Source: Metridium senile
Lineage: Eukaryota > Cnidaria > Anthozoa > Actiniaria > Metridiidae
Direction of reading: 5' to 3'
DNA length: 64,000 nucleotides
Assembly: GCA_949775045.1 (NCBI GenBank)
Contig: OX459105.1
Span: 4,808,556 to 4,872,555, forward strand
The first letter of the stretch is position 1; each line of letters starts with the position of its first letter. The translations under genes were made by a program, and so were the position numbers. This document shows, one piece after another, positions 1 through 64,000 of this stretch. The notes below the pieces were generated by a model, which was not told where the DNA came from, did no database searches, and saw only the letters and a program-made list of their open reading frames with translations.

Positions 1-25
1 TCATCACACACGGTGTACACTATAC

Positions 26-48
26 AATAATACTAATACTAATACTAA

Positions 49-80
<32 letters not shown>

Positions 81-89
81 ATAATAATA
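26..89. repeat. ACT/AAT microsatellite
   Basis: Trinucleotide-type run (actaat, then act, then aat units). Simple sequence with no coding meaning. Confidence 0.9.
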
Positions 90-370
90 TATATTAAATT
101 TCTAACATTCCCCCTATAGTTTTCCATTTCAAATTAATTATTAAAAAAACTGTTCTAAGCACGTCATAGGGATTTGAGACTCTCTGGCCATAGTGTAAAT
201 TTTGAATATTTCTCCTGATGTATCGTTTCTTATATCTTTTCTTATTGTCATTCTTATTAGATTTATTCTTTTCATTTATTCTTTTTTCAGTCTTCTTTTT
301 AATTCATTCTTTTTTTTCATACTTTTTTTACATTTTTCTTTTCGTTTATTTATTTTTTTCTATTTTTAAA

Positions 371-450
371 ATTCCGCGTTTTAGAATATTCCGCCGTTCC
401 GCGTTTTAGAATATTCCGCCATTCCGTCGTTCCGCCGTTCCGCGTTTTAG
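371..450. repeat. Short tandem repeat of a ccgttccgcgttttag-type unit
   Basis: About three imperfect copies of a roughly 25-bp unit lie directly upstream of the LINE fragment. The stretch 93-370 before it is T-rich and shows no gene. Confidence 0.7.
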
Positions 451-469
451 GGTTGCCCTACCAAACGCA

Positions 470-820
470 TGTTTCGTCGACCTCCGAGCGGCATTTGACC
501 ACATAAACCGACCTCTCCTGTTCAAAATCCTCCGTCTACGCACAGGTGCCAACCGAATCATTGATATTCTCGAGAAAAACTACCAAAACACCACTGGTTA
601 TATCTCTGATACGAAGAAAACCGATGAACTTCGAATTGAATGCGGTGTCCGACAAGGCGCAATCGAAAGTCCATGCATTTTCAACATCTTCATGGACACA
701 ATCCTCCGAATTGTCTTGGCCGATGTCGACATAAAAGTACCGAATTGCGGCATCGAGTATGAATACCGTGTTAACATGTGTAGCACCGACCGAAGTCAAC
801 GCAACATTGCTCCACCATCC
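470..820 (+). pseudogene. LINE reverse transcriptase, 5' half (interrupted)
   Basis: Open frame from about 470 to 820 that reads as the palm/finger part of a non-LTR reverse transcriptase. It contains the FVDLRAAFDHIN block (first catalytic Asp region) and GVRQGAIESPCIFNIFMD (the GxRQG...SP...N block). There is no endonuclease upstream, so the copy is 5'-truncated. The frame stops at a foldback insertion beginning at 821. The last codon before the insertion (818-820) continues in frame at 1455, after the second copy of the target duplication. Clade uncertain (RTE- or R4-like). Confidence 0.8.
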
Positions 821-1446
821 ATGAGCTATAGGATACATGACATTTATGTACGATAGTACTGGGGATATTAACAGATCGTTGTAGAATTTACTAACTACTT
901 TACTTTACTAGCAAATGTCAATTAATAAACCACAATATAGGGTTTGTAATATCTGCTTTATGACCTCATGTGTTGTATTACGCTTTGGCGAAGTCCAAAA
1001 CCCCGATAACTAGATAAAACATTTGAAATCCCGAACGACAACAACCCGCTGATTCTCAAACATGTCAAACGACTTTGATACTCAGGCTACTTTGACCCAG
1101 CGGCAGCTAAGTTTGTTTGTCACGCAATTAAGCTAGATTCGCCCACCGTACGTAACAAACAAGCTTAGCTACCGAGCCTGGGTCAAAGTCGTTTGACATG
1201 TTTGAGAATCAGCGGGTTGTTGTCGTTCGGGATTTCAAATGTTTTATCTAGTTATCGGGGTTTTGGACTTCGCCAAAGCGTTATACAACACATGAGGTCT
1301 TAAAGCAGATATTACAAACCCTATATTGTGGTTTATTGATAGACATTTGCTAGTAAAGTAATTTTCATTTGTTAGTAAATTCTACAACGATCTGTTAATA
1401 TCCCCAGTAGTATCGTACATAAATGTCATGTATCCTATAGCTCATG
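821..1446. mobile_element. Long-inverted-repeat foldback element with 8-bp target duplication
   Basis: The two arms (about 821-1100 and 1165-1446) are inverted copies starting atgagctatagg and ending cctatagctcat. The direct repeat caccatcc flanks the element at 813-820 and 1447-1454; a 7-bp reading is also possible because one base is shared with the arm. There is no transposase ORF. Long terminal inverted repeats with an 8-9-bp duplication suggest a MULE-like non-autonomous element, by inference only. It interrupts the LINE reverse transcriptase. Confidence 0.8.
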
Positions 1447-2348
1447 CACCATCCGGCAAAAACAAGATCAAATTGATTCTATACGCCGACGATATAGTGT
1501 TTTTCTGTCGAAATGACGATGATCTCCAACAGGTTTTGAATATCATGAACTCGGTTTTTTCTCGCTTTGGCCTGAAAATTGCTGAGGACAAAACTCAAAC
1601 CATGATTTTTCATGCTGATGAAGAAATTCTCTCCAAACCATCCATCGTCAAACTAAACGGTGAAGACATCGAAAATGTCAGAAAATTCCGATATCTCGGC
1701 TGCCACCTCACAAACACCGCTGTACACGCACCACTAGCTGAGAAAATCTCATCCGCTTGGAGTAAATGGACTGAACTCAAACACATCCTATGCGATCGTG
1801 AAATCCAACTCTGGATTCGTGTCAAAATCCTCGAATCGACAGTCCGAGCTCGACTCCTCTACGCAGTCCAAATCGAACTCCTCAACACGGCTGAAAAGCG
1901 AAAATTAGACTCCATCTGGCACCAATTCCTCCGGAAAATGGTCAAAGGCGGTTTTGCCCGCAAACATGCACCACCGAAAGAGACCAAAAACCAAAAACGT
2001 GAACGTCTGGAACTAGAAAATCTCAATCCAGAAGAAAAAGAAAAATGGGACTGGTCCTACAAGTTCTCGAACCTTGACATTCGGCGCATCTGCAGCTCTG
2101 GCTCCATTATCAACCAAGCGGACAAATTCCATCTAAAATATATCGCCCACGTCACCCGCATGGACAACACTGCCTATCAAAAGCAGCTGCTTTTCTCCGA
2201 GCATGCAAATAAAAAACGAGGTCCAAAAACTTGGACAAAACTAATATTGAAACAGAACAATTACAAAAGTACACCATGCCCAAAAAAGCCCGCACATTTC
2301 GCAAAATATTCCTTAGTACGCCGGATAAACGCATCAATACTTTCTTAA
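1447..2348 (+). pseudogene. LINE reverse transcriptase, 3' half
   Basis: Continues the 470-820 frame. It opens with the catalytic YADDIVFF box, followed by the thumb region (GLKIAEDKTQ, FRYLGCHLTN). It ends with a Lys-rich tail containing HLKYIAHVTRMDNTAYQKQL. The upstream ATG at 1428 lies inside the foldback arm and is not the native start. Stop at 2346-2348. A/T-rich 3' sequence follows with repeated taaaac(c)gccatctttg. A related C-terminal relic occurs at 41.5 kb and 54.9 kb. Confidence 0.82.
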
Positions 2349-2579
2349 CGTAAAACCGCCATCTTTAAATAAAAATACACCAATAGGAATATACCAAAAA
2401 ATACCAAAGAAGACGTAAAACCTCCATCTTTGAAGACAACAGCCTTATAAAAACACAAAATTACTGGTAATGTAGCAAGCAAGGTATAAGAGTAGTATAA
2501 GAAAGTTAGGAAGTATACGGGTATTAGATGATAAGTAAAATAGAAACATCATACTGCAGTATTACAGAACTATCGTAAG

Positions 2580-2936
2580 GGATACTAGAGTAATAGAGTA
2601 ATAGAGTAATATATAGCGTTCTAGAATACTAGCGTACAAGAGCAATAGCGTAACAGCGTACTCGAGTAACAGCGTACTCCAGTACTAGCGTACTAGAGTA
2701 ATAGCGTAATAGCGTAATAACAGTACTAGGGTAATAGAGTAATAGCGTACTAGAGTAATACCGTAATAGCAGTAATAGCGTACTAGCGTACTAGAGTAAT
2801 AGCGTAACAGAGTACTAGCGTACTAGAGTACTAGAGTACCAGCGTACTAGCGTACTAGAGTAATAGCGTACTATATAGCGTACTAGAGTAATAGCGTACT
2901 AGAGTACTAGCGTACTAGCGTACTAGCAGTAGTTAT
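2580..2936. repeat. 8-bp satellite array (agtaatag / cgtactag units)
   Basis: Imperfect array of 8-bp units varying at a few positions (agtaatag, cgtactag, cgtaacag). The same satellite occurs in reverse-complement orientation at 4,282-5,160, so the two arrays are inverted around a 1.3-kb spacer. No ORF of note. Confidence 0.9.
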
Positions 2937-3974
2937 TTTGTGTAACATGTCAAGCTCCAAATCGACATATTTGTTCTTGAAACGCTTGGTAAAACGGAAT
3001 GCCGATTGACAATTAATCGGATCACGAGACTGTTACAGTGATAATAAACGTAAAAACGTCCGAACTGAGTTCTGAGTATTTAACTTTATTACAACCACAT
3101 ATTGGATTGCGCCCGGAGGCGCCCCTTTGTTTGGTATGAAAACATGTGTTCAAAGTTGATCAATTTATATGTAATATCATGAACGGAAACGTCCCGTGCC
3201 ATGATGCTTGAGAGTCCCAACTGCCTTACTATTCCTACAAATCGACTTTTCGTTATTCAAAACAGTTATACAGGATACAGTTCAATTATTCACGAACTGT
3301 ATTATATGGTTTTGATCGAATATTATTGTAAAAAACACCGTATGTTTTGAGTTGAATGCACGCAGTTCGGATGTTAATTACTACAAGAGAAATTGCGTGA
3401 CATACATTGCGGGTCAAGCTAGAAAATTGACACACTTTGAAATAAAACAGAACCTGTCAAAACAAAAACATGCAGAAGTGATGTTGAAAACCCCTGGCTT
3501 TTCTAAACATTTTGATATATAATTCATAGGAATCCGTTAAAATTTAGAACCGTATTTTCACTTATTTTATTAAGACTCAAAGCATAGAAAACACAAGGTA
3601 GTAGCCAGCTAAAGAACAGTAGATTTGTAGATTTACCGAGCCATTAGGATGTTGTGTTGTAAAGGGTTTGTGTTTGGTGTATCGGAGTCATGAATTTGTT
3701 AATTATTAACTTGCGGACACTCCTGTGTTTTTTATTTTTTCTTAATTATTAAGTTGCGGATTATTCTTTCTGTGCTCGGAATAGATTAAGTTGCGGATTA
3801 TTCTGTGTTTTTAATTCTGTGCTCGGAATAGAAGACCACAGAGGGTCAGAGAAGGAACAGAGGAACAGGGGAACAGGGGTACAGAGGATCAGATGTTTAT
3901 AACTTTTACAGCACTGCCTTTTGCTTCGCACAAAACGGTGAGGTAAGGACCGAAAATAGCAAATGTTTCAAATG
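2937..3974. other. Spacer between inverted satellites, no gene seen
   Basis: AT-rich unique-looking DNA with short local duplications (agttgcggattattct at about 3,750-3,815). A tgtaacatgt motif at about 2,951 and attggattgcgcccgg at 3,102 hint at LTR-like sequence, but no partner LTR is visible. No coding evidence. Confidence 0.5.
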
Positions 3975-4115
3975 TAAAGGTCCGGGCAAACGGATTCAAC
4001 ATTTCCTTCAACATCCTTTCGATTTTGTAGAATGGCAATGTTGAAACCGTATTTACAGTATTTACCTAACCATAACAGGACTTTACGCTAAAATTCGTCT
4101 GTGCCCGGGTCTTTA
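3975..4115. mobile_element. Small inverted-repeat element (MITE)
   Basis: Ends resemble aaaggtccgggca on the left and tgcccgggtcttt on the right, with a second inner inverted pair around caacattt...aatgttgaa. A diverged copy of the inner part lies at about 9,935-9,995. Non-coding. Confidence 0.55.
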
Positions 4116-4281
4116 AAAAATCGAACAAAAAATCATGCTGTCTGTCATTAATTGCAATCCTCTACACTACACTGTATAGACATTTTCACCATCATTTTTC
4201 AAAGCATCTTATATATAGTAGAAGTAGTAGACTGTGCCACAGTCCCCTCTCTATGACCTCATCCCCAGGGCCTGCATGCTC

Positions 4282-5160
4282 TGCTAGTACGCTAGTACGC
4301 TGTTACGCTATTACTCTAGTACGCTATTACTGCTATTACGCTATTACTGCTATTACGCTATTACTGCTATTACTCTATTACTCTAGTACGCTAGTACGCT
4401 AGTACGCTAGTACGCTAGTACTGCTATTACGCTGTTACGCTATTACTCTAGTACGCTGTTACGCTATTACTCTAGTACTCTAGTACGCTATTACTGCTGT
4501 TACGCTATTACTCTAGTACGCTGTTACGCTAGTACGCTATTACTCTAGTACGCTATTACTCTAGTACGCTAGTACTCTAGTACGCTGTTACGCTATTACT
4601 CTAGTACGCTGTTACGCTATTACTCTAGTACGCTATTACTGCATTCTATTACTGCTATTACGCTATTACTGCTATTACGCTATTACGCTATTACTGCTAT
4701 TACGCTATTACGCTATTACTCTAGTACGCTAGTACGCTATTACTCTAGTACGCTATTACTCTAGTACGCTAGTACTCTAGTACGCTGTTACGCTATTACT
4801 CTAGTACGCTAGTACGCTGTTACGCTATTACTCTAGTACGCTATTACTGCATCCTATTACTGCTATTACGCTATTACGCTATTACTCTAGTACGCTAGTA
4901 CGCTAGTACTGATATTACGCTATTACTCTAGTACGCTAGTACGCTGTTACGCTATTACTCTAGTACGCTATTACTGCTATTACGCTATTACTGCTATTAC
5001 GCTATTACTGCATGCTATTACGCTATTACGCTATTACGCTATTACGCTATTACTCTAGTACGCTAGTACGCTAGTACTGCTATTACGCTATTACGCTAGT
5101 ACTCTAGTACGCTATTGCTCTAGTACGCTAGTAAGCATGTACTGTTATTACGCTAGTTAT
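4282..5160. repeat. 8-bp satellite array, inverted relative to 2,580-2,936
   Basis: About 0.88 kb of ctattacg / ctagtacg / ctctagta units, the reverse complement of the first array. Occasional unit breaks (gcattctatt, gcatccta) recur, suggesting higher-order duplication. Confidence 0.9.
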
Positions 5161-5165
5161 ACTAT

Positions 5166-5222
5166 GACTGTCAGTATACAATGTCAGTACACAATGTCAG
5201 TACACAATGTCAGTATACAATG
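5166..5222. repeat. 14-bp tandem repeat (atgtcagtacacaa)
   Basis: About four copies of a 14-bp unit with t/c variation at one site. It lies just before the second copy of a 22-bp direct repeat (2,374-2,395 and 5,257-5,278) that brackets the whole satellite block. The following stretch to 5,914 shows no gene. Confidence 0.85.
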
Positions 5223-5914
5223 TTTATAATAGACCATTTGTTTGAGTTGTTTGGCAAATACACCAATAGGAATATACCGTGGAAACAACCTCAGTATAGC
5301 AAAACAGCATAGAACGTTAGTCACCGTACTAAGGAGAAAAAACAGGAACAGCGCGGCTAAAACAAGCACCATATGTACAAAAGACCATGTTCAAAAGAGA
5401 TGAATTTAACAAGTAGATCAATACGAAATATCCACGACCGGCAAAATTTGTAATGGCAAATAAGCGCTGAACAATTCGATCGATCGAGATACACTTTTAT
5501 ATAGAGAGGCGGAGTTAATATCGATCAGAGGGGGAGACCTTAGAAACTTTGATGTCTGTGAATGGTCCGATTGGGATAAAAAATGTCAAAATAATGTCAA
5601 AAATTAATCAAACGTTTTTGTAAGTGACTACGGTACGGCGAGTCGCACAGTAAACAAATTGAAGTACAAAAATATCAAGTCATGAAAATGTTCAGTGATT
5701 TGATTAAAAAAAAAAAAAAGTATAAAATTAATATATAAAGCACAAAGAAAAAGAAAACAGAAAAAGGAATAAGAGCAGAAAAATAAATAAATAAAAATAT
5801 TATGTATTGAAGCATTACGTATTTACGCATTACTCATTATGTATTGAAGTATTGTACCAAGCATGAACAAAAGAGATTGAAAAGTTGACACTAACTACAA
5901 GTAACAACACATAC

Positions 5915-5944
5915 CCATCCCTTGTCTCTCTTGCTGTATTGATC
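5915..5944 (-). CDS. Possible 30-bp micro-exon of the KH gene
   Basis: On the minus strand an acceptor (tatttcacag) precedes 30 open bases, ten codons reading DQYSKRDKGW, followed by a gtatgt donor. Phase is 0 on both sides, matching the phase-0 end of the KH exon upstream in transcription order. This is inference from splice signals and phase only; a chance match is quite possible. Confidence 0.3.
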
Positions 5945-6651
5945 CTGTGAAATAATACAAAAACGTTTATCCAAGAAAAATGACATGCATTAGATTACCC
6001 AAGAAATAAGTATAAAGGAAATCGCACGATCTCGAGTACAATTAATAATTAATAGGTGATGTTTTAAAAGTTTTCAAAATTGGATGAGCCTTTTAGTCGA
6101 GTCCAATCTGATAACTTTCAAATCATCACTAGTATATCTATTAATAACAAATTGTATGAAAAGACAGTGCGATTTTTTATTTATAATATACTGAAAAACT
6201 AATTTGTACTCTGCAGAGTACAATTTGGGATTTAATTGTATGCCTCTTGTCCTTTTAGAATCAAGTAATTTTGTACAGTATATTAATAACAGTAAATATT
6301 GAAAGCCTATCAGAAATAGTGTAAATGTGTGTACTCAAGCTTTTAATTTAAAAAAATGGAGAAATGGTCAAAAATAGCGATTTTAGTGTTGTTTGACATG
6401 GTTTTTCCCTTCTGGGATGCCTGTGTAATTTATCACTTGGCTTCAAGAGATTGTTTGTGAAAAATTGGCTTGCAAATAAATTCTTATTATTAAACCTTCT
6501 GAATGGTTTTGACAATTTGGGGTCTTGAAACAAAATTTCCAGTTATTGATTATCGTGATCTACATGTTACAGTTCAGCAGCCAAGTGAGTGTTGGGTAAT
6601 AAGGTTTTATAAATTATAATAAATTATTATTATTATCATTATAATACTTAC

Positions 6652-6852
6652 TGCAATTGTTTTCAATTCCAGTATTGCTTTCTTGCGCTTTTCATCGTCT
6701 CCACCAACATAGATTGCATCTTTAACTACATAAATTTCTGCTCCTGTTTCCTTTGTGATCCTTTGTATGTTACAAAGTCTCGTCCCTATGACATATCTCA
6801 TTTTGTCCTTAGGGATATCAACTTTGGTTTTTCCTTCTGAGCTATTCATCTT
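6652..6852 (-). CDS. KH-domain exon of a probable RNA-binding protein gene
   Basis: Minus-strand exon of 201 bp (67 codons, phase 0 at both ends) with acceptor ttgattcag and donor gtaagt. The peptide has KH type-I features: VDIPKDKMRYVIG, then NIQRITKETGAEIYV, then an IYVGGDDEKRKKAI helix. The usual GxxG loop reads G-T-R-L, so its second glycine is missing, which may weaken nucleic-acid binding. KH domains bind single-stranded RNA or DNA. I cannot assign the parent protein; multi-KH (vigilin-like) or ankyrin-KH proteins are candidates. Other exons were not found with confidence. Confidence 0.72.
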
Positions 6853-6939
6853 CTGAATCAATAAAAAACAATGCCTGCATTTAGGGACTCAGGTTAAGGG
6901 ATCATCACCTACTTATATATTACCTAGGGATTTGATTAC

Positions 6940-7534
6940 TTAGAATTTTGCATCCGAATTAAACATGCATGATATTACTCATTGAACTTCTCCTAGATGT
7001 ATTTTTATGTCATATTCTGCTATATTTTATGACTCGGACGCTTTCTACACATGTTTTCATTTGTTTCTAGTGTTTAATTCGTACAAAATACGACTATGTT
7101 GAGATCTAATTACGCATGCAAATTCAAAGGTCATTCATTGTCACACAACACATTTCGTTACTCATATTTTGAAAAAGATACACCACAAACGATAGTTTAA
7201 TAGCTTGGTTTATTTATTTTTCAAAAATATTGCTAATAAAAACATTCAAAAACTATATATAGATGTGACAAGAGAAAGAAACCGAACTTAGTTCAAAAAA
7301 ATAAACAAATTATAGAAATATAACATGCATAAATTAAAAATACTAACAAATGCAGCAAAAATATTAAGCCAATCAAGAAGTACTGTAAAAAAAAAAATTG
7401 AAAAAAATTATTATTGTCATTATAATATTTGCAAATAAGTTTATAATTTATCATTAAAATAACCTAAAAAAATTCATAAGTGATTAGTTGTTTATTTTTG
7501 TGCACATTTTGTTAACATTAATCAGCCAATTTAG
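6940..7534. repeat. Dispersed repeat, copy 1
   Basis: About 595 bp, closely similar to 25,869-26,838 in the same orientation. The second copy carries a 360-bp foldback insertion that copy 1 lacks, so copy 1 is the empty site. Non-coding; family not recognised. Confidence 0.85.
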
Positions 7535-7599
7535 GAGTTTTCAAGGAGTTTAAGGAGTACTAGTAGCACGAACCCTGTATATAATTTTAAGCAATTATG

Positions 7600-7741
7600 G
7601 AACTCTGTTATCACAATATATTGTGATTTGTCAGTGGCCTGGCTGAGCTATTGGTTATTTGCTGATGCCATCCGCAGCAGAGGCAAATAACTGATAGCGA
7701 GACACTGACAAATCAGGATATTTTGTGATAACCAAGTTCAA
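7600..7741. repeat. Imperfect hairpin (MITE-like)
   Basis: Inverted arms around aactctgttatcacaa and ttgtgataaccaagtt, with a further inner match (gatttgtcagtg / cactgacaaatc). Non-coding, about 140 bp. Confidence 0.65.
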
Positions 7742-10235
7742 TAATTGTTTTATCATTCTGATTTATATTTATGTTATGTAATCTTTGAAGTTAACTAAAG
7801 TAGGGTTACTGTGCATGAGCAGACTATTATTTGCAGCAAAAGAGCTTTGCAACGTAATGCCCATGAGCATACTATTATTTGTAGGCAGTTATTTGCAGTT
7901 CCTCCGGCCAATCAAAACGATGGAAAAAAATAATATTAATGATAAAGTTATATAGCAGTTATATTCTAGACCAATATGAATGCTAATCCAATTTGGGTGC
8001 TTAGGCTGTGAATTGAAAATCACGAAAAAAATTCTAACAAATTTCATGCCAAGAGTTAATAATTACTTCATGTATATTTTAATATTACAATTCTTCGTTT
8101 GCAACCACATGATAATCGGGACATTATAAGCCAATTTCTGCCAATCTCAAATTTCACAACCTTAATTCTTAGTCGTATTGAAAAATGACATTCATATTCT
8201 TTTAGAGCGTTCAAAACTGAGTATGTTGACCGATTTTTGAATCTGTAGAGTATTTGGATGCAGAATTATTAGCGATCAAAGTTGCGCGATATTTGGTAAT
8301 AAGAATGTATGGAGCGGCCATGCTGGAGGACAATATCCTCCAAAATGGCGGACAAAACTTCAAAGGTCTGATATGAAGGGAAACTGAATCATTTAAAAAA
8401 GATTTTGTTAAAATATGCTTAAATTAGATGCTAAAAGTCTTTACGAACCAAAAGTTTTCAAAAAGCACAGATTATTCTTATTTTTATCGCCCGATTCGGA
8501 TACGTGACCGGCATTGCGTGACACAATTCTAACTTGAATATCTCTGGAACCAAAGACATTTATAAACCCAAACTTCAGAAATGTATTTTTAAAACAGTTA
8601 ACTATAACATATATAGTGCATGTTTTAATACGAGATATAAAAAATATTTCGGTTTGGTGATGAGTCGTCTATTGCCAACGAAGAATATGTAGGTATTCTT
8701 TGGTAAAATCAATAGAAAACGTGTCCAATATTAAAAATATTCTAGACCAATAAGATGGATAATTCTAATTTTCGTTTAATTCAGCTGCTTAACTGTGAAA
8801 ATGATGGAAAATGTTGAAGGGATAAATTCCCGCCAAAAGTTAAAATTAACTTTAATTTATGACCAAATTAACATATTACAACAGTCACAATGTATATGGG
8901 TTTTCTTCGATTAAACTGATGTTGAAAGGGTTCAAAATGATTATAAGCAGTTATATTATACACCAATAGGCTTGCTTATTTTAATTTTAGTTTCATTCAG
9001 GCACTAAGTTGAGAAAATCAAGGAAAATGTTGAAGAGAAATATTCCCGCCAAAAGTTGAAAATTCATCAATGATCTGAACAACACTGAAGTTTTTCTCGG
9101 TTAAATCGAAAGAAAACATGATAAAACACAGCTACATACAAGACTTAAAAGCTACAAAGAAACTGTAGGTATCTTTTTTGTCGTAAATAACGAAAATACA
9201 TCACTACAAAGATAAGAAATTTTGTAGTCATTGCGCTGAAGTTCAGTTGGCGAGCGACATAAAACTCAATTTGAAGCCGATTTTGAACAAAAAATATATA
9301 TATTATTGCAGAGAAGAAATAGAGATGGATGTCCGTGGTTTATGAATATGTGTGGTGATGTTTAAGTGGGATATTAACAAAGATAAAGCAGAAAATCGTA
9401 CATTACCTTCGCTTGACAACGTTTACGAATCACTTCTTGGAACTACTGAAATATTTTCCCAGAACTCTTTGGTCTATGGGGGGAGGGGACGTGCATGAAC
9501 TAAATTCTTCAATATTTTATTGATTTTAAAGGAGAAAACTTAATTCTACAAACTTAAGCAGTTAAACAAACGATAACTTTTATGGACAGTTTTCAATAAA
9601 TCATCAAAAAGCTCTTTTTTTTTGCCTTTATCAATGTTAACCGGAAATGTATTTTTGACGAACTTCCGGTTACTTTCCCGCCGAAACATATCACGTGATT
9701 TATTTGTTTCTAATTATATTTTCAAAGTAATCTTCCAAGTTGGCGGGCTGTGTGGGTCTGTATCGATCGACGAAGGTAACTCGAATTTGCTTGATTTCTA
9801 TGAATGATTGCCAGCTATATTGCACTAGTAGCAGTTCATGGTTTTAATACAAAGCAAAAGAACATATATACTGCTTATAATTTTAGATTATTCAGTGCGA
9901 TTAGCTTAAAATTGCTTCTTAAATTTGTTATTGTCGACAACATTTGCTTCAACATCCGTTCGATATTATTGAATGGCAATGTTAAAGCCGTTTGCCACCC
10001 CTTATTGAAACGTGTTAAATCGATGTTCTCTGGATTTTAATGTTTATAAATCAGATTTTTGCAACGACATCTCTCGATAAAATCGACAGCTATAATTCTC
10101 AAAAAACCGATGTATAGCCAGTGTTCGAGATTACTCTAAATTCTAAAATAGTTTAAGTTTATTATAAAAGGAATTCTCACCCACAAACGAAATATCGTTT
10201 GTTTACTAAATAATTATCAATATGTATATATCTTT
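7742..10235. other. Gene-free intergenic or intronic stretch
   Basis: No convincing ORF on either strand. Two diverged direct repeats share the phrase ttcccgccaaaagtt (about 8,740-8,840 and 8,950-9,060), with a weaker third at about 7,960-8,050. These look like old tandem copies of a non-coding repeat. Confidence 0.6.
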
Positions 10236-10560
10236 ATTTCACCTGTGAAAATATCATTACCATGGTTACACATCTTAATGGTAGCTTGTTACTCGTGCTA
10301 CCCGAAGTCCAGCTGCTAACGACCAAAAATATATCAAATTGTTCGTTTTGTGATAAAAGCATGAAACTTGGCCAGATTACTAACTTCACCAAATCGATCA
10401 TTATGTGATATAGGGCCATTCGAAATAGGAGCTCGAAACCGAGTAATGCGCATGCCCCTAAATAGGTGTGCATGGAAACGAGGCTTTACCAAAATATTTA
10501 ATTCTATTTTAGATTGTTAATCTTGATCTATATTGAAGTATCTTCACTGAAATGTGCAGT
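10236..10560. repeat. Inverted repeat, left arm
   Basis: The reverse complement of this segment matches 13,312-13,560 over about 250 bp (shared phrases atgcacacctattt, ggcatgcgca, gaagttagtaat, catgcttttatcacaaaacg). The arms point outward and are 2.75 kb apart. The short ORFs here only mirror the repeat. Confidence 0.75.
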
Positions 10561-10984
10561 AGTGTGAAATGGAGAATTGACCGCCACCTCGAAATTTATT
10601 CAAAAATGGGAATTGAAAAGATGGTGGGGAAATTATTTTTGGCGCGAATTTGGTCGACTATTTTTAGCACTTTTTTACAAATGACGGGGAAATTGTTTTG
10701 GCGAGAATTTTCGCACAATTAATGCCGAGAGAGTTGACCGCCAACCGTGTTATTTATGTGTAGCCGATATTTTTAGCGTTAGGGTTGAATGATGATGATC
10801 GATTAATTATTTTTAGCAATGAAAGGCATGAAATTTTATGTGATCTTATAACTCCGTCTCTTTTATGATTCTGAAAGAACAGATCATGTCTATGTTGAAC
10901 TTGTTTGATTGGCTGTGTGCCGCCTAGTCAATCCAGGTCGAAAAGAAAAGACAGTTATCAATATCGTTCTAAGTATAACAATAA

Positions 10985-11095
10985 AACATTCTCTTAATAA
11001 CGTGCAGACCCCCAAGAGATAATCTCTCCAGCCGGATTCGAATTGACGACCCATGATAGATCTGCAGTCTTTAACCACTGGGGAAATAGGTGTCG
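10985..11095 (-). repeat. tRNA-derived SINE relic
   Basis: The minus strand has an A-box-like tggttaaagactg and a B-box-like aattcgaatcc at tRNA-like spacing, ending in ccggctgg. It is diverged and does not fold into a clean cloverleaf, so it is not called a tRNA gene. Confidence 0.5.
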
Positions 11096-13311
11096 AAGGA
11101 ACGGTTTTATTTTATATGATATCTAGAGTTCAGAGATGTAAATTTACCCCGATGTTTATTGACTGTACGAAACCACTCAAATGGATAAAAAGTCATTTTA
11201 TTCTGATTTTCAATCATTATAATTCAACTTGATTATTTTCGGATTCTTTTGTCATCAACGAATTTCAATTTATTGAATTTTAAAGAAAGTTGGTGAACTG
11301 CACCGCAGTCCTGGCAACGACAAAACTTGACTTTTGTGGTATGGGTATTCGATTTGTTTCCTTTTTGCGTAGTAGGCACATGCGATTCTACTTAAAGCGC
11401 ATTTAATTTCTTTTGTCAACAATCCATAATTTGTAATTATTGCAAACAAACGAACTTGAGACTTGATGTGGTGAGGAAACTAGTGAGAGAAAAAGGAGGA
11501 ACCTGAAAATTATTTATCGTGAAACAGTAAGTATGTATGGTTAATACTGTTTGCTGGTTTCAAAGCTGCAGTGTTTGGTATCTTCTAAAGAAGTTCAAAA
11601 AGATAGGACAGAAAAACAGGTAGTTTGTTTGCCGTTTATTGACTTGTTATAAACCTAACAGAACCTTAGATAGAGTGTATTAGCTAGCGACCTCTTTTTA
11701 AAAGAACCATTCAACCATGCGAATCGAAAAGTAAACTCATCAGTAAATGATGAAATGAATCTGCAGTGTCTCACAGATTTATGTAATATATTTCTACAAC
11801 TTATATCAATAACAGACTGCACTGAATGTACTAAAGTACATTTCATGAATACCACTATATAGTTGTTTACGACGATTATACGTATTAATTATGGAATCTA
11901 GACATATTAAGTTTATATGTTAATACTAAAACAACAGAGAAAAAAAAACCCTCACAGCAGAGCTTACATATTTCGATCAATATCAAACATACCTTAACCC
12001 AAGTCAGCTTGTATCGAGAAATAGCCGTTTGTGGTCAAAATCTTTGATAAAATTTGATTATGTAGTAGCAATGCTCGCCAAGTTTCCACCTGTGGTGTTC
12101 TACTCCGCTAAACTTCTGAATATGGGTGTTGGCTTTGCGTCACGTCCAATCTCGAGCCCAGAGTCACGTCTGGCAGCGGTCTTACGGCGCCCGACATTAG
12201 ACTCTGGGGGAACGGAATTTTCAGCTCCAATTTTGGAGTTCCGGTTTGGAATGCGCATGCTTAGAATATCATAATGATCTGTGGGTTGGGGCATCCTGTG
12301 TTACTTAGTACGTTAATGACATTCAAAATATTATTGACCGAGTAGCATTTTAAATATTTTCTAAGCCAAAATATAAACATTTTCCTCACTAATGAAACAT
12401 TTAAAGTTTAGGAAGGTTTTTTAACGGCCATCAGGATTTATATAATGATATAAAAACGCGTCTAAATCTCCTTCAATTAAGATCGCTTTAACCGTCGATT
12501 TATTTATAGTTTTCCAACGGTTATTAGTTTGCTTTCGTGGTACGATTGACATTTAGTAAATAACTGGATGTCAGAGACCTGAGGATTGTCAAGGTTTAGA
12601 ATAGTTTCAGAGCTTTTACTTCGTCTATTTTTAGTCTGACTATTGTATTTTCAAGGGCCAATCAGCATAAGCAGAGAATTCCGGTCTCCCAGAGTTTTAC
12701 GTTACTCGGCTGGCCAAGAGGAACGAAGGCTCGGGGTTCGAGATTGCGTCACGTCATAGTTGACAAAAAAGACAAAAACTTTGTTCTTCTTTGTTCTAAT
12801 AAAATAAGTACTTATTGACTGAGTAAGAGGGCCGTACGGGAAAATATTTGGCTCGCGGTCATGACGTATGGACCGAGTGCATATGACCCAATTTTTTTAA
12901 TTTAGTTTGATTGATTGAGGAAGCCATTTCGAGTAGCGGGTCCGTACGTGTTTGTACGGACCAGGTGAAAAAGCCGTACGGGGTCCCCATCACGTGACTT
13001 TTTTCGATGGTTTTCTTAAGAGCGCGCGCCGGGCAAAATACGGGTCATATGATAACAGTCGTTAAAAATATATTGTACGTCCACCTATATAGCAAAGTCA
13101 ATTCTATAGTAAATTTTCCAGTGTATTGGTAAAGTAAATTTCACTGATATTATTCTTATAACCTATTAACTGTCATAAAATATGCTAAAAAATAATAGTT
13201 GCGTCTCCCTATATTTCAATCAAAAAATTACAAAAATATAAAATCTCACAGTCACGTGACCAATCACGTGACGACTTTCGGGGCAAAAACTAACACATGA
13301 ACTTACCTGTA
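11096..13311. other. Gene-free stretch with CpG/E-box-rich part
   Basis: No supported ORF. From about 12,100 to 13,280 the sequence is richer in CG, with several cacgtg, gcgtcacgtc and ccgtacgg motifs, unlike the AT-rich surroundings. This could be a regulatory region or a repeat; no gene start is identifiable. Confidence 0.4.
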
Positions 13312-13560
13312 ACACATTTCAGTTAAGATACTTCAATATAGATGAAGATTAGATCAGTTAAATTAAATATTTTGGTGAAGCCTCGCTTCCATGCACACCT
13401 ATTTTAGGGCATGCGCAGTACTCGGTTTCGAGCGCCTATTTTGAATGGCCCCATATCACAAAATGATCGCCTTGGTGAAGTTAGTAATTTGGTCAAGTTT
13501 CATGCTTTTATCACAAAACGAACATTTTTGGTCGTTAGCAGCCGGACTTGTATCTATGTA
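13312..13560. repeat. Inverted repeat, right arm
   Basis: Inverted partner of 10,236-10,560. A tatctatg tandem follows at about 13,552-13,573. If the two arms are termini of one element it would be about 3.3 kb, without any transposase ORF inside. Confidence 0.75.
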
Positions 13561-13828
13561 TCTATGTATCTATCACGTCGCGTTTTGGAAGACACAGGAA
13601 GCCCCAAAAGCCAAAAGGTGGGGATAACCGCTGAAAAGTTGATAGCTCATATTTCACTATTTCCGATTGTTTTGATCGCTCTGCTGTGAATCCGAAATCT
13701 ACGAAAGTTAATCTATATTGAATCATTATTTCAACAATGAAAGCTATTGGAAGTTTTATAGTATTTTGTTTTGGACGGCATACACAGGCATCTGCTCGAG
13801 TCTGGTCAAATTAGGGGTTGTTTATATG

Positions 13829-13940
13829 AAGGCGAGTTGTCCCTGCTAGCCGGGATAACTCTATTGTTTTGATTCCCCCGGGGAATACAAAACAAAAGAG
13901 TTATCCCGGCTAGCAGGGTCAACTCGCTTTCATATAACGT
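13829..13940. repeat. Strong hairpin upstream of the CR1-like LINE
   Basis: Near-perfect inverted arms (ccctgctagccgggataact / agttatcccggctagcaggg) around a loop containing ttcccccgggg. The flanking phrase aggggttgtttatat is matched in inverted form just after the LINE tail (25,496-25,512), so the LINE may have landed inside an older inverted-repeat element. Confidence 0.7.
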
Positions 13941-14109
13941 CAACAAGAAACCTTCAAATAATATTACACAATCGTCTATAAACAACCATGGTAACAATGG
14001 AAATAGTGTTAATCGTATACCCGTGCATATTTCTAGTAGAATACACAATGATAGCCACTGGTCGATGCTCAACAAACAAAATACTTGTTATTCTAATCTA
14101 ATCACAGTC

Positions 14110-15274
14110 CACGGACTCCTTTTGTTCCTACTTCAAAACCATGTAGAGCAATTAATTTTTGTCTCTTAAACGCTAGATCCATTAACAATAAAGCGTCAAT
14201 CCTGAATGACTTTGTCGTTGAACATAAAATCGATGTTATGGTTGTAACTGAAACCTGGCTAAACAAGAATGACTCAAACAATTCTACGGTGATAAATGAA
14301 CTGACACCTACTGGATATTCCTTTAAGCATTTAGCAAGAGGGGAAAAAAAGGCGGCGGGATTGGTATCCTTTACAAGAAACAACTGACGCTTAAAACAAC
14401 AGCCCAAGATAAATATAAATCTTTTGAATACATGGATCTATTGATAAAATCTAATGCCAAAACAATAAGAATGCTGACTGCCGTTTACAGACCACCGCCT
14501 TCAAATAAAAACAATCTGACTACACAAATGTTTTTCTTTGAATTTACAACTTTTCTCGAAAAGTTAGCAACTGATAGTAAGGAAGTTATTATTTGCGGAG
14601 ATTTCAATTTTCACATAGATGATCAAAACGATACAAATGCTGTAAAATTCCTTCAGATGCTTCATTCATTTGACTATGTTCAACATGTTAATGAATCTAC
14701 ACACAAAAATGGACATATTTTAGATCTACTTATTACTCGATCAGAGGATAATCTCATACATAAAACAATAGTTTCTCCTCCCATCATTTCAGATCATGGA
14801 GCTATCCACTGCAAAATTATGATCGCAAAACTACCTTTCCCGAAAAAGGAAATAAAATACAGAAATTTAAAACGTATTAACATGACCGAGCTTCGAAACG
14901 ATTTACATAATTCAAGCCTCTTTACTGATGATGTAGCATCCAACGATACAGCTGATAAACTGGTAAACAAATATAACAACACCTTATCTACAATCCTAGA
15001 CAAGCATGCTCCTATCAAAGAAAGAGTCATCACTTTACGCCCGGTCAGCCCCTGGTACACAGAAGAGATAAGAAAACTTAAAGCAGAAAGACGCAAATTA
15101 GAACGACGTTGGCGTATGACCAAACTAACAGTTGACAAAGAAATATACATCCAGCACTGTAAGTCTATTAATAATGCAATACGTAAAGCGAAGGCTAAAT
15201 ATTATTCAGAAATGATCATTGACCTAGAAAGTGATCAGAAAGCTCTTTTCAAATCACTAGATTCCTTTTTTAAA
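14110..15274 (+). pseudogene. CR1/L2-like LINE: endonuclease domain
   Basis: Endonuclease/exonuclease/phosphatase domain of a non-LTR retrotransposon. Landmarks are NARSINNKAS, VVTETWL, AVYRPP, ICGDFNFHID (catalytic Asp/Asn) and SDHGAI near the end, then the Lys/Arg-rich linker to the RT. A frameshift near the A-run at about 14,342-14,349 splits the early part from the main ORF starting near 14,432. The frame is cut at AGT (15,275-15,277) by the DIRS-order insertion and resumes in frame at 22,142. Confidence 0.85.
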
Positions 15275-15343
15275 AGTAATCTATTTCATAACACTCTCCT
15301 TCATGTTCAGTTGAAATAAGGAATGGGTAAAAATATTGAATCA
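15275..15343. repeat. DIRS split direct repeat B2
   Basis: 69 bp, the same length and near-identical to B1 at 15,599-15,667. Forms the outer 3' end of the element, abutting the LINE. Confidence 0.88.
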
Positions 15344-15347
15344 GCGG

Positions 15348-15378
15348 CCAAAGGCAAACTATAGCAATTTGCCTTTGG
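15348..15378. other. Hairpin inside the DIRS 3' end
   Basis: 11-bp perfect stem ccaaaggcaaa / tttgcctttgg with a 9-nt loop, in the roughly 90 bp that separate A2 from B2 and are absent at the A1 end. Possible recombination or 3'-end signal; role unknown. Confidence 0.55.
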
Positions 15379-15433
15379 TGGCGGGTCCACACGACCACGC
15401 GAGACATGTCGGGGTGGGAGGGTGGGTCGTTTT

Positions 15434-15601
15434 TAGTGGGTCCGCCTCGCTGATCAATCAACTGAACGAGCGGAGAGTGTTCTCTCGCATTTATAATGCC
15501 CCTCTACATTCCACACGGGCCTATTCTATCCGTATTCCATCGTGTATAAACAATAATTCTATTATTTCATCTTCGCATCTCATTAGAGTATTAAGAATAG
15601 T
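15434..15601. repeat. DIRS split direct repeat A2
   Basis: 168 bp, near-identical to A1 at 21,974-22,141. Abuts B1 through the shared agt, as expected of a junction copied from a circular intermediate. Confidence 0.88.
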
Positions 15602-15667
15602 AATCTATTTCATAACACTCTCCTTCATGTTCAGTTGAAATAAGGAATGGGTAAAAATATTGAATCA
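15599..15667. repeat. DIRS split direct repeat B1
   Basis: 69-bp internal copy of B2, located 3' of the recombinase gene. Confidence 0.88.
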
Positions 15668-15802
15668 CGCTACCTAGGTCTATCTATGCATTATTTGTAA
15701 TTATACCACATTTTACACTGATATCATCTCATACCAGAATACCCCAATCCTCATATCCCCTATCCTTTAAAAAACCCAAAGCTATAACTCTCCTGGGCTG
15801 TC

Positions 15803-17146
15803 TCATTTTTTCCTTTTATTCGTGGTTTCCATTGGGAAAGCGCTCACAAAACGTTTCAGTTCATTAATGTCTTGCCATGGTTGGATAGTATCTACTGTTC
15901 CACTTGACGCTAGCTTGCCCGACGCACCCGATGGGTTTAACACCTTAGCTAACTGTAAATAATACAATGCAGTGTGGCGACGATTCCACCCAACATGATC
16001 CATGATTTCGGAGAGATCTGCACCTGTCAGAGCTAAGGTGATGGCGCATCCAGATCTAAAGCCATGTAGTGTTTCACCTTCATTTATACCCATCTCATCG
16101 AGGTATCCCTTTAATCGAGCTTCAGCTGTTGATGATGTCAGCGGAGCGTCTACAATGCCCTGCGCTGACGTTGTCGGCCGGAACAGATAGCCCCGGGTAA
16201 GATCAACGCACATTTGCCTGGCAATATCTATATATTGTTCAATAGCCCTTATAGGGCAGATAGCAGTTTGAGGGTTTCTTCTAATTCCGAAAACATTCTG
16301 ATCTCCGTCTCGTAATGTTTTACCCCATATGTGGTTGAATAGTAACCCATCATCGTTTGGGAAGCGTAAGATTTCCGGGACTTTCACTCGACCCAGATCC
16401 CCTGGTCGGTCCCCACTAAAGAAAGCTGTCTTGAAGTAAGCCTGATCACGTGCAGTTATAAATCGCTCTATGGGTTTATTCACCTTCTCCAATTTACGTT
16501 GTAAATGTAGTGACAATTGCGTAAGCTTGTCGACAAAGAAAGGCGTTGCTTGCTTCAGTGTAACTCTAGCCTGGAGCTGTTCCGCAGTAACTAAACGAAG
16601 ATAGTCTTTAAAGCATTTGTCCGCTGCTGGATTCCCTAGCCCTAATCTCTTATCCCATTCTCCATCTCGACCCATCGTATGGAAAATTGCCCTCAGTTTG
16701 CCGATATATGAATCCACAGTCTTATAAGATAGGCGCATTGGACAACCACAAGGGTGTTTTCCTTTATCTCCAATAAATTGACAACTATTTATGTGTACTT
16801 GCGTTCTACCATTGCGGTCCTTATAGATTAAGAAACGGCATATGTCCCGTGGGGTTAAAGTAGCAAGGGTTACGTTTCCTTGCAACGCCGCTACAAACTC
16901 TTCAAGCTCTTTTTGTAATGAATCCTTTTGTTTCGCATAGCTGGTGGCGCGATCGTAATTCAAAAGTTGCTGTAGCCGCTCATCGATGACATCCAAATCT
17001 ATATCTACGTGATCCACCCTTTGCCAAGATATCACCTTTCTCTTATATCCACAGCGCTGGCAAAAACGAAAGTCCACGTCATTTGCGTGGCTACATTTTG
17101 GGCATCGTACTGAAGGGGTAAATAATTTTGCCACCATGGGAAGGTC
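15803..17146 (-). CDS. DIRS-element tyrosine recombinase
   Basis: 444 residues from ATG at 17,137. It would catalyse integration of the element's circular DNA. The N-terminus has a four-Cys zinc ribbon (CPKCSHANDVDFRFCQRCG, about residues 13-31). The C-terminal catalytic domain shows HGFRSG (His-x-x-Arg), a downstream HVGW (His/Trp box) and the probable nucleophile in ALYYLQL, plus an upstream Arg near DRPGDLGRVK. Length is normal for the family and the frame is intact. Just upstream, a phase-0 acceptor (ttgtattgtag, exon from 17,146) suggests the ORF is reached by splicing from the common 5' exon. Confidence 0.88.
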   Translation of the reverse strand, partial: DLPMVAKLFTPSVRCPKCSHANDVDFRFCQRCGYKRKVISWQRVDHVDIDLDVIDERLQQLLNYDRATSYAKQKDSLQKELEEFVAALQGNVTLATLTPRDICRFLIYKDRNGRTQVHINSCQFIGDKGKHPCGCPMRLSYKTVDSYIGKLRAIFHTMGRDGEWDKRLGLGNPAADKCFKDYLRLVTAEQLQARVTLKQATPFFVDKLTQLSLHLQRKLEKVNKPIERFITARDQAYFKTAFFSGDRPGDLGRVKVPEILRFPNDDGLLFNHIWGKTLRDGDQNVFGIRRNPQTAICPIRAIEQYIDIARQMCVDLTRGYLFRPTTSAQGIVDAPLTSSTAEARLKGYLDEMGINEGETLHGFRSGCAITLALTGADLSEIMDHVGWNRRHTALYYLQLAKVLNPSGASGKLASSGTVDTIQPWQDINELKRFVSAFPMETTNKRKK

Positions 17147-17329
17147 CTACAATACAACGTATTAAATAACAAGTTATTTTCTTTATTCTTATGTTGTTAC
17201 ACACTAGTAATTATTTATCATAAATATACAATGATATGCAAAAATATTGTTATTGTCTTCGTTATTCTCTGATTACCCGACGATTGTCCTACACTGTCTA
17301 CATACATATATACCAAATCGGGTTCTGCA

Positions 17330-19585
17330 TTATAATGGTTTAAAAGCAAACGCCCAAAGATCTCCTTGTAGGGATTTATGCGGGACCCAACCGTTCTTGG
17401 AGGGAGCGAGAATAGCTTTCTCATCACCTTTTGCGGCAAGTTTATGTTTCTTAGTTGATTTGCACCATAATAAGGGCCACCAAAACTTCCTGGGATAAAC
17501 ATCCAAAACTACCACTGTGCAACTTAGTGAATATTCCTGAAGGAGAGACAACACTGGCCCGACCAGAGCCAGAGGCGGAAACACATAAGGTCGTTTCAAA
17601 ATACTACCACGCTGGGCTAGATTTTGAGCAAAAACATTAACGCCAGACGAACCTGGAGACGGCCAAGGAGTAAAATGGGGGAGGTCTTGGCCGGATCTGT
17701 TCTTCATCACATTGGAATCCAATGACATCAAATCACATGTATGTCCCTCTTTCTCCCCAAAGATGTTCTCCACATATCGCCACGTGTTATATGCTAGCCG
17801 ACTGTCAAGCATCGAAATTCGGCGAGATGGAAAATCGGCTGGATTAGCACTGCTTGGGACGTAAAGCAGCTGGAGTAACACGTTCAACCTCACAGTGGTG
17901 TGGAAAAGCTTCTTGAGAGCTGTGTTTAAGGGTGCACTCCTACCTCCTTGGTTATTCCATGCGTTTATTACAACCTGACTGTCCACCATCGCGTCTACCC
18001 TGGCATTTCGTAAAACATCTTCACATGAACATAACAGCTTATCAATTGCTATGGCCTCCTTAACGGCAATATCCCACCCTTTTTCTTCTGCAGACCAATA
18101 ATCTGATATCTCTTTCTGTACAGGAGAAAGGATATTTGCACCCCAACCATATGATGAGGCATCCGTCGCTACCCTGACTTGGATGTGTCGTTCGTTCTTC
18201 CATGGGAAAGGTGCGTCCCATGTTTCTAGAAATAGCCAATATTGAATTTCCTCCTTTAGTTTGCCTTCCAAACGAAGGGGCTTGCATGATCGAAGACCTT
18301 TTGAGATAGCTCTATTCATCTCTCTTGTAAAGAGTTTTGCTGCCGGGACTGCGAGAGCGAGCGATACACATTTCCCCACAAGACGCTGAAGAGTTTTGAC
18401 GTTCACGGTATGTGCTGTAAGGACGGTTTTAACCAGTAATATAAATTTACGTCGTTTTTCAGGTATCAAACGAAAACATTGTTCCTGAGAGTCTACCAGA
18501 AAACCGAGGTACGGTACTTTTCTTTGAGGTATTAGTATAGACTTCGCAAGACCCAGGAAATAACCAAGCTGTATTAGGTAAAAAGCCACCAAGAATAAGG
18601 CTGACTCGGCTGCAGACCGCATACGATCCTCATGATTCGTCATGGTCGCATATACCCCTGTATCAAATGGAACTTGTAATTGTCCATTATGCCTGTCATC
18701 GATATAAAGTGAACAAGGAACACCAATTGATCGAAAATAATTAGTGGCCATCAATCCAGTCGTATTATATATGTACGGGGAGATTTTCCACCCAAATGGG
18801 ATAGTATTATAGGAGAAATACCATCCCCCCCACTGCATACCAAAGAAAGTACGGCTGTCGTCTGTTAGCATTATATGATCGTATCCGGATTTGTCGTCCA
18901 ACACCGTCTGAAACGAATCCTTGTCCACGTAGCGAGGTACGTCGCTTAGTTTGTCCAACGTGAACGGCTTGTCTTGCATCCATAAATTGACGTATCTCGC
19001 GTCTAGGCAGAGACGTGGTTTCGATGGTTCGACTGTCAGTGGGAGGACAATATGTGGCGCTTCTACCTCTCCTACCCTCCCAAGTAAAGATATTGCTCCT
19101 GTTTTCATCCGGTCAAGAAGCGTAGACTGTATGTATTCTGTAAATGGCTTACACGATGCGTTATTCTTGAATATCCTTGTTGGCGGGCGATCAGAATCAT
19201 AATCTATACCCTTAAAAGTACCTTTAAAACGTCGGAAGAACGACCAGACAGATACCTTGTTTCTGATCCATTCAAGGACTTCATCCTGGCTCGCCCCAGA
19301 ACACTTTTGTGCTAACGCTTCCCATTGTGTTTCATGTGCATGTAACTCCCCCGCTTTAAAACATTTTGGATCCCGGAAGCATAAATTTGTTACTCTACCA
19401 CCAGCTTCTCCCTTTTGTACTAATATGACCCTCCTATCTATCTCATCATTTGCTGTCATTTCATCTGCGACTGTAACGGGACTTCCCTGATAATCCACCC
19501 AACTTATCACATTCTTTTCTTGTTCTTCTCCCATTAGACGTCTATCAAATTTAACATTCTTTTCCCATTGAGGGAATTGCACACC
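17330..19585 (-). CDS. DIRS-element reverse transcriptase / RNase H (with methyltransferase-like tail)
   Basis: About 750 residues. RT: the LDDKSGYDHI block, the IPFGWKISP block and the catalytic box CSLYIDDR. RNase H follows: VATDASSYGWGANI, AVKEAIAIDKLL, VDSQVVINAWNNQGG and PSSANPADFPSR. The C-terminus (about residues 640-750) with VFPPLALVGPVL and RKFWWPLL resembles the methyltransferase-like region of DIRS/PAT elements. There is no ATG at the start of the frame. Instead a strong acceptor (ttccttatcctag) opens the exon at 19,585 in phase 0; the first internal ATG is at 19,534. Confidence 0.88.
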   Translation of the reverse strand, partial: GVQFPQWEKNVKFDRRLMGEEQEKNVISWVDYQGSPVTVADEMTANDEIDRRVILVQKGEAGGRVTNLCFRDPKCFKAGELHAHETQWEALAQKCSGASQDEVLEWIRNKVSVWSFFRRFKGTFKGIDYDSDRPPTRIFKNNASCKPFTEYIQSTLLDRMKTGAISLLGRVGEVEAPHIVLPLTVEPSKPRLCLDARYVNLWMQDKPFTLDKLSDVPRYVDKDSFQTVLDDKSGYDHIMLTDDSRTFFGMQWGGWYFSYNTIPFGWKISPYIYNTTGLMATNYFRSIGVPCSLYIDDRHNGQLQVPFDTGVYATMTNHEDRMRSAAESALFLVAFYLIQLGYFLGLAKSILIPQRKVPYLGFLVDSQEQCFRLIPEKRRKFILLVKTVLTAHTVNVKTLQRLVGKCVSLALAVPAAKLFTREMNRAISKGLRSCKPLRLEGKLKEEIQYWLFLETWDAPFPWKNERHIQVRVATDASSYGWGANILSPVQKEISDYWSAEEKGWDIAVKEAIAIDKLLCSCEDVLRNARVDAMVDSQVVINAWNNQGGRSAPLNTALKKLFHTTVRLNVLLQLLYVPSSANPADFPSRRISMLDSRLAYNTWRYVENIFGEKEGHTCDLMSLDSNVMKNRSGQDLPHFTPWPSPGSSGVNVFAQNLAQRGSILKRPYVFPPLALVGPVLSLLQEYSLSCTVVVLDVYPRKFWWPLLWCKSTKKHKLAAKGDEKAILAPSKNGWVPHKSLQGDLWAFAFKPL

Positions 19586-19748
19586 CTAGGATAAGGAAAA
19601 GGCATTAAAATGGAAAAAAGAAAAGGAAAATCCCGCACAGTCAGCAGCGAAATGACAGCATTGACCCAGTTAAACCGGGGGGGTTATTTTAGATACCCTT
19701 TTTCAATACTGCTAAAACTCTGTGACTGTCACCAATAAAACACGCAAT

Positions 19749-19749
<1 letters not shown>

Positions 19750-19792
<43 letters not shown>

Positions 19793-19793
19793 G
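19750..19793. repeat. (TTG)n microsatellite
   Basis: About 14 uninterrupted ttg units between the Gag and RT coding blocks of the DIRS-order element. Confidence 0.95.
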
Positions 19794-19909
19794 CTTTTAT
19801 TGTTATGTTAGATCAAATACAATGTATCATAATCGACTACAAATCCTTTTATTTTCATATTCATAACCCTTTGCCAGTCCGGTAATTATTAACGTAATTT
19901 ACAATAGTA

Positions 19910-20449
19910 CTAATTATCGCCCTTGCCCTTTATAGCATCATTAGTAGACGTTGACGCTCCCTGCATGTCTTTCTTTCTTAGCTCGCAATTGAACTTTATA
20001 TGGCCAACTTTACCACAATAGAAGCATCGACGGTCCGCCGATCCTTGCCAAGTATTCGCCATCCTATTAGGATACCTGCGGTATGGTGCTGGCCTTGCTT
20101 CTGCCCGATTGTTGGACTGCTTATTGTACTCTTTTTCTACTTTCCTGAGCACATCTAACACCTTCTCATGGTCTTTGTCTCCCACCAAGCGTAGTAACAA
20201 ATGGCGGAATTGTTCCTTCGGGATGTCGATCTTCGCACGAGCGGTCTGGTAGGCCACTTTGTAAAAATTGGCTTTTTCATGCTTGTTATCATGTGCGGCC
20301 CCTTGTAGTGTGTCCAACATCTCTAGTGCTTCATATTTATTAAATTCCAATAAAGGGCGCGAAATATAGTTTGTGATTTTTCTCGCAACATCCTCTACCG
20401 AAGGCTTTCTGAGTGAAGACATCAATTCTTGTAATTCTTTTTTCAATTT
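19910..20449 (-). CDS. DIRS-element Gag, exon 2 (zinc knuckle)
   Basis: About 179 residues, mostly helical and charged, ending in a CCHC zinc knuckle, CFYCGKVGHIKFNC, typical of nucleic-acid-binding Gag proteins. No ATG is near the start. A strong acceptor (tttgttgtttttctag) opens the exon at 20,449 in phase 0, matching the phase-0 donor of exon 1 at 21,800. It lies 5' of the RT block, as usual for Gag. What I infer is the splice; what I see is the ORF, the knuckle and the signals. Confidence 0.8.
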   Translation of the reverse strand, partial: KLKKELQELMSSLRKPSVEDVARKITNYISRPLLEFNKYEALEMLDTLQGAAHDNKHEKANFYKVAYQTARAKIDIPKEQFRHLLLRLVGDKDHEKVLDVLRKVEKEYNKQSNNRAEARPAPYRRYPNRMANTWQGSADRRCFYCGKVGHIKFNCELRKKDMQGASTSTNDAIKGKGDN

Positions 20450-21799
20450 CTAGAAAAACAACAAATGAAGGTACTTATGAGTCCCGTGCCATCCGCTGCA
20501 TAACTACATATCATAAATCCTTTAGTATTACAATTTATAAATGTATGTAACAAATTTTCATCACTTCAGTTGTCAGTAGGTATAAATATCCCCGTACCTT
20601 TACACTATGTAACTCACTAATTATTCAGGTCAAACTACATTCCGTCCTTACTACCCGAAAACATAGGAAATACTTCACTTCCCTATACTCAATTATAGTC
20701 ATCCAACGATTCATAATTTAATCTACTTCCTTGTGCGCGGGAATATTTCAATTCTGTACGTGTACTATGTAATCCTAGTCATTCAAAAAACACACACCGA
20801 AGCAATCATTCTACACTTGTCTCCTCCCTGTGCGCGGGATAATTATTACTTTTATAAGTACTATTATAGTCATCCAACGAACACCCGCCGAAACGAAAGA
20901 ATTATTAATCTACAATAGCCTGCCTCCCTGTACACGGGAAAATCATCACTTGTCTATACTATTATAGTCATCCAACGAACACTCGCCGAAGGAATCATTC
21001 TACAATAGCCTGCCTCCCTGTACACGGGAAAACCATTCACTTTTATATACTATTATAGTCATCCAACGAACACTCGCCAAAGGAATCATTCTACAATAGC
21101 CTGCCTCCCTGTACGCGGGAAAATCATTACTTTTATATACTATTATAGTCATCCAACGAACACTCGCCGAAGGAATCATTCTACAATAGTCTGCCTCCCT
21201 GTACACGGGAAAATCATCACTTTTATATACTATTATAGTCATCCAACGAACACTCGCCGAAGGAATCATTCTACAATAGTCTGCCTCCCTGTACACGGGA
21301 AAATCATTACTTTTATGTACTATTATAGTCATCCAACGAACACTCGCCGAAGGAATCATTCTACAATAGTCTGCCTCCCTGTACACGGGAAAATCATCAC
21401 TTTTATATACTATTATAGTCATCCAACGAACACTCGCCGAAGGAATCATTCTAAAATAGTCTGCCTCCCTGTACGCGGGAATTGTTCTTTTATTTTAGAT
21501 AAACCGGCTTATAAACCCGATTATAAAATAAGCTAAACTCTAGTTACGAGTAAATTACTATCTTAAGCGTTACCCACGTGCACGATGCTTGTTGAAGGCA
21601 TGCACTCAAGCTTATCAGGAATATGCAAATACATTTAGTTAAGAATAATCTTTGTTCATCTGAATAGTCCGTTGATTTAGAATAGCGCTTCATGTAGAAA
21701 TTTATAATAAAATTACTCGATTCAGTCCTTAATAAACTAAGATACATTAACGAGTCAACTTGTACCGTAAAACTTGGTTTTAAAATGTAATATATTTAC
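20450..21799 (-). other. Probable intron of the DIRS element's 5' gene
   Basis: Donor GAG|gtaaat at 21,800/21,799 and acceptor ttttctag at 20,450 delimit 1.35 kb. Most of it is a 90-bp minisatellite. The stretch 21,490-21,799 otherwise holds nothing recognisable. Confidence 0.6.
20692..21490. repeat. 90-bp minisatellite
   Basis: About nine tandem copies of a 90-bp unit, degenerate at the low-coordinate end and 95% or better alike by eye at the other. Core phrases: gcctccctgtacacggg, atagtcatccaacgaacac and ccgaaggaatcattcta. Because 90 is divisible by 3, one frame stays open and repeats a 30-residue unit; this is a by-product of the period, not evidence of coding. Confidence 0.92.
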
Positions 21800-21940
21800 C
21801 TCAAGCTCTACTTGAGCCGCTGCTGGCTGAGCTTGGCCCTGGGCGGCTGCTTCGATGGCATTTTGAGCTTGCGGAGCTGGTGGTTCGGCTTCGCCTACTG
21901 CTGCGGGAACTTGTATCTCTCCAACTTCTTCGTCGGACAT
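21800..21940 (-). CDS. DIRS-element shared 5' exon (acidic, Ala/Pro/Gln-rich leader)
   Basis: 47 codons from ATG at 21,940 (MSDEEVGEIQVP...) to a donor GAG|gtaaat, phase 0. The peptide is acidic then Ala/Pro/Gln-rich with no known domain. The ORF extends further upstream without ATG into the A1 repeat. Its phase fits the acceptors before Gag exon 2 (20,449), RT (19,585) and recombinase (17,146), so one leader could be joined to each by alternative splicing. Confidence 0.55.
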
Positions 21941-21973
21941 TTCTCGCGTGGTCGAGTTTTCTACAAAGTTGTC

Positions 21974-22141
21974 TAGTGGGTCCGCCTCGCTGATCAATCA
22001 ACTGAACGAGCGGAGAGTGTTCTCTCGCATTTATAATGCCCCTCTACATTCCACACGGGCCTATTCTATCCGTATTCCATCGTGTATAAACAATAATTCT
22101 ATTATTTCATCTTCGCATCTCATTAGAGTATTAAGAATAGT
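21974..22141. repeat. DIRS split direct repeat A1
   Basis: 168-bp 5' terminal repeat of the element (minus orientation), the partner of A2. It likely carries the promoter. The LINE resumes immediately after at 22,142. Confidence 0.88.
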
Positions 22142-23624
22142 AAACCTGAAATGACTTTCCCATCATGCAATTCAACTGAAGAACTGGCTAATAACTTTGC
22201 TGACTATTTTGAAAACAAAATCACTATCATTAGATCTGATCTATTATCTCCACGAGGCCTTTCATTGGAATTCGAATCCAATACATTTTGCAAGGACAAT
22301 GAAAAGTTAAACTGTTTTATGCCTGTGGGTGAGGGTGAAGTGTCAAAACTGATCGGTCGAATAGCTCGTAAGTCATGTCATCTCGACCCAGTACCGTCAA
22401 CAATCTTAAAGTATGTATCGGAAGATCTTACTCAAGTCATCACAAAAATCATCAACATATCTACGTCTACAGCCTCGATGCCTTCCTGTTCAAAATTTGC
22501 TTCTCTATCACCACGCCTTAAAAAAACCACGTTAGACTACGAAGAATATAACAACTATCGTCCTATTTCAAATCTAACTTTCATATCAAAATGTATTGAA
22601 AAAGTGGTTGCTTCTCAACTATGGAACCATGTACGGGAATACAAGCTAGATGAAACACTCCAATCCGCATATAAGCAATTCCATAGCACAGAAACTGCCC
22701 TGGTTAGAGTTCACAATGACATCCTTACAGCTATCGACAATAAACCGTTAACGTACCGTAGTGCTGCTGCTATTAGACCTGTCAGCAGCATTTGACACCA
22801 TCGACCATAGTATTTTATTAGACAGACTAGAACAAAGGTTTGGTATTGCTAACCTCGCACTCAGATGGCTTGAATCGTATCTCACTGACCGTAAGTACGC
22901 TGTTCATATCAACAACCATAAGTCAACAGAGAGAACACTCACAAGCGGTGTACCACAAGGCAGTGTATTGGGTCCTTTGTTGTTCACTTTATATACCAGT
23001 CAACTTGGTGATATATTGAGACAGCATAATGCCAGTTTCCACCTGTACGCAGACGATACTCAACTATACCTTAGCTTCAAATCAGATAGTGTAGAAGACA
23101 AAGAGCTAGCAAGATCTACCATAGAAACATGTATCCATCACATTGATCGATGGATGACCACTAATAAATTGAAAATGAACAAAGACAAGACAGAACTACT
23201 TGTTTTAAAGGCTCGTCACCTTACTTCTCCCTCACTAGAATCAATACAAGTCTGTAATGAAGTCATTAAGTCATCAGACGTTGCACGAAATATTGGTGTC
23301 TTATTTGATACTAATATGAATATGGAAAAACATATAACTACTGCTGCAAAAACAGCCTTCTATAACCTAAGAAACATTAGTCGTATCAGAAAATATATCA
23401 ATCAGCACACTGCGGAAATATTAATGCACGCATTCATTACATCACGATTAGATTTTTGTAATTCCTTATATTACGGATTACCAAAAAACATTCTGCAAAA
23501 GCTCCAGTCGGTACAGAATGCTGCCGCAAGAATAGTTACCTTGACACACAAGAGAGATCACATTACTCCTATAATGGAAAAACTAGATTGGCTACCTGTA
23601 GAGCAACGCGTCATATTCAAAATA
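22142..23624 (+). pseudogene. CR1/L2-like LINE: reverse transcriptase domain
   Basis: Continuation of the endonuclease ORF, in frame across the DIRS insertion. Landmarks: NYRPISNLTF, then a one-base frameshift near 22,750-22,765, then [34 protein letters not shown] (catalytic), LKMNKDKTE and [12 protein letters not shown]. At about 23,624 it breaks off into unrelated sequence, and the C-terminus resumes near 25,160 with roughly 70 codons missing. Frameshift, deletion and two insertions make this copy dead. Confidence 0.9.
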
Positions 23625-25159
23625 CATGGTATGGCCCCAGAGGAGGGTCCAGGCCCGCCCCACAATGCATTGCGTTTCAATCTATATTATCGTTTGAAAC
23701 ATGACCTCATCACTCTAATCTTGGCTTTCAAACTGATAAGAGCAACAGCGTCGTTTCGAACCATTCGCGCTATTTCAACTTCTCTTCAAGATATTTCTTT
23801 ACTTTACATTAGTTGTATTTCCATGGAAGATTTTCCGATGACTACAGTCGGAATACACACGGTAGTTTGAGTTTTGTCCGGTTAAATCATGCAGTGAAAG
23901 ACGGAGAAAGTATAGTGTTCGCTCGCTTCGATAGATGTCGTGGACAAGACACAATTATTACTTGTTTTGATCTATTCATGGCCGATTTGATACATGTCAC
24001 GAGTAACGTAAACTACCAAATTATAAAGCTGAAAATAATATGTTAAATAATATAATAAGTTTCACGGCAAATCGATGAAAAATTACGACGGCAGTTGTAT
24101 GTTGACCACCGATTTATATCACTGATGTTTATCGACAAAACTCTACTCATTATAATCGTATTTATTGCTTGATTTTTCTCAATAAACCTATAAATTATCA
24201 CTATTGATTCATTTGGGTTCAAAAAGTTGAGATTCAAAGTGAAAACTGTTTTATACGCGGTTGTTACTTATTCAATCGGCTCGCTAAATCGCCCGGCGCT
24301 AACATTTCTCATTACTAATATTTATCAAAACAACTCTACTCGTGTAAAACATTCATAGTAAACAACTGCATTACAACAAGTTTAAATCACACTATTTTAT
24401 TGAAAAACTATTCAAGTAAATTAAAGCACTATATCTTACATTTTCAATTGTATTTCTACACTTTTTTTTATACAATGTTTTATACAATTAACTTGACATG
24501 GCAAATATGACCTAATACACCTCGATCCGCATTCTTCTCTCTCTTCTTTGGGAGTTTGTTTGACTTGTTTGGAGCGCGTCTCAGCCCTAAATCACCGGCC
24601 TCCATTCTAAAATTCAAAACAGTTTATATGTTTGCTATTATATCTCAATGATAATGTGGAACAATTATCCGAAGAAACAAACTCAAAACACAGTCCAAGT
24701 AATGCATAGGCTTAGCTGTTAATCACACCTCTTGGCGCCATAAATTGTCATTTTTGAAATGCTTCGTTTATTGTAAAATACTAGAGTACTTTGCAGTACT
24801 TTTTGTCTTTTATAAAGTTCAGACATTCAGCTTTTCAGAAATGTAAGTTATATATTTAAAATACCCTTTTCAATCCCTAAATATAACTACTTTTTTTGAA
24901 CAACAATTATGAAAATCAGCTAACACGGCTTTTCGAAGTGAGCGACAACAAACGTGATATTTTACAACAAATATGAGTCAGATTTAGTTAAAAACAATTA
25001 GATAATAGAGAAAAACCTTTACAACATAATATACATGATTTCCTTACCGTTAGAGTCAACCAAGACTGCATAATATCAACAAATCTCAAGGTAGTTGAAA
25101 ATCTCGGTAGTCAGCCTCCATCTTGTTAAAACTAGGTGCGCGAGCGTTTCTGGGGCGGG
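23625..25159. mobile_element. 1.5-kb insertion with short inverted ends inside the LINE
   Basis: Non-LINE sequence replaces part of the RT C-terminus. Near its ends lie tccaggcccgcccca (about 23,648) and its reverse complement tggggcgggcctgga (about 25,152-25,166), 15-bp terminal inverted repeats. No clear target duplication and no transposase ORF. A 42-codon minus-strand ORF beginning ATGGAGGCCGG at about 24,603 has no recognised homology. Confidence 0.5.
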
Positions 25160-25497
25160 CCTGGAGCATTTACATGCTCAGCTCCCGCACGATGGAACAA
25201 CTTACCGAAAATCATCAGATGTAGTAATAACTTGACAGAATTTAAACGTCTACTTAAAACTAAACTCTATGAAGATGCTTTTTATAAATGATGATTTTAT
25301 ATATTAATCACTTTTATAATTTTATAGTTTTACATACAATACGATTTTTTAATTTATAACAATTTTTTAGATATCAGATATTTTTAATTACTTTTATATT
25401 TTAGGTTATTTTCTTATCATAGTTTTGTAAAGCGCCACTGGACAGCGATGGAAGTGGCGCTATAAAAATGCATATTATTATTATTATTATTTATATA
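25160..25497 (+). pseudogene. CR1/L2-like LINE: C-terminus and 3' end
   Basis: Resumes with CSAPARWNNLPKII and EFKRLLKTKLYEDAFYK, then a stop at about 25,289; this is the conserved C-terminal phrase of CR1/L2-type RTs. The 3' UTR carries a small hairpin (gcgccactgg / ggaagtggcgc) and ends in an (ATT)n tail, typical of the clade. Confidence 0.85.
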
Positions 25498-25868
25498 AAC
25501 AGCCCCTTAGCCGCTTTCATTGTGTTCGCATCGTTGCCAACTTTATCATATTTTGAGAAAAAAACGTGCTTAAAACGACTTCATGATGATCGAAATTCAT
25601 AACCAGTGGAAAGACAAAAGAATAATCTGTCACATGAAGAGGAGTTGAAGTCATTTTCTGCAACTTAAGAAACAAGAAAGAAAGCCATGTCGACACACCA
25701 TCTTTGTGACAAGTAAGAACTAGCAACGGAGAAAAATGTTCAAACTGATCATAACAAAATGAGATCGGATCTTTGCTGGACATTGAGTTATACATTGATA
25801 TAATTAGTACATCTCAAAGTACATGTTTAGTATAAATGAATATTGTGTTAATCTTACTCTGTTCAGTG

Positions 25869-26689
25869 TTAGAATTTTGCATCCGAATTAAACATGCACG
25901 ATATTACTCATTGAACTTCTCCTAGATGTATTGTTATGTCATATTCTGCTATATTTTATGACTCGGACGCTTTCTACACATGTTTTCATTTGTTTCTACA
26001 CAGGCATCCCAAGCTAGTAGTTCATGTTAGGGAGATTTAGTTCGTTTATATAGGGAATTTTTTTTTTTTAGGGAGATTTTGAGATCGCTAGACTGGTAGT
26101 TCGTTTTATGAAGATTTTGAGTCGTTTTAGGTTGATTTCGAGTCATTTTAGAGAATGATTTTGATTTTTCTTTAGGGGATGTGTCGAGCGATCACAAAAT
26201 CTCTATAAAACGACTCAAAATCAACCTAAAACGACTCAAAATCTTCATAAAACGAACTACCAGTCTAGCGATCTCAAAATCTCCCTAAAAAAAAAAAAAT
26301 TCCCTATATAAACGAACTAAATCTCCCTAACATGAACTACTAGCTTGGGATGCCTGTGGTTTCTAGCGTTTAATTCGTACAAAATACGACTATGTTGAAA
26401 TCTAATTACGCATGCAAATTCAAAGGTCATTCATTGTCACACAACACCTTGCGTTACTCGTATTTTTAAAAAGATACACCACAAACGATAGTTTAGCTTG
26501 GTTAATTTATTTTTCAAAAAATTGCTAATAAAAACATTTAAAAAGATGTGACAAGACAAAGAAACCGAACTTAGTTAAAAAAAAATAAACAAATTATAGA
26601 AATATAACATGCATCAAATTATTAAAAATACTAACAAATGCAGCAAATGCAGCAAAAATGTTAAGCTAATCAAGAGGTACTGTAAGAAG

Positions 26690-26721
<32 letters not shown>

Positions 26722-26838
26722 CATTATAATATTTGCAAATAAGTTTATAATTTATCATTAAAATAACCTAAAATAACTCATAAGTGATTATTTGTTTATT
26801 TTTGTGCACATTTTGTTAACATTAATCAGCCAATTTAG
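25869..26838. repeat. Dispersed repeat, copy 2 (with insertion)
   Basis: Same family and orientation as 6,940-7,534, enlarged by the foldback element at 25,999-26,358 and an (ATT)n run at 26,693-26,724. Confidence 0.85.
25999..26358. mobile_element. 360-bp foldback element with 7-bp target duplication
   Basis: Almost perfect palindrome starting cacaggcatccc and ending gggatgcctgtg. The direct repeat gtttcta flanks it at 25,992-25,998 and 26,359-26,365. The empty site is visible in the paralogous repeat at about 7,070 (ttgtttctagtgttta). Non-coding. Confidence 0.88.
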
Positions 26839-27849
26839 TTCTTCACATTTTCCTATTAGTGTCTCAGGATAGCTTTGTGTAATATGAAAATATGAAACAT
26901 TTTTAATGCTGTTTTAAAATACCAACCAATGAAATAAAAACACCAAGCGGGCTAAAATGTCTAACATAAAAGACAACTCTGGCTTTGTCGTCTCCTTGGA
27001 TAACTAGACCCTCAGTACAGGGTTTACTCGTGCCCTTGATCTGGCTCTTATGGAGAGATGATCAATAGCTAGGGACAAATCAAAGAGTTGTTTGTAGGCT
27101 GGTTTTTGATTCATGATAACTATATGGTACTTCAAATTTCAAATTTTTTTGAATTGTCGAGCTTTCAGTTCATGGAGCCATATATGAGCCATATAGTTAG
27201 CATGAAGCTAGGGACAGTTGATCATACTTAGGGACAGATTATCAGATGTTCATCAATCATGTAATCATGTTCATAATATGCCATGTTATCATGCACCCAT
27301 TTGTAAAAGTTCAAGTTTCTTGGAGTTACTGATTAAAATAAAACCTGGACTCGACTTTCATTTGGACTCTGATGTCTAGAAAATGGTTCTTTTAAGTCCT
27401 GAATAGAACTGTGTATATTTCTTAGATAATTGATCTGAGATAGAGTGTACACCCTATACTGATAGGCAATTTTGGGATGGTAGTGACACCCCCTTGAAAG
27501 GCATACTGGTAGTATTATTGTTTTAGTATGTTAAAGGCATTAATACCTGCAGTAATTAATATAATTGTAGTCTATAAGTTAAGTCTATTTTCTTTTATTA
27601 ATAACTAAGAATATAATTTACAATTAAAGAGTGCCACAATAAATGGGGCACACGAGAACTGGCTATAGTTAATGTTATTTACATGTATTTTCTATTATTA
27701 TTTTTTTAACTTAAATTTTGTAAACTGTATAATACACTATTTTTATTCAGCTTCAGTTAATATATCTGCTCTGTTTTTTGTTTGTTTGTGGGCATTCCTC
27801 TGGATCATCAGATAATTGGTTGAATCAATCATGGTTGGATTCAATCACC
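26839..27849. other. Gene-free stretch before the duplication
   Basis: AT-rich with no supported ORF. Earlier exons of the SLC4-like gene would be expected upstream of 28.4 kb, but none was recognised here. Confidence 0.45.
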
Positions 27850-27964
27850 TAGTATTTGGTCTAATAAAATTTATAAGTTCTCAGTATAGTTCTTTTTACT
27901 CTACTGTTTTTTTGATTGGTCTCAGTATCAATGAATACCTTCACATTCTGGCCACGCCTCTAAT

Positions 27965-28043
27965 CTTATAATGTCAAATTTGTTTATAGTATTGTCAAGG
28001 TCCGTGAGACTCGTCTATCAATCTTGATATCCCATGTATTGAT
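27965..28043 (+). pseudogene. Truncated duplicate of an SLC4-like exon start
   Basis: Intron end plus about 50 exon bases (tattgtcaaggtccg...cccatgtattgat) repeat the start of the exon at 28,399 and then break off. The same partial copy exists at about 47,867-47,936, so it predates the segmental duplication. The acceptor reads tttatag instead of tttcag. Confidence 0.65.
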
Positions 28044-28722
28044 GTAATATATCAAACACGAGAAAGAGTGTTTCATCAGGTTTTCAAACACCGAAAAATG
28101 GGTTGAAAAAACGAGGCACAGCCGATTTTTTTTTGGCCCATTTTGAGATGTTTGAAAAGTTACCTGATGAATCACTCTTTCGAGTGTTGGATATTACTTC
28201 TCAAATTATTGGATATAATTATTGGAGAAATTCAAAGCGAAGTTGGCTTAATTTTATGCAAGTGTTTCATCAGATTTCAAACTCCTTAACGCTAGTGATT
28301 TTGTCTTTGTTTTCTCTTCATTAATAATTCATGAGTTTTAGAATGGTCTATCAATAATGATGATAACCCTAAACTTATAATGTCAAATTTGTTTTCAGTA
28401 TTGTCAAGGTCCGCGAAACTCGTCTGTCAATCTTGATATCCCATGTATTGATTGGTCTATCAATATTGATGATACCGACACCACTTGGATACATCCCTAT
28501 AATGCTGTACTGGATGGTCTTTTCTTGTTTGTAGCTATAACCCCTCTATATAACAACCAGATGTTTGAACGGTCCATGATGTTAGTTACTGAACAGGTAA
28601 AGTGGTGTAATTATTATTTTGCATATCTGTATGGTGCAGTAACTGTTATATTTACTCATGAGCTCTGACATTATTGTTCTAATTGTATTTTACATCATTT
28701 TTTTTATTTAATTATTTGTTTA

Positions 28723-28950
28723 CACCTACTTGCAATAAGGTTGTCATACAAAATAGAACATTTGTCACAAACAAAATAGAACATTTGCGATTTAGTGCGA
28801 AAGGAATTAATTAAAAGACAAAAGAGAGAGTTCAGCTTGAGTGATCTTCTTTTGTCTTTTAATCAATTCCTATCGTACTAAATCACAAATATTCTATTTT
28901 TTTTGTGACAAATGTATATTTTTGTATGACAACCTTACTGCAAGTAGGTG
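28723..28950. mobile_element. 228-bp palindromic MITE, TA-flanked
   Basis: Ends cacctacttgca / tgcaagtaggtg, flanked by TA (28,721-28,722; 28,951-28,952), consistent with Tc1/mariner-type target choice. Shared with copy B (49,514-49,741). A third same-length copy is at 59,730-59,957. Relics at 40,820-40,960 and 54,240-54,385 share the inner phrases. Confidence 0.85.
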
Positions 28951-28999
28951 TATACTGTTTATAGACTTAATTGAGAGAATGATGTCCAGACTTTTTTAT

Positions 29000-29343
<344 letters not shown>

Positions 29344-29667
29344 ACCTTATACCTAAACACAGAATCCAGTTGAATTATTATGTTCCTTTGTAATATATAC
29401 AGTGCTTATCCACCAAACCATTACATACGTCGAGTACCACAGCGTAAGATTCATCTGTATACATGCTTACAGCTCTTACAATTGGTAGTCATCTGTGGCT
29501 TTGGATTCTTTGGCTCATCATATACCAAGATGTTTTTTCCTGTTCTTCTTATTCTACTTGTGCCTGTCAGGTTTGAAAACATTCCCTTGTTTAATTATTT
29601 GTTTCTTAACTTAATTTATGGAGTATGTTGGCTGAAAATGATTAGGAAGGTGAAAGAAACACCTTTA

Positions 29668-31925
29668 ATCAAAATAGAGAGAAGGGAAAATAGAGAGGAG
29701 AGAGAAACAGCTTAAAATAGACAGGGAGATGGGAGAAACAATGGGAAAATTTAGGGAGAAGGGAAAATAGAGAGGAGAGAGAAACAGCTTAAAATAGACA
29801 GGGAGATGGGAGAAACAACGGGAAAATAGAGAGAGAAGAGAAAATAAGGAGGAGAGAGAAAGTGCATAAAATAGACAGGGAGATGGGAGAAACAACGGGA
29901 AAATAGAGAGGGAAGAGAAAATAAGGAGGAGAGAGAAAGAGCTTAAAATAGACAGGGAAATGGGAGAAACAACGGGAAAATAGAGAGGGAAGAGAAAATA
30001 AGGAGGAGAGAGAAAGAGCTTAAAATAGACAGGGAGATGGGAGAAACAACGGGAAAATATAGGGAGAAGGGAAAATAGAGAGGAGAGAGAAACAGCTTAA
30101 AATAAACAGGGAGATGGGAGAAACAACGGGAGAAGGGAAAATAGAGAGGAGAGAGAAACAGCTTAAAATAAACAGGGAGATGGGAGAAACAATGGGAAAA
30201 TATAGGGAGAAGGGAAAATAGGGAAGAGAGATAAACAGCTTAAAATAGACGGTGATGGGAGAAACAACAGGAAAATATAGGGAGAAGGGAAAATAGGGAA
30301 GAGAGATAAACAGCTTAAAATAGACAGGGAGATGGGAGAAACAACGGGAAAATATAGGGAGAAGGGAAAATAGGGAAGAGAGATAAACAGCTTAAAATAG
30401 ACAGGGAGATGGGAGAAACAACAGGAAAATATAGGGAGAAGGGAAAATAGGGAAGAGAGAGAAACAGCTTAAAATAGACAGGAAGATGGGAGAAACAATG
30501 GGAAAATACAGGGAGAAGGGAAAATAGGGAAGAGAGATAAACAGCTTAAAATAGACGGTGATGGGAGAAACAACAGGAAAATATTGGGAGAAGGGAAAAT
30601 AGGGAAGAGAGATAAACAGCTTAAAATAGACAGGGAGATGGGAGAAACAACGGGAAAATATAGGGAGAAGGGAAAATAGGGAAGAGAGAGAAATAGCATA
30701 AAATAGACAGGGAGATGGGAGAAACAACGGGAAAATATAGGGAGAAGGGAAAATAGGGAAGAGAGATAAACAGCTTAAAATAGACAGGGAGATGGGAGAA
30801 ACAATGGGAAAATATAGGGAGAAGGGAAAATAGGGAAGAGAGATAAACAGCTTAAAATAGACAGGGAGATGGGAGAAACAACGGGAAAATATAGGGAGAA
30901 GGGAAAATAGAGAGGAGAGAGAAACAGCTTAAAATAAACAGGGAGATGGGAGAAACAACGGGAAAATATAGGGAGAAGGGAAAATAGAGAGGAGAGAGAA
31001 ACAGCTTAAAATAAACAGGGAGATGGGAGAAACAACGGGAGAAGGGAAAATAGAGAGGAGAGAGAAACAGCTTAAAATAGACGGTGATGGGAGAAACAAT
31101 GAGAAAATATAGGGAGAAGGGAAAATAGGGAAGAGAGATAAACAGCTTAAAATAGACGGTGATGGGAGAAACAACAGGAAAATATAGGGAGAAGGGAAAA
31201 TAGGGAAGAGAGATAAACAGCTTAAAATAGACAGGGAGATGGGAGAAACAACGGGAAAATATAGGGAGAAGGGAAAATAGGGAGGAGAGATAAACAGCTT
31301 AAAATAGACAGGGAGATGGGAGAAACAATGGGAAAATATAGGGAGAAGAAAAAATAGGGAGGAGAGAGAAACAGCTTAAAATAGACAGGGAGATGGGAGA
31401 AACAACGGGAAAATATAGGGAGAAGGGAAAATAGGGAAGAGAGAGAAACAGCTTAAAATAGACAGGGAGATGGGAGAAACAACGGGAAAATATAGGGAGA
31501 AGGGAAAATAGGGAAGAGAGATAAACAGCTTAAAATAGACAGGGAGATGGGAGAAACAACAGGAAAATATAGGGAGAAGGGAAAATAGGGAAGAGAGATA
31601 AACAGCTTAAAATAGACAGGGAGATGGGAGAAACAATGGGAAAATATAGGGAGAAGAAAAAATAGGGAGGAGAGAGAAACAGCTTAAAATAGACAGGGAG
31701 ATGGGAGAAACAACGGGAAAATATAGGGAGAAGGGAAAATAGGGAAGAGAGATAAACAGCTTAAAATAGACAGGGAGATGGGAGAAACAATGGGAAAATA
31801 TAGGGAGAAGAAAAAATAGGGAGGAGAGAGAAACAGCTTAAAATAGACAGGGAGATGGGAGAAACAACGGGAAAATATAGGGAGAAGGGAACATAGGGAG
31901 GAGAGAGAAACAGCTTAAATATAGA
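29668..31925. repeat. 77-78-bp minisatellite, copy A (about 29 units)
   Basis: Purine-rich unit built from gggagatgggagaaacaac, gggaaaatatagggagaagg and gagagataaacagcttaaaa. It fills the last intron of the SLC4-like gene. The same array in copy B is only about 0.44 kb (roughly 6 units). Confidence 0.95.
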
Positions 31926-32556
31926 TAGGGGTGTGCTTATTATTATTATTCTAAAAATATAAATTTATTACTTAAGCATGAATACATACAATAGCAACAA
32001 AAAAATGCTGAACATAACAATTTCAAGTACAATTTGCTTATTTCAAATAATATTTTCAGAATCGACAACCCGTACCGTTTCATATTATTATTTATTTTAT
32101 TATTATGACAAATATGATGATTTCTAACATTTTTCCTTTTTGCTTTCAGACACGCCTTTGTCCCAAAGCTTATCGATCACAAGTTTTTAGATGCTATGGA
32201 TGCCAATCTTTAATCAGTCAATGATGATACTTGCTATCATTTGGAGTGAATATTTTTGATGTGTGATTGTGTGTTGTTTTTTAAATGATAATATTAAAAA
32301 CAAAAAATATTTCTGAAACTTCTCTATGTATTTTTGGGGGTTAGTAGGTCAGCCAATCTACAATTTTTTGGAGGTCCAGTCCAAACAAATAATCCCAAAA
32401 CATCGTCAAAAAATTTAATGAATAAGATTTTATCATTTCACCACAGGGAGCCCACCGCTTGAAAAAATATAACCATTATTTTGCCAAACATTCATAGAAT
32501 AGAGTATATGAAAGATGTTGTTTATGGCACGAATATATCCTGGAATAATTTATATA

Positions 32557-32687
32557 GAGTACAAACACTAAAAGTGTGCAACATAAATACTGCTAAATTA
32601 TGCAAATTCTTTTGTTCTCTATTGTTTAATCAACACTATTTAGTGGTAAATAGTACAAAGTATTGCACACTTTTAGTGATTGTACTC
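32557..32687. mobile_element. Small palindromic MITE (gagtacaaacac family), copy A
   Basis: Ends gagtacaaacactaaaagtg and cacttttagtgattgtactc. Present at the same place in copy B (51,544-51,674), so it is older than the duplication. A third member is the copy-A-only insertion at 40,524-40,664. Confidence 0.8.
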
Positions 32688-32689
32688 AA

Positions 32690-33258
32690 CTGAAAAATCG
32701 TGAGAAATTATATTGCAATCAGTAATTTTAAAGTGTCGGGGTTCCTGTGTATTAGTTCCCAGTAATATAAGCGGCCAGCGCGTGGCCATGCATGGCGGGA
32801 AACCCAAAACAACACACCAACAAATTTAAGAGTTCGTCCTTTTATCGAAATATTACCTCGGTTTTGGACATATTTCTCAGTTATTTGATATGGAGAGATA
32901 TATGGCAAGAGAAAGAGTCACCGCTGAGCTATTGTTATCAGCATTCTTCTCGGAAAAGTATCATAATTTGATTTTACTTCTTGGAATTTGCTGTCGATGA
33001 TGTCAAAATGGCTGCCAGACGGGTACCATGAGACAGCTCAAACTAAACCACCTATAACACATCCAAAATACAATGCTATGGTCCCTCATCGCTGTAAAAA
33101 TAGAGTTAAAGTATCGGTAAGGAGGTAGGAGAAGAAATGATGTCAAATTTGGTGTAAAATTTGAAGATGTATGGGTGGATTGAAAGCTGTCGCTAACGCC
33201 ACCCCCCTCAGTAGAGGTTGCGCTTTCAGCCGTCTGCCCTGCCCACACAACCTGAAGC
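32690..33258. other. Intergenic region upstream of the ZNFX1-like gene, copy A
   Basis: Conserved with 51,677-52,245 in copy B. It holds no supported ORF and is presumably the 5' regulatory region. Confidence 0.5.
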
Positions 33259-33266
33259 TATAAAAG
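33259..33266 (+). promoter_or_regulatory. Candidate TATA box of ZNFX1-like copy A
   Basis: TATAAAAG lies 78-85 bp before the start codon at 33,344. In copy B the same place reads tatattaaaaag (52,246 on), a 4-bp insertion that splits the box. Core-promoter role is inferred from position. Confidence 0.4.
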
Positions 33267-33343
33267 AAGCACTATTGAAGACGACAACAGTTAAAATACT
33301 TCTGCCAAAGTATCCATGATTTGTTTCTCTAAAATCACGAACA

Positions 33344-36300
33344 ATGGATCCAAAGGATAGACTTAAAAATGAAGTGAAAAAAATTGCTGAATCACTTGCA
33401 GTGAATCCAATTGTCGGCACACTAAAGCCCAAAATCTTGGAAGTAAAACAACCGTCTAGATGGCGAACTAAAGTACTTTCTCTATCCTGGGATTCCCCAG
33501 AAGTCAATTATAGGCTTGATTGTCTGCATAAATTCAATGAGGGACTTAAAAATCAGAATAAAGCAGAGTATAGCGAAGCTGAAAAAACAGAATATATTGA
33601 AAATTTTGAAAGATTTCTTAATGAAGATGCACAATCAAGAAAACGTCGAGATTATCCTGAATCTCTAGATGAAGGTGAAGATGTCTTTCTTCGTAATACA
33701 GTTGTGGAAGCTGTTGTATTACGAAAGTTTCAAGATTCTGTGTCAGTCATCAGCGTTGATGGTGAAGAGTTTCCAGTTAAAGTTGAATCAACATTTCCGG
33801 GATTGGGAATTGGCCTTCGTGTTGGCGATGTACTGAGGGTGTTTAAACCAAAGAGTGAAGAACAAGAACAAGTCCCTGAGCTATTTTGGTAAGTTTTCAT
33901 TAATTTTGACAACTCAGATAAAAAAACGTATTTCTCAAAACTTGTTGCCCTGGACCAAAGTAGTAAGCACCCCCTGGATAGCAACTCATTGATATTCAGT
34001 ATTTTATAGCAACTTATTAATAATCAGTATTTTATAGTATCCTTTTGAAATATGGGAAAGAACGGAGTTATGGTTGTTGAAAAAATTCCGATCATAACTG
34101 TAAACATTGTCTTGACACGCGTACGGTTGTCAGTATGGTAATCACAATGCAACGGGTGACCAGGAAATATGTATTGTTAATTCTAGAATAATGGTTTGGA
34201 ACGTGTGTTCTTGTTAGCTTATTGTTTCTGAAAGTAAATAGAAAAACAATTTTTAAATTCTTTTCTAATCAATGCATGTACATTATAAAAAGTGTGTTAG
34301 ATTGTAGTAATTTCATTTCAACTCCATTAGATATATCAGAACATTTTTTTCACTGTACGTATAGATATAAAAAGAGGATCTTATTTAAAAACAAAGTAAC
34401 TAGGCTAGTGTCGTTTTAGTTCGTCTTGAAGTCGCAAAGCGTGCACTCCAACCAGTTTATTCGCGGAAAACATTTAACCTTGAATATGTCCGAAAATCAA
34501 ATTCAAGTGGAAGTTAAAATCGTTAGAGGGAAAACAAAAATTCTCATACGAAATCAGAATGAAAATCGGGCCACAAGCAAGTCATCTGTTACTAAATCTC
34601 TGACTGTTGATGAATGGAAAGAACTTAAGAGATCAGCTCAGGCCATCGACAAACAACTACTAAAATCGAGCACCAGCAGAAATACACTCCAATTACCAGT
34701 GCTGCATTCGGAGCCTAGTAATGCTAAAGAAAAAATGGATATCAATGAAAGTTCATTTCCTGCTGCAACCCAACTGGTTGATGTTACCAATATATGTAAT
34801 GATGTAGAATGCAACACTGCCGACCTGTCAAAAGTTGATCTTCCTAGCATCCAGACTTTTGACGAAGAAAGTACTAAAGCTGTTGCAGAGCTTCTTAACA
34901 TTTTACAGGAAATAAAGTATCCTCAAGGGTGGTAGATAGTTACCATACTTAATCATATATTTAAAACTGCTCGAAGGAGCTACTCATTCGACAACTCAAC
35001 CGAAAGTGCTCAGTCATAGCTGCCCATAAGTACAAAGAAAAAGAAACTCACTTTGATCAAGAAAGAATGAATGACACAGAAGTGAAATTTATCATGAATC
35101 CAAACTGTAAGAAACATTATATCATTATCAATGATAACGAAGAGGTCATTTATGATGCAGAAAGGGAATTAACCGTTTACCTGGTCAGGACAAAACCTGA
35201 AAAAGGAGCAAAATCACCACGTGTTGGATACTATTGTCAGAATACCGAATGTCATTTACGTCTAGCACAAAATTTGAAAGCAGAATGCTGTTATTGCAAG
35301 GACAATTTCTTTAAATGCAGTTGCTACTATGGGATGGATCAGTAATATAGGAGTGTTCTCTCCTTTTGGTTCATAACATCATTTATATATATGTTTGTCT
35401 TAAGTGTCGTAAATAAAAGGGTACCAGTATGAGCTATTTATAGCTTTCCTTACTCGAGTGTGTTTAAATGGAAGGTTGTAAATGAATAGAAGAATAAATG
35501 GATGGATGGATGGATGAATGAATGAATGAATGAATAAATGAAATATCAGATAAATATGTAACTAAATGAATGAATGAATAAATGAAAGACTAGAATAATT
35601 TGTAGACAAATTAATTAAATAATAACAATAAAATAAATAGATCAGCTGTGATGCATCTTAAAATACATTTTCCATTTTTTAATCCTAGCCCTCTTTTGTT
35701 TGTTTTTCAGTGTCAATGAATTTTAAACACAGTCCCATTTTTTGGCTTGTCGTATTTTTTTTATTCATTTTTAAATAAAATTATCAATCTTAATCTTAAC
35801 GCCTATTAAACTGTTGTTGTTGTATGTTATCGTAGCGTTTATTACTGACACGTGTTAACCGTCAATAATAGTGTTACATAAACATATTCGAACGGCAATG
35901 ATTAATAATGGTAAACTATTATTTTGTATGATTGTTTGAAGCTAACAATTGTCAACATTTCGATTTCTATATCGTCACATATTATTAACGTATATAGCGT
36001 GTATATGTGTGTGCTTTTTTAACAATTACTCCATTGAATCCGTTTCGTTGCTCTCCTTGCTATTATCTTCTAAATATTGTGGAATAATTAAATCATTCAA
36101 TAAAAATTTTCTTTGGTGAATAGCAAGTTTTGTTGCTTCAAGCCACTCATAGTCTCCAGTGTCCAACAGTTCATTTCTAGTTTTCATGATCTTTTGAAAA
36201 TAGAAGTCTCTTTTCATTGCGTGCAACCACTCCAACTTTTCCGTCAAGATATTTCTTAGTTCTTTTCTTACAATCGGAAGCATTCTATTATAAGCAATTT

Positions 36301-39300
36301 GTTTGGCATTTTCTTCCGTTGCACCATCAGATTGAAGCTTTTCGACTATTTCTCTTCTTTCTTCCTCGTGTTCAGCAATAGCTTCATCTATTAGAGATTG
36401 CCAGTACCATGGATGTTCAGAATCATCGGATTCGGATTCGGTGTCTGGCTCACTTTCACTACTGGAATCAGATTCGCTATTATCGTCATCAGCTGATATA
36501 TCGTGAGAACTTCCAACATTACTACAATCGTCCTCAGTACTACTCTCAACGGCATAACTATCCATGTTATCAGTCATTTTACACGAGTTGTTTTCTAAAT
36601 GACGCCTCAAATTAAATGATCTTGAAAACACTTTACAACAATATGGGCACTGTTTCGAGCTAAACATGTATACTCACCACAAGTTAATTGCTAAATGAGC
36701 AAAATGAGCATTATGAGCAGTATAAATGAGCAAATATGAGCTACTCTGAGCACAGGAGCAGCTTGAGCACAGGAACGAGTAGTTTTGAGTAAGCTTTTAT
36801 GCTTGTTTGCTCAAGCTGCTCCTGTGCTCAGAGTAGCTCATATTTGCTCATTTATACTGCTCATAATGCTCATTTTGCTCATTTAGCAATTAACTTGTGG
36901 TGAGTATACATGTTTAGCTCGAAACAGTGCCCATATTGTTGTAAAGTGTTTTCAAGATCATTTAATTTGAGGCGTCATTTAGAAAACAACTCGTGTAAAA
37001 TGACTGATAACATGGATAGTTATGCCGTTGAGAGTAGTACTGAGGACGATTGTAGTAATGTTGGAAGTTCTCACGATATATCAGCTGATGACGATAATAG
37101 CGAATCTGATTCCAGTAGTGAAAGTGAGCCAGACACCGAATCCGAATCCGATGATTCTGAACATCCATGGTACTGGCAATCTCTAATAGATGAAGCTATT
37201 GCTGAACACGAGGAAGAAAGAAGAGAAATAGTCGAAAAGCTTCAATCTGATGGTGCAACGGAAGAAAATGCCAAACAAATTGCTTATAATAGAATGCTTC
37301 CGATTGTAAGAAAAGAACTAAGAAATATCTTGACGGAAAAGTTGGAGTGGTTGCACGCAATGAAAAGAGACTTCTATTTTCAAAAGATCATGAAAACTAG
37401 AAATGAACTGTTGGACACTGGAGACTATGAGTGGCTTGAAGCAACAAAACTTGCTATTCACCAAAGAAAATTTTTATTGAATGATTTAATTATTCCACAA
37501 TATTTAGAAGATAATAGCAAGGAGAGCAACGAAACGGATTCAATGGAGTAATTGTTAAAAAAGCACACACATATACACGCTATATACGTTAATAATATGT
37601 GACGATATAGAAATCGAAATGTTGACAATTGTTAGCTTCAAACAATCATACAAAATAATAGTTTACCATTATTAATCATTGCCGTTCGAATATGTTTATG
37701 TAACACTATTATTGACGGTTAACACGTGTCAGTAATAAACGCTACGATAACATACAACAACAACAGTTTAATAGGCGTTAAGATTAAGATTGATAATTTT
37801 ATTTAAAAATGAATAAAAAAAATACGACAAGCCAAAAAATGGGACTGTGTTTAAAATTCATTGACACTGAAAAACAAACAAAAGAGGGCTAGGATTAAAA
37901 AATGGAAAATGTATTTTAAGATGCATCACAGCTGATCTATTTATTTTATTGTTATTATTTAATTAATTTGTCTACAAATTATTCTAGTCTTTCATTTATT
38001 CATTCATTCATTTAGTTACATATTTATCTGATATTTCATTTATTCATTCATTCATTCATTCATCCATCCATCCATCCATTTATTCTTCTATTCATTTACA
38101 ACCTTCCATTTAAACACACTCGAGTAAGGAAAGCTATAAATAGCTCATACTGGTACCCTTTTATTTACGACACTTAAGACAAACATATATATAAATGATG
38201 TTATGAACCAAAAGGAGAGAACACTCCTATATTACTGATCCATCCCATAGTAGCAACTGCATTTAAAGAAATTGTCCTTGCAATAACAGCATTCTGCTTT
38301 CAAATTTTGTGCTAGACGTAAATGACATTCGGTATTCTGACAATAGTATCCAACACGTGGTGATTTTGCTCCTTTTTCAGGTTTTGTCCTGACCAGGTAA
38401 ACGGTTAATTCCCTTTCTGCATCATAAATGACCTCTTCGTTATCATTGATAATGATATAATGTTTCTTACAGTTTGGATTCATGATAAATTTCACTTCTG
38501 TGTCATTCATTCTTTCTTGATCAAAGTGAGTTTCTTTTTCTTTGTACTTATGGGCAGCTATGACTGAGCACTTTCGGTTGAGTTGTCGAATGAGTAGCTC
38601 CTTCGAGCAGTTTTAAATATATGATTAAGTATGGTAACTATCTACCACCCTTGAGGATACTTTATTTCCTGTAAAATGTTAAGAAGCTCTGCAACAGCTT
38701 TAGTACTTTCTTCGTCAAAAGTCTGGATGCTAGGAAGATCAACTTTTGACAGGTCGGCAGTGTTGCATTCTACATCATTACATATATTGGTAACATCAAC
38801 CAGTTGGGTTGCAGCAGGAAATGAACTTTCATTGATATCCATTTTTTCTTTAGCATTACTAGGCTCCGAATGCAGCACTGGTAATTGGAGTGTATTTCTG
38901 CTGGTGCTCGATTTTAGTAGTTGTTTGTCGATGGCCTGAGCTGATCTCTTAAGTTCTTTCCATTCATCAACAGTCAGAGATTTAGTAACAGATGACTTGC
39001 TTGTGGCCCGATTTTCATTCTGATTTCGTATGAGAATTTTTGTTTTCCCTCTAACGATTTTAACTTCCACTTGAATTTGATTTTCGGACATATTCAAGGT
39101 TAAATGTTTTCCGCGAATAAACTGGTTGGAGTGCACGCTTTGCGACTTCAAGACGAACTAAAACGACACTAGCCTAGTTACTTTGTTTTTAAATAAGATC
39201 CTCTTTTTATATCTATACGTACAGTGAAAAAAATGTTCTGATATATCTAATGGAGTTGAAATGAAATTACTACAATCTAACACACTTTTTATAATGTACA

Positions 39301-42300
39301 TGCATTGATTAGAAAAGAATTTAAAAATTGTTTTTCTATTTACTTTCAGAAACAATAAGCTAACAAGAACACACGTTCCAAACCATTATTCTAGAATTAA
39401 CAATACATATTTCCTGGTCACCCGTTGCATTGTGATTACCATACTGACAACCGTACGCGTGTCAAGACAATGTTTACAGTTATGATCGGAATTTTTTCAA
39501 CAACCATAACTCCGTTCTTTCCCATATTTCAAAAGGATACTATAAAATACTGATTATTAATAAGTTGCTATAAAATACTGAATATCAATGAGTTGCTATC
39601 CAGGGGGTGCTTACTACTGACCAAGAGGAGAAGGGGGTGATTATCAATATAATATCATGATTACCTCCGTCGGTATCCATTGTTTTCATTTGTTTCCTAA
39701 AGAGGCCGTGTAAAATCGTCGAAAGTGTGCTATAGGCGAAAAATCGAAATTGCTCATACTTTGCCAGTTGATAGCATTTGGGGAGCTAGTTACTGAAAAA
39801 CATTTAGAGATTCCAAAAATAATTATTTTTGGAGAAAAACGACTTTTTTGGATTTTCAGCTTTCGGTTGATTTTTTTACGAGTTTTAACAGCACTTCCTA
39901 AACTGGGCTCTTTTTAAGTCAAGGATCATCATATATTTTTCAAAATACACAGGGTAAAACACCAATAAATTTCCTACGTTATCGTGTATATAAGTTTCCA
40001 ATTGACTGAGGTTTTATTATTTTATGGATTTTTCAATATTGGGTATTTTCACATTTCTTTTCGAAATCAAAAATATGCAAAATATTAAAGGCATGAAAAA
40101 ATCAAATTGCCACATGGAATCAATGTATTCGGCTCTAGCCCAAGTGAAGTACTGTTTTTCGACTTTTAAAAAATGTAATAGAATTTTTTGTGCTACTAAA
40201 ACCCAAACAATTTACAGCCTTTATTGTTCATGACTTTGATAATGTCTCGGTATTGCGTCAGACCATGTCAACCATCCGTGTTGACCATATTTACATACAA
40301 ATATTGTGCCTAAAACAGGCCGAAACTGTATCACTACAGGTTCTAAAGTCCCTCTCATCCCTGTATAGCAGCCTCGACATAATATTTTATCATCAGTCTA
40401 TTTTTTGTTGTTGAATTATGACGTGATTATACGACCAGTACACTAGACAGCCACTTCCTCTCTGACATCCTTTCCGCGTGAATAACAATTGTGTGACTGA
40501 ATATTGTCTGTGTACATGCCTTAGAGTACAAACACTAAAAGTGTGCAACATAAATACCACTAAATACTGCTAAATTATGCAAATGCTTTTGTTCTCTATT
40601 GTTTAATCAACACTATTTAGTGGTAAATAGTACAAAGTATTGCACACTTTTAGTGTTTGTACTCTATTAGTAACATATTTTATTTCTTTTATTATTAAGC
40701 TGCTACCACATTGAGTTGGAGGATGCTAAATGTTTTCTTCAAAAGCTCAAGGGTTCTTCAACTATATTGGAAGATTTTTTAAGGTATATATATATAGTCT
40801 TTTTATTATGCAAAAATGTTGTCAATGAAAAAAGAACATTAGTAATTTAGTAACAAAGGAATAACAAAAGAAAGAGTTGAGCTTGAGTGATCTTCTTTCG
40901 TCTTTTAATTAATTTCTTTCCCACTAAATTACAAATGTCAGGACAACGTTCTTGCAATTAGGTGTACATCCTGGAGAGGGGGGGGGGGGGGAACTCCTTT
41001 AAAAAATGGATAAGGGAGCTTGACGGACCTTTTAGGATAAAAAATAAGACCCTTGCATACCTTTTAGGGTCTCGAACTGGCACTGTACCTTTTAGGGTCA
41101 GTTTTTGAACTAAGATTACACATATTGAAAAGAATGTCAAATGTGGTTGTACCTTTTAGGGTCTGAAATCAGTATCTGAGTTTTTAGGGTCATTTTCAAA
41201 ACTGTCCATCGTGTACCCCTATCCAATTTTTAAGGGAGTTCCCCCCCCCCCCCCCCCCCCCCTCCTCCCTGGGTGTACAGCATAACAATTTTAGATTCTG
41301 ATTGGTTGAGAGGAGTATAGTTCACAAGTGAAACAACAGTACAAAAAAGATCATACCAGTGCATGATCATTGTAATGCTTAATTCAAGATAAGTTCAAGG
41401 AAAAATGATAAATGATGAAATTCAGAATATCATGAAGACGATACCCCTCAGCGATTTTATTTAAATTATCACAAATTATATCTGAAGTACATTGCACATA
41501 TATGTAGAGCTGAGAACACTGCAATTACTAAGAAGGTCTTGTTCAATTCTCAAAGCCAAGTAAGAAACACTACAGAGATCCATGGCTAAAGATTGGACAG
41601 TTGCTGGGAATGTCAGTGGACCAAGCAAATCTACTGACATAGTCCAAATCTTAGTTCAACAGTAATCCACCAACAGTTAACTTTGGCACTTTGTTGACTA
41701 AGTCAACATTAGAGACATTTACTGTACAGTACATTTAACTGTATATTGCATTTTATTGTACTAAAATAGAGAACTATCATACTTGTAATATCATTCCTAA
41801 GTTTGTTTTCTTTATGTACCAGATGCCAGGCTGTTTGGAAATACATTTTAAATGAGTTAATGAACGTGACTGATGATGAGCAAGAAAGAATAGAATGCTG
41901 TAAAAGCATTTTACAAGTCTGCGACGAAGTCAATTCTCTGCATTCCCAGATATCAGCAATGACCAAACAGTTTTGGAGTTCTTTCAAAGGCAGCTTATTC
42001 TTCAATGACGTTCTACCTACAGTCATCAATAAAGAGCCCTTTAGGTCCAATGCTCCAATATCGTTTGTTCTTAAATTTATTGAGAACATACTCAAAGTTA
42101 TTCCTGAGTGTGCAAATAAAGCCAGTGATATACTCCTTCAAGTTGATCTTCAACCAAATTCAAATAACATGGTCTTTATAAAAAAGTTGTTTCAGTGTCT
42201 TGCTGCAAATGTCACAGGAGCGAAAGATGATATTGATAATCTTAACTGGAATCAAAAACCTTTGATACCAGCATCTTGTGAATTGCTTGCTACGGGTAAG

Positions 42301-44813
42301 GAATTGCTCAACTTTAAGTCAAATTTAATATAATTATTTAATAGCTGTAATAATCTCCATGTTGTATATGTCTATAACATTTAATTATATAAATAATATT
42401 AACCCTTTGGCGCCCAAAACCGCCCGTAAAAAAAAACGACCTTGCTTTGAAAAATTAATATTTCTAACTTTTTTAAACAATCCAAATTTTCCCAGCTGTT
42501 TGAATGTTAGTACCGGTAAGCACTAGGAAGTTTTTCAAATTTTCATAGCATGTCAGTCACAAGAAACAAGCAATTTTAGCAAAAAAATTCCATATGAACT
42601 TTAGGAAAGTCAAAAATGACCGTTTTTGCCTTATTTTTCAATAGTGAAAATCACACTGTTTTGATCCCGTTTTTAGACAATAAGGCCATTTTCATAACAA
42701 AATTCAGTCCTTGTGCTATAACTTTGGCAAGTTTTTTCACTTTTTTTCACTTCACGAACTGAGCTGCGGTCGTTTGATTACGGCTATTTTGATACACACG
42801 TGTTTTCAAGTATTTGCGACTGCAAAGCATTGTGGGTAACCATGACAATTTTGCACATGGAGTACCCCCCACCGTCTTTTTATAAATTTATTATAAGTCT
42901 AGGGTCACCTCGGTTGTCTGCCAAAATTTTGTGCTTGTTGTGTTCCTCTATCATCACAACTTCGATAAATAGCCGCGGCAGGTCTGAGAATTTGCCTTTA
43001 GTCAAACTCCAAACCTAACTTTGTTCTAAGCCCGCCAAAACCGAATGAACCAAACATCGAGCGTTTTTTGCTGACAAAGTGAGATTCCTCGCTGCTTTCT
43101 TCCAGAAAGTGAGCTCTTTGCTACCTTGAAGCTTAATGATGCTAGCTTCCAGTAGTCACTAAAGGCAAAATATGACCCTAAAATTAACAAAATTCCGATT
43201 TAAGCCAACTTTGATCCAGTGTATTAACATCCAACGATGCTTCGAAACCATCTTAAAGTCATGTGGCCTGAGAACTTGAGCCCCTGAGATTACAAAACAG
43301 CAGCACTTTCCATGGTAACGCCAAATATGGAGTCAGGAAATCCTACGGATCGTTTATATTCAGAAAATCGCTCAAAAATTGTTAAAAACGCCCAGTAGTT
43401 AAAGGGTTAAATTGTTATTACATGAAAACTGAGTTTGCCAAGTATTTTCAGCTATTATAGGTTTTCAGTAAGTAATGATCCTTAAAAGAACAATAGCACT
43501 TCCTTTTGTTCTGCGGCATTTCACTTTCCCCACATCCAAATTGTGAGATTTTTTCTAATGGGATGTATTGACATATATACACAGCAAGTTTTGGAAGAAC
43601 AATTTGTGTTTACGTGTTTCTGCAAAGTTTTATATAGACTGAGTTCAAAGTTTTAAACCAAACAGAGGAGTCAGAGACAAAAGAAAGGAAAGGTAGACAA
43701 TTTGCAGTTTTCCCCACATAGAATTTCTCTATAAATTATTTAACCTTAGTAGAACTATTTGTATATTAAGGAAATTATTGCATAAATAAGAAATAAGTTG
43801 ATTTGATTATCCACAAAGTTATGACAATTTTTCATGTTTCAACCAATCAGATGACCAGTTTAAACAATACTTCAATTATCACCTTTGCACATTCCTTGCC
43901 GTTCCTGCTATTGTTCTTACGCTGATCGTTACTTAATGCTCTTATTAATTATTTCTCACCAGTGACTGATTGGAAAAAGTTGCCGAAAATGAAGGTAATT
44001 ACAGCAGTAATAATATTTATAATTCTTTAGGCCCATGTGCAGATTCTAGGGAATGTTTGGGTGACTTGTTCCATGTTTTTGAACAATATTTATTATTATC
44101 ATCAATACTAGCTAGCTTGCATCTACCTGTTACAGCATGACGCGCAAAATTATGTCTATGACCACATTTAATGTGTTCGCATACTTCTATGCATCCAGGG
44201 AGTTTGTACTTTAAACAGACACATTTCATGTGAAGTTGTGTGATTTTACCAAATTAAAGGCATGTAAAAACTCATTTTGCAGCATAAAGTCTGTGCATAG
44301 AAGTATGCAAATGTATTAAAAGTGGTCATACTTTTGTGTGTCGCACTATACCAGTCGCAACAAAATATGTTGTCTCAGTCAAAATTCAACGATTCATACC
44401 CCAAACAAACAATTATGTCAATAAACATGTTTCTAACTGGTCAAACTGTAAACACTTTTAAACCTTTTTCATGTTATTATAATTATTACTTCAAAACCTC
44501 TAAAAATAAAGCAGTGAGTTCAAATACACTAAGTGTTCATAATAAGTCTTATTTCTAATCTATTTGCTCATGGGATGTGGGTTAAAAAAAGCAACAAAAT
44601 AACTCAACTTTTTGACCTTCTCATATATCTAGATTAGAGATACAAAGAAGGAGGAGCAAATAAAGAAAAAGGCGAAGAAGGAGGATGCAAAGAAGGAGGA
44701 GGAAAAGAAGGAAGGTGATGATTTGGCTTACTTCAGATATGCATCTGCAGAAGAATACCTTAGGACTAACTTCACACTATTGAGAGAAGAATGCTTTTTC
44801 AATCTGAAGGATG
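33344..44813 (+). CDS. ZNFX1-like NFX1-type helicase gene, 5' part, copy A
   Basis: Exons 33,344-33,888, 40,700-40,783, 41,823-42,295, 43,963-43,994 and 44,633-44,813 (then the gap), all phase-compatible; 378 codons precede exon 5. Exon 5 starts with a Lys/Glu-rich repeat and reaches FRYASAEEYLRTNFTLLREE, the signature start of the ZNFX1 helicase region. ZNFX1 proteins are superfamily-1 RNA helicases: an interferon-linked dsRNA sensor in vertebrates and a small-RNA inheritance factor in C. elegans. Intron 1 (6.8 kb) carries the Polinton-like palindrome. No stop or frameshift is seen in these exons. The helicase core would lie in or beyond the gap, where Gypsy-type sequence follows instead, so this copy may be truncated. 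Confidence 0.8.
33953..33958. repeat. 6-bp target duplication gaccaa (left)
   Basis: Direct partner at 39,619-39,624. Copy B has gaccaa once at the uninterrupted site (about 52,965). Confidence 0.92.
34486..34935 (+). CDS. PC4-like small protein, left arm
   Basis: 149 residues from ATG at 34,486; the frame is open upstream only with a non-ATG start. Residues about 5-60 (VEVKIVRGKTKILIR ... SLTVDEWKELKRSAQAID) resemble the PC4/p15 single-stranded-DNA-binding fold: beta strands followed by the L-x-x-x-E-W-x-x-L helix. The remainder is acidic and unrecognised. Resemblance judged by eye. An identical copy is on the other arm. Confidence 0.55.
   Translation: MSENQIQVEVKIVRGKTKILIRNQNENRATSKSSVTKSLTVDEWKELKRSAQAIDKQLLKSSTSRNTLQLPVLHSEPSNAKEKMDINESSFPAATQLVDVTNICNDVECNTADLSKVDLPSIQTFDEESTKAVAELLNILQEIKYPQGW
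35067..35345 (+). CDS. Cys-rich 92-residue protein, left arm
   Basis: 92 residues with a C-terminal cluster of eight Cys (C-x4-C, then CC-x2-C and C-x-C) that could hold one or two zinc ions. No family recognised. It lies 131 bp after the PC4-like ORF on the same strand. Identical copy at 38,232-38,510. Confidence 0.5.
   Translation: MNDTEVKFIMNPNCKKHYIIINDNEEVIYDAERELTVYLVRTKPEKGAKSPRVGYYCQNTECHLRLAQNLKAECCYCKDNFFKCSCYYGMDQ
35461..35585. repeat. (ATGG/AATG)n simple repeat in left arm
   Basis: Tandem gatg and aatg units, mirrored exactly at about 37,992-38,116. Confidence 0.85.
36026..36667 (-). CDS. Acidic C2H2 zinc-finger protein, left arm
   Basis: 213 residues transcribed away from the palindrome axis. 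N-terminal C2H2-type finger (CPYCCKVFSRSFNLRRHLENN, spacing C-x2-C-x12-H-x4 then C, about residues 7-29). Then a Ser/Asp/Glu-rich acidic stretch (about 35-85), then a helical domain starting HPWYWQSLIDEAIAEHEEE. Proteins of this layout (finger, acidic linker, helical tail) are, to my knowledge, common cargo of metazoan Polintons. The start codon lies about 100 bp from the axis; identical copy at 36,910-37,551. Confidence 0.65.
   Translation of the reverse strand: MFSSKQCPYCCKVFSRSFNLRRHLENNSCKMTDNMDSYAVESSTEDDCSNVGSSHDISADDDNSESDSSSESEPDTESESDDSEHPWYWQSLIDEAIAEHEEERREIVEKLQSDGATEENAKQIAYNRMLPIVRKELRNILTEKLEWLHAMKRDFYFQKIMKTRNELLDTGDYEWLEATKLAIHQRKFLLNDLIIPQYLEDNSKESNETDSME
36910..37551 (+). 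CDS. Acidic C2H2 zinc-finger protein, right arm
   Basis: Exact inverted duplicate of 36,026-36,667. The two copies are divergent, with starts 242 bp apart, so the 38-nt spacer and flanks form a perfectly symmetrical bidirectional promoter region. Confidence 0.65.
   Translation: MFSSKQCPYCCKVFSRSFNLRRHLENNSCKMTDNMDSYAVESSTEDDCSNVGSSHDISADDDNSESDSSSESEPDTESESDDSEHPWYWQSLIDEAIAEHEEERREIVEKLQSDGATEENAKQIAYNRMLPIVRKELRNILTEKLEWLHAMKRDFYFQKIMKTRNELLDTGDYEWLEATKLAIHQRKFLLNDLIIPQYLEDNSKESNETDSME
38232..38510 (-). CDS. Cys-rich 92-residue protein, right arm
   Basis: Exact inverted duplicate of 35,067-35,345. Confidence 0.5.
   Translation of the reverse strand: MNDTEVKFIMNPNCKKHYIIINDNEEVIYDAERELTVYLVRTKPEKGAKSPRVGYYCQNTECHLRLAQNLKAECCYCKDNFFKCSCYYGMDQ
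38642..39091 (-). CDS. PC4-like small protein, right arm
   Basis: Exact inverted duplicate of 34,486-34,935, with the same ATG choice. Confidence 0.55.
   Translation of the reverse strand: MSENQIQVEVKIVRGKTKILIRNQNENRATSKSSVTKSLTVDEWKELKRSAQAIDKQLLKSSTSRNTLQLPVLHSEPSNAKEKMDINESSFPAATQLVDVTNICNDVECNTADLSKVDLPSIQTFDEESTKAVAELLNILQEIKYPQGW
39619..39624. repeat. 6-bp target duplication gaccaa (right)
   Basis: Partner of 33,953-33,958. The copy B intron sequence continues directly after it (gaggagaagggggtg). Confidence 0.92.
39625..40523. other. Intron 1 remainder of ZNFX1-like copy A
   Basis: Collinear with 52,970-53,833 in copy B. Small ORFs present in both copies here show no family and look non-coding. 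Confidence 0.5.
40524..40664. mobile_element. TA-flanked palindromic MITE, copy A only
   Basis: gagtacaaacac...gtgtttgtactc with TA on both sides. Copy B shows the empty site (catgccttattagtaac, about 54,073). Same family as 32,557-32,687. Confidence 0.88.
40975..41270. mobile_element. G/C-run-bounded inverted-repeat element in ZNFX1-like intron 2, copy A
   Basis: Bounded by a poly-G and a poly-C tract with inverted ggaactcc...ggataagg ends. Inside, the phrase ccttttagggtc recurs about five times. Same insertion in copy B (54,398-54,662), so it predates the duplication. Confidence 0.65.
41462..41600 (+). pseudogene. LINE RT C-terminal relic, copy A
   Basis: Reads YHKLYLKYIAHICRAENTAI followed by a short tail, matching HLKYIAHVTRMDNTAY of the LINE at 1.4-2.3 kb. 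An old fragment of the same LINE family; also in copy B. Confidence 0.65.
42403..43406. mobile_element. 1.0-kb TTAA-flanked piggyBac-like non-autonomous element, copy A only
   Basis: Starts ccctttggcgccc and ends in ...gggcgtt-type sequence plus aaaggg, flanked by TTAA at 42,399-42,402 and 43,407-43,410. Copy B has a single ttaa at the empty site (about 55,828). TTAA duplication with CCCTTT ends fits piggyBac. No transposase ORF. Confidence 0.85.
43995..44632. other. Intron 4 of ZNFX1-like copy A
   Basis: Intronic DNA partly alignable with 55,955-56,630 in copy B, with indels in both. Two local diverged duplicates (about 44,150-44,180 and 44,290-44,330) share gcatacttctat-type words in inverted order. 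No gene. Confidence 0.5.
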
Positions 44814-45013
44814 NNNNNNNNNNNNNNNNNNNNNNNNNNNNNNNNNNNNNNNNNNNNNNNNNNNNNNNNNNNNNNNNNNNNNNNNNNNNNNNNNNNNNNN
44901 NNNNNNNNNNNNNNNNNNNNNNNNNNNNNNNNNNNNNNNNNNNNNNNNNNNNNNNNNNNNNNNNNNNNNNNNNNNNNNNNNNNNNNNNNNNNNNNNNNNN
45001 NNNNNNNNNNNNN
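44814..45013. other. Assembly gap (200 N)
   Basis: Exactly 200 N, likely an arbitrary placeholder. It separates ZNFX1-like exon 5 from Gypsy-type pol, so the true distance and order here are unknown. Confidence 0.97.
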
Positions 45014-46243
45014 ACCCCGATCCAACAACTTCTGTAGGTGGTCTTTCACTTCTTTAAACTGGTTGGGGGGAATCCGTCTGTGACGCTGGTTGACTGGAAC
45101 ATCATCGTTTGTGTAGATGTGGTGACGCACAGTCGGCGTACATCCAAGCTCCTCCCCTTCACGAGCAAACACATCAGCATATTCTGTGAAGATTCTGGCT
45201 GCTTCTGCGTGCTCGTCTCTGTCACCTGGGAAGTCATCAAGTACTATTCCTCCAGGTAGTCCCATATCAGCCTGGTGTCGCGCAGTCGGTACAGAAATCG
45301 GTGAGGATGGCTTCTGTAGATCTGCGTCCAGGGGGCAGGAGACTACCACTTCGTTGCTTCCCACGGTGAACTTTAATTTCCTCTCTTCTACTTCATTTAT
45401 GCTTTGGACTGTACCAACGCATGTACGTGGCTGTAGCCAGATTGCTCTTCCAGTAGGGTTTACCACCTGGATGACGTAACATGACTTTGATGCATCCACT
45501 AGGGTACCGGCGATCTGTAGTCCACCTGGTAGTGGCCTGTTGAGAGGTTCCACTAAGGCATTGGCTCCACATGCTGATCCAGTGACGGCAACGTCCATGA
45601 CTGAACTTGGCGGCACAAAGACAGCACTCTTGCCAGCCACTTTAACCAGCCTCCGCTTGTAAGGCGCCTGGACCATATGTGACGTTACTGTCTTTCCTGT
45701 CTGCATCATCTGTGCCCACGTTGGAATTTTGGCAAGTACATTGGTCCCCAGTATCCCAGGTCGCTTCCTCCTCTGACTGACAGTAGCTGCTGTATCCTTT
45801 TGGATGAGCACTCCACACTTAGGGACTGTCACTCCTCCCACTGTTATATCCAGCTCCAGGTACCCAAGGTACGGAATCTCAAGTCCATTGGCCCCTCTGA
45901 GGTTCAGCATTTTCCCGCTGCTGTGTACTTGACCACATGTGGACTTGAGCCTCTGCTTGTAGAAGTGTTCCGTTACCAGGGTAACCGCAGAGCCGGTGTC
46001 TATCAGGCATTCTACCTCGACGCCTGCCATCTTCGCTGTCGTTGTAGGTGTTGCTCCTACAACATTAGTTGGGAGAGGTGAGCCACTGTCCTCCTCCTCC
46101 ACCGCTTGGCTCACTGCGGTGAAGGATGGTAGTTTGACGCTGGCCGGCCAGGTTTGTTTTGGTCCTGTCGTGGGCCCCGAGTCCCCTTCGGCGTCTTCGT
46201 ACAAAAGCGGGCAATGTGCCCCTCTTGTCCACAGTTGTAACAA
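45014..46243 (-). CDS. Gypsy-type Pol: protease and start of reverse transcriptase (truncated by gap)
   Basis: Aspartic protease with the active-site triad in VECLIDTGSAVTLV, and ILGTNVLAKIPTW further on, the second family landmark. Then the pre-RT linker to HHIYTNDDVPVNQRHRRIPP, the classical N-terminal start of Ty3/Gypsy RT. The frame is -1 relative to gag with a 133-bp overlap, so expression probably uses -1 frameshifting. RT catalytic, RNase H and integrase regions are not present in the window. Confidence 0.85.
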
Positions 46244-47172
46244 TCAGAACGACATAGTTTTGACTCCATGGCGGCCAAGAGCTTGTTGAGGGTCTGCTGC
46301 TGCTGGCCGAGCACTTTCTTCTGCTCCTCAACATGGCTGACGAGGGACTGCTGCTGCTTTCGTAGCTCCTCCGCCAACACCCTCTGTCCGTGGACCAGGT
46401 CCTCAATCACCTTCTGGTTCTTGACGGGCCTGATCTCGCTACATACTGGGTCGTCTTCAACAACATCCACCTCGTGTACTCCAATTCTCCTCTGGGTCGA
46501 GCCGTCTTCCTCCAGGTAACGGTGAACCTCCAAACGTACACCCTGGAAGTTTGAATCTGGGTGGTCACGCTCCCATCGCTTGATGTCCCGACGCAGAGTA
46601 GGCTCTCGTAGGTTGTCGATAAACTGCTCCTTTAGTAGCTTGTCCTTCTCCAGTGGAGTTTCGGCAACGTGCAATCTCTCTACCCGGGCGAAGAGGACCA
46701 TTAGTGCATGGGCGAAGTCTTGGACAGGTTCTCGGTCACCCTGACGGCGTGCGAAGAACTTCCTCATTGCCTGGGTTGGCGTGAGCTGCTCACGAAATGT
46801 CTCTCTCAAGATCTGGAAGACTCCCTTGGGCTCGTTCCATTGGAGGGTTGGTCGCAGTTTTACTTCGTCCTTCGCTACTCCCTCGAGGTGGAAAACCAAG
46901 GTGTCCACGGCCTCTGCTGCGGTTAGATTCCTCACAGCTCTCTCTGCGTCAGCGATCCACTCTTCTAGGATACGGTCATCTCTTGTTCCTCCGTACTTTC
47001 CAAACTTCCGTTCCCTTGGGACAGTTACACGGATGGCAGGAGACTGGACACTGCTTGTAGATGGTGTTGTGCTGTGGGCTGCAGGTGTAGCCTGCTGCTG
47101 CTGTAGGAGGGTCTCCATCTCTTTCAATTTGTTTGCCAGGGCAGCAAGTTGTTCCTCTGTACTTTCCACCAT
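46111..47172 (-). CDS. Gypsy-type Gag
   Basis: About 353 residues from ATG at 47,172 (MVESTEEQLAALANKLKEME, coiled-coil-like). Central capsid-like region with FREQLTPTQAMRKFFARRQG (retrotransposon Gag motif). C-terminal CCHC knuckle CYNCGQEGHIARFC. Length is usual for Ty3/Gypsy Gag. Confidence 0.88.
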   Translation of the reverse strand: MVESTEEQLAALANKLKEMETLLQQQQATPAAHSTTPSTSSVQSPAIRVTVPRERKFGKYGGTRDDRILEEWIADAERAVRNLTAAEAVDTLVFHLEGVAKDEVKLRPTLQWNEPKGVFQILRETFREQLTPTQAMRKFFARRQGDREPVQDFAHALMVLFARVERLHVAETPLEKDKLLKEQFIDNLREPTLRRDIKRWERDHPDSNFQGVRLEVHRYLEEDGSTQRRIGVHEVDVVEDDPVCSEIRPVKNQKVIEDLVHGQRVLAEELRKQQQSLVSHVEEQKKVLGQQQQTLNKLLAAMESKLCRSDCYNCGQEGHIARFCTKTPKGTRGPRQDQNKPGRPASNYHPSPQ

Positions 47173-47232
47173 CCTTGTTAGCCCGTTCCCGTTTATTCTT
47201 AATAAAAGTACCTTAGAATTTAACACTCAGAT

Positions 47233-47249
47233 CCCACTTCTGACACCAA
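47233..47249 (-). promoter_or_regulatory. Primer-binding site, tRNA-Leu type
   Basis: TGGTGTCAGAAGTGGGA on the minus strand begins 2 bp inside the LTR end. It is complementary to a tRNA 3' end ...CTTCTGACACCA, which I recall as tRNA-Leu-like. The tRNA identity is from memory. Confidence 0.65.
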
Positions 47250-47251
47250 AA

Positions 47252-47739
47252 TGTAACAGGGCGACTCGTGCGGCAAGTGAGAACGAATGAGATCTGAGGA
47301 TTCTTAGGCAATTTTATTAAAGAATAAAATCACAATTGATTACACATCAATAAACGGGAACGTCTAACACGTTACTCTATAAAATCTTGATTATCCTTGA
47401 GAGTCCTTATTGAATCCCAACTTGTCTTGTTGCTCGCTCTTACTATACTGAAAGCTCTAGGTTCTGACTTATATTTATATGGAAAAGTATGCTAAAAATA
47501 ATGTGATTCACTCCCAACTATGATGTAAAAGGAAAGGTGTGTTTGTAGTCAAATTGGATTAAGATCTCTGACTTAGATCCTGTGTTTGTTGACTATCCCA
47601 TGCAAGGCATTTAGGAAGGATGTTAACTCCCATGCAATACCTTACATTACTAAAGTATTACTAGTAAAATATATAGTTTCTACTTCTAATATTCAATAAT
47701 TAAGTTACTCTAAAATAGGTCCTTAGTGACCCTGTCACA
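47252..47739 (-). repeat. Gypsy-type 5' LTR (488 bp)
   Basis: On the minus strand begins TGTGACAGGGTC and ends CGCCCTGTTACA, i.e. TG...CA termini with short inverted tgt(g/a)acaggg. Duplicated host sequence starts immediately at 47,740. Confidence 0.85.
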
Positions 47740-48115
47740 TTAGTATTAGGTCTAATAAAATTTATAAGTTCTCAGTATAGTTCTTTTTACTCTACTGTTT
47801 TTTTGATTGGTCTCAGTATCAAATGAATACCTTCACATTCTGGCCACGCCTCTAATCTTATAATGTCAAATTTGTTTATAGTATTGTCAAGGTCCGTGAG
47901 ACTCGTCTATCAATCTTGATATCCCATGTATATTGATGTAATATATCAAACACGAGAAAGAGTGTTTCATCAGGTTTTCAAACACCGAAAAATGGGTTGA
48001 AAAAACGAGGCGCAGCCGATTTTTTTTTGGCCCATTTTGAGGTGTTTGAAAAGTTACCTGATGAATCACTCTTTCGAGTGTTGGATATTACTTCTCAAAT
48101 TATTGGATATAATTA

Positions 48116-49009
48116 GGGACCGGTCATTATTTATGTGGGGGGGGGGGGGGGGAGAAATCATAGGGGGGGCCATGCTTATATTTTTCAATGACAGGGGGTG
48201 GGTTGGAATTAAATTTCACTGAGTTGTGGGTGGGCCATTTCTCTTTTGTAAAGAACATACATGAATGTATAAAGTAAGTTGTGTGTCAAATTGGATAAAA
48301 AACGTGTTTCCATGCAAACCTAGTATATTAATTGCCATGTAGTATGTATAAAAAGCAACATTATTTTTTTTTAGTTTCTATCAGTTTAACAAAGCAAACA
48401 GTAATATTTCTACAACATTTGAAGTCTTTCAAAAGTATTGTCAATAAGTTCAATTCAATTCAATTCAATTCAATTTTCAATTTATTTATAAATATATAAT
48501 GTTGTACATTTGATTTACGTGCGCAGCCTGCAGGTAGCATAACTAGTCGAGGCAGGCTGTGCAGATACTTTAGATAGAGATTTACATTTTGATATTACAA
48601 TTATACTTATTATTTCAATATATTACAAAAATAGTAAGTTCATATGCATCCAGAGCAAATAGTCCTTGATTCTTCATTATTTCTAAATGTTTAATGGCAC
48701 TTCTCTTATTAACCTTTGCAAGGCTATCTTTACTTAGTTCCTCTTCGCAAAGTGCATGTGCACGTAATCGTGTAGCCTTCTGGGAAACAGAGATTTTCAA
48801 CAGTGAAACTGTCTAGGGTAATGCCCTTAATCAATTTGAAGACAGCTGCCTGAAGGGGGAGGGGGGGGGGGGGGCTGCCTCTGAAATGAATTCCATTTGG
48901 GGTGGGTCAAAAGTTGAATGTAATACCTCAGGGGGTGGGCCAGGGATAGTCTTTTTGATTCAGACAAAAAATTTCCCCCCCACCCCCCCACATAAATAAT
49001 GACGGTCCC
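48116..49009. mobile_element. 894-bp Harbinger-like non-autonomous element, copy B only
   Basis: Ends gggaccggtcattattt / aaataatgacggtccc with internal G- and C-runs, flanked by TTA (48,113-48,115; 49,010-49,012). Copy A shows the empty site (ataattattggag, about 28,215). A 3-bp TWA duplication and GGG...CCC ends fit PIF/Harbinger. Contains an (ATTCA)n run at about 48,450-48,475. No transposase. Confidence 0.85.
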
Positions 49010-49513
49010 TTATTGGAGAAATTCAAAGCGAAGTTGGCTTAATTTTATGCAAGTGTTTCATCAGATTTCAAACTCCTTAACGCTAGTGATTTTGTCTTTG
49101 TTTTCTCTTCATTAATAATTCATGAGTTTTAGAATGGTCTATCAATAATGATGATAACCCTAAACTTATAATGTCAAATTTGTTTTCAGTATTGTCAAGG
49201 TCCGTGAAACTCGTCTGTCAATCTTGATATCCCATGTATTGATTGGTCTATCAATATTGATGATACCGACACCACTTGGATACATCCCTATAATGCTGTA
49301 CTGGATGGTCTTTTCTTGTTTGTAGCTATAACCCCTCTATATAACAACCAGATGTTTGAACGGTCCATGCTGTTAGTTACTGAACAGGTAAAGTGGTGTA
49401 ATTATCATTTTGCATATCTGTATGGTGCAGTAACTGTTATATTTACTCATGAGCTCTGACATTATTGTTCTAATTGTATTTTACATCATTTTTTTTATTT
49501 AATTATTTGTTTA

Positions 49514-49741
49514 CACCTACTTGCAATAAGGTTGTCATACAAAATAGAACATTTGTCACAAACAAAATAGAACATTTGCGATTTAGTGCGAAAGGAATTA
49601 ATTAAAAGACAAAAGAGAGAGTTCAGCTTGAGTGATCTTCTTTTTTCTTTTAATCAATTCCTATCGTACTAAATCACAAATGTTCTATTTTCTTTGTGAC
49701 AAATGTATATTTTTGTATGACAACCTTACTGCAAGTAGGTG
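49514..49741. mobile_element. 228-bp palindromic MITE, copy B
   Basis: Orthologous-by-duplication to 28,723-28,950, TA-flanked. Confidence 0.85.
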
Positions 49742-49789
49742 TATACTGTTTATAGACTTAATTGAGAGAATGATGTCCAGACTTTTGTA

Positions 49790-49925
49790 TTTATTCATCT
49801 ATTTATTTATATTGGGTGTATATTTATTTATTTATTTATTTACCAACTCATATATATTTTTTAATTTACTTATTAATCAGACTATTGATTTATTTTTTTG
49901 GTTATTCATTCATTTATTTATTGGT

Positions 49926-49988
<63 letters not shown>

Positions 49989-50112
49989 TTCATCTATTTG
50001 TTTATTTATTTATCTATTTATTTATTTATTTATTTATTTATTTATGTATTTATGTATTTATTTATTTATTTATTTATTTATTCATATTTATTTATTTATT
50101 TATTTATTTTAC
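49790..50112. repeat. (TTTA)n array, copy B
   Basis: Counterpart of 29,000-29,343 with different interruptions. Confidence 0.97.
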
Positions 50113-50435
50113 CTTATACCTAAACACACAATCCAGTTGAATTATTATGTTCCTTTGTAATATATAGAGTGCTTATCCACCAAACCATTACATACGTCGA
50201 GTACCACAGCGTAAGATTCATCTGTATACATGCATACATCTATTTTAATTGGTAGTCATCTGTGGCTTTGGATTCTTTGGCTCATCATATGCCAAGATGT
50301 TTTTTCCTGTTCTTCTTATTCTACTTGTGCCTGTCAGGTTTGAAAACATTCCCTTGTTTAATTATTTGTTTCTTAACTTAATTTATGGAGTATGTTGGCT
50401 GAAAATGATTAGGAAGGTGAAAGAAACACCTTTAA

Positions 50436-50880
50436 TCAAAATAGAGAGAAGGGAAAATAGAGAGGAGAGAGAAACAGCTTAAAATAGACAGGGAGATGGG
50501 AGAAACAATGGGAAAATATAGGGAGAAGAGAAAATAGAGAGGAGAGAGAAACAGCTTAAAATAGACAGGGAGATGGGAGAAACAATGGGAAAATAGAGAG
50601 AGAAGAGAAAATAAGGAGGAGAGAGAAAGAGCATAAAATAGACAGGGAGATGGGAGAAACAATGGGAAAATAGAGAGGGAAGAGAAAATAAGGAGGAGAG
50701 AGAAAGAGCATAAAATAGACAGGGAGATGGGAGAAACAACGGGAAAAAATAGGGAGAAGGGAAAATAGGGAGGAGAGAGAAACAGCTTAAAATAGACAGG
50801 GAGATGGGAGAAACAACGGGAAAATATAGGTAGAAGGGAACATAAGGAAGAGAGAGAAACAGCTTAAATATAGATAGGGG
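50436..50880. repeat. 77-78-bp minisatellite, copy B (about 6 units)
   Basis: Counterpart of the about 29-unit array of copy A. The flanks align exactly (gatagggggtgtgctt at the right edge of both). Confidence 0.93.
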
Positions 50881-51543
50881 TGTGCTTATTATTATTATTC
50901 TAAAAATATAAATTTATTACTTCAGCATGAATACATACAATATAGCAACAAAAAAATGCTGAACATAACAATTTCAAGTACAATTTGCTTATTTCAAATA
51001 ATATTTTCAGAATCGACAACCCGTACCGTTTCATATTATTATTTATTTTATTATTATGACAAATATGATGATTTCTAACATTTTTCCTTTTTTCTTTCAG
51101 ACACGCCTTTGTCCCAAAGCTTATCGATCACAAGTTTTTAGATGCTATGGATGCCAATCTTTGATCAGTCAATGATGATACTTGCTATCATTTAGAGTGA
51201 ATATTTTTGATGTGTGATTGTGTGTTGTTTTTAAAATGATAATATTAAAAACAAAAAATATTTCTGAAACTTCTCTATGTATTTTTTGGGGTTAGTAGGT
51301 CAGCCAATCTACAATTTTTTGGAGGTCCAGTCCAAACAAATAATCCCAAAACATCGTCAAAAAATTTAATGAATAAGATTTTATCATTTCACCACAGGGA
51401 GCCCACCGCTTGAAAAAATATAACCATTATTTTGCCAAACATTCATATAATAGAGTTCTTGTGAAAACGTTGTTAAATTATGACATTAAAAAGATATATG
51501 AAAGATGTTGTTTATGGCACGAATATATCCTGGCATAATTATA

Positions 51544-51674
51544 GAGTACAAACACTAAAAGTGTGCAACATAAATACTGCTAAATTATGCAAATTCTTTT
51601 GTTTTCTATTGTTTAATCAACACTATTTAGTAGTAAATAGTACAAAGTATTGCACACTTTTAGTGATTGTACTC
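51544..51674. mobile_element. Small palindromic MITE (gagtacaaacac family), copy B
   Basis: Counterpart of 32,557-32,687, TA-flanked. Confidence 0.8.
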
Positions 51675-52334
51675 TACTGAAAAATCGTGAGAAATTATAT
51701 TGCAATCAGTAATTTTAAAGTGTCGGGGTTCCTGTGTATTAGTTCCCAGTAATATAAGCGGCCAGCGCGTGGCCATGCATGGCGGGAAACCCAAAACAAC
51801 ACACCAACAAATTTAAGAGTTTGTCCTTTTATCGAAATATTACCTCGGTTTTGGACATATTTCTCAGTTATTTGATATGGAGAGGTATATGGCAAGAGAA
51901 AGAGTCACCGCTGAGCTATTGTTATCAGCATTCTTCTCGGAAAAGTATCATAATTTGATTTTACTTCTTGGAATTTGCTGTCGATGATGTCAAAATGGCT
52001 GCCAGACGGGTACCATGAGACAGCTCAAACTAAACCACCTATAACACATCCAAAATACAATCCTATGGTCCCTCATCGCTGTAAAAATAGAGTTAAAGTA
52101 TCGATAAGGAGGTAGGAGAAGAAATGATGTCAAATTTGGTGTAAAATTTGAAGATGTATGGGTGGATTGAAAGCTGTCGCTAACGCCACCCCCCTCAGTA
52201 GAGGTTGCGCTTTCAGCCGTCTGCCCTGCCCACACAACCTGAAGCTATATTAAAAAGAAGCACTATTGAAGACGACAACAGTTAAAATACTTCTGCCAAA
52301 GTATCCATGATTTGTTTCTCTAAAATCACGAACA

Positions 52335-55300
52335 ATGGATCCAAAGGATAGACTTAAATGTGAAGTGAAAAAAATTGCTGAACCATTTGCAGTGAATCCA
52401 ATTGTCGGCACACTCAGCGACCCACCAAAACCACTAAAGCCCAAAATCTTGGAAGTAAAAAAACCTTCTAGATGGCGAACTAAAGTACTTTCTCTATCCT
52501 GGGATTCCCCAGAAGTCAAGTATAGGCTTGATTGTCTGCAGAAATTCAATGAGGGACTTATAAATCAGAAAAAAGCAAAGGTTAGCCAAGCTAAAAAAAC
52601 AGAATATATTGAAGATTTTGAAAGATTTCTTAATGAAGATGCACAATCAAGAAAAAGTCGAGATTATCCTGAATCTGTAGATGAAGGTGAAGATGGCTTT
52701 CTTCGTAATACAGTTGTGGAAGCTGTTGTACTACGAAAGTTTCAAGATTCTGTGTCAGTCATCAGCTTTGATGGTGAAGAGTTTCCAGTTAAAGTTGAAT
52801 CAACATTTCCGGGATTGGGAATTGGCCTTCGTGTTGGCGATGTACTGAGGGTGTTTAAACCAAAGAGTGAAGAACAAGAACAAGTCCCTGAACTATTTTG
52901 GTAAGTTTTCATTAATTTTGACAACTCAGATAAAAAAACGTATTTCTCAAAACTTGTTGCCCTGGACCAAGAGGAGAAGGGGGTGATTATCAATATAATA
53001 TCATGATTACCTCCGTCGGTATCCATTGTTTTCATTTGTTTCCTCAAGAGGCCGTGTAAAATCGTCGAAAGTTTGCTATAGGCGAAAAATCGAAATTGCT
53101 CATACTTTGCCAGTTGATAGCATTTGGGGAGCTAGTCACTGAAAAACATTTAGAGATTCCAAAAATAATTATTTTTGGAGAAAAACGACTTTTTTGAATT
53201 TTCAGCTTTCGGTTGATTTTTTACAAGTTTTAACAGCACTTCCTAAACTGGGCTCTTTTTAAGTCAAGGATCATCACATATTTTTCAAAATACACAGGGT
53301 AAAACACCAATAAATTTCCTACGTTATCGTGTATATAAGTTTCCAATCGACTGAGGTTTTATTATTTTATGGATTTTTCAATATTGGGTATTTTCACATT
53401 TCTTTTCGAAATCAAAAATATGCAAAATATTAAAGGCATGAAAAAATCAAATTGCCACATGGAATCAATGTATTCGGCTCTAGCCCAAGTGAAGTACTGT
53501 TTTTCGACTTTTAAAAAATGTAATAGAATTTTTTGTGCTACTAAAACCCAAACAATTTACAGCCTTTATTGTTCATGACTTTGATAATGTCTCGGTATTG
53601 CATCAGACCATGTCAACCATCCGTGTTGACGATATTTACATACAAATATTGTGCCTAAAACAGGTCGAAACTGTATCACTACAGGTTCTAAAGTCCCTCT
53701 CATCCCTGTATAGCAGCCTCTACATAATATTTTATCATCAGTCTATTTTTTTTCTTGAATTATGACTATATGACCAGTACACTAGACAGCCACTTACTCT
53801 CTGACATCCTTTCTGCGTGAATAACAATTGTGTGACTAACAGGTTCCCATTTAAATCTGTACTTTCCCATCTAAATCTGTACTTATGCAAATTTTGTTGA
53901 TGTGTGCTAAACACACAGATCAACCAATCAGAGAAGTTCACTTCAGAAATAATATTCTCTGATTGGTTGATCTGTGTGTTTAGCACACATCAACACAATT
54001 TGCATAAGTACAGATTTAAATGGGAAAGTACAGATTTAAATGGGCACCTGTTGACTGAATATTGTCTATGTACATGCCTTATTAGTAACATACTGTATTT
54101 TATTTCTTTTATTATTAAGCTGCTACCTCATTGAGTTGAAGGATGCTAAACGTTTTCTTCAAAAGCTCAAGGATTCTTCAAATATATTGGAAGATTTTTT
54201 AAGGTATATATATATATTCTTTTTATTATGCAAAAATGTTGTCAATGAAAAAAGAACATTAGTAATTTAGTAACAAAGGAATAACAAAAGAAAGAGTTCA
54301 GCTTGAGTGATCCTCTTTCGTCTTTTAATTAATTTCTTTCCCACTAAATTACAAATGTCAGGACAACGTTCTTGCAATTAGGTGTACATCCTTGGAGGGG
54401 GGGGGACTCCTTTAAAAATTGGATAAGGGAGCTTGACGGACCTTTTAGGATCAAAAATAAGACCCTTGCATACCTTTTAGGGTCTCGAACTGGCACTGTA
54501 CCTTTTAGGGTCAGTTTTTTAACTAAGATTATACATATTGAAAAGAATGTCAAATGTGGTTGTACCTTTTAGGGTCTGAAATCAGTATCTGAGTTTTTAG
54601 GGTCATTTTCAAAACTGTCCGTCGTGTACCCTTATCCAATTTTTAAGGGAGTCCCCCCCTCCTCCCTGGGTGTACAGCATAACAATTTTAGATTCTGATT
54701 GGTTGAGAGGAGTATAGTTCACTTGTAAGTGAAACAACAGTACAAAAAAGATCATACCAGTGCATGATTGTATATGCATATTTCAAGATAAGTTCAAGGA
54801 AAAATGATAAATGATGAAATTCAGAATATCATGAAGACGTACACCTCAGAGATTGTATTTAAATTATCACAAATTATATCTGAAGTACATTGCACATATA
54901 TGTAGAGCTGAGAACACTGCAATTACTAAGAAGGTCTTGTTCAATTATCCAAGCCAAGTAAGAAACACTACAGAGATCCATGGCTATAGATTGGACAGTT
55001 GCTGGGAATGTCAGTGGACCAAGCAAATCTACTGACATAGTCCAAATCTTAGTTCAACAGTAATCCACCAACGGTTAACTTTGGCTCTTTGTTGACTAAG
55101 TCAACATTAGAGAAATTTACTGTACAGTACATTTAACTGTCTGTATATTGTATTTTATTGTACTAAAATAGAGAACTATCATACTTGTAATATCATTCTT
55201 AAGTTTGTTTTCTTTATTTACCAGATGCCAGGCTGTATGGAAGTACATTTTAAATGAGTTAATGAACATGACTGATGATGAGCAAGAAAGAATAGAATGC

Positions 55301-58300
55301 TGTAAAAGCATTTTACAAGTCTGTGACGTAGTCAATTCTCTGCATTCCCAGATATCAGCAATGACCAAACAGTTTTGGAGTTCTTTCAAAGGCAGCTTAT
55401 TCTTTAATGACGTTCTACCAACAGTCATCAATAAAGAGCCCTTTAGGTGCAATGTTTCAACGCCGTCTGTTCTTAAATTTATTGAGAACATACTTAAAGT
55501 TATCCCTGAGTGTGCAAATAAAGCCTATGATATACTCCTTCAAGTTGATCTTCAACCAAGTTCAAATAACATGGAGTTTATGAGAAAGTGTTTTCAGTGT
55601 CTTGCTGTAAACATCACAGAAGCAAAAGATAATATTGATAATCTTAACTGGAATCAAAAACCTTTGATACCAGCATCTTGTGAATTGCTTGCTCCTGGTA
55701 AGGAATTGCTCAACTTTAAGTCAACTTTAAATGAGTAATCTGCTTTTGTCTTTTAATTAATTCATATTTTGTAATTTTCTTTTTTATATGACAATGTTAT
55801 TGCAATTAGGTATATATAAACAATATTAAATTATTATTACATGAAAACTGAGTTTGCCAAGTATTTTCAGCTATTATAGGTTTTGATGTTTAATGCTCTT
55901 TATTTTTATTATTTCTCACCAGTGACTGATTGGAAAAAGTTGCCAAAAATGAAGGTAATTACAGCAGTAATAATATTTAAAATTCTTTAGGCTCATGTGC
56001 AGATTCTAGAAGATTGATTCCCAGTGACCTTGCATCCTTGTTTCAACTTCTCTTTTTTCGCGTGTAGGTTAATGTAGCTTTAAATATGCATAATTTGGAG
56101 CACTGATGGAGAGAGGGAATTAAAATCAGCGCACCATTTGCTCTCTGGAAGAATAGCTTTGGCTGAAGGGACTTCCAACGTAAAATACTATTTTTTTACT
56201 TCTTTACTTTACTTGCCCCATGTTTTTGAACAGTATTTATTATTATCGTTACTTGCATCCACCCGTTAAGAGTTGCGACAAAAAGATGTTGTCTCGCAGT
56301 CAAACTTCAAAGATTTGTACCCCAAACAATAATGTCAAAAAACATAATAATTATTTCTTGTTTCTAAGGTAACCACTCTGAGTGAGTGAGTGAGTAGTAA
56401 TTTTTGTCCATAGACTTACAGTGAGGATACTCTATCTGTAAACACTTTTAAACTTTTTTTCATGTTATTATTATCTGAACATTCTACTGCTTCAAAACCT
56501 CTAAAAATAAAGCAGTGAGTTCAAATACACAAAGTGTTCATACTAAATCGTATTTCTAATCTATTTGCTCATGGGATGTGGGTTAAAAAAAGCAACAAAA
56601 AAAACCCTCAACTTTTTGTCCTTCTTATAGATAAAGAAAAAGGCAAAGAAGGAGGATGCAAAGAAGGTGGGGGCAAAGAAGGAGGAGGAAAAGAAGGAAA
56701 GTGATGATTTCAGATATGCGTCTGAAGAAGAATACCTTGGGACAAACTTCACACTATTGAGAGAAGAATGCTTTTTCAACCTGAAAAATGGTATCAAGCA
56801 GTATCTTGAGAAAGGTGAATTGGATTGTAAAAGTGTCCGGATGTACAGGTACGATAATAGATAGCTAAATCTTTTCTTTTCAAGGAAAAAAAGAAAATTA
56901 AAATTTTTTTTAAACTAATATGTCAAAGTTTGTATGCTTCATATATTTGTTCATTACAAATCACAAATAGTCTAGTACAATCACAGTAGTCTAGCGGACG
57001 ATACACTAAGCTACGTTCTACGCTTGTTCGAGCGATCAATGCTTATGTCACCAATCGCCACTGGCTATGTCAGATATGGAAGATTTTGATTGCTGACCCT
57101 ACTGATCAAGATAATTTGCTGTACATGTCAGCTTGACCATTTTCAGCAATTGAAATGCACTCCAACGAGTGTAGAAAAAATTGCCTAGTTAGTCATCCTC
57201 ACTTGTCAGTTTCAACTGAATCAAGTTGATGGGATCCCTGTGGTTTCAGTTGATTGTTAACAAAAAAAAACACTTTCTAAACGTCTCAATTCTTCTAGCT
57301 GGACACGTGTGCCCTTACTAATGGGGGAGACTCAGACACACACTCACTACCTCTACATTTAATTATTTTGCACACAATTCAGCTCACATGTTCATTTTTG
57401 CGGAGGGAGGAAAACCGGATAACCCGGAGAAAAACCCTTATGGCATAGGAGAGAAGAACACATCAAACAATTCACATATAATCCATGCCTGAGCCGGGAC
57501 TCAAACCTGGACCACAGCGGTGAAAGGCCAGCGCTCTCACCGCTAGGCCACCCATGCCACCCATGCCACCCAAATTACTATTTCTTTTTTGTTATTTTAA
57601 ATAAAATGTGTTCTTGCAATAAGGACTACAGTCCGATCTTTAATGAATTTCATATTTTGTTTGTTTATAGAATTGGTTTTGTTAAAGTCGGCTCAGATTA
57701 CAGGAATCAAGGGCTTTCCTTTCTGCTGGATTACAAACATGCCAAAACTGATGAAAACGTCGAAGTAGATCCTGAGTAAGTTCAATCTACTTATCATACA
57801 ATGCAAAGTTTCAGCTCAAATTATAAACTGGAAAACAGACAGATATTTTCAGAAAGAAATATTTTTCTGACTTATTGACATTTGCTTGATATTATGGAGT
57901 TAAGGTGACTTTTAAACGTCGGTTACATTTGTTCCAATTTTATTTATTTTTATTTTTTTTTGCTACAGAAAGAAAATAGTAATTATGTATTTCCTTAGAA
58001 GTCTCATTAACTGTTTGAAGTGTTTATACTTGGCTACTCTTTTTGTCAAGAGTACCCGTACGGAAATGTCTGACCGAACACGAGCCTAACAATGGCTGGA
58101 CAAATCAGCCGAACACGAAACTAACAACCACCAAACAAGAGCGAAAGTCAGAGAACCTAACAAGAGCAAAAAAGAGCATCAACACAGCATAAAATAGAGC
58201 ATAAAACGGGCGAAAAAGAGCATAACAAGGGCCTAACATTTAAAGCGTTGCAAAAAGCAATCGGAGTGTGACAAGAGCATGACAAGAGCATTGAAAGAGC

Positions 58301-58365
58301 ACTGTCAATCATCGCGAATAATCAGGCCGTAGTCAGGCCTGATTCAGGCGGTAATTTGCCCCTAC

Positions 58366-58402
<37 letters not shown>

Positions 58403-61400
58403 GTTTCCATGCTTGCATGCCTTCATCCTCAAATTCGGTGCCCTTTTTTCTTCAGCATTGACAGTTACGTTTGCTCAGCAAAGAGATTGGTTTGAATTGT
58501 TATAATTTGCATCAATTCATCTGTGAAGAATAGATTGAAATAATCAATTGGTTCTGCGTTATCTGGTAGCTGTTCATTTGGACCTGAATTTGCGGTAAAC
58601 TCCGGCTGATCGTTTACGGAGTCACTTTTCCATTCCACTTCGCAAGCATTATCATCGGTGTTTTCCTCATCTTCATCGCGGTCTTCTTTACTCATTCACC
58701 CTAAATACTGCTGAAAAGCTTCTTGGATCTCATCAGGACCAAAACCTTCGAAATCTTCTTTGTCATCAGAGTGAAAAAGTACATTTAAATCAACCTCATT
58801 GTTAGCGGACATATTTAAAACTTTAAGAACAAATTCACGTTAATAGTTTGTGTTAAATGACTTTATTACAAAACTCACCTACTATTATACAAACCAACAA
58901 GATTGTTTTGCAATTTCCTTGCTTAAGTCATTGCAAAATGTTGACTAAAGAGCTCACTAAAGCTAACTTATACCATGTGAACGACGCCATTGAGGTGCTC
59001 GCAACAGTCGTAATTTTACAATTTAGCGTGACTTTTATCACGTGAAAAAAATCAGAAAAATGATTGGTTAAAAACGTGATCACACGACGATTTATCAACG
59101 ATAATTTATGCGCATAAAGAAAAAACTTTCGTTTCACACGCTAATTAGATAGTTTCACAAGTGTTAATATTTCGGATTTTATATCGGTGTTAGGCTTGTG
59201 TTAGGTTTGTGTTAGAGTGATGTCCGACTGTTCAGGACCGTAACATCAGCCATAATGTGTTAGGCTTGTTAGCTCAGAGCCTGATTCGGATTATATATCG
59301 GTGTTAGGCTTCTGTTAGGTTCATGTTAGAGTGTTGTCCGACTGTTCAGGACCGTAACATGCAGCCATAATGTGTTAGGCTTGTTAGCTCAGAGCCTGAT
59401 TTGGATTTTATATCGGTGTTAGGCTTGTGTTAGGTTCATGTTAGAGTGTTGTCCGACTGTTCAGGACCGTAACATCAGCCATAATGTGTTAGGCTCGTTA
59501 GCTCAGAACCTGAATTGGATTTTGTCAGGTTCATTTTCGGCTCACGTTCTGCCATCAGAACAGTGTTCCGGCCAGATTAAGGCTGTGTTTTGTCTCTGTC
59601 AGGCTAAAAAGGTCCGTACGGGTAGTTGGCGCAATGTTAGTATTTCATCTCATACTGACTACTTCATTTATTATTAATAAGGGATGGACCATTATATTTT
59701 TTTTGGATAATTTTCTCCCATTCTACATACACCTACTTGCAGTAAGGTTGTCATACAAAAATATACATTTGTTATTTAGGAAATAGAACATTTGTGATTT
59801 AGTACGATAGGAATTAATTAAAAGACAAAAGAAGATCACTCAAGCTGAACTCTCTCTTTTGTCTTTTAATTAATTCCTTTCGCACTAAATCACGAATGTT
59901 CTATTTTCTTTGTGACAAATGTTCTATTTTGTATGACAACCTTACTGCAAGTAGGTGTATGTGCAGTAATTTATTTTTCAACTTGCACAAATATTTTTTT
60001 GTCATTGTTGCTGTGCACGATTTTGTTTTCTCTCTTTAAGGCTGTGCTCAAATTTTTTTGGGGGTATTTGCTCCCCCCCCCCCCCCCCCCTCAAATATCC
60101 AATGGGCCGTCCCTAAGTATAAAAATCAAGTTGGTGTGAAGTAATAGCGCATTGATAGGTCAACCACATAAGCACCAAACAATGACTCCCTCTTCAACAT
60201 TACCAAGGGGGGTGGGGAGAGTAGAGGAACAAACACTTCTGTCAAAGTTTGTAGCTTGCATAGCTTGTAAGTGCACTTGAAAATCATCAGCAATAACATC
60301 AGACCATCCTCACTTAAACCTGAGATTAAATCACTTTTTTCTCTTTTAGCAACAGCCACTGGCTGATGGTTGGCAATCTTCTGTGTATTTCACTTGATTC
60401 AACCTTCCGTAGTCCTATATGGGGCACCGTTGCTAATAAAAGTTATAAAGACCAGGAGAAGTTAACAAAGGAGAAGTAAGACAATTCATGAGTTTATATA
60501 AAACAGGTTCCCATTTAAATCTGTACTTATGCAAATTTTGTTGATGTGTGCTACACACACAGATCAACCAATCAGAGAAATTCACTTCAGAAATAATATA
60601 TGCTGATTGGTTGATCTAGGTGTTTAGCACACATCAACACAATTTGCATGAGTACAGATTAAAATGGGAAAGTACAGATTTAAATGGGAACCTGTTATAG
60701 TGAATTATAAAATATTTGAGATATTACACCTGTTCTGATTGCATTGGCTGGCTACTATGTTTATATAAGAGGACAGAGGCAGTCCTAGGCTCAAGTAAAA
60801 AAAGTTCGAAAATACTAGTTATATTTATTAATTAATTAAATAAATTATTAATTAATTAATTAAGGCATTGTAAAATGTCTGCTTGTGTCTAGCTATATAC
60901 TGTTTTATTATATAGATTGATTCTAACGCGCGCTCTGATTGGCCAAACAAGCGTGGTTTATGAGAGTATAAACCACGGTCGTAAGTTTTCGAAATCAAAC
61001 AGACTTTTTTGAACGATTTTTGAACAATTTTTAATCGAAATTTATATAATAAAATAAATAATTAAGGTTCAGCCTTGGTTTATACTCTGATAACCGCACG
61101 CTTGGCATTTGAACACACTTAAAAATGTCCAGAAATGTTCTTGACATTTTCTCGTGTGTTCAAATTGCCAAGCGTGCGGTTATCAGAGTATAAACCACGG
61201 CTGAACCTTAATTATTTGTTAAATATAAGCTCTCTGGGAGCTGTAGATCACTCCAGAAGTCAAAGAAGCACTCGACTATGGCTGTGAGTGTTTCTTTACG
61301 ACTTGTCTCTTGCCTTGCCTGCTTGCCTGCTTGCCTGCTTGCCTGCTTGCCTGCTTGCCTGCTTGCCTGCTTGCCTGCTTGCCTGCTTGCCTGCTTGCCT

Positions 61401-63582
61401 GCTTGCCTGCTTGCCTGCTTGCCTGCTTGCCTGCTTGCCTGCTTGCCTGCTTGCCTGCTTGCCTGCTTGCCTGCTTGCCTGCTTGCCTGCTTGCCTGCTT
61501 GCCTGCTTGCCTGCTTGCCTGCTTGCCTGCTTGCCTGCTTGCCTGCTTGCCTGCTTGCCTGCTTGCCTGCTTGCCTGCTTGCCTGCTTGCTTGTTAATAT
61601 GTTGCTAATATGTTTACTATTAATGTTTACTGTTAGGAAGGTGTATATAACATTTTGTACAGAAAGGAACAGTCTAAGCGATGCAGAAATCATCACTAAA
61701 TTACAAAAGCTGAATGACCAAGGTAAGATAACCATAACAACATCCCCGGCCTCGCACCTCAGTTTAATTTCACTATCACTATCTAGCTCTTCAAGGTTGA
61801 ATGCCAGATGAACTACCTTTCAATTAACCTAAAGCTAGAGTTAATTTTTTAACTTTTAATAAATAATTAGAGTCAGAGTGGCTTTATTAATTTGTATGAA
61901 GCATTATAAAATACCTTTTAGGAATCATGCATTCTGATTGGTTGAGGTACATGCATAGACTCTGTATTGTACTGCTCATTGACAGCCCTTGTCTTGTTTC
62001 ACTTCTAGGTGATATGTGCAATGCGGAGTCTGTTGCTTGTGCTTGTGCTTGTGCTTGTGCTTAAGTGCTTGTGCTGCTAGGGACAAAACCAGGCTTAAGG
62101 GAGCACACAGCTAGCATTAACTAAGAAGTTAATATATGTCAAATTTGTATTTAATAAAATGAATAGGAAACTTACTTGCTGTGCTGTGAAAGTGCAGTTA
62201 TAATTAAAAGATTAAAACACATTATTATAATTTATATCATATTATTCATTATCAATGACATTTTCTTAATTGGGATTGTAATAATTTATAAGGTACAAAT
62301 TAGATCATTTTCAGGAATTTCTCCTATGTTTGTATAGGTCAAAAAGCGTACATGTTTGAAAGCACTACTTTCTATGTTGCCTTTGGTCCTCCAATGGATG
62401 TACTACAGCAGAAAGGTACACTATATACACAGCTATTTCAAAAAACTAGAATACTGAATACTAAATACTGCATTCCAAAACCAAAAGGCATTCTGGGGCA
62501 TCAAATATTGTTTAAAGTTAAATAAACACTAATTTGTTATTTTATTCTTAGTGCATTTTATTCAAAACAATATACGATCTAGTTATATATTGGGAGTAAA
62601 TATTGCTGTATACATGTTTTAAATTTCAAATCAATGCCCTTTGGTCTTGGAATGCACTATTTAGCATTCAATGTTTTTTGAAATACCGCGGCAGCTGACT
62701 ATACATAATATACACCTAATCCAAAAAACGTTGTCTGGTCCGCCGCACAGTCCTCGCGCCAAGACTGTGAAAGATATTGGTTATATCTAATCAGTAATTA
62801 ATTTATTTGCATGTTCACACTCTATTTCAACGAAATAGTGTTGTGCCTACTTTTATTTTCTTGTTTTATCACTCTCATCAAAATATTCACTCTGTTTTCC
62901 TTCACGGTCTTGGCGCGAGGACTGTGCGGCGGACCCGACAACGTTTTTTGGATTAGGTGTATACAAAATGAATGGCCGCTCTGTATGGAATATACAAAGG
63001 CAAGTAGATAACAAGCTGTTGTATATCTCATACAGATCAACTATATGAGGAACTGTGAAGGGGACTATTATATGGATTGTACTGATCTCTTTTTATACAG
63101 AGCATGTGCCGTTCAAGGATCAGCTTGTTGAAGTCAAACCATGCAAAGACCAGCCTCCTGACTACCTGAGGAAGATGAAGGTCAAACCAAACTGGAAGAT
63201 TTTTTTCGAAAACCCAACAAACAACAGACAGGAATGTACATATGAACAACTTCTACAACAGTTTGAAGAATTAAGAAGTGATTCAGACCATACAAAGCCA
63301 ATACTGGATGACAAACAACTTGATGCAGTTGGGCAAGCACTGCGTAACAGGGTCACTTTGATTCAGGTTAGTATAACATTAGATATTGTTACAGTTATGT
63401 GTTAATGATTTTATCAAACTAATTTAAAAATCACTCTAACCACTAGGCCACCCATGCCATTATTGTTATTAATTGTATGATATATTTCACAGGGTCCACC
63501 TGGTACTGGCAAATCCTATGTAGGAGTTAGGCTACTTCAGTTTCTGTTAGATATACTTCCTGACGACTCTGGACCTATCTTG
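52335..63582 (+). CDS. ZNFX1-like NFX1-type helicase gene, copy B (5' part, runs past window)
   Basis: Eleven exons: 52,335-52,900; 54,120-54,203; 55,225-55,697; 55,923-55,954; 56,631-56,848; 57,671-57,775; 60,350-60,475; 61,637-61,722; 62,338-62,415; 63,101-63,366; 63,493-63,582. They sum to 2,124 nt (708 codons) with every junction phase-matched and no stop. About residues 217-374: helical ECCKSILQVCD...FFNDVLPTVIN region. About 386-460: Lys/Glu-rich repeat, then FTLLREECFFNLKNGIKQYL. About 637-660 region to LDDKQLDAVGQAL (Q-motif-like), then GPPGTGKSYVG (Walker A) opening exon 11. This order is that of ZNFX1 superfamily-1 helicases. The C-terminal helicase motifs and NFX1 zinc fingers lie beyond the window. 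Compared with copy A, exon 1 has a 7-residue insertion near SDPPKP. Confidence 0.87.
53838..54052. mobile_element. aacaggt-family palindromic MITE, copy B only
   Basis: Ends aacaggttcccatt / aatgggcacctgtt, flanked by gact (53,834-53,837; 54,053-54,056). Empty site in copy A at about 40,497 (gtgtgactgaatat). Second member at 60,502-60,696. Confidence 0.82.
54398..54662. mobile_element. G/C-run-bounded inverted-repeat element, copy B
   Basis: Counterpart of 40,975-41,270 with shorter G and C tracts. Confidence 0.65.
54853..55010 (+). pseudogene. LINE RT C-terminal relic, copy B
   Basis: Counterpart of 41,462-41,600: LYLKYIAHICRAENTAI matches the LINE at 2.1 kb. Confidence 0.65.
57330..57575 (-). 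mobile_element. tRNA-derived SINE in ZNFX1-like intron 5
   Basis: Minus strand: A box tagcggtgagagcg, B box ggtttgagtccc at tRNA spacing. Then a conserved body containing tccgggttatccggttttcc, a phrase I associate with widespread marine-animal SINEs. Begins ggcatgggtggcctag. A truncated start of the same SINE lies at 63,436-63,462. Confidence 0.72.
58371..58398. repeat. (TA)n microsatellite
   Basis: Uninterrupted ta run. Confidence 0.95.
58465..58812 (-). pseudogene. piggyBac-transposase-like N-terminal fragment
   Basis: From ATG at 58,812 an acidic N-terminus reads to QQYLG, meets an in-frame TGA (58,696-58,698), and continues in the same frame from ATG 58,695. It ends with PIDYFNLFFTDELMQIITIQ and NLFAEQT, close to the conserved P-x-x-YF-x-x-FF-x-DE-L start of the PGBD/DDE_Tnp_1_7 transposase domain. 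Stops at 58,465 with no catalytic DDD region, so it is a truncated piece. Confidence 0.7.
59165..59520. repeat. About 116-bp tandem repeat (three units)
   Basis: Three copies of a unit containing gtgttaggcttgtgttagg, ctgttcaggaccgtaacat and tgttagctcagagcctga. Confidence 0.88.
59681..60113. mobile_element. TAA-flanked Harbinger-like element carrying a nested MITE
   Basis: gggatggacc / gggccgtccc ends with TAA duplications (59,678-59,680; 60,114-60,116), related to the ends at 48,116-49,009. It contains the 228-bp TA-flanked MITE at 59,730-59,957. Confidence 0.75.
59730..59957. mobile_element. 228-bp palindromic MITE (third copy), nested
   Basis: Same length and ends as 28,723-28,950, TA-flanked, inserted into the TAA-flanked element. 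Confidence 0.85.
60502..60696. mobile_element. aacaggt-family palindromic MITE (second copy)
   Basis: Same family as 53,838-54,052, in ZNFX1-like intron 7. Confidence 0.8.
61066..61207. mobile_element. 142-bp foldback, probable TTAA flanks
   Basis: ggttcagcc...ggctgaacc with near-perfect arms (gtttatactctgataac / gttatcagagtataaac). TTAA at 61,062-61,065 and 61,208-61,211, although the flanks are themselves palindromic. A related hairpin fragment lies at about 60,950-60,985. Confidence 0.7.
61304..61592. repeat. (CTTGCCTG)n 8-bp tandem array
   Basis: About 35 near-perfect units, ending 45 bp before ZNFX1-like exon 8. The long Leu/Ala/Cys/Pro and Gln/Ala/Ser/Gly/Lys ORFs over it are artefacts of an array whose period leaves frames open. 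Confidence 0.97.
62713..62959. mobile_element. 247-bp TA-flanked MITE
   Basis: Ends cacctaatccaaaaaacgtt / aacgttttttggattaggtg with long GC-rich inner arms (ccgccgcacagtcctcgcgc). TA at 62,711-62,712 and 62,960-62,961. Lies in ZNFX1-like intron 9. Confidence 0.88.
63436..63462 (-). repeat. SINE 5'-end fragment
   Basis: taaccactaggccacccatgcc matches the tRNA-like head of the SINE at 57.3-57.6 kb. Confidence 0.55.
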
Positions 63583-63599
63583 GTAAGATGATTTGCTTG

Positions 63600-63835
63600 G
63601 CAATAGACCTTTTCACTGTTCTAATTGATCAACCTCAGCCTCTATATATAACATATTAGATATTAGATATTCTTTAGAGTTTGACTACAGCCTGTGGAGT
63701 TTTTAAGTGTTTCATGATCAGTTGTTTGAAAATAAACCTTTTCACTGTCCTCATTGATCAACCTAACATGTTATAAATTCTTTAGAATTTGACTACAGTT
63801 CAAGGAATTTTTAAGTGTTTCATGATTGTTAATGC
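63600..63835. repeat. Direct tandem duplication in intron 11
   Basis: Two diverged copies (about 63,603-63,720 and 63,728-63,830) share accttttcactgt, attgatcaacct, tttgactacag and tttttaagtgtttcatgat. The remainder to 64,000 is intron with no exon recognised. Confidence 0.75.
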
Positions 63836-64000
63836 CTACATTTCTTTGTGCAAGTTGTACAGTTAAACCCCTTTAATATAGGACAGTGCTGGGACCAAGG
63901 AAATAGTCTGGTTAACTACAATATGCTATGAGAATTTAAAAATCAGAAAAACAAAAACAAAAGGAGGCCAGTACAAAACCGTCAACAGAAAATTACATAC

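What the first reader, a model, noticed from the sequence alone, without database searches (positions are those of the whole stretch)
33959..39618. Giant, gene-bearing, near-perfect palindrome with Polinton-type ends
Seen: two 2,811-bp inverted arms with zero net length difference, identical ORFs, a 38-nt spacer, AGTAGTAAG...CTTACTACT termini and a 6-bp duplication gaccaa. The paralogous intron (about 52,965) shows the site with gaccaa once. Known: Polintons/Mavericks make 6-bp duplications and have AG...CT ends. Inference: a Polinton end folded on itself to give a symmetrical, non-autonomous unit that moved with the full element's machinery. I do not know a described class of multi-kilobase, protein-coding foldback Polintons.
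Basis: partly seen in the sequence, partly recalled or inferred. Interest (0 to 1): 0.92.

Follow-up and report, generated by a model that had tools for sequence, protein, structure and literature searches.

The report
Palindromic gene-bearing satellite of Polintons
A 5.7-kb piece of jumping DNA that reads almost the same on both strands, carries the same three genes in each half, and belongs to a family that has spread through this genome with ends like those of virus-like Polinton elements.

Summary
Window 33959-39618 is a palindrome: two 2,811-nt arms with 0 mismatches, a 38-nt spacer, AGTAGT..ACTACT ends and a 6-bp duplication; a second copy of the host locus shows the empty site. It is not a one-off: the arm hits 82 places in the 389-Mb genome. 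Of 21 loci examined, 14 have both arms; 13 of those have their own perfect 6-bp duplication. Six palindromes of diverged relatives have the same anatomy. Arms within an element differ at 0-4 places, arms of different elements at 0-90. The link to Polintons is direct: an end near one PolB gene matches the arm's first 120 nt at 120/120; the end downstream of another PolB matches its outer 366 nt at 90%. Best reading: an inverted double of a Polinton right end that became a lasting satellite, moved by Polinton enzymes in trans (inferred), with arms kept alike by copying between them. Two copies that share four arm differences show that the whole palindrome moves.

The parts
33959..39618 (.). whole palindromic element (5,660 bp)
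33959..36769 (+). left arm, 2,811 nt
   Evidence: 0 mismatches to the right arm
36770..36807 (.). 38-nt spacer at the axis
   Evidence: 38 nt in 13 of 14 two-armed copies, longer in L031
36808..39618 (-). right arm, 2,811 nt
33953..33958 (.). target-site duplication GACCAA, left
39619..39624 (.). target-site duplication GACCAA, right
52965..52970 (.). empty site with a single GACCAA in the second copy of the host locus
33959..34324 (+). outer 366 nt shared with the PolB-downstream end of a Polinton (C1); first 120 nt identical to a second PolB-linked end (C2)
39253..39618 (-). mirror of the Polinton right-end segment
   Evidence: follows from 0 arm mismatches
33978..34033 (+). two subterminal 28-bp tandem repeats (3 differences)
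34486..34935 (+). 149-aa ORF, PC4-like (weak: Pfam PF02229 14.6 bits, below cut-off 25)
   Evidence: pooled pN/pS 0.26
35067..35345 (+). 92-aa Cys-rich ORF, no family over a cut-off
   Evidence: no sign of selection, few synonymous changes
36026..36667 (-). 213-aa ORF: N-terminal C2H2-like finger, acidic stretch, helical domain; read outward from the axis
   Evidence: pooled pN/pS 0.14
36910..37551 (+). 213-aa ORF, second copy
38232..38510 (-). 92-aa ORF, second copy
38642..39091 (-). 149-aa ORF, second copy
36696..36769 (+). array of seven TGAGC(A) sites, spacing 9, 9, 13, 10, 10, 17 nt, next to the axis
   Evidence: at most 3 in any 80 nt of 2000 simulated arms
36808..36881 (-). mirror array of seven (T)GCTCA sites

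Best explanation
It is one copy of a family of non-autonomous, satellite-like transposons of Polintons (Mavericks). Shown: the element is an inverted double; its outer 366 nt on both sides are the sequence of the Polinton end that lies downstream of PolB; it inserts with the Polinton's end motif and 6-bp duplication; the palindrome is inherited as a unit from copy to copy; arms stay alike within an element while elements drift apart; the 213-aa gene looks kept by selection. Inferred: it arose when a strand started at the Polinton right end turned back on itself (snapback) and copied its own arm, giving a linear molecule with two right ends. Such a molecule has two origins for protein-primed replication and two integrase sites, so Polinton PolB and integrase made elsewhere can copy and insert it. 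Its displaced single strand can fold end to end into one hairpin, which lets one arm correct the other, as adenovirus-type terminal repeats are thought to do (recalled). The 213-aa finger protein may bind the TGAGCA array at the axis; that is a guess.
For: Anatomy. Family: 82 arm hits (a lower bound); 21 loci examined (window plus 20 fetched, of about 32 seen), 14 two-armed, 5 with one arm shortened near the axis, 2 with one arm; the two single arms still carry spacer sequence, so they are broken palindromes. Duplications: 13 of 14 perfect, all 13 different. Diverged relatives: 6 of 6 further palindromes fetched have AGTAG..CTACT ends and a perfect 6-bp duplication (L033, L034, L035, L040, L041, L042). 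Arm likeness: within-element 0-4 differences (substitutions plus gap openings) against 0-90 between elements; gap-free variable columns symmetric in all elements 142 against 9 asymmetric (family 1, 14 elements) and 367 against 14 (family 2, 5 elements, outer 1,500 nt); arms pair in the tree in 5 of 5 elements of family 2. Polinton link: ends near PolB loci; arm 1-366 against the C1 end, 90%; arm 1-243 against the C2 end, 94%; arm 1-120: 0/120 differences to C2; arm 241-360: 5/115 to C1 but 66/115 to C2. Whole palindrome inherited: copies L028 and L029, at different sites, share four arm asymmetries in opposite orientation. A PolB-bearing element in the same genome: 24,793 bp, AGTAGT..ACTACT, duplication GAGAGA.
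Against: The element carries no integrase or polymerase that I could recognise, and help in trans is not shown. Beyond 366 nt the arm does not match either PolB-linked end fetched, so the inner 2.4 kb (all three genes) may come from elsewhere; 1 of 22 PolB loci lies within 40 kb of one of 118 places with a 213-aa-family gene (from capped lists), and that one is a Polinton nested in a palindrome. The two PolB-linked ends are on different copies whose other ends I did not find; only PolB and a PC4 gene were recognised there. Copying between arms at every round is refuted by L028/L029, and one of their asymmetries (arm position 2790) is also present in L024 and L030. The count 142 to 9 leaves out gapped columns; four more asymmetric substitution columns lie in arm 2693-2811, dropped because of a deletion in L031. 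In the tree of family 1, L015, L024 and L028-L030 arms do not form clean pairs, partly for lack of differences. The sister groups' link to a Polinton rests on end motif and duplication length alone.
Confidence: 0.8

Rival explanations
1. Ordinary deletion derivative: a Polinton with very long terminal repeats lost its middle, as in Galileo copies made of little but repeats. No folding back is needed.
For: Transposons with long repeats and lost middles are known (Galileo, passages of PMC3573991); relative L037 has repeats of about 1,812 nt and a unique centre of about 690 nt holding one gene.
Against: Intact vertebrate Mavericks have repeats of 46-1,447 bp (PMC8097293, passages); the C1 and C2 ends share only about 260 nt, and beyond that the arms match the C1 end only, so an end was doubled. 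L037 can also be read as a palindrome that lost part of one arm.
Confidence: 0.1
2. The palindromes are an independent element class with its own, unseen mobiliser; it only took Polinton ends by recombination.
For: Five groups of relatives with different ends but the same gene family; the inner arm matches no Polinton end fetched; the window group's outermost 120 nt equal the C2 Polinton end while six of nine other copies differ from it there by 12-15 of 119 (L026 by 7, L020 and L023 by 3 of 120).
Against: The right-end match runs to about 366 nt, past the terminal repeat, and was present in all 13 copies compared. Shared ends still imply Polinton integrase.
Confidence: 0.15
3. Arms are kept alike by ordinary gene conversion in the chromosome after insertion, not during movement.
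For: Large palindromes convert readily (recalled); within-element likeness is what conversion would give. L034 is 95.6% self-complementary over its whole length but its outer 1,500 nt differ by only 2 substitutions and 5 gaps.
Against: One old copy has drifted: L042 arms differ at 37 of 1,484 sites. In the youngest group L014 and L016 differ from the window arm by 1 and 2 places with 0 differences within the element, so these changes are symmetric; L015 is the exception with 2 within. Not excluded as a part of the story.
Confidence: 0.3
4. Assembly artefact (read or graph folded at the palindrome).
For: One copy, L015 (C14), has mirror-image flanks for at least 1 kb, which is what such an artefact looks like.
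Against: 13 of 14 copies have unlike flanks that share a 6-bp duplication, and the window copy has an empty site.
Confidence: 0.02

Closest known systems
Polinton/Maverick
   Same: (AGT)2//(ACT)2 ends and 6-bp duplication (motif from PMC8097293); shared outer 120-366 nt with PolB-linked ends in this genome
   Different: 5.66 kb instead of 12.7-24.6 kb (intact vertebrate elements); no recognised polymerase, integrase or capsid gene; two copies of one end
Snapback (self-complementary) genomes of AAV, PMC8235507 (abstract and passages), and left-end incomplete adenovirus DNA (passages of PMC12090768; its inverted form recalled)
   Same: inverted double of one genome end; for AAV 3' snapback dimers, head-to-head genes with the promoter at the centre
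   Different: here inserted in chromosomes with target-site duplication, multicopy, diversified, with a gene that looks selected
Galileo and other foldback elements (passages of PMC3573991)
   Same: non-autonomous copies that are nearly all terminal repeat
   Different: P superfamily with 7-bp duplication; parent unrelated; I saw no set of genes described in its repeats
Teratorn (passage of PMC6431247)
   Same: long inverted repeats in a virus-like transposon
   Different: herpesvirus-derived with a piggyBac-like transposase, 41-182 kb

Membership tests
Polinton/Maverick, autonomous | (AGT)2//(ACT)2 or (AG)3//(CT)3 ends | tested here: met
   AGTAGT..ACTACT; motif from PMC8097293
Polinton/Maverick, autonomous | 6-bp target-site duplication | tested here: met
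   GACCAA with empty site; 13 of 14 copies
Polinton/Maverick, autonomous | PolB, integrase, capsid, ATPase and protease genes | tested here: not met
   per arm three ORFs of 80 aa or more apart from an antisense one; none matches such a family in Pfam
Polinton/Maverick, autonomous | length 12.7-24.6 kb, repeats 46-1,447 bp (intact vertebrate elements) | tested here: not met
   5,660 bp, arms 2,811 nt (range)
Non-autonomous derivative of a Polinton | ends shared with a PolB-bearing element of the same genome | tested here: met
   the PolB-bearing elements were not delimited at both ends
Non-autonomous derivative of a Polinton | movement by the helper's enzymes | not testable with these tools
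   inferred from ends and duplication only
Snapback / defective-interfering genome | inverted double of one end of a parent genome | tested here: met
   for the outer 366 nt only
Snapback / defective-interfering genome | arises anew, not inherited as a lineage | tested here: not met
   palindrome inherited with its arm asymmetries, L028/L029; trees
Galileo / P-superfamily foldback | 7-bp duplication | tested here: not met
   6 bp; 7 bp from PMC3573991
Ginger | TGTNR ends and 4-bp duplication | tested here: not met
   definition from PMC2836005
PC4 protein (149-aa ORF) | Pfam PF02229 score over cut-off | tested here: not met
   14.6 bits against 25; the PC4 gene beside the C2 PolB scores 42.5

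The most novel reading that the evidence does not exclude
A lasting class of virus satellites: self-complementary elements with genes of their own under selection, which parasitise Polintons for replication and insertion (perhaps packaging), renew their ends from the current helper, and keep their two halves alike by folding into one hairpin during replication. Several diverged lineages in one genome share the design.
Probability: 0.5. Interest if true: 0.88.

Novelty: new variant of a known kind. Interest (0 to 1): 0.82.

Why it matters
Polintons are treated as integrated viruses, but how they copy themselves is known mostly by analogy (recalled). A family whose two halves should either drift apart or be corrected gives a natural record of the replication route: 142 symmetric against 9 asymmetric gap-free columns, with inherited asymmetries in two copies. 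It also suggests that Polintons have their own satellites with a selected gene, as some other viruses do, and that palindromes of several kilobases can be a lasting design for a transposon.

Tried and rejected

First reading that a full 25-kb Polinton at C10 carries the 213-aa gene at its right end: rejected, since that Polinton has its own ends and duplication (ACTGAG) and lies inside a palindrome of the sister family. First reading that arms are copied from each other at every round: refuted by L028/L029. Assembly artefact: rejected for 13 of 14 two-armed copies, open for L015.

Print: searches for Polinton with palindrom* (44 papers, 25 listed), Maverick/adintovirus repeats (161, 25 listed), Polinton with PC4 (0), adenovirus snapback terms (829, 15 listed), foldback or long repeats with Polinton (6), Polinton ends (37, 20 listed), non-autonomous Polinton/Maverick phrases (0), adenovirus incomplete particles (14, 12 listed), palindromic or hairpin transposon phrases (24, 20 listed) and non-autonomous Polinton/Maverick terms (22, 15 listed). 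I recognised no such element in the titles and abstract openings listed. Of papers I saw passages only: PMC8097293, PMC2836005, PMC12090768, PMC8235507, PMC6431247, PMC3573991, PMC4028283. Repeat databases were not searched.
Full report
WHAT IS THERE. The finding is exact. Two 2,811-nt arms (33959-36769, 36808-39618) match with 0 mismatches around a 38-nt spacer. The ends read AGTAGTAAG..CTTACTACT between two copies of GACCAA. Joining the flanks at one GACCAA gives the second copy of the host locus near 52,965, with 2 mismatches in 200 nt. Each arm holds ORFs of 149 aa and 92 aa read inward and 213 aa read outward from the axis. Beside the axis lie seven TGAGC(A) sites spaced 9, 9, 13, 10, 10 and 17 nt; 2000 arms simulated with the same first-order base steps never held more than 3 in 80 nt.

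IT IS A FAMILY. The window lies in a 389-Mb assembly. The arm matches 82 places there, about 32 loci by my grouping (35 of 696 candidates were scored, so this is a lower bound). I examined the window and 20 fetched loci. 14 have both arms (one, L031, lacks about 120 nt of one arm beside the axis), 5 have one arm shortened near the axis (L017, L018, L021, L022, L023), 2 have one arm (L020, L032). The two single arms still hold the spacer or part of it, so they are broken palindromes. Of the 14, 13 have perfect 6-bp duplications, all 13 different. The exception, L015, has mirror-image flanks for at least 1 kb, either a false turn of the assembly or an inverted duplication. I did not check duplications in the other 7.

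SISTER GROUPS. The 213-aa protein hits 150 places (the scoring limit), several of them head-to-head pairs of diverged relatives. The six palindromes that I fetched for this (L033, L034, L035, L040, L041, L042) all have AGTAG..CTACT ends and a perfect 6-bp duplication. L035 shares 36% identity in this protein and carries three genes per arm. L037 has repeats of about 1,812 nt, a unique centre with a single gene copy, and duplication ACTACG. In the protein collection the 213-aa protein has 12 relatives besides the window's own, 52-73% identical over the aligned parts, on contigs under 3 kb.

ARMS STAY ALIKE. In family 1 the arms of one element differ by 0-4 (substitutions plus gap openings); left arms of different elements differ by 0-90. 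Gap-free variable columns: 142 symmetric in all 14 elements, 9 asymmetric in at least one. Columns gapped in any row were left out; arm 2693-2811 fell out this way because of L031, and it holds four more asymmetric substitution columns. In five elements of family 2 (outer 1,500 nt) the counts are 367 and 14; four of them differ from each other by 123-164 of about 1,430 sites, and from L042 by 335-342, while arms within an element differ by 0-3 substitutions, and by 37 in L042. In trees, arms pair in 5 of 5 elements of family 2. In family 1 pairing is clear for L016, L019, L025, L026, L027 and L031; W and L013 are identical to each other; L014 equals one arm of L015; L024 is unresolved; the arms of L028, L029 and L030 intermix. 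The last is informative: L028 and L029, at different sites with different duplications, carry the same four arm differences in opposite orientation, and one of the four (arm position 2790) is also asymmetric in L024 and L030. So the palindrome was inherited whole, with its asymmetry. Arms are thus corrected often, but not at every round. The old copy L042 shows that arms can drift once resident, which speaks against chromosomal gene conversion as the only cause; L034, in contrast, has only 2 substitutions and 5 gaps between its outer arms.

THE POLINTON LINK. PF03175 (PolB) matches at 22 loci by my grouping (90 of 226 candidates scored). One group of elements measures about 24.7-25.6 kb between end matches (10 pairs by my reading); I read the ends of the C7 copy (24,793 bp, AGTAGT..ACTACT, GAGAGA on both sides) and of the C10 copy (ACTGAG on both sides). 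The first 162 nt of the window arm, searched in the genome (40 of 121 candidates scored), hit two places near PolB genes: C2:26322407-26322568 (99%) and C1:38512726-38512887 (90%). By orientation the C2 end lies upstream of PolB and the C1 end downstream. The C2 end has 0 of 120 differences from the window's first 120 nt. Inward of it come a PC4 gene (PF02229, 42.5 bits) and the start of a long frame running toward the PolB match, with a LINE-like insertion before them (ORFs of 889 and 246 aa, named by eye). The C1 end matches the arm to position 366 at 90%. In arm positions 241-360 the 13 copies compared (one arm each) differ from C1 by 3-9 of about 115 and from C2 by 62-66 of 115, which is no match. 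Both arms therefore carry the end downstream of PolB, beyond the terminal repeat of about 260 nt that C1 and C2 share. That is the signature of one end doubled in inverted order. The outermost 120 nt of the window's group (four copies compared) equal C2, while six of nine other copies differ there by 12-15 of 119, L026 by 7 and L020 and L023 by 3 of 120. Along the rest of the arm the window differs from four of these copies by 2-4% (121-240), 7-11% (241-360), 4-5% (361-527) and 0-4% further in. This suggests, without proving it, that the outermost ends are exchanged with the helper.

GENES. Pooled over 28 pairs of eight arms (not independent), pN/pS is 0.14 for the 213-aa ORF, 0.26 for the 149-aa ORF and 1.15 for the 92-aa ORF (12 pooled synonymous changes only). 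One or more ORFs are broken in L025, L027, L031 and one arm of L015. The 149-aa ORF resembles PC4 weakly; BLASTP found no similarity to the PC4 protein at C2, so common descent of the two is not shown.

HOW IT LIKELY WORKS. Shown: inverted double of a Polinton right end (outer 366 nt); insertion with 6-bp duplication; inheritance of the whole palindrome; arm likeness. Inferred: origin by snapback copying, replication from both ends by helper PolB with protein priming, integration by helper integrase, and arm correction in the full-length hairpin formed by the displaced strand. AAV snapback genomes are a tested parallel for the form, including a head-to-head arrangement with a promoter in the centre (PMC8235507, abstract and passages). 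Larger deletions near or at the axis in 6 of 21 loci (L017, L018, L021, L022, L023, L031) fit the known instability of palindrome centres (recalled).

LIMITS. Neither PolB-linked element was delimited at both ends, and its integrase and capsid genes were not sought. The inner arm has no known source. The sister groups' helper is unknown. The two copies of the host locus in the window flank a 200-N gap and may be alleles. No spanning reads were available.

Noticed in passing
window 27850-44808 and 47741-56785, gap 44814-45013: Two copies of one host stretch (81-98% identical) with a 200-N scaffold gap between them: either a real duplication or two haplotypes placed in a row; in the second case the insertion is polymorphic.
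   Followed up: partly
window about 29631-31930: Tandem array with extreme strand bias (GC skew 0.675, AT skew 0.627 in 30001-32000).
   Followed up: no
L015 (C14:3449500-3455161): Palindrome whose flanks are mirror images for at least 1 kb: false turn in the assembly or an inverted duplication grown from the palindrome.
   Followed up: partly
C10:15723450-15748636 (L036, L044): A 25-kb Polinton inserted in the axis region of a palindrome of the sister family, duplication ACTGAG.
   Followed up: yes
C5:7105022-7130443 and C5:7131947-7157368: Two Polintons of the 25-kb group lie side by side.
   Followed up: no
L045 (C2:26313600-26323300), reverse strand: A PC4 gene (PF02229, 42.5 bits) next to a Polinton PolB; no paper in the held library has both whole words Polinton and PC4.
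   Followed up: partly
L037 family, e.g. C1:6757500-6764000: Relatives with repeats of about 1,812 nt and a single central gene; 23 further single frames at 42-43% identity to the 213-aa protein elsewhere. Perhaps palindromes that lost part of one arm and still spread.
   Followed up: partly
C2:2486930-2488841: A convergent instead of divergent pair of 213-aa-family genes, 75% identical to the window's.
   Followed up: no
window 15803-20422: ORFs that look like a DIRS-type retroelement, tyrosine recombinase and reverse transcriptase (by eye).
   Followed up: no
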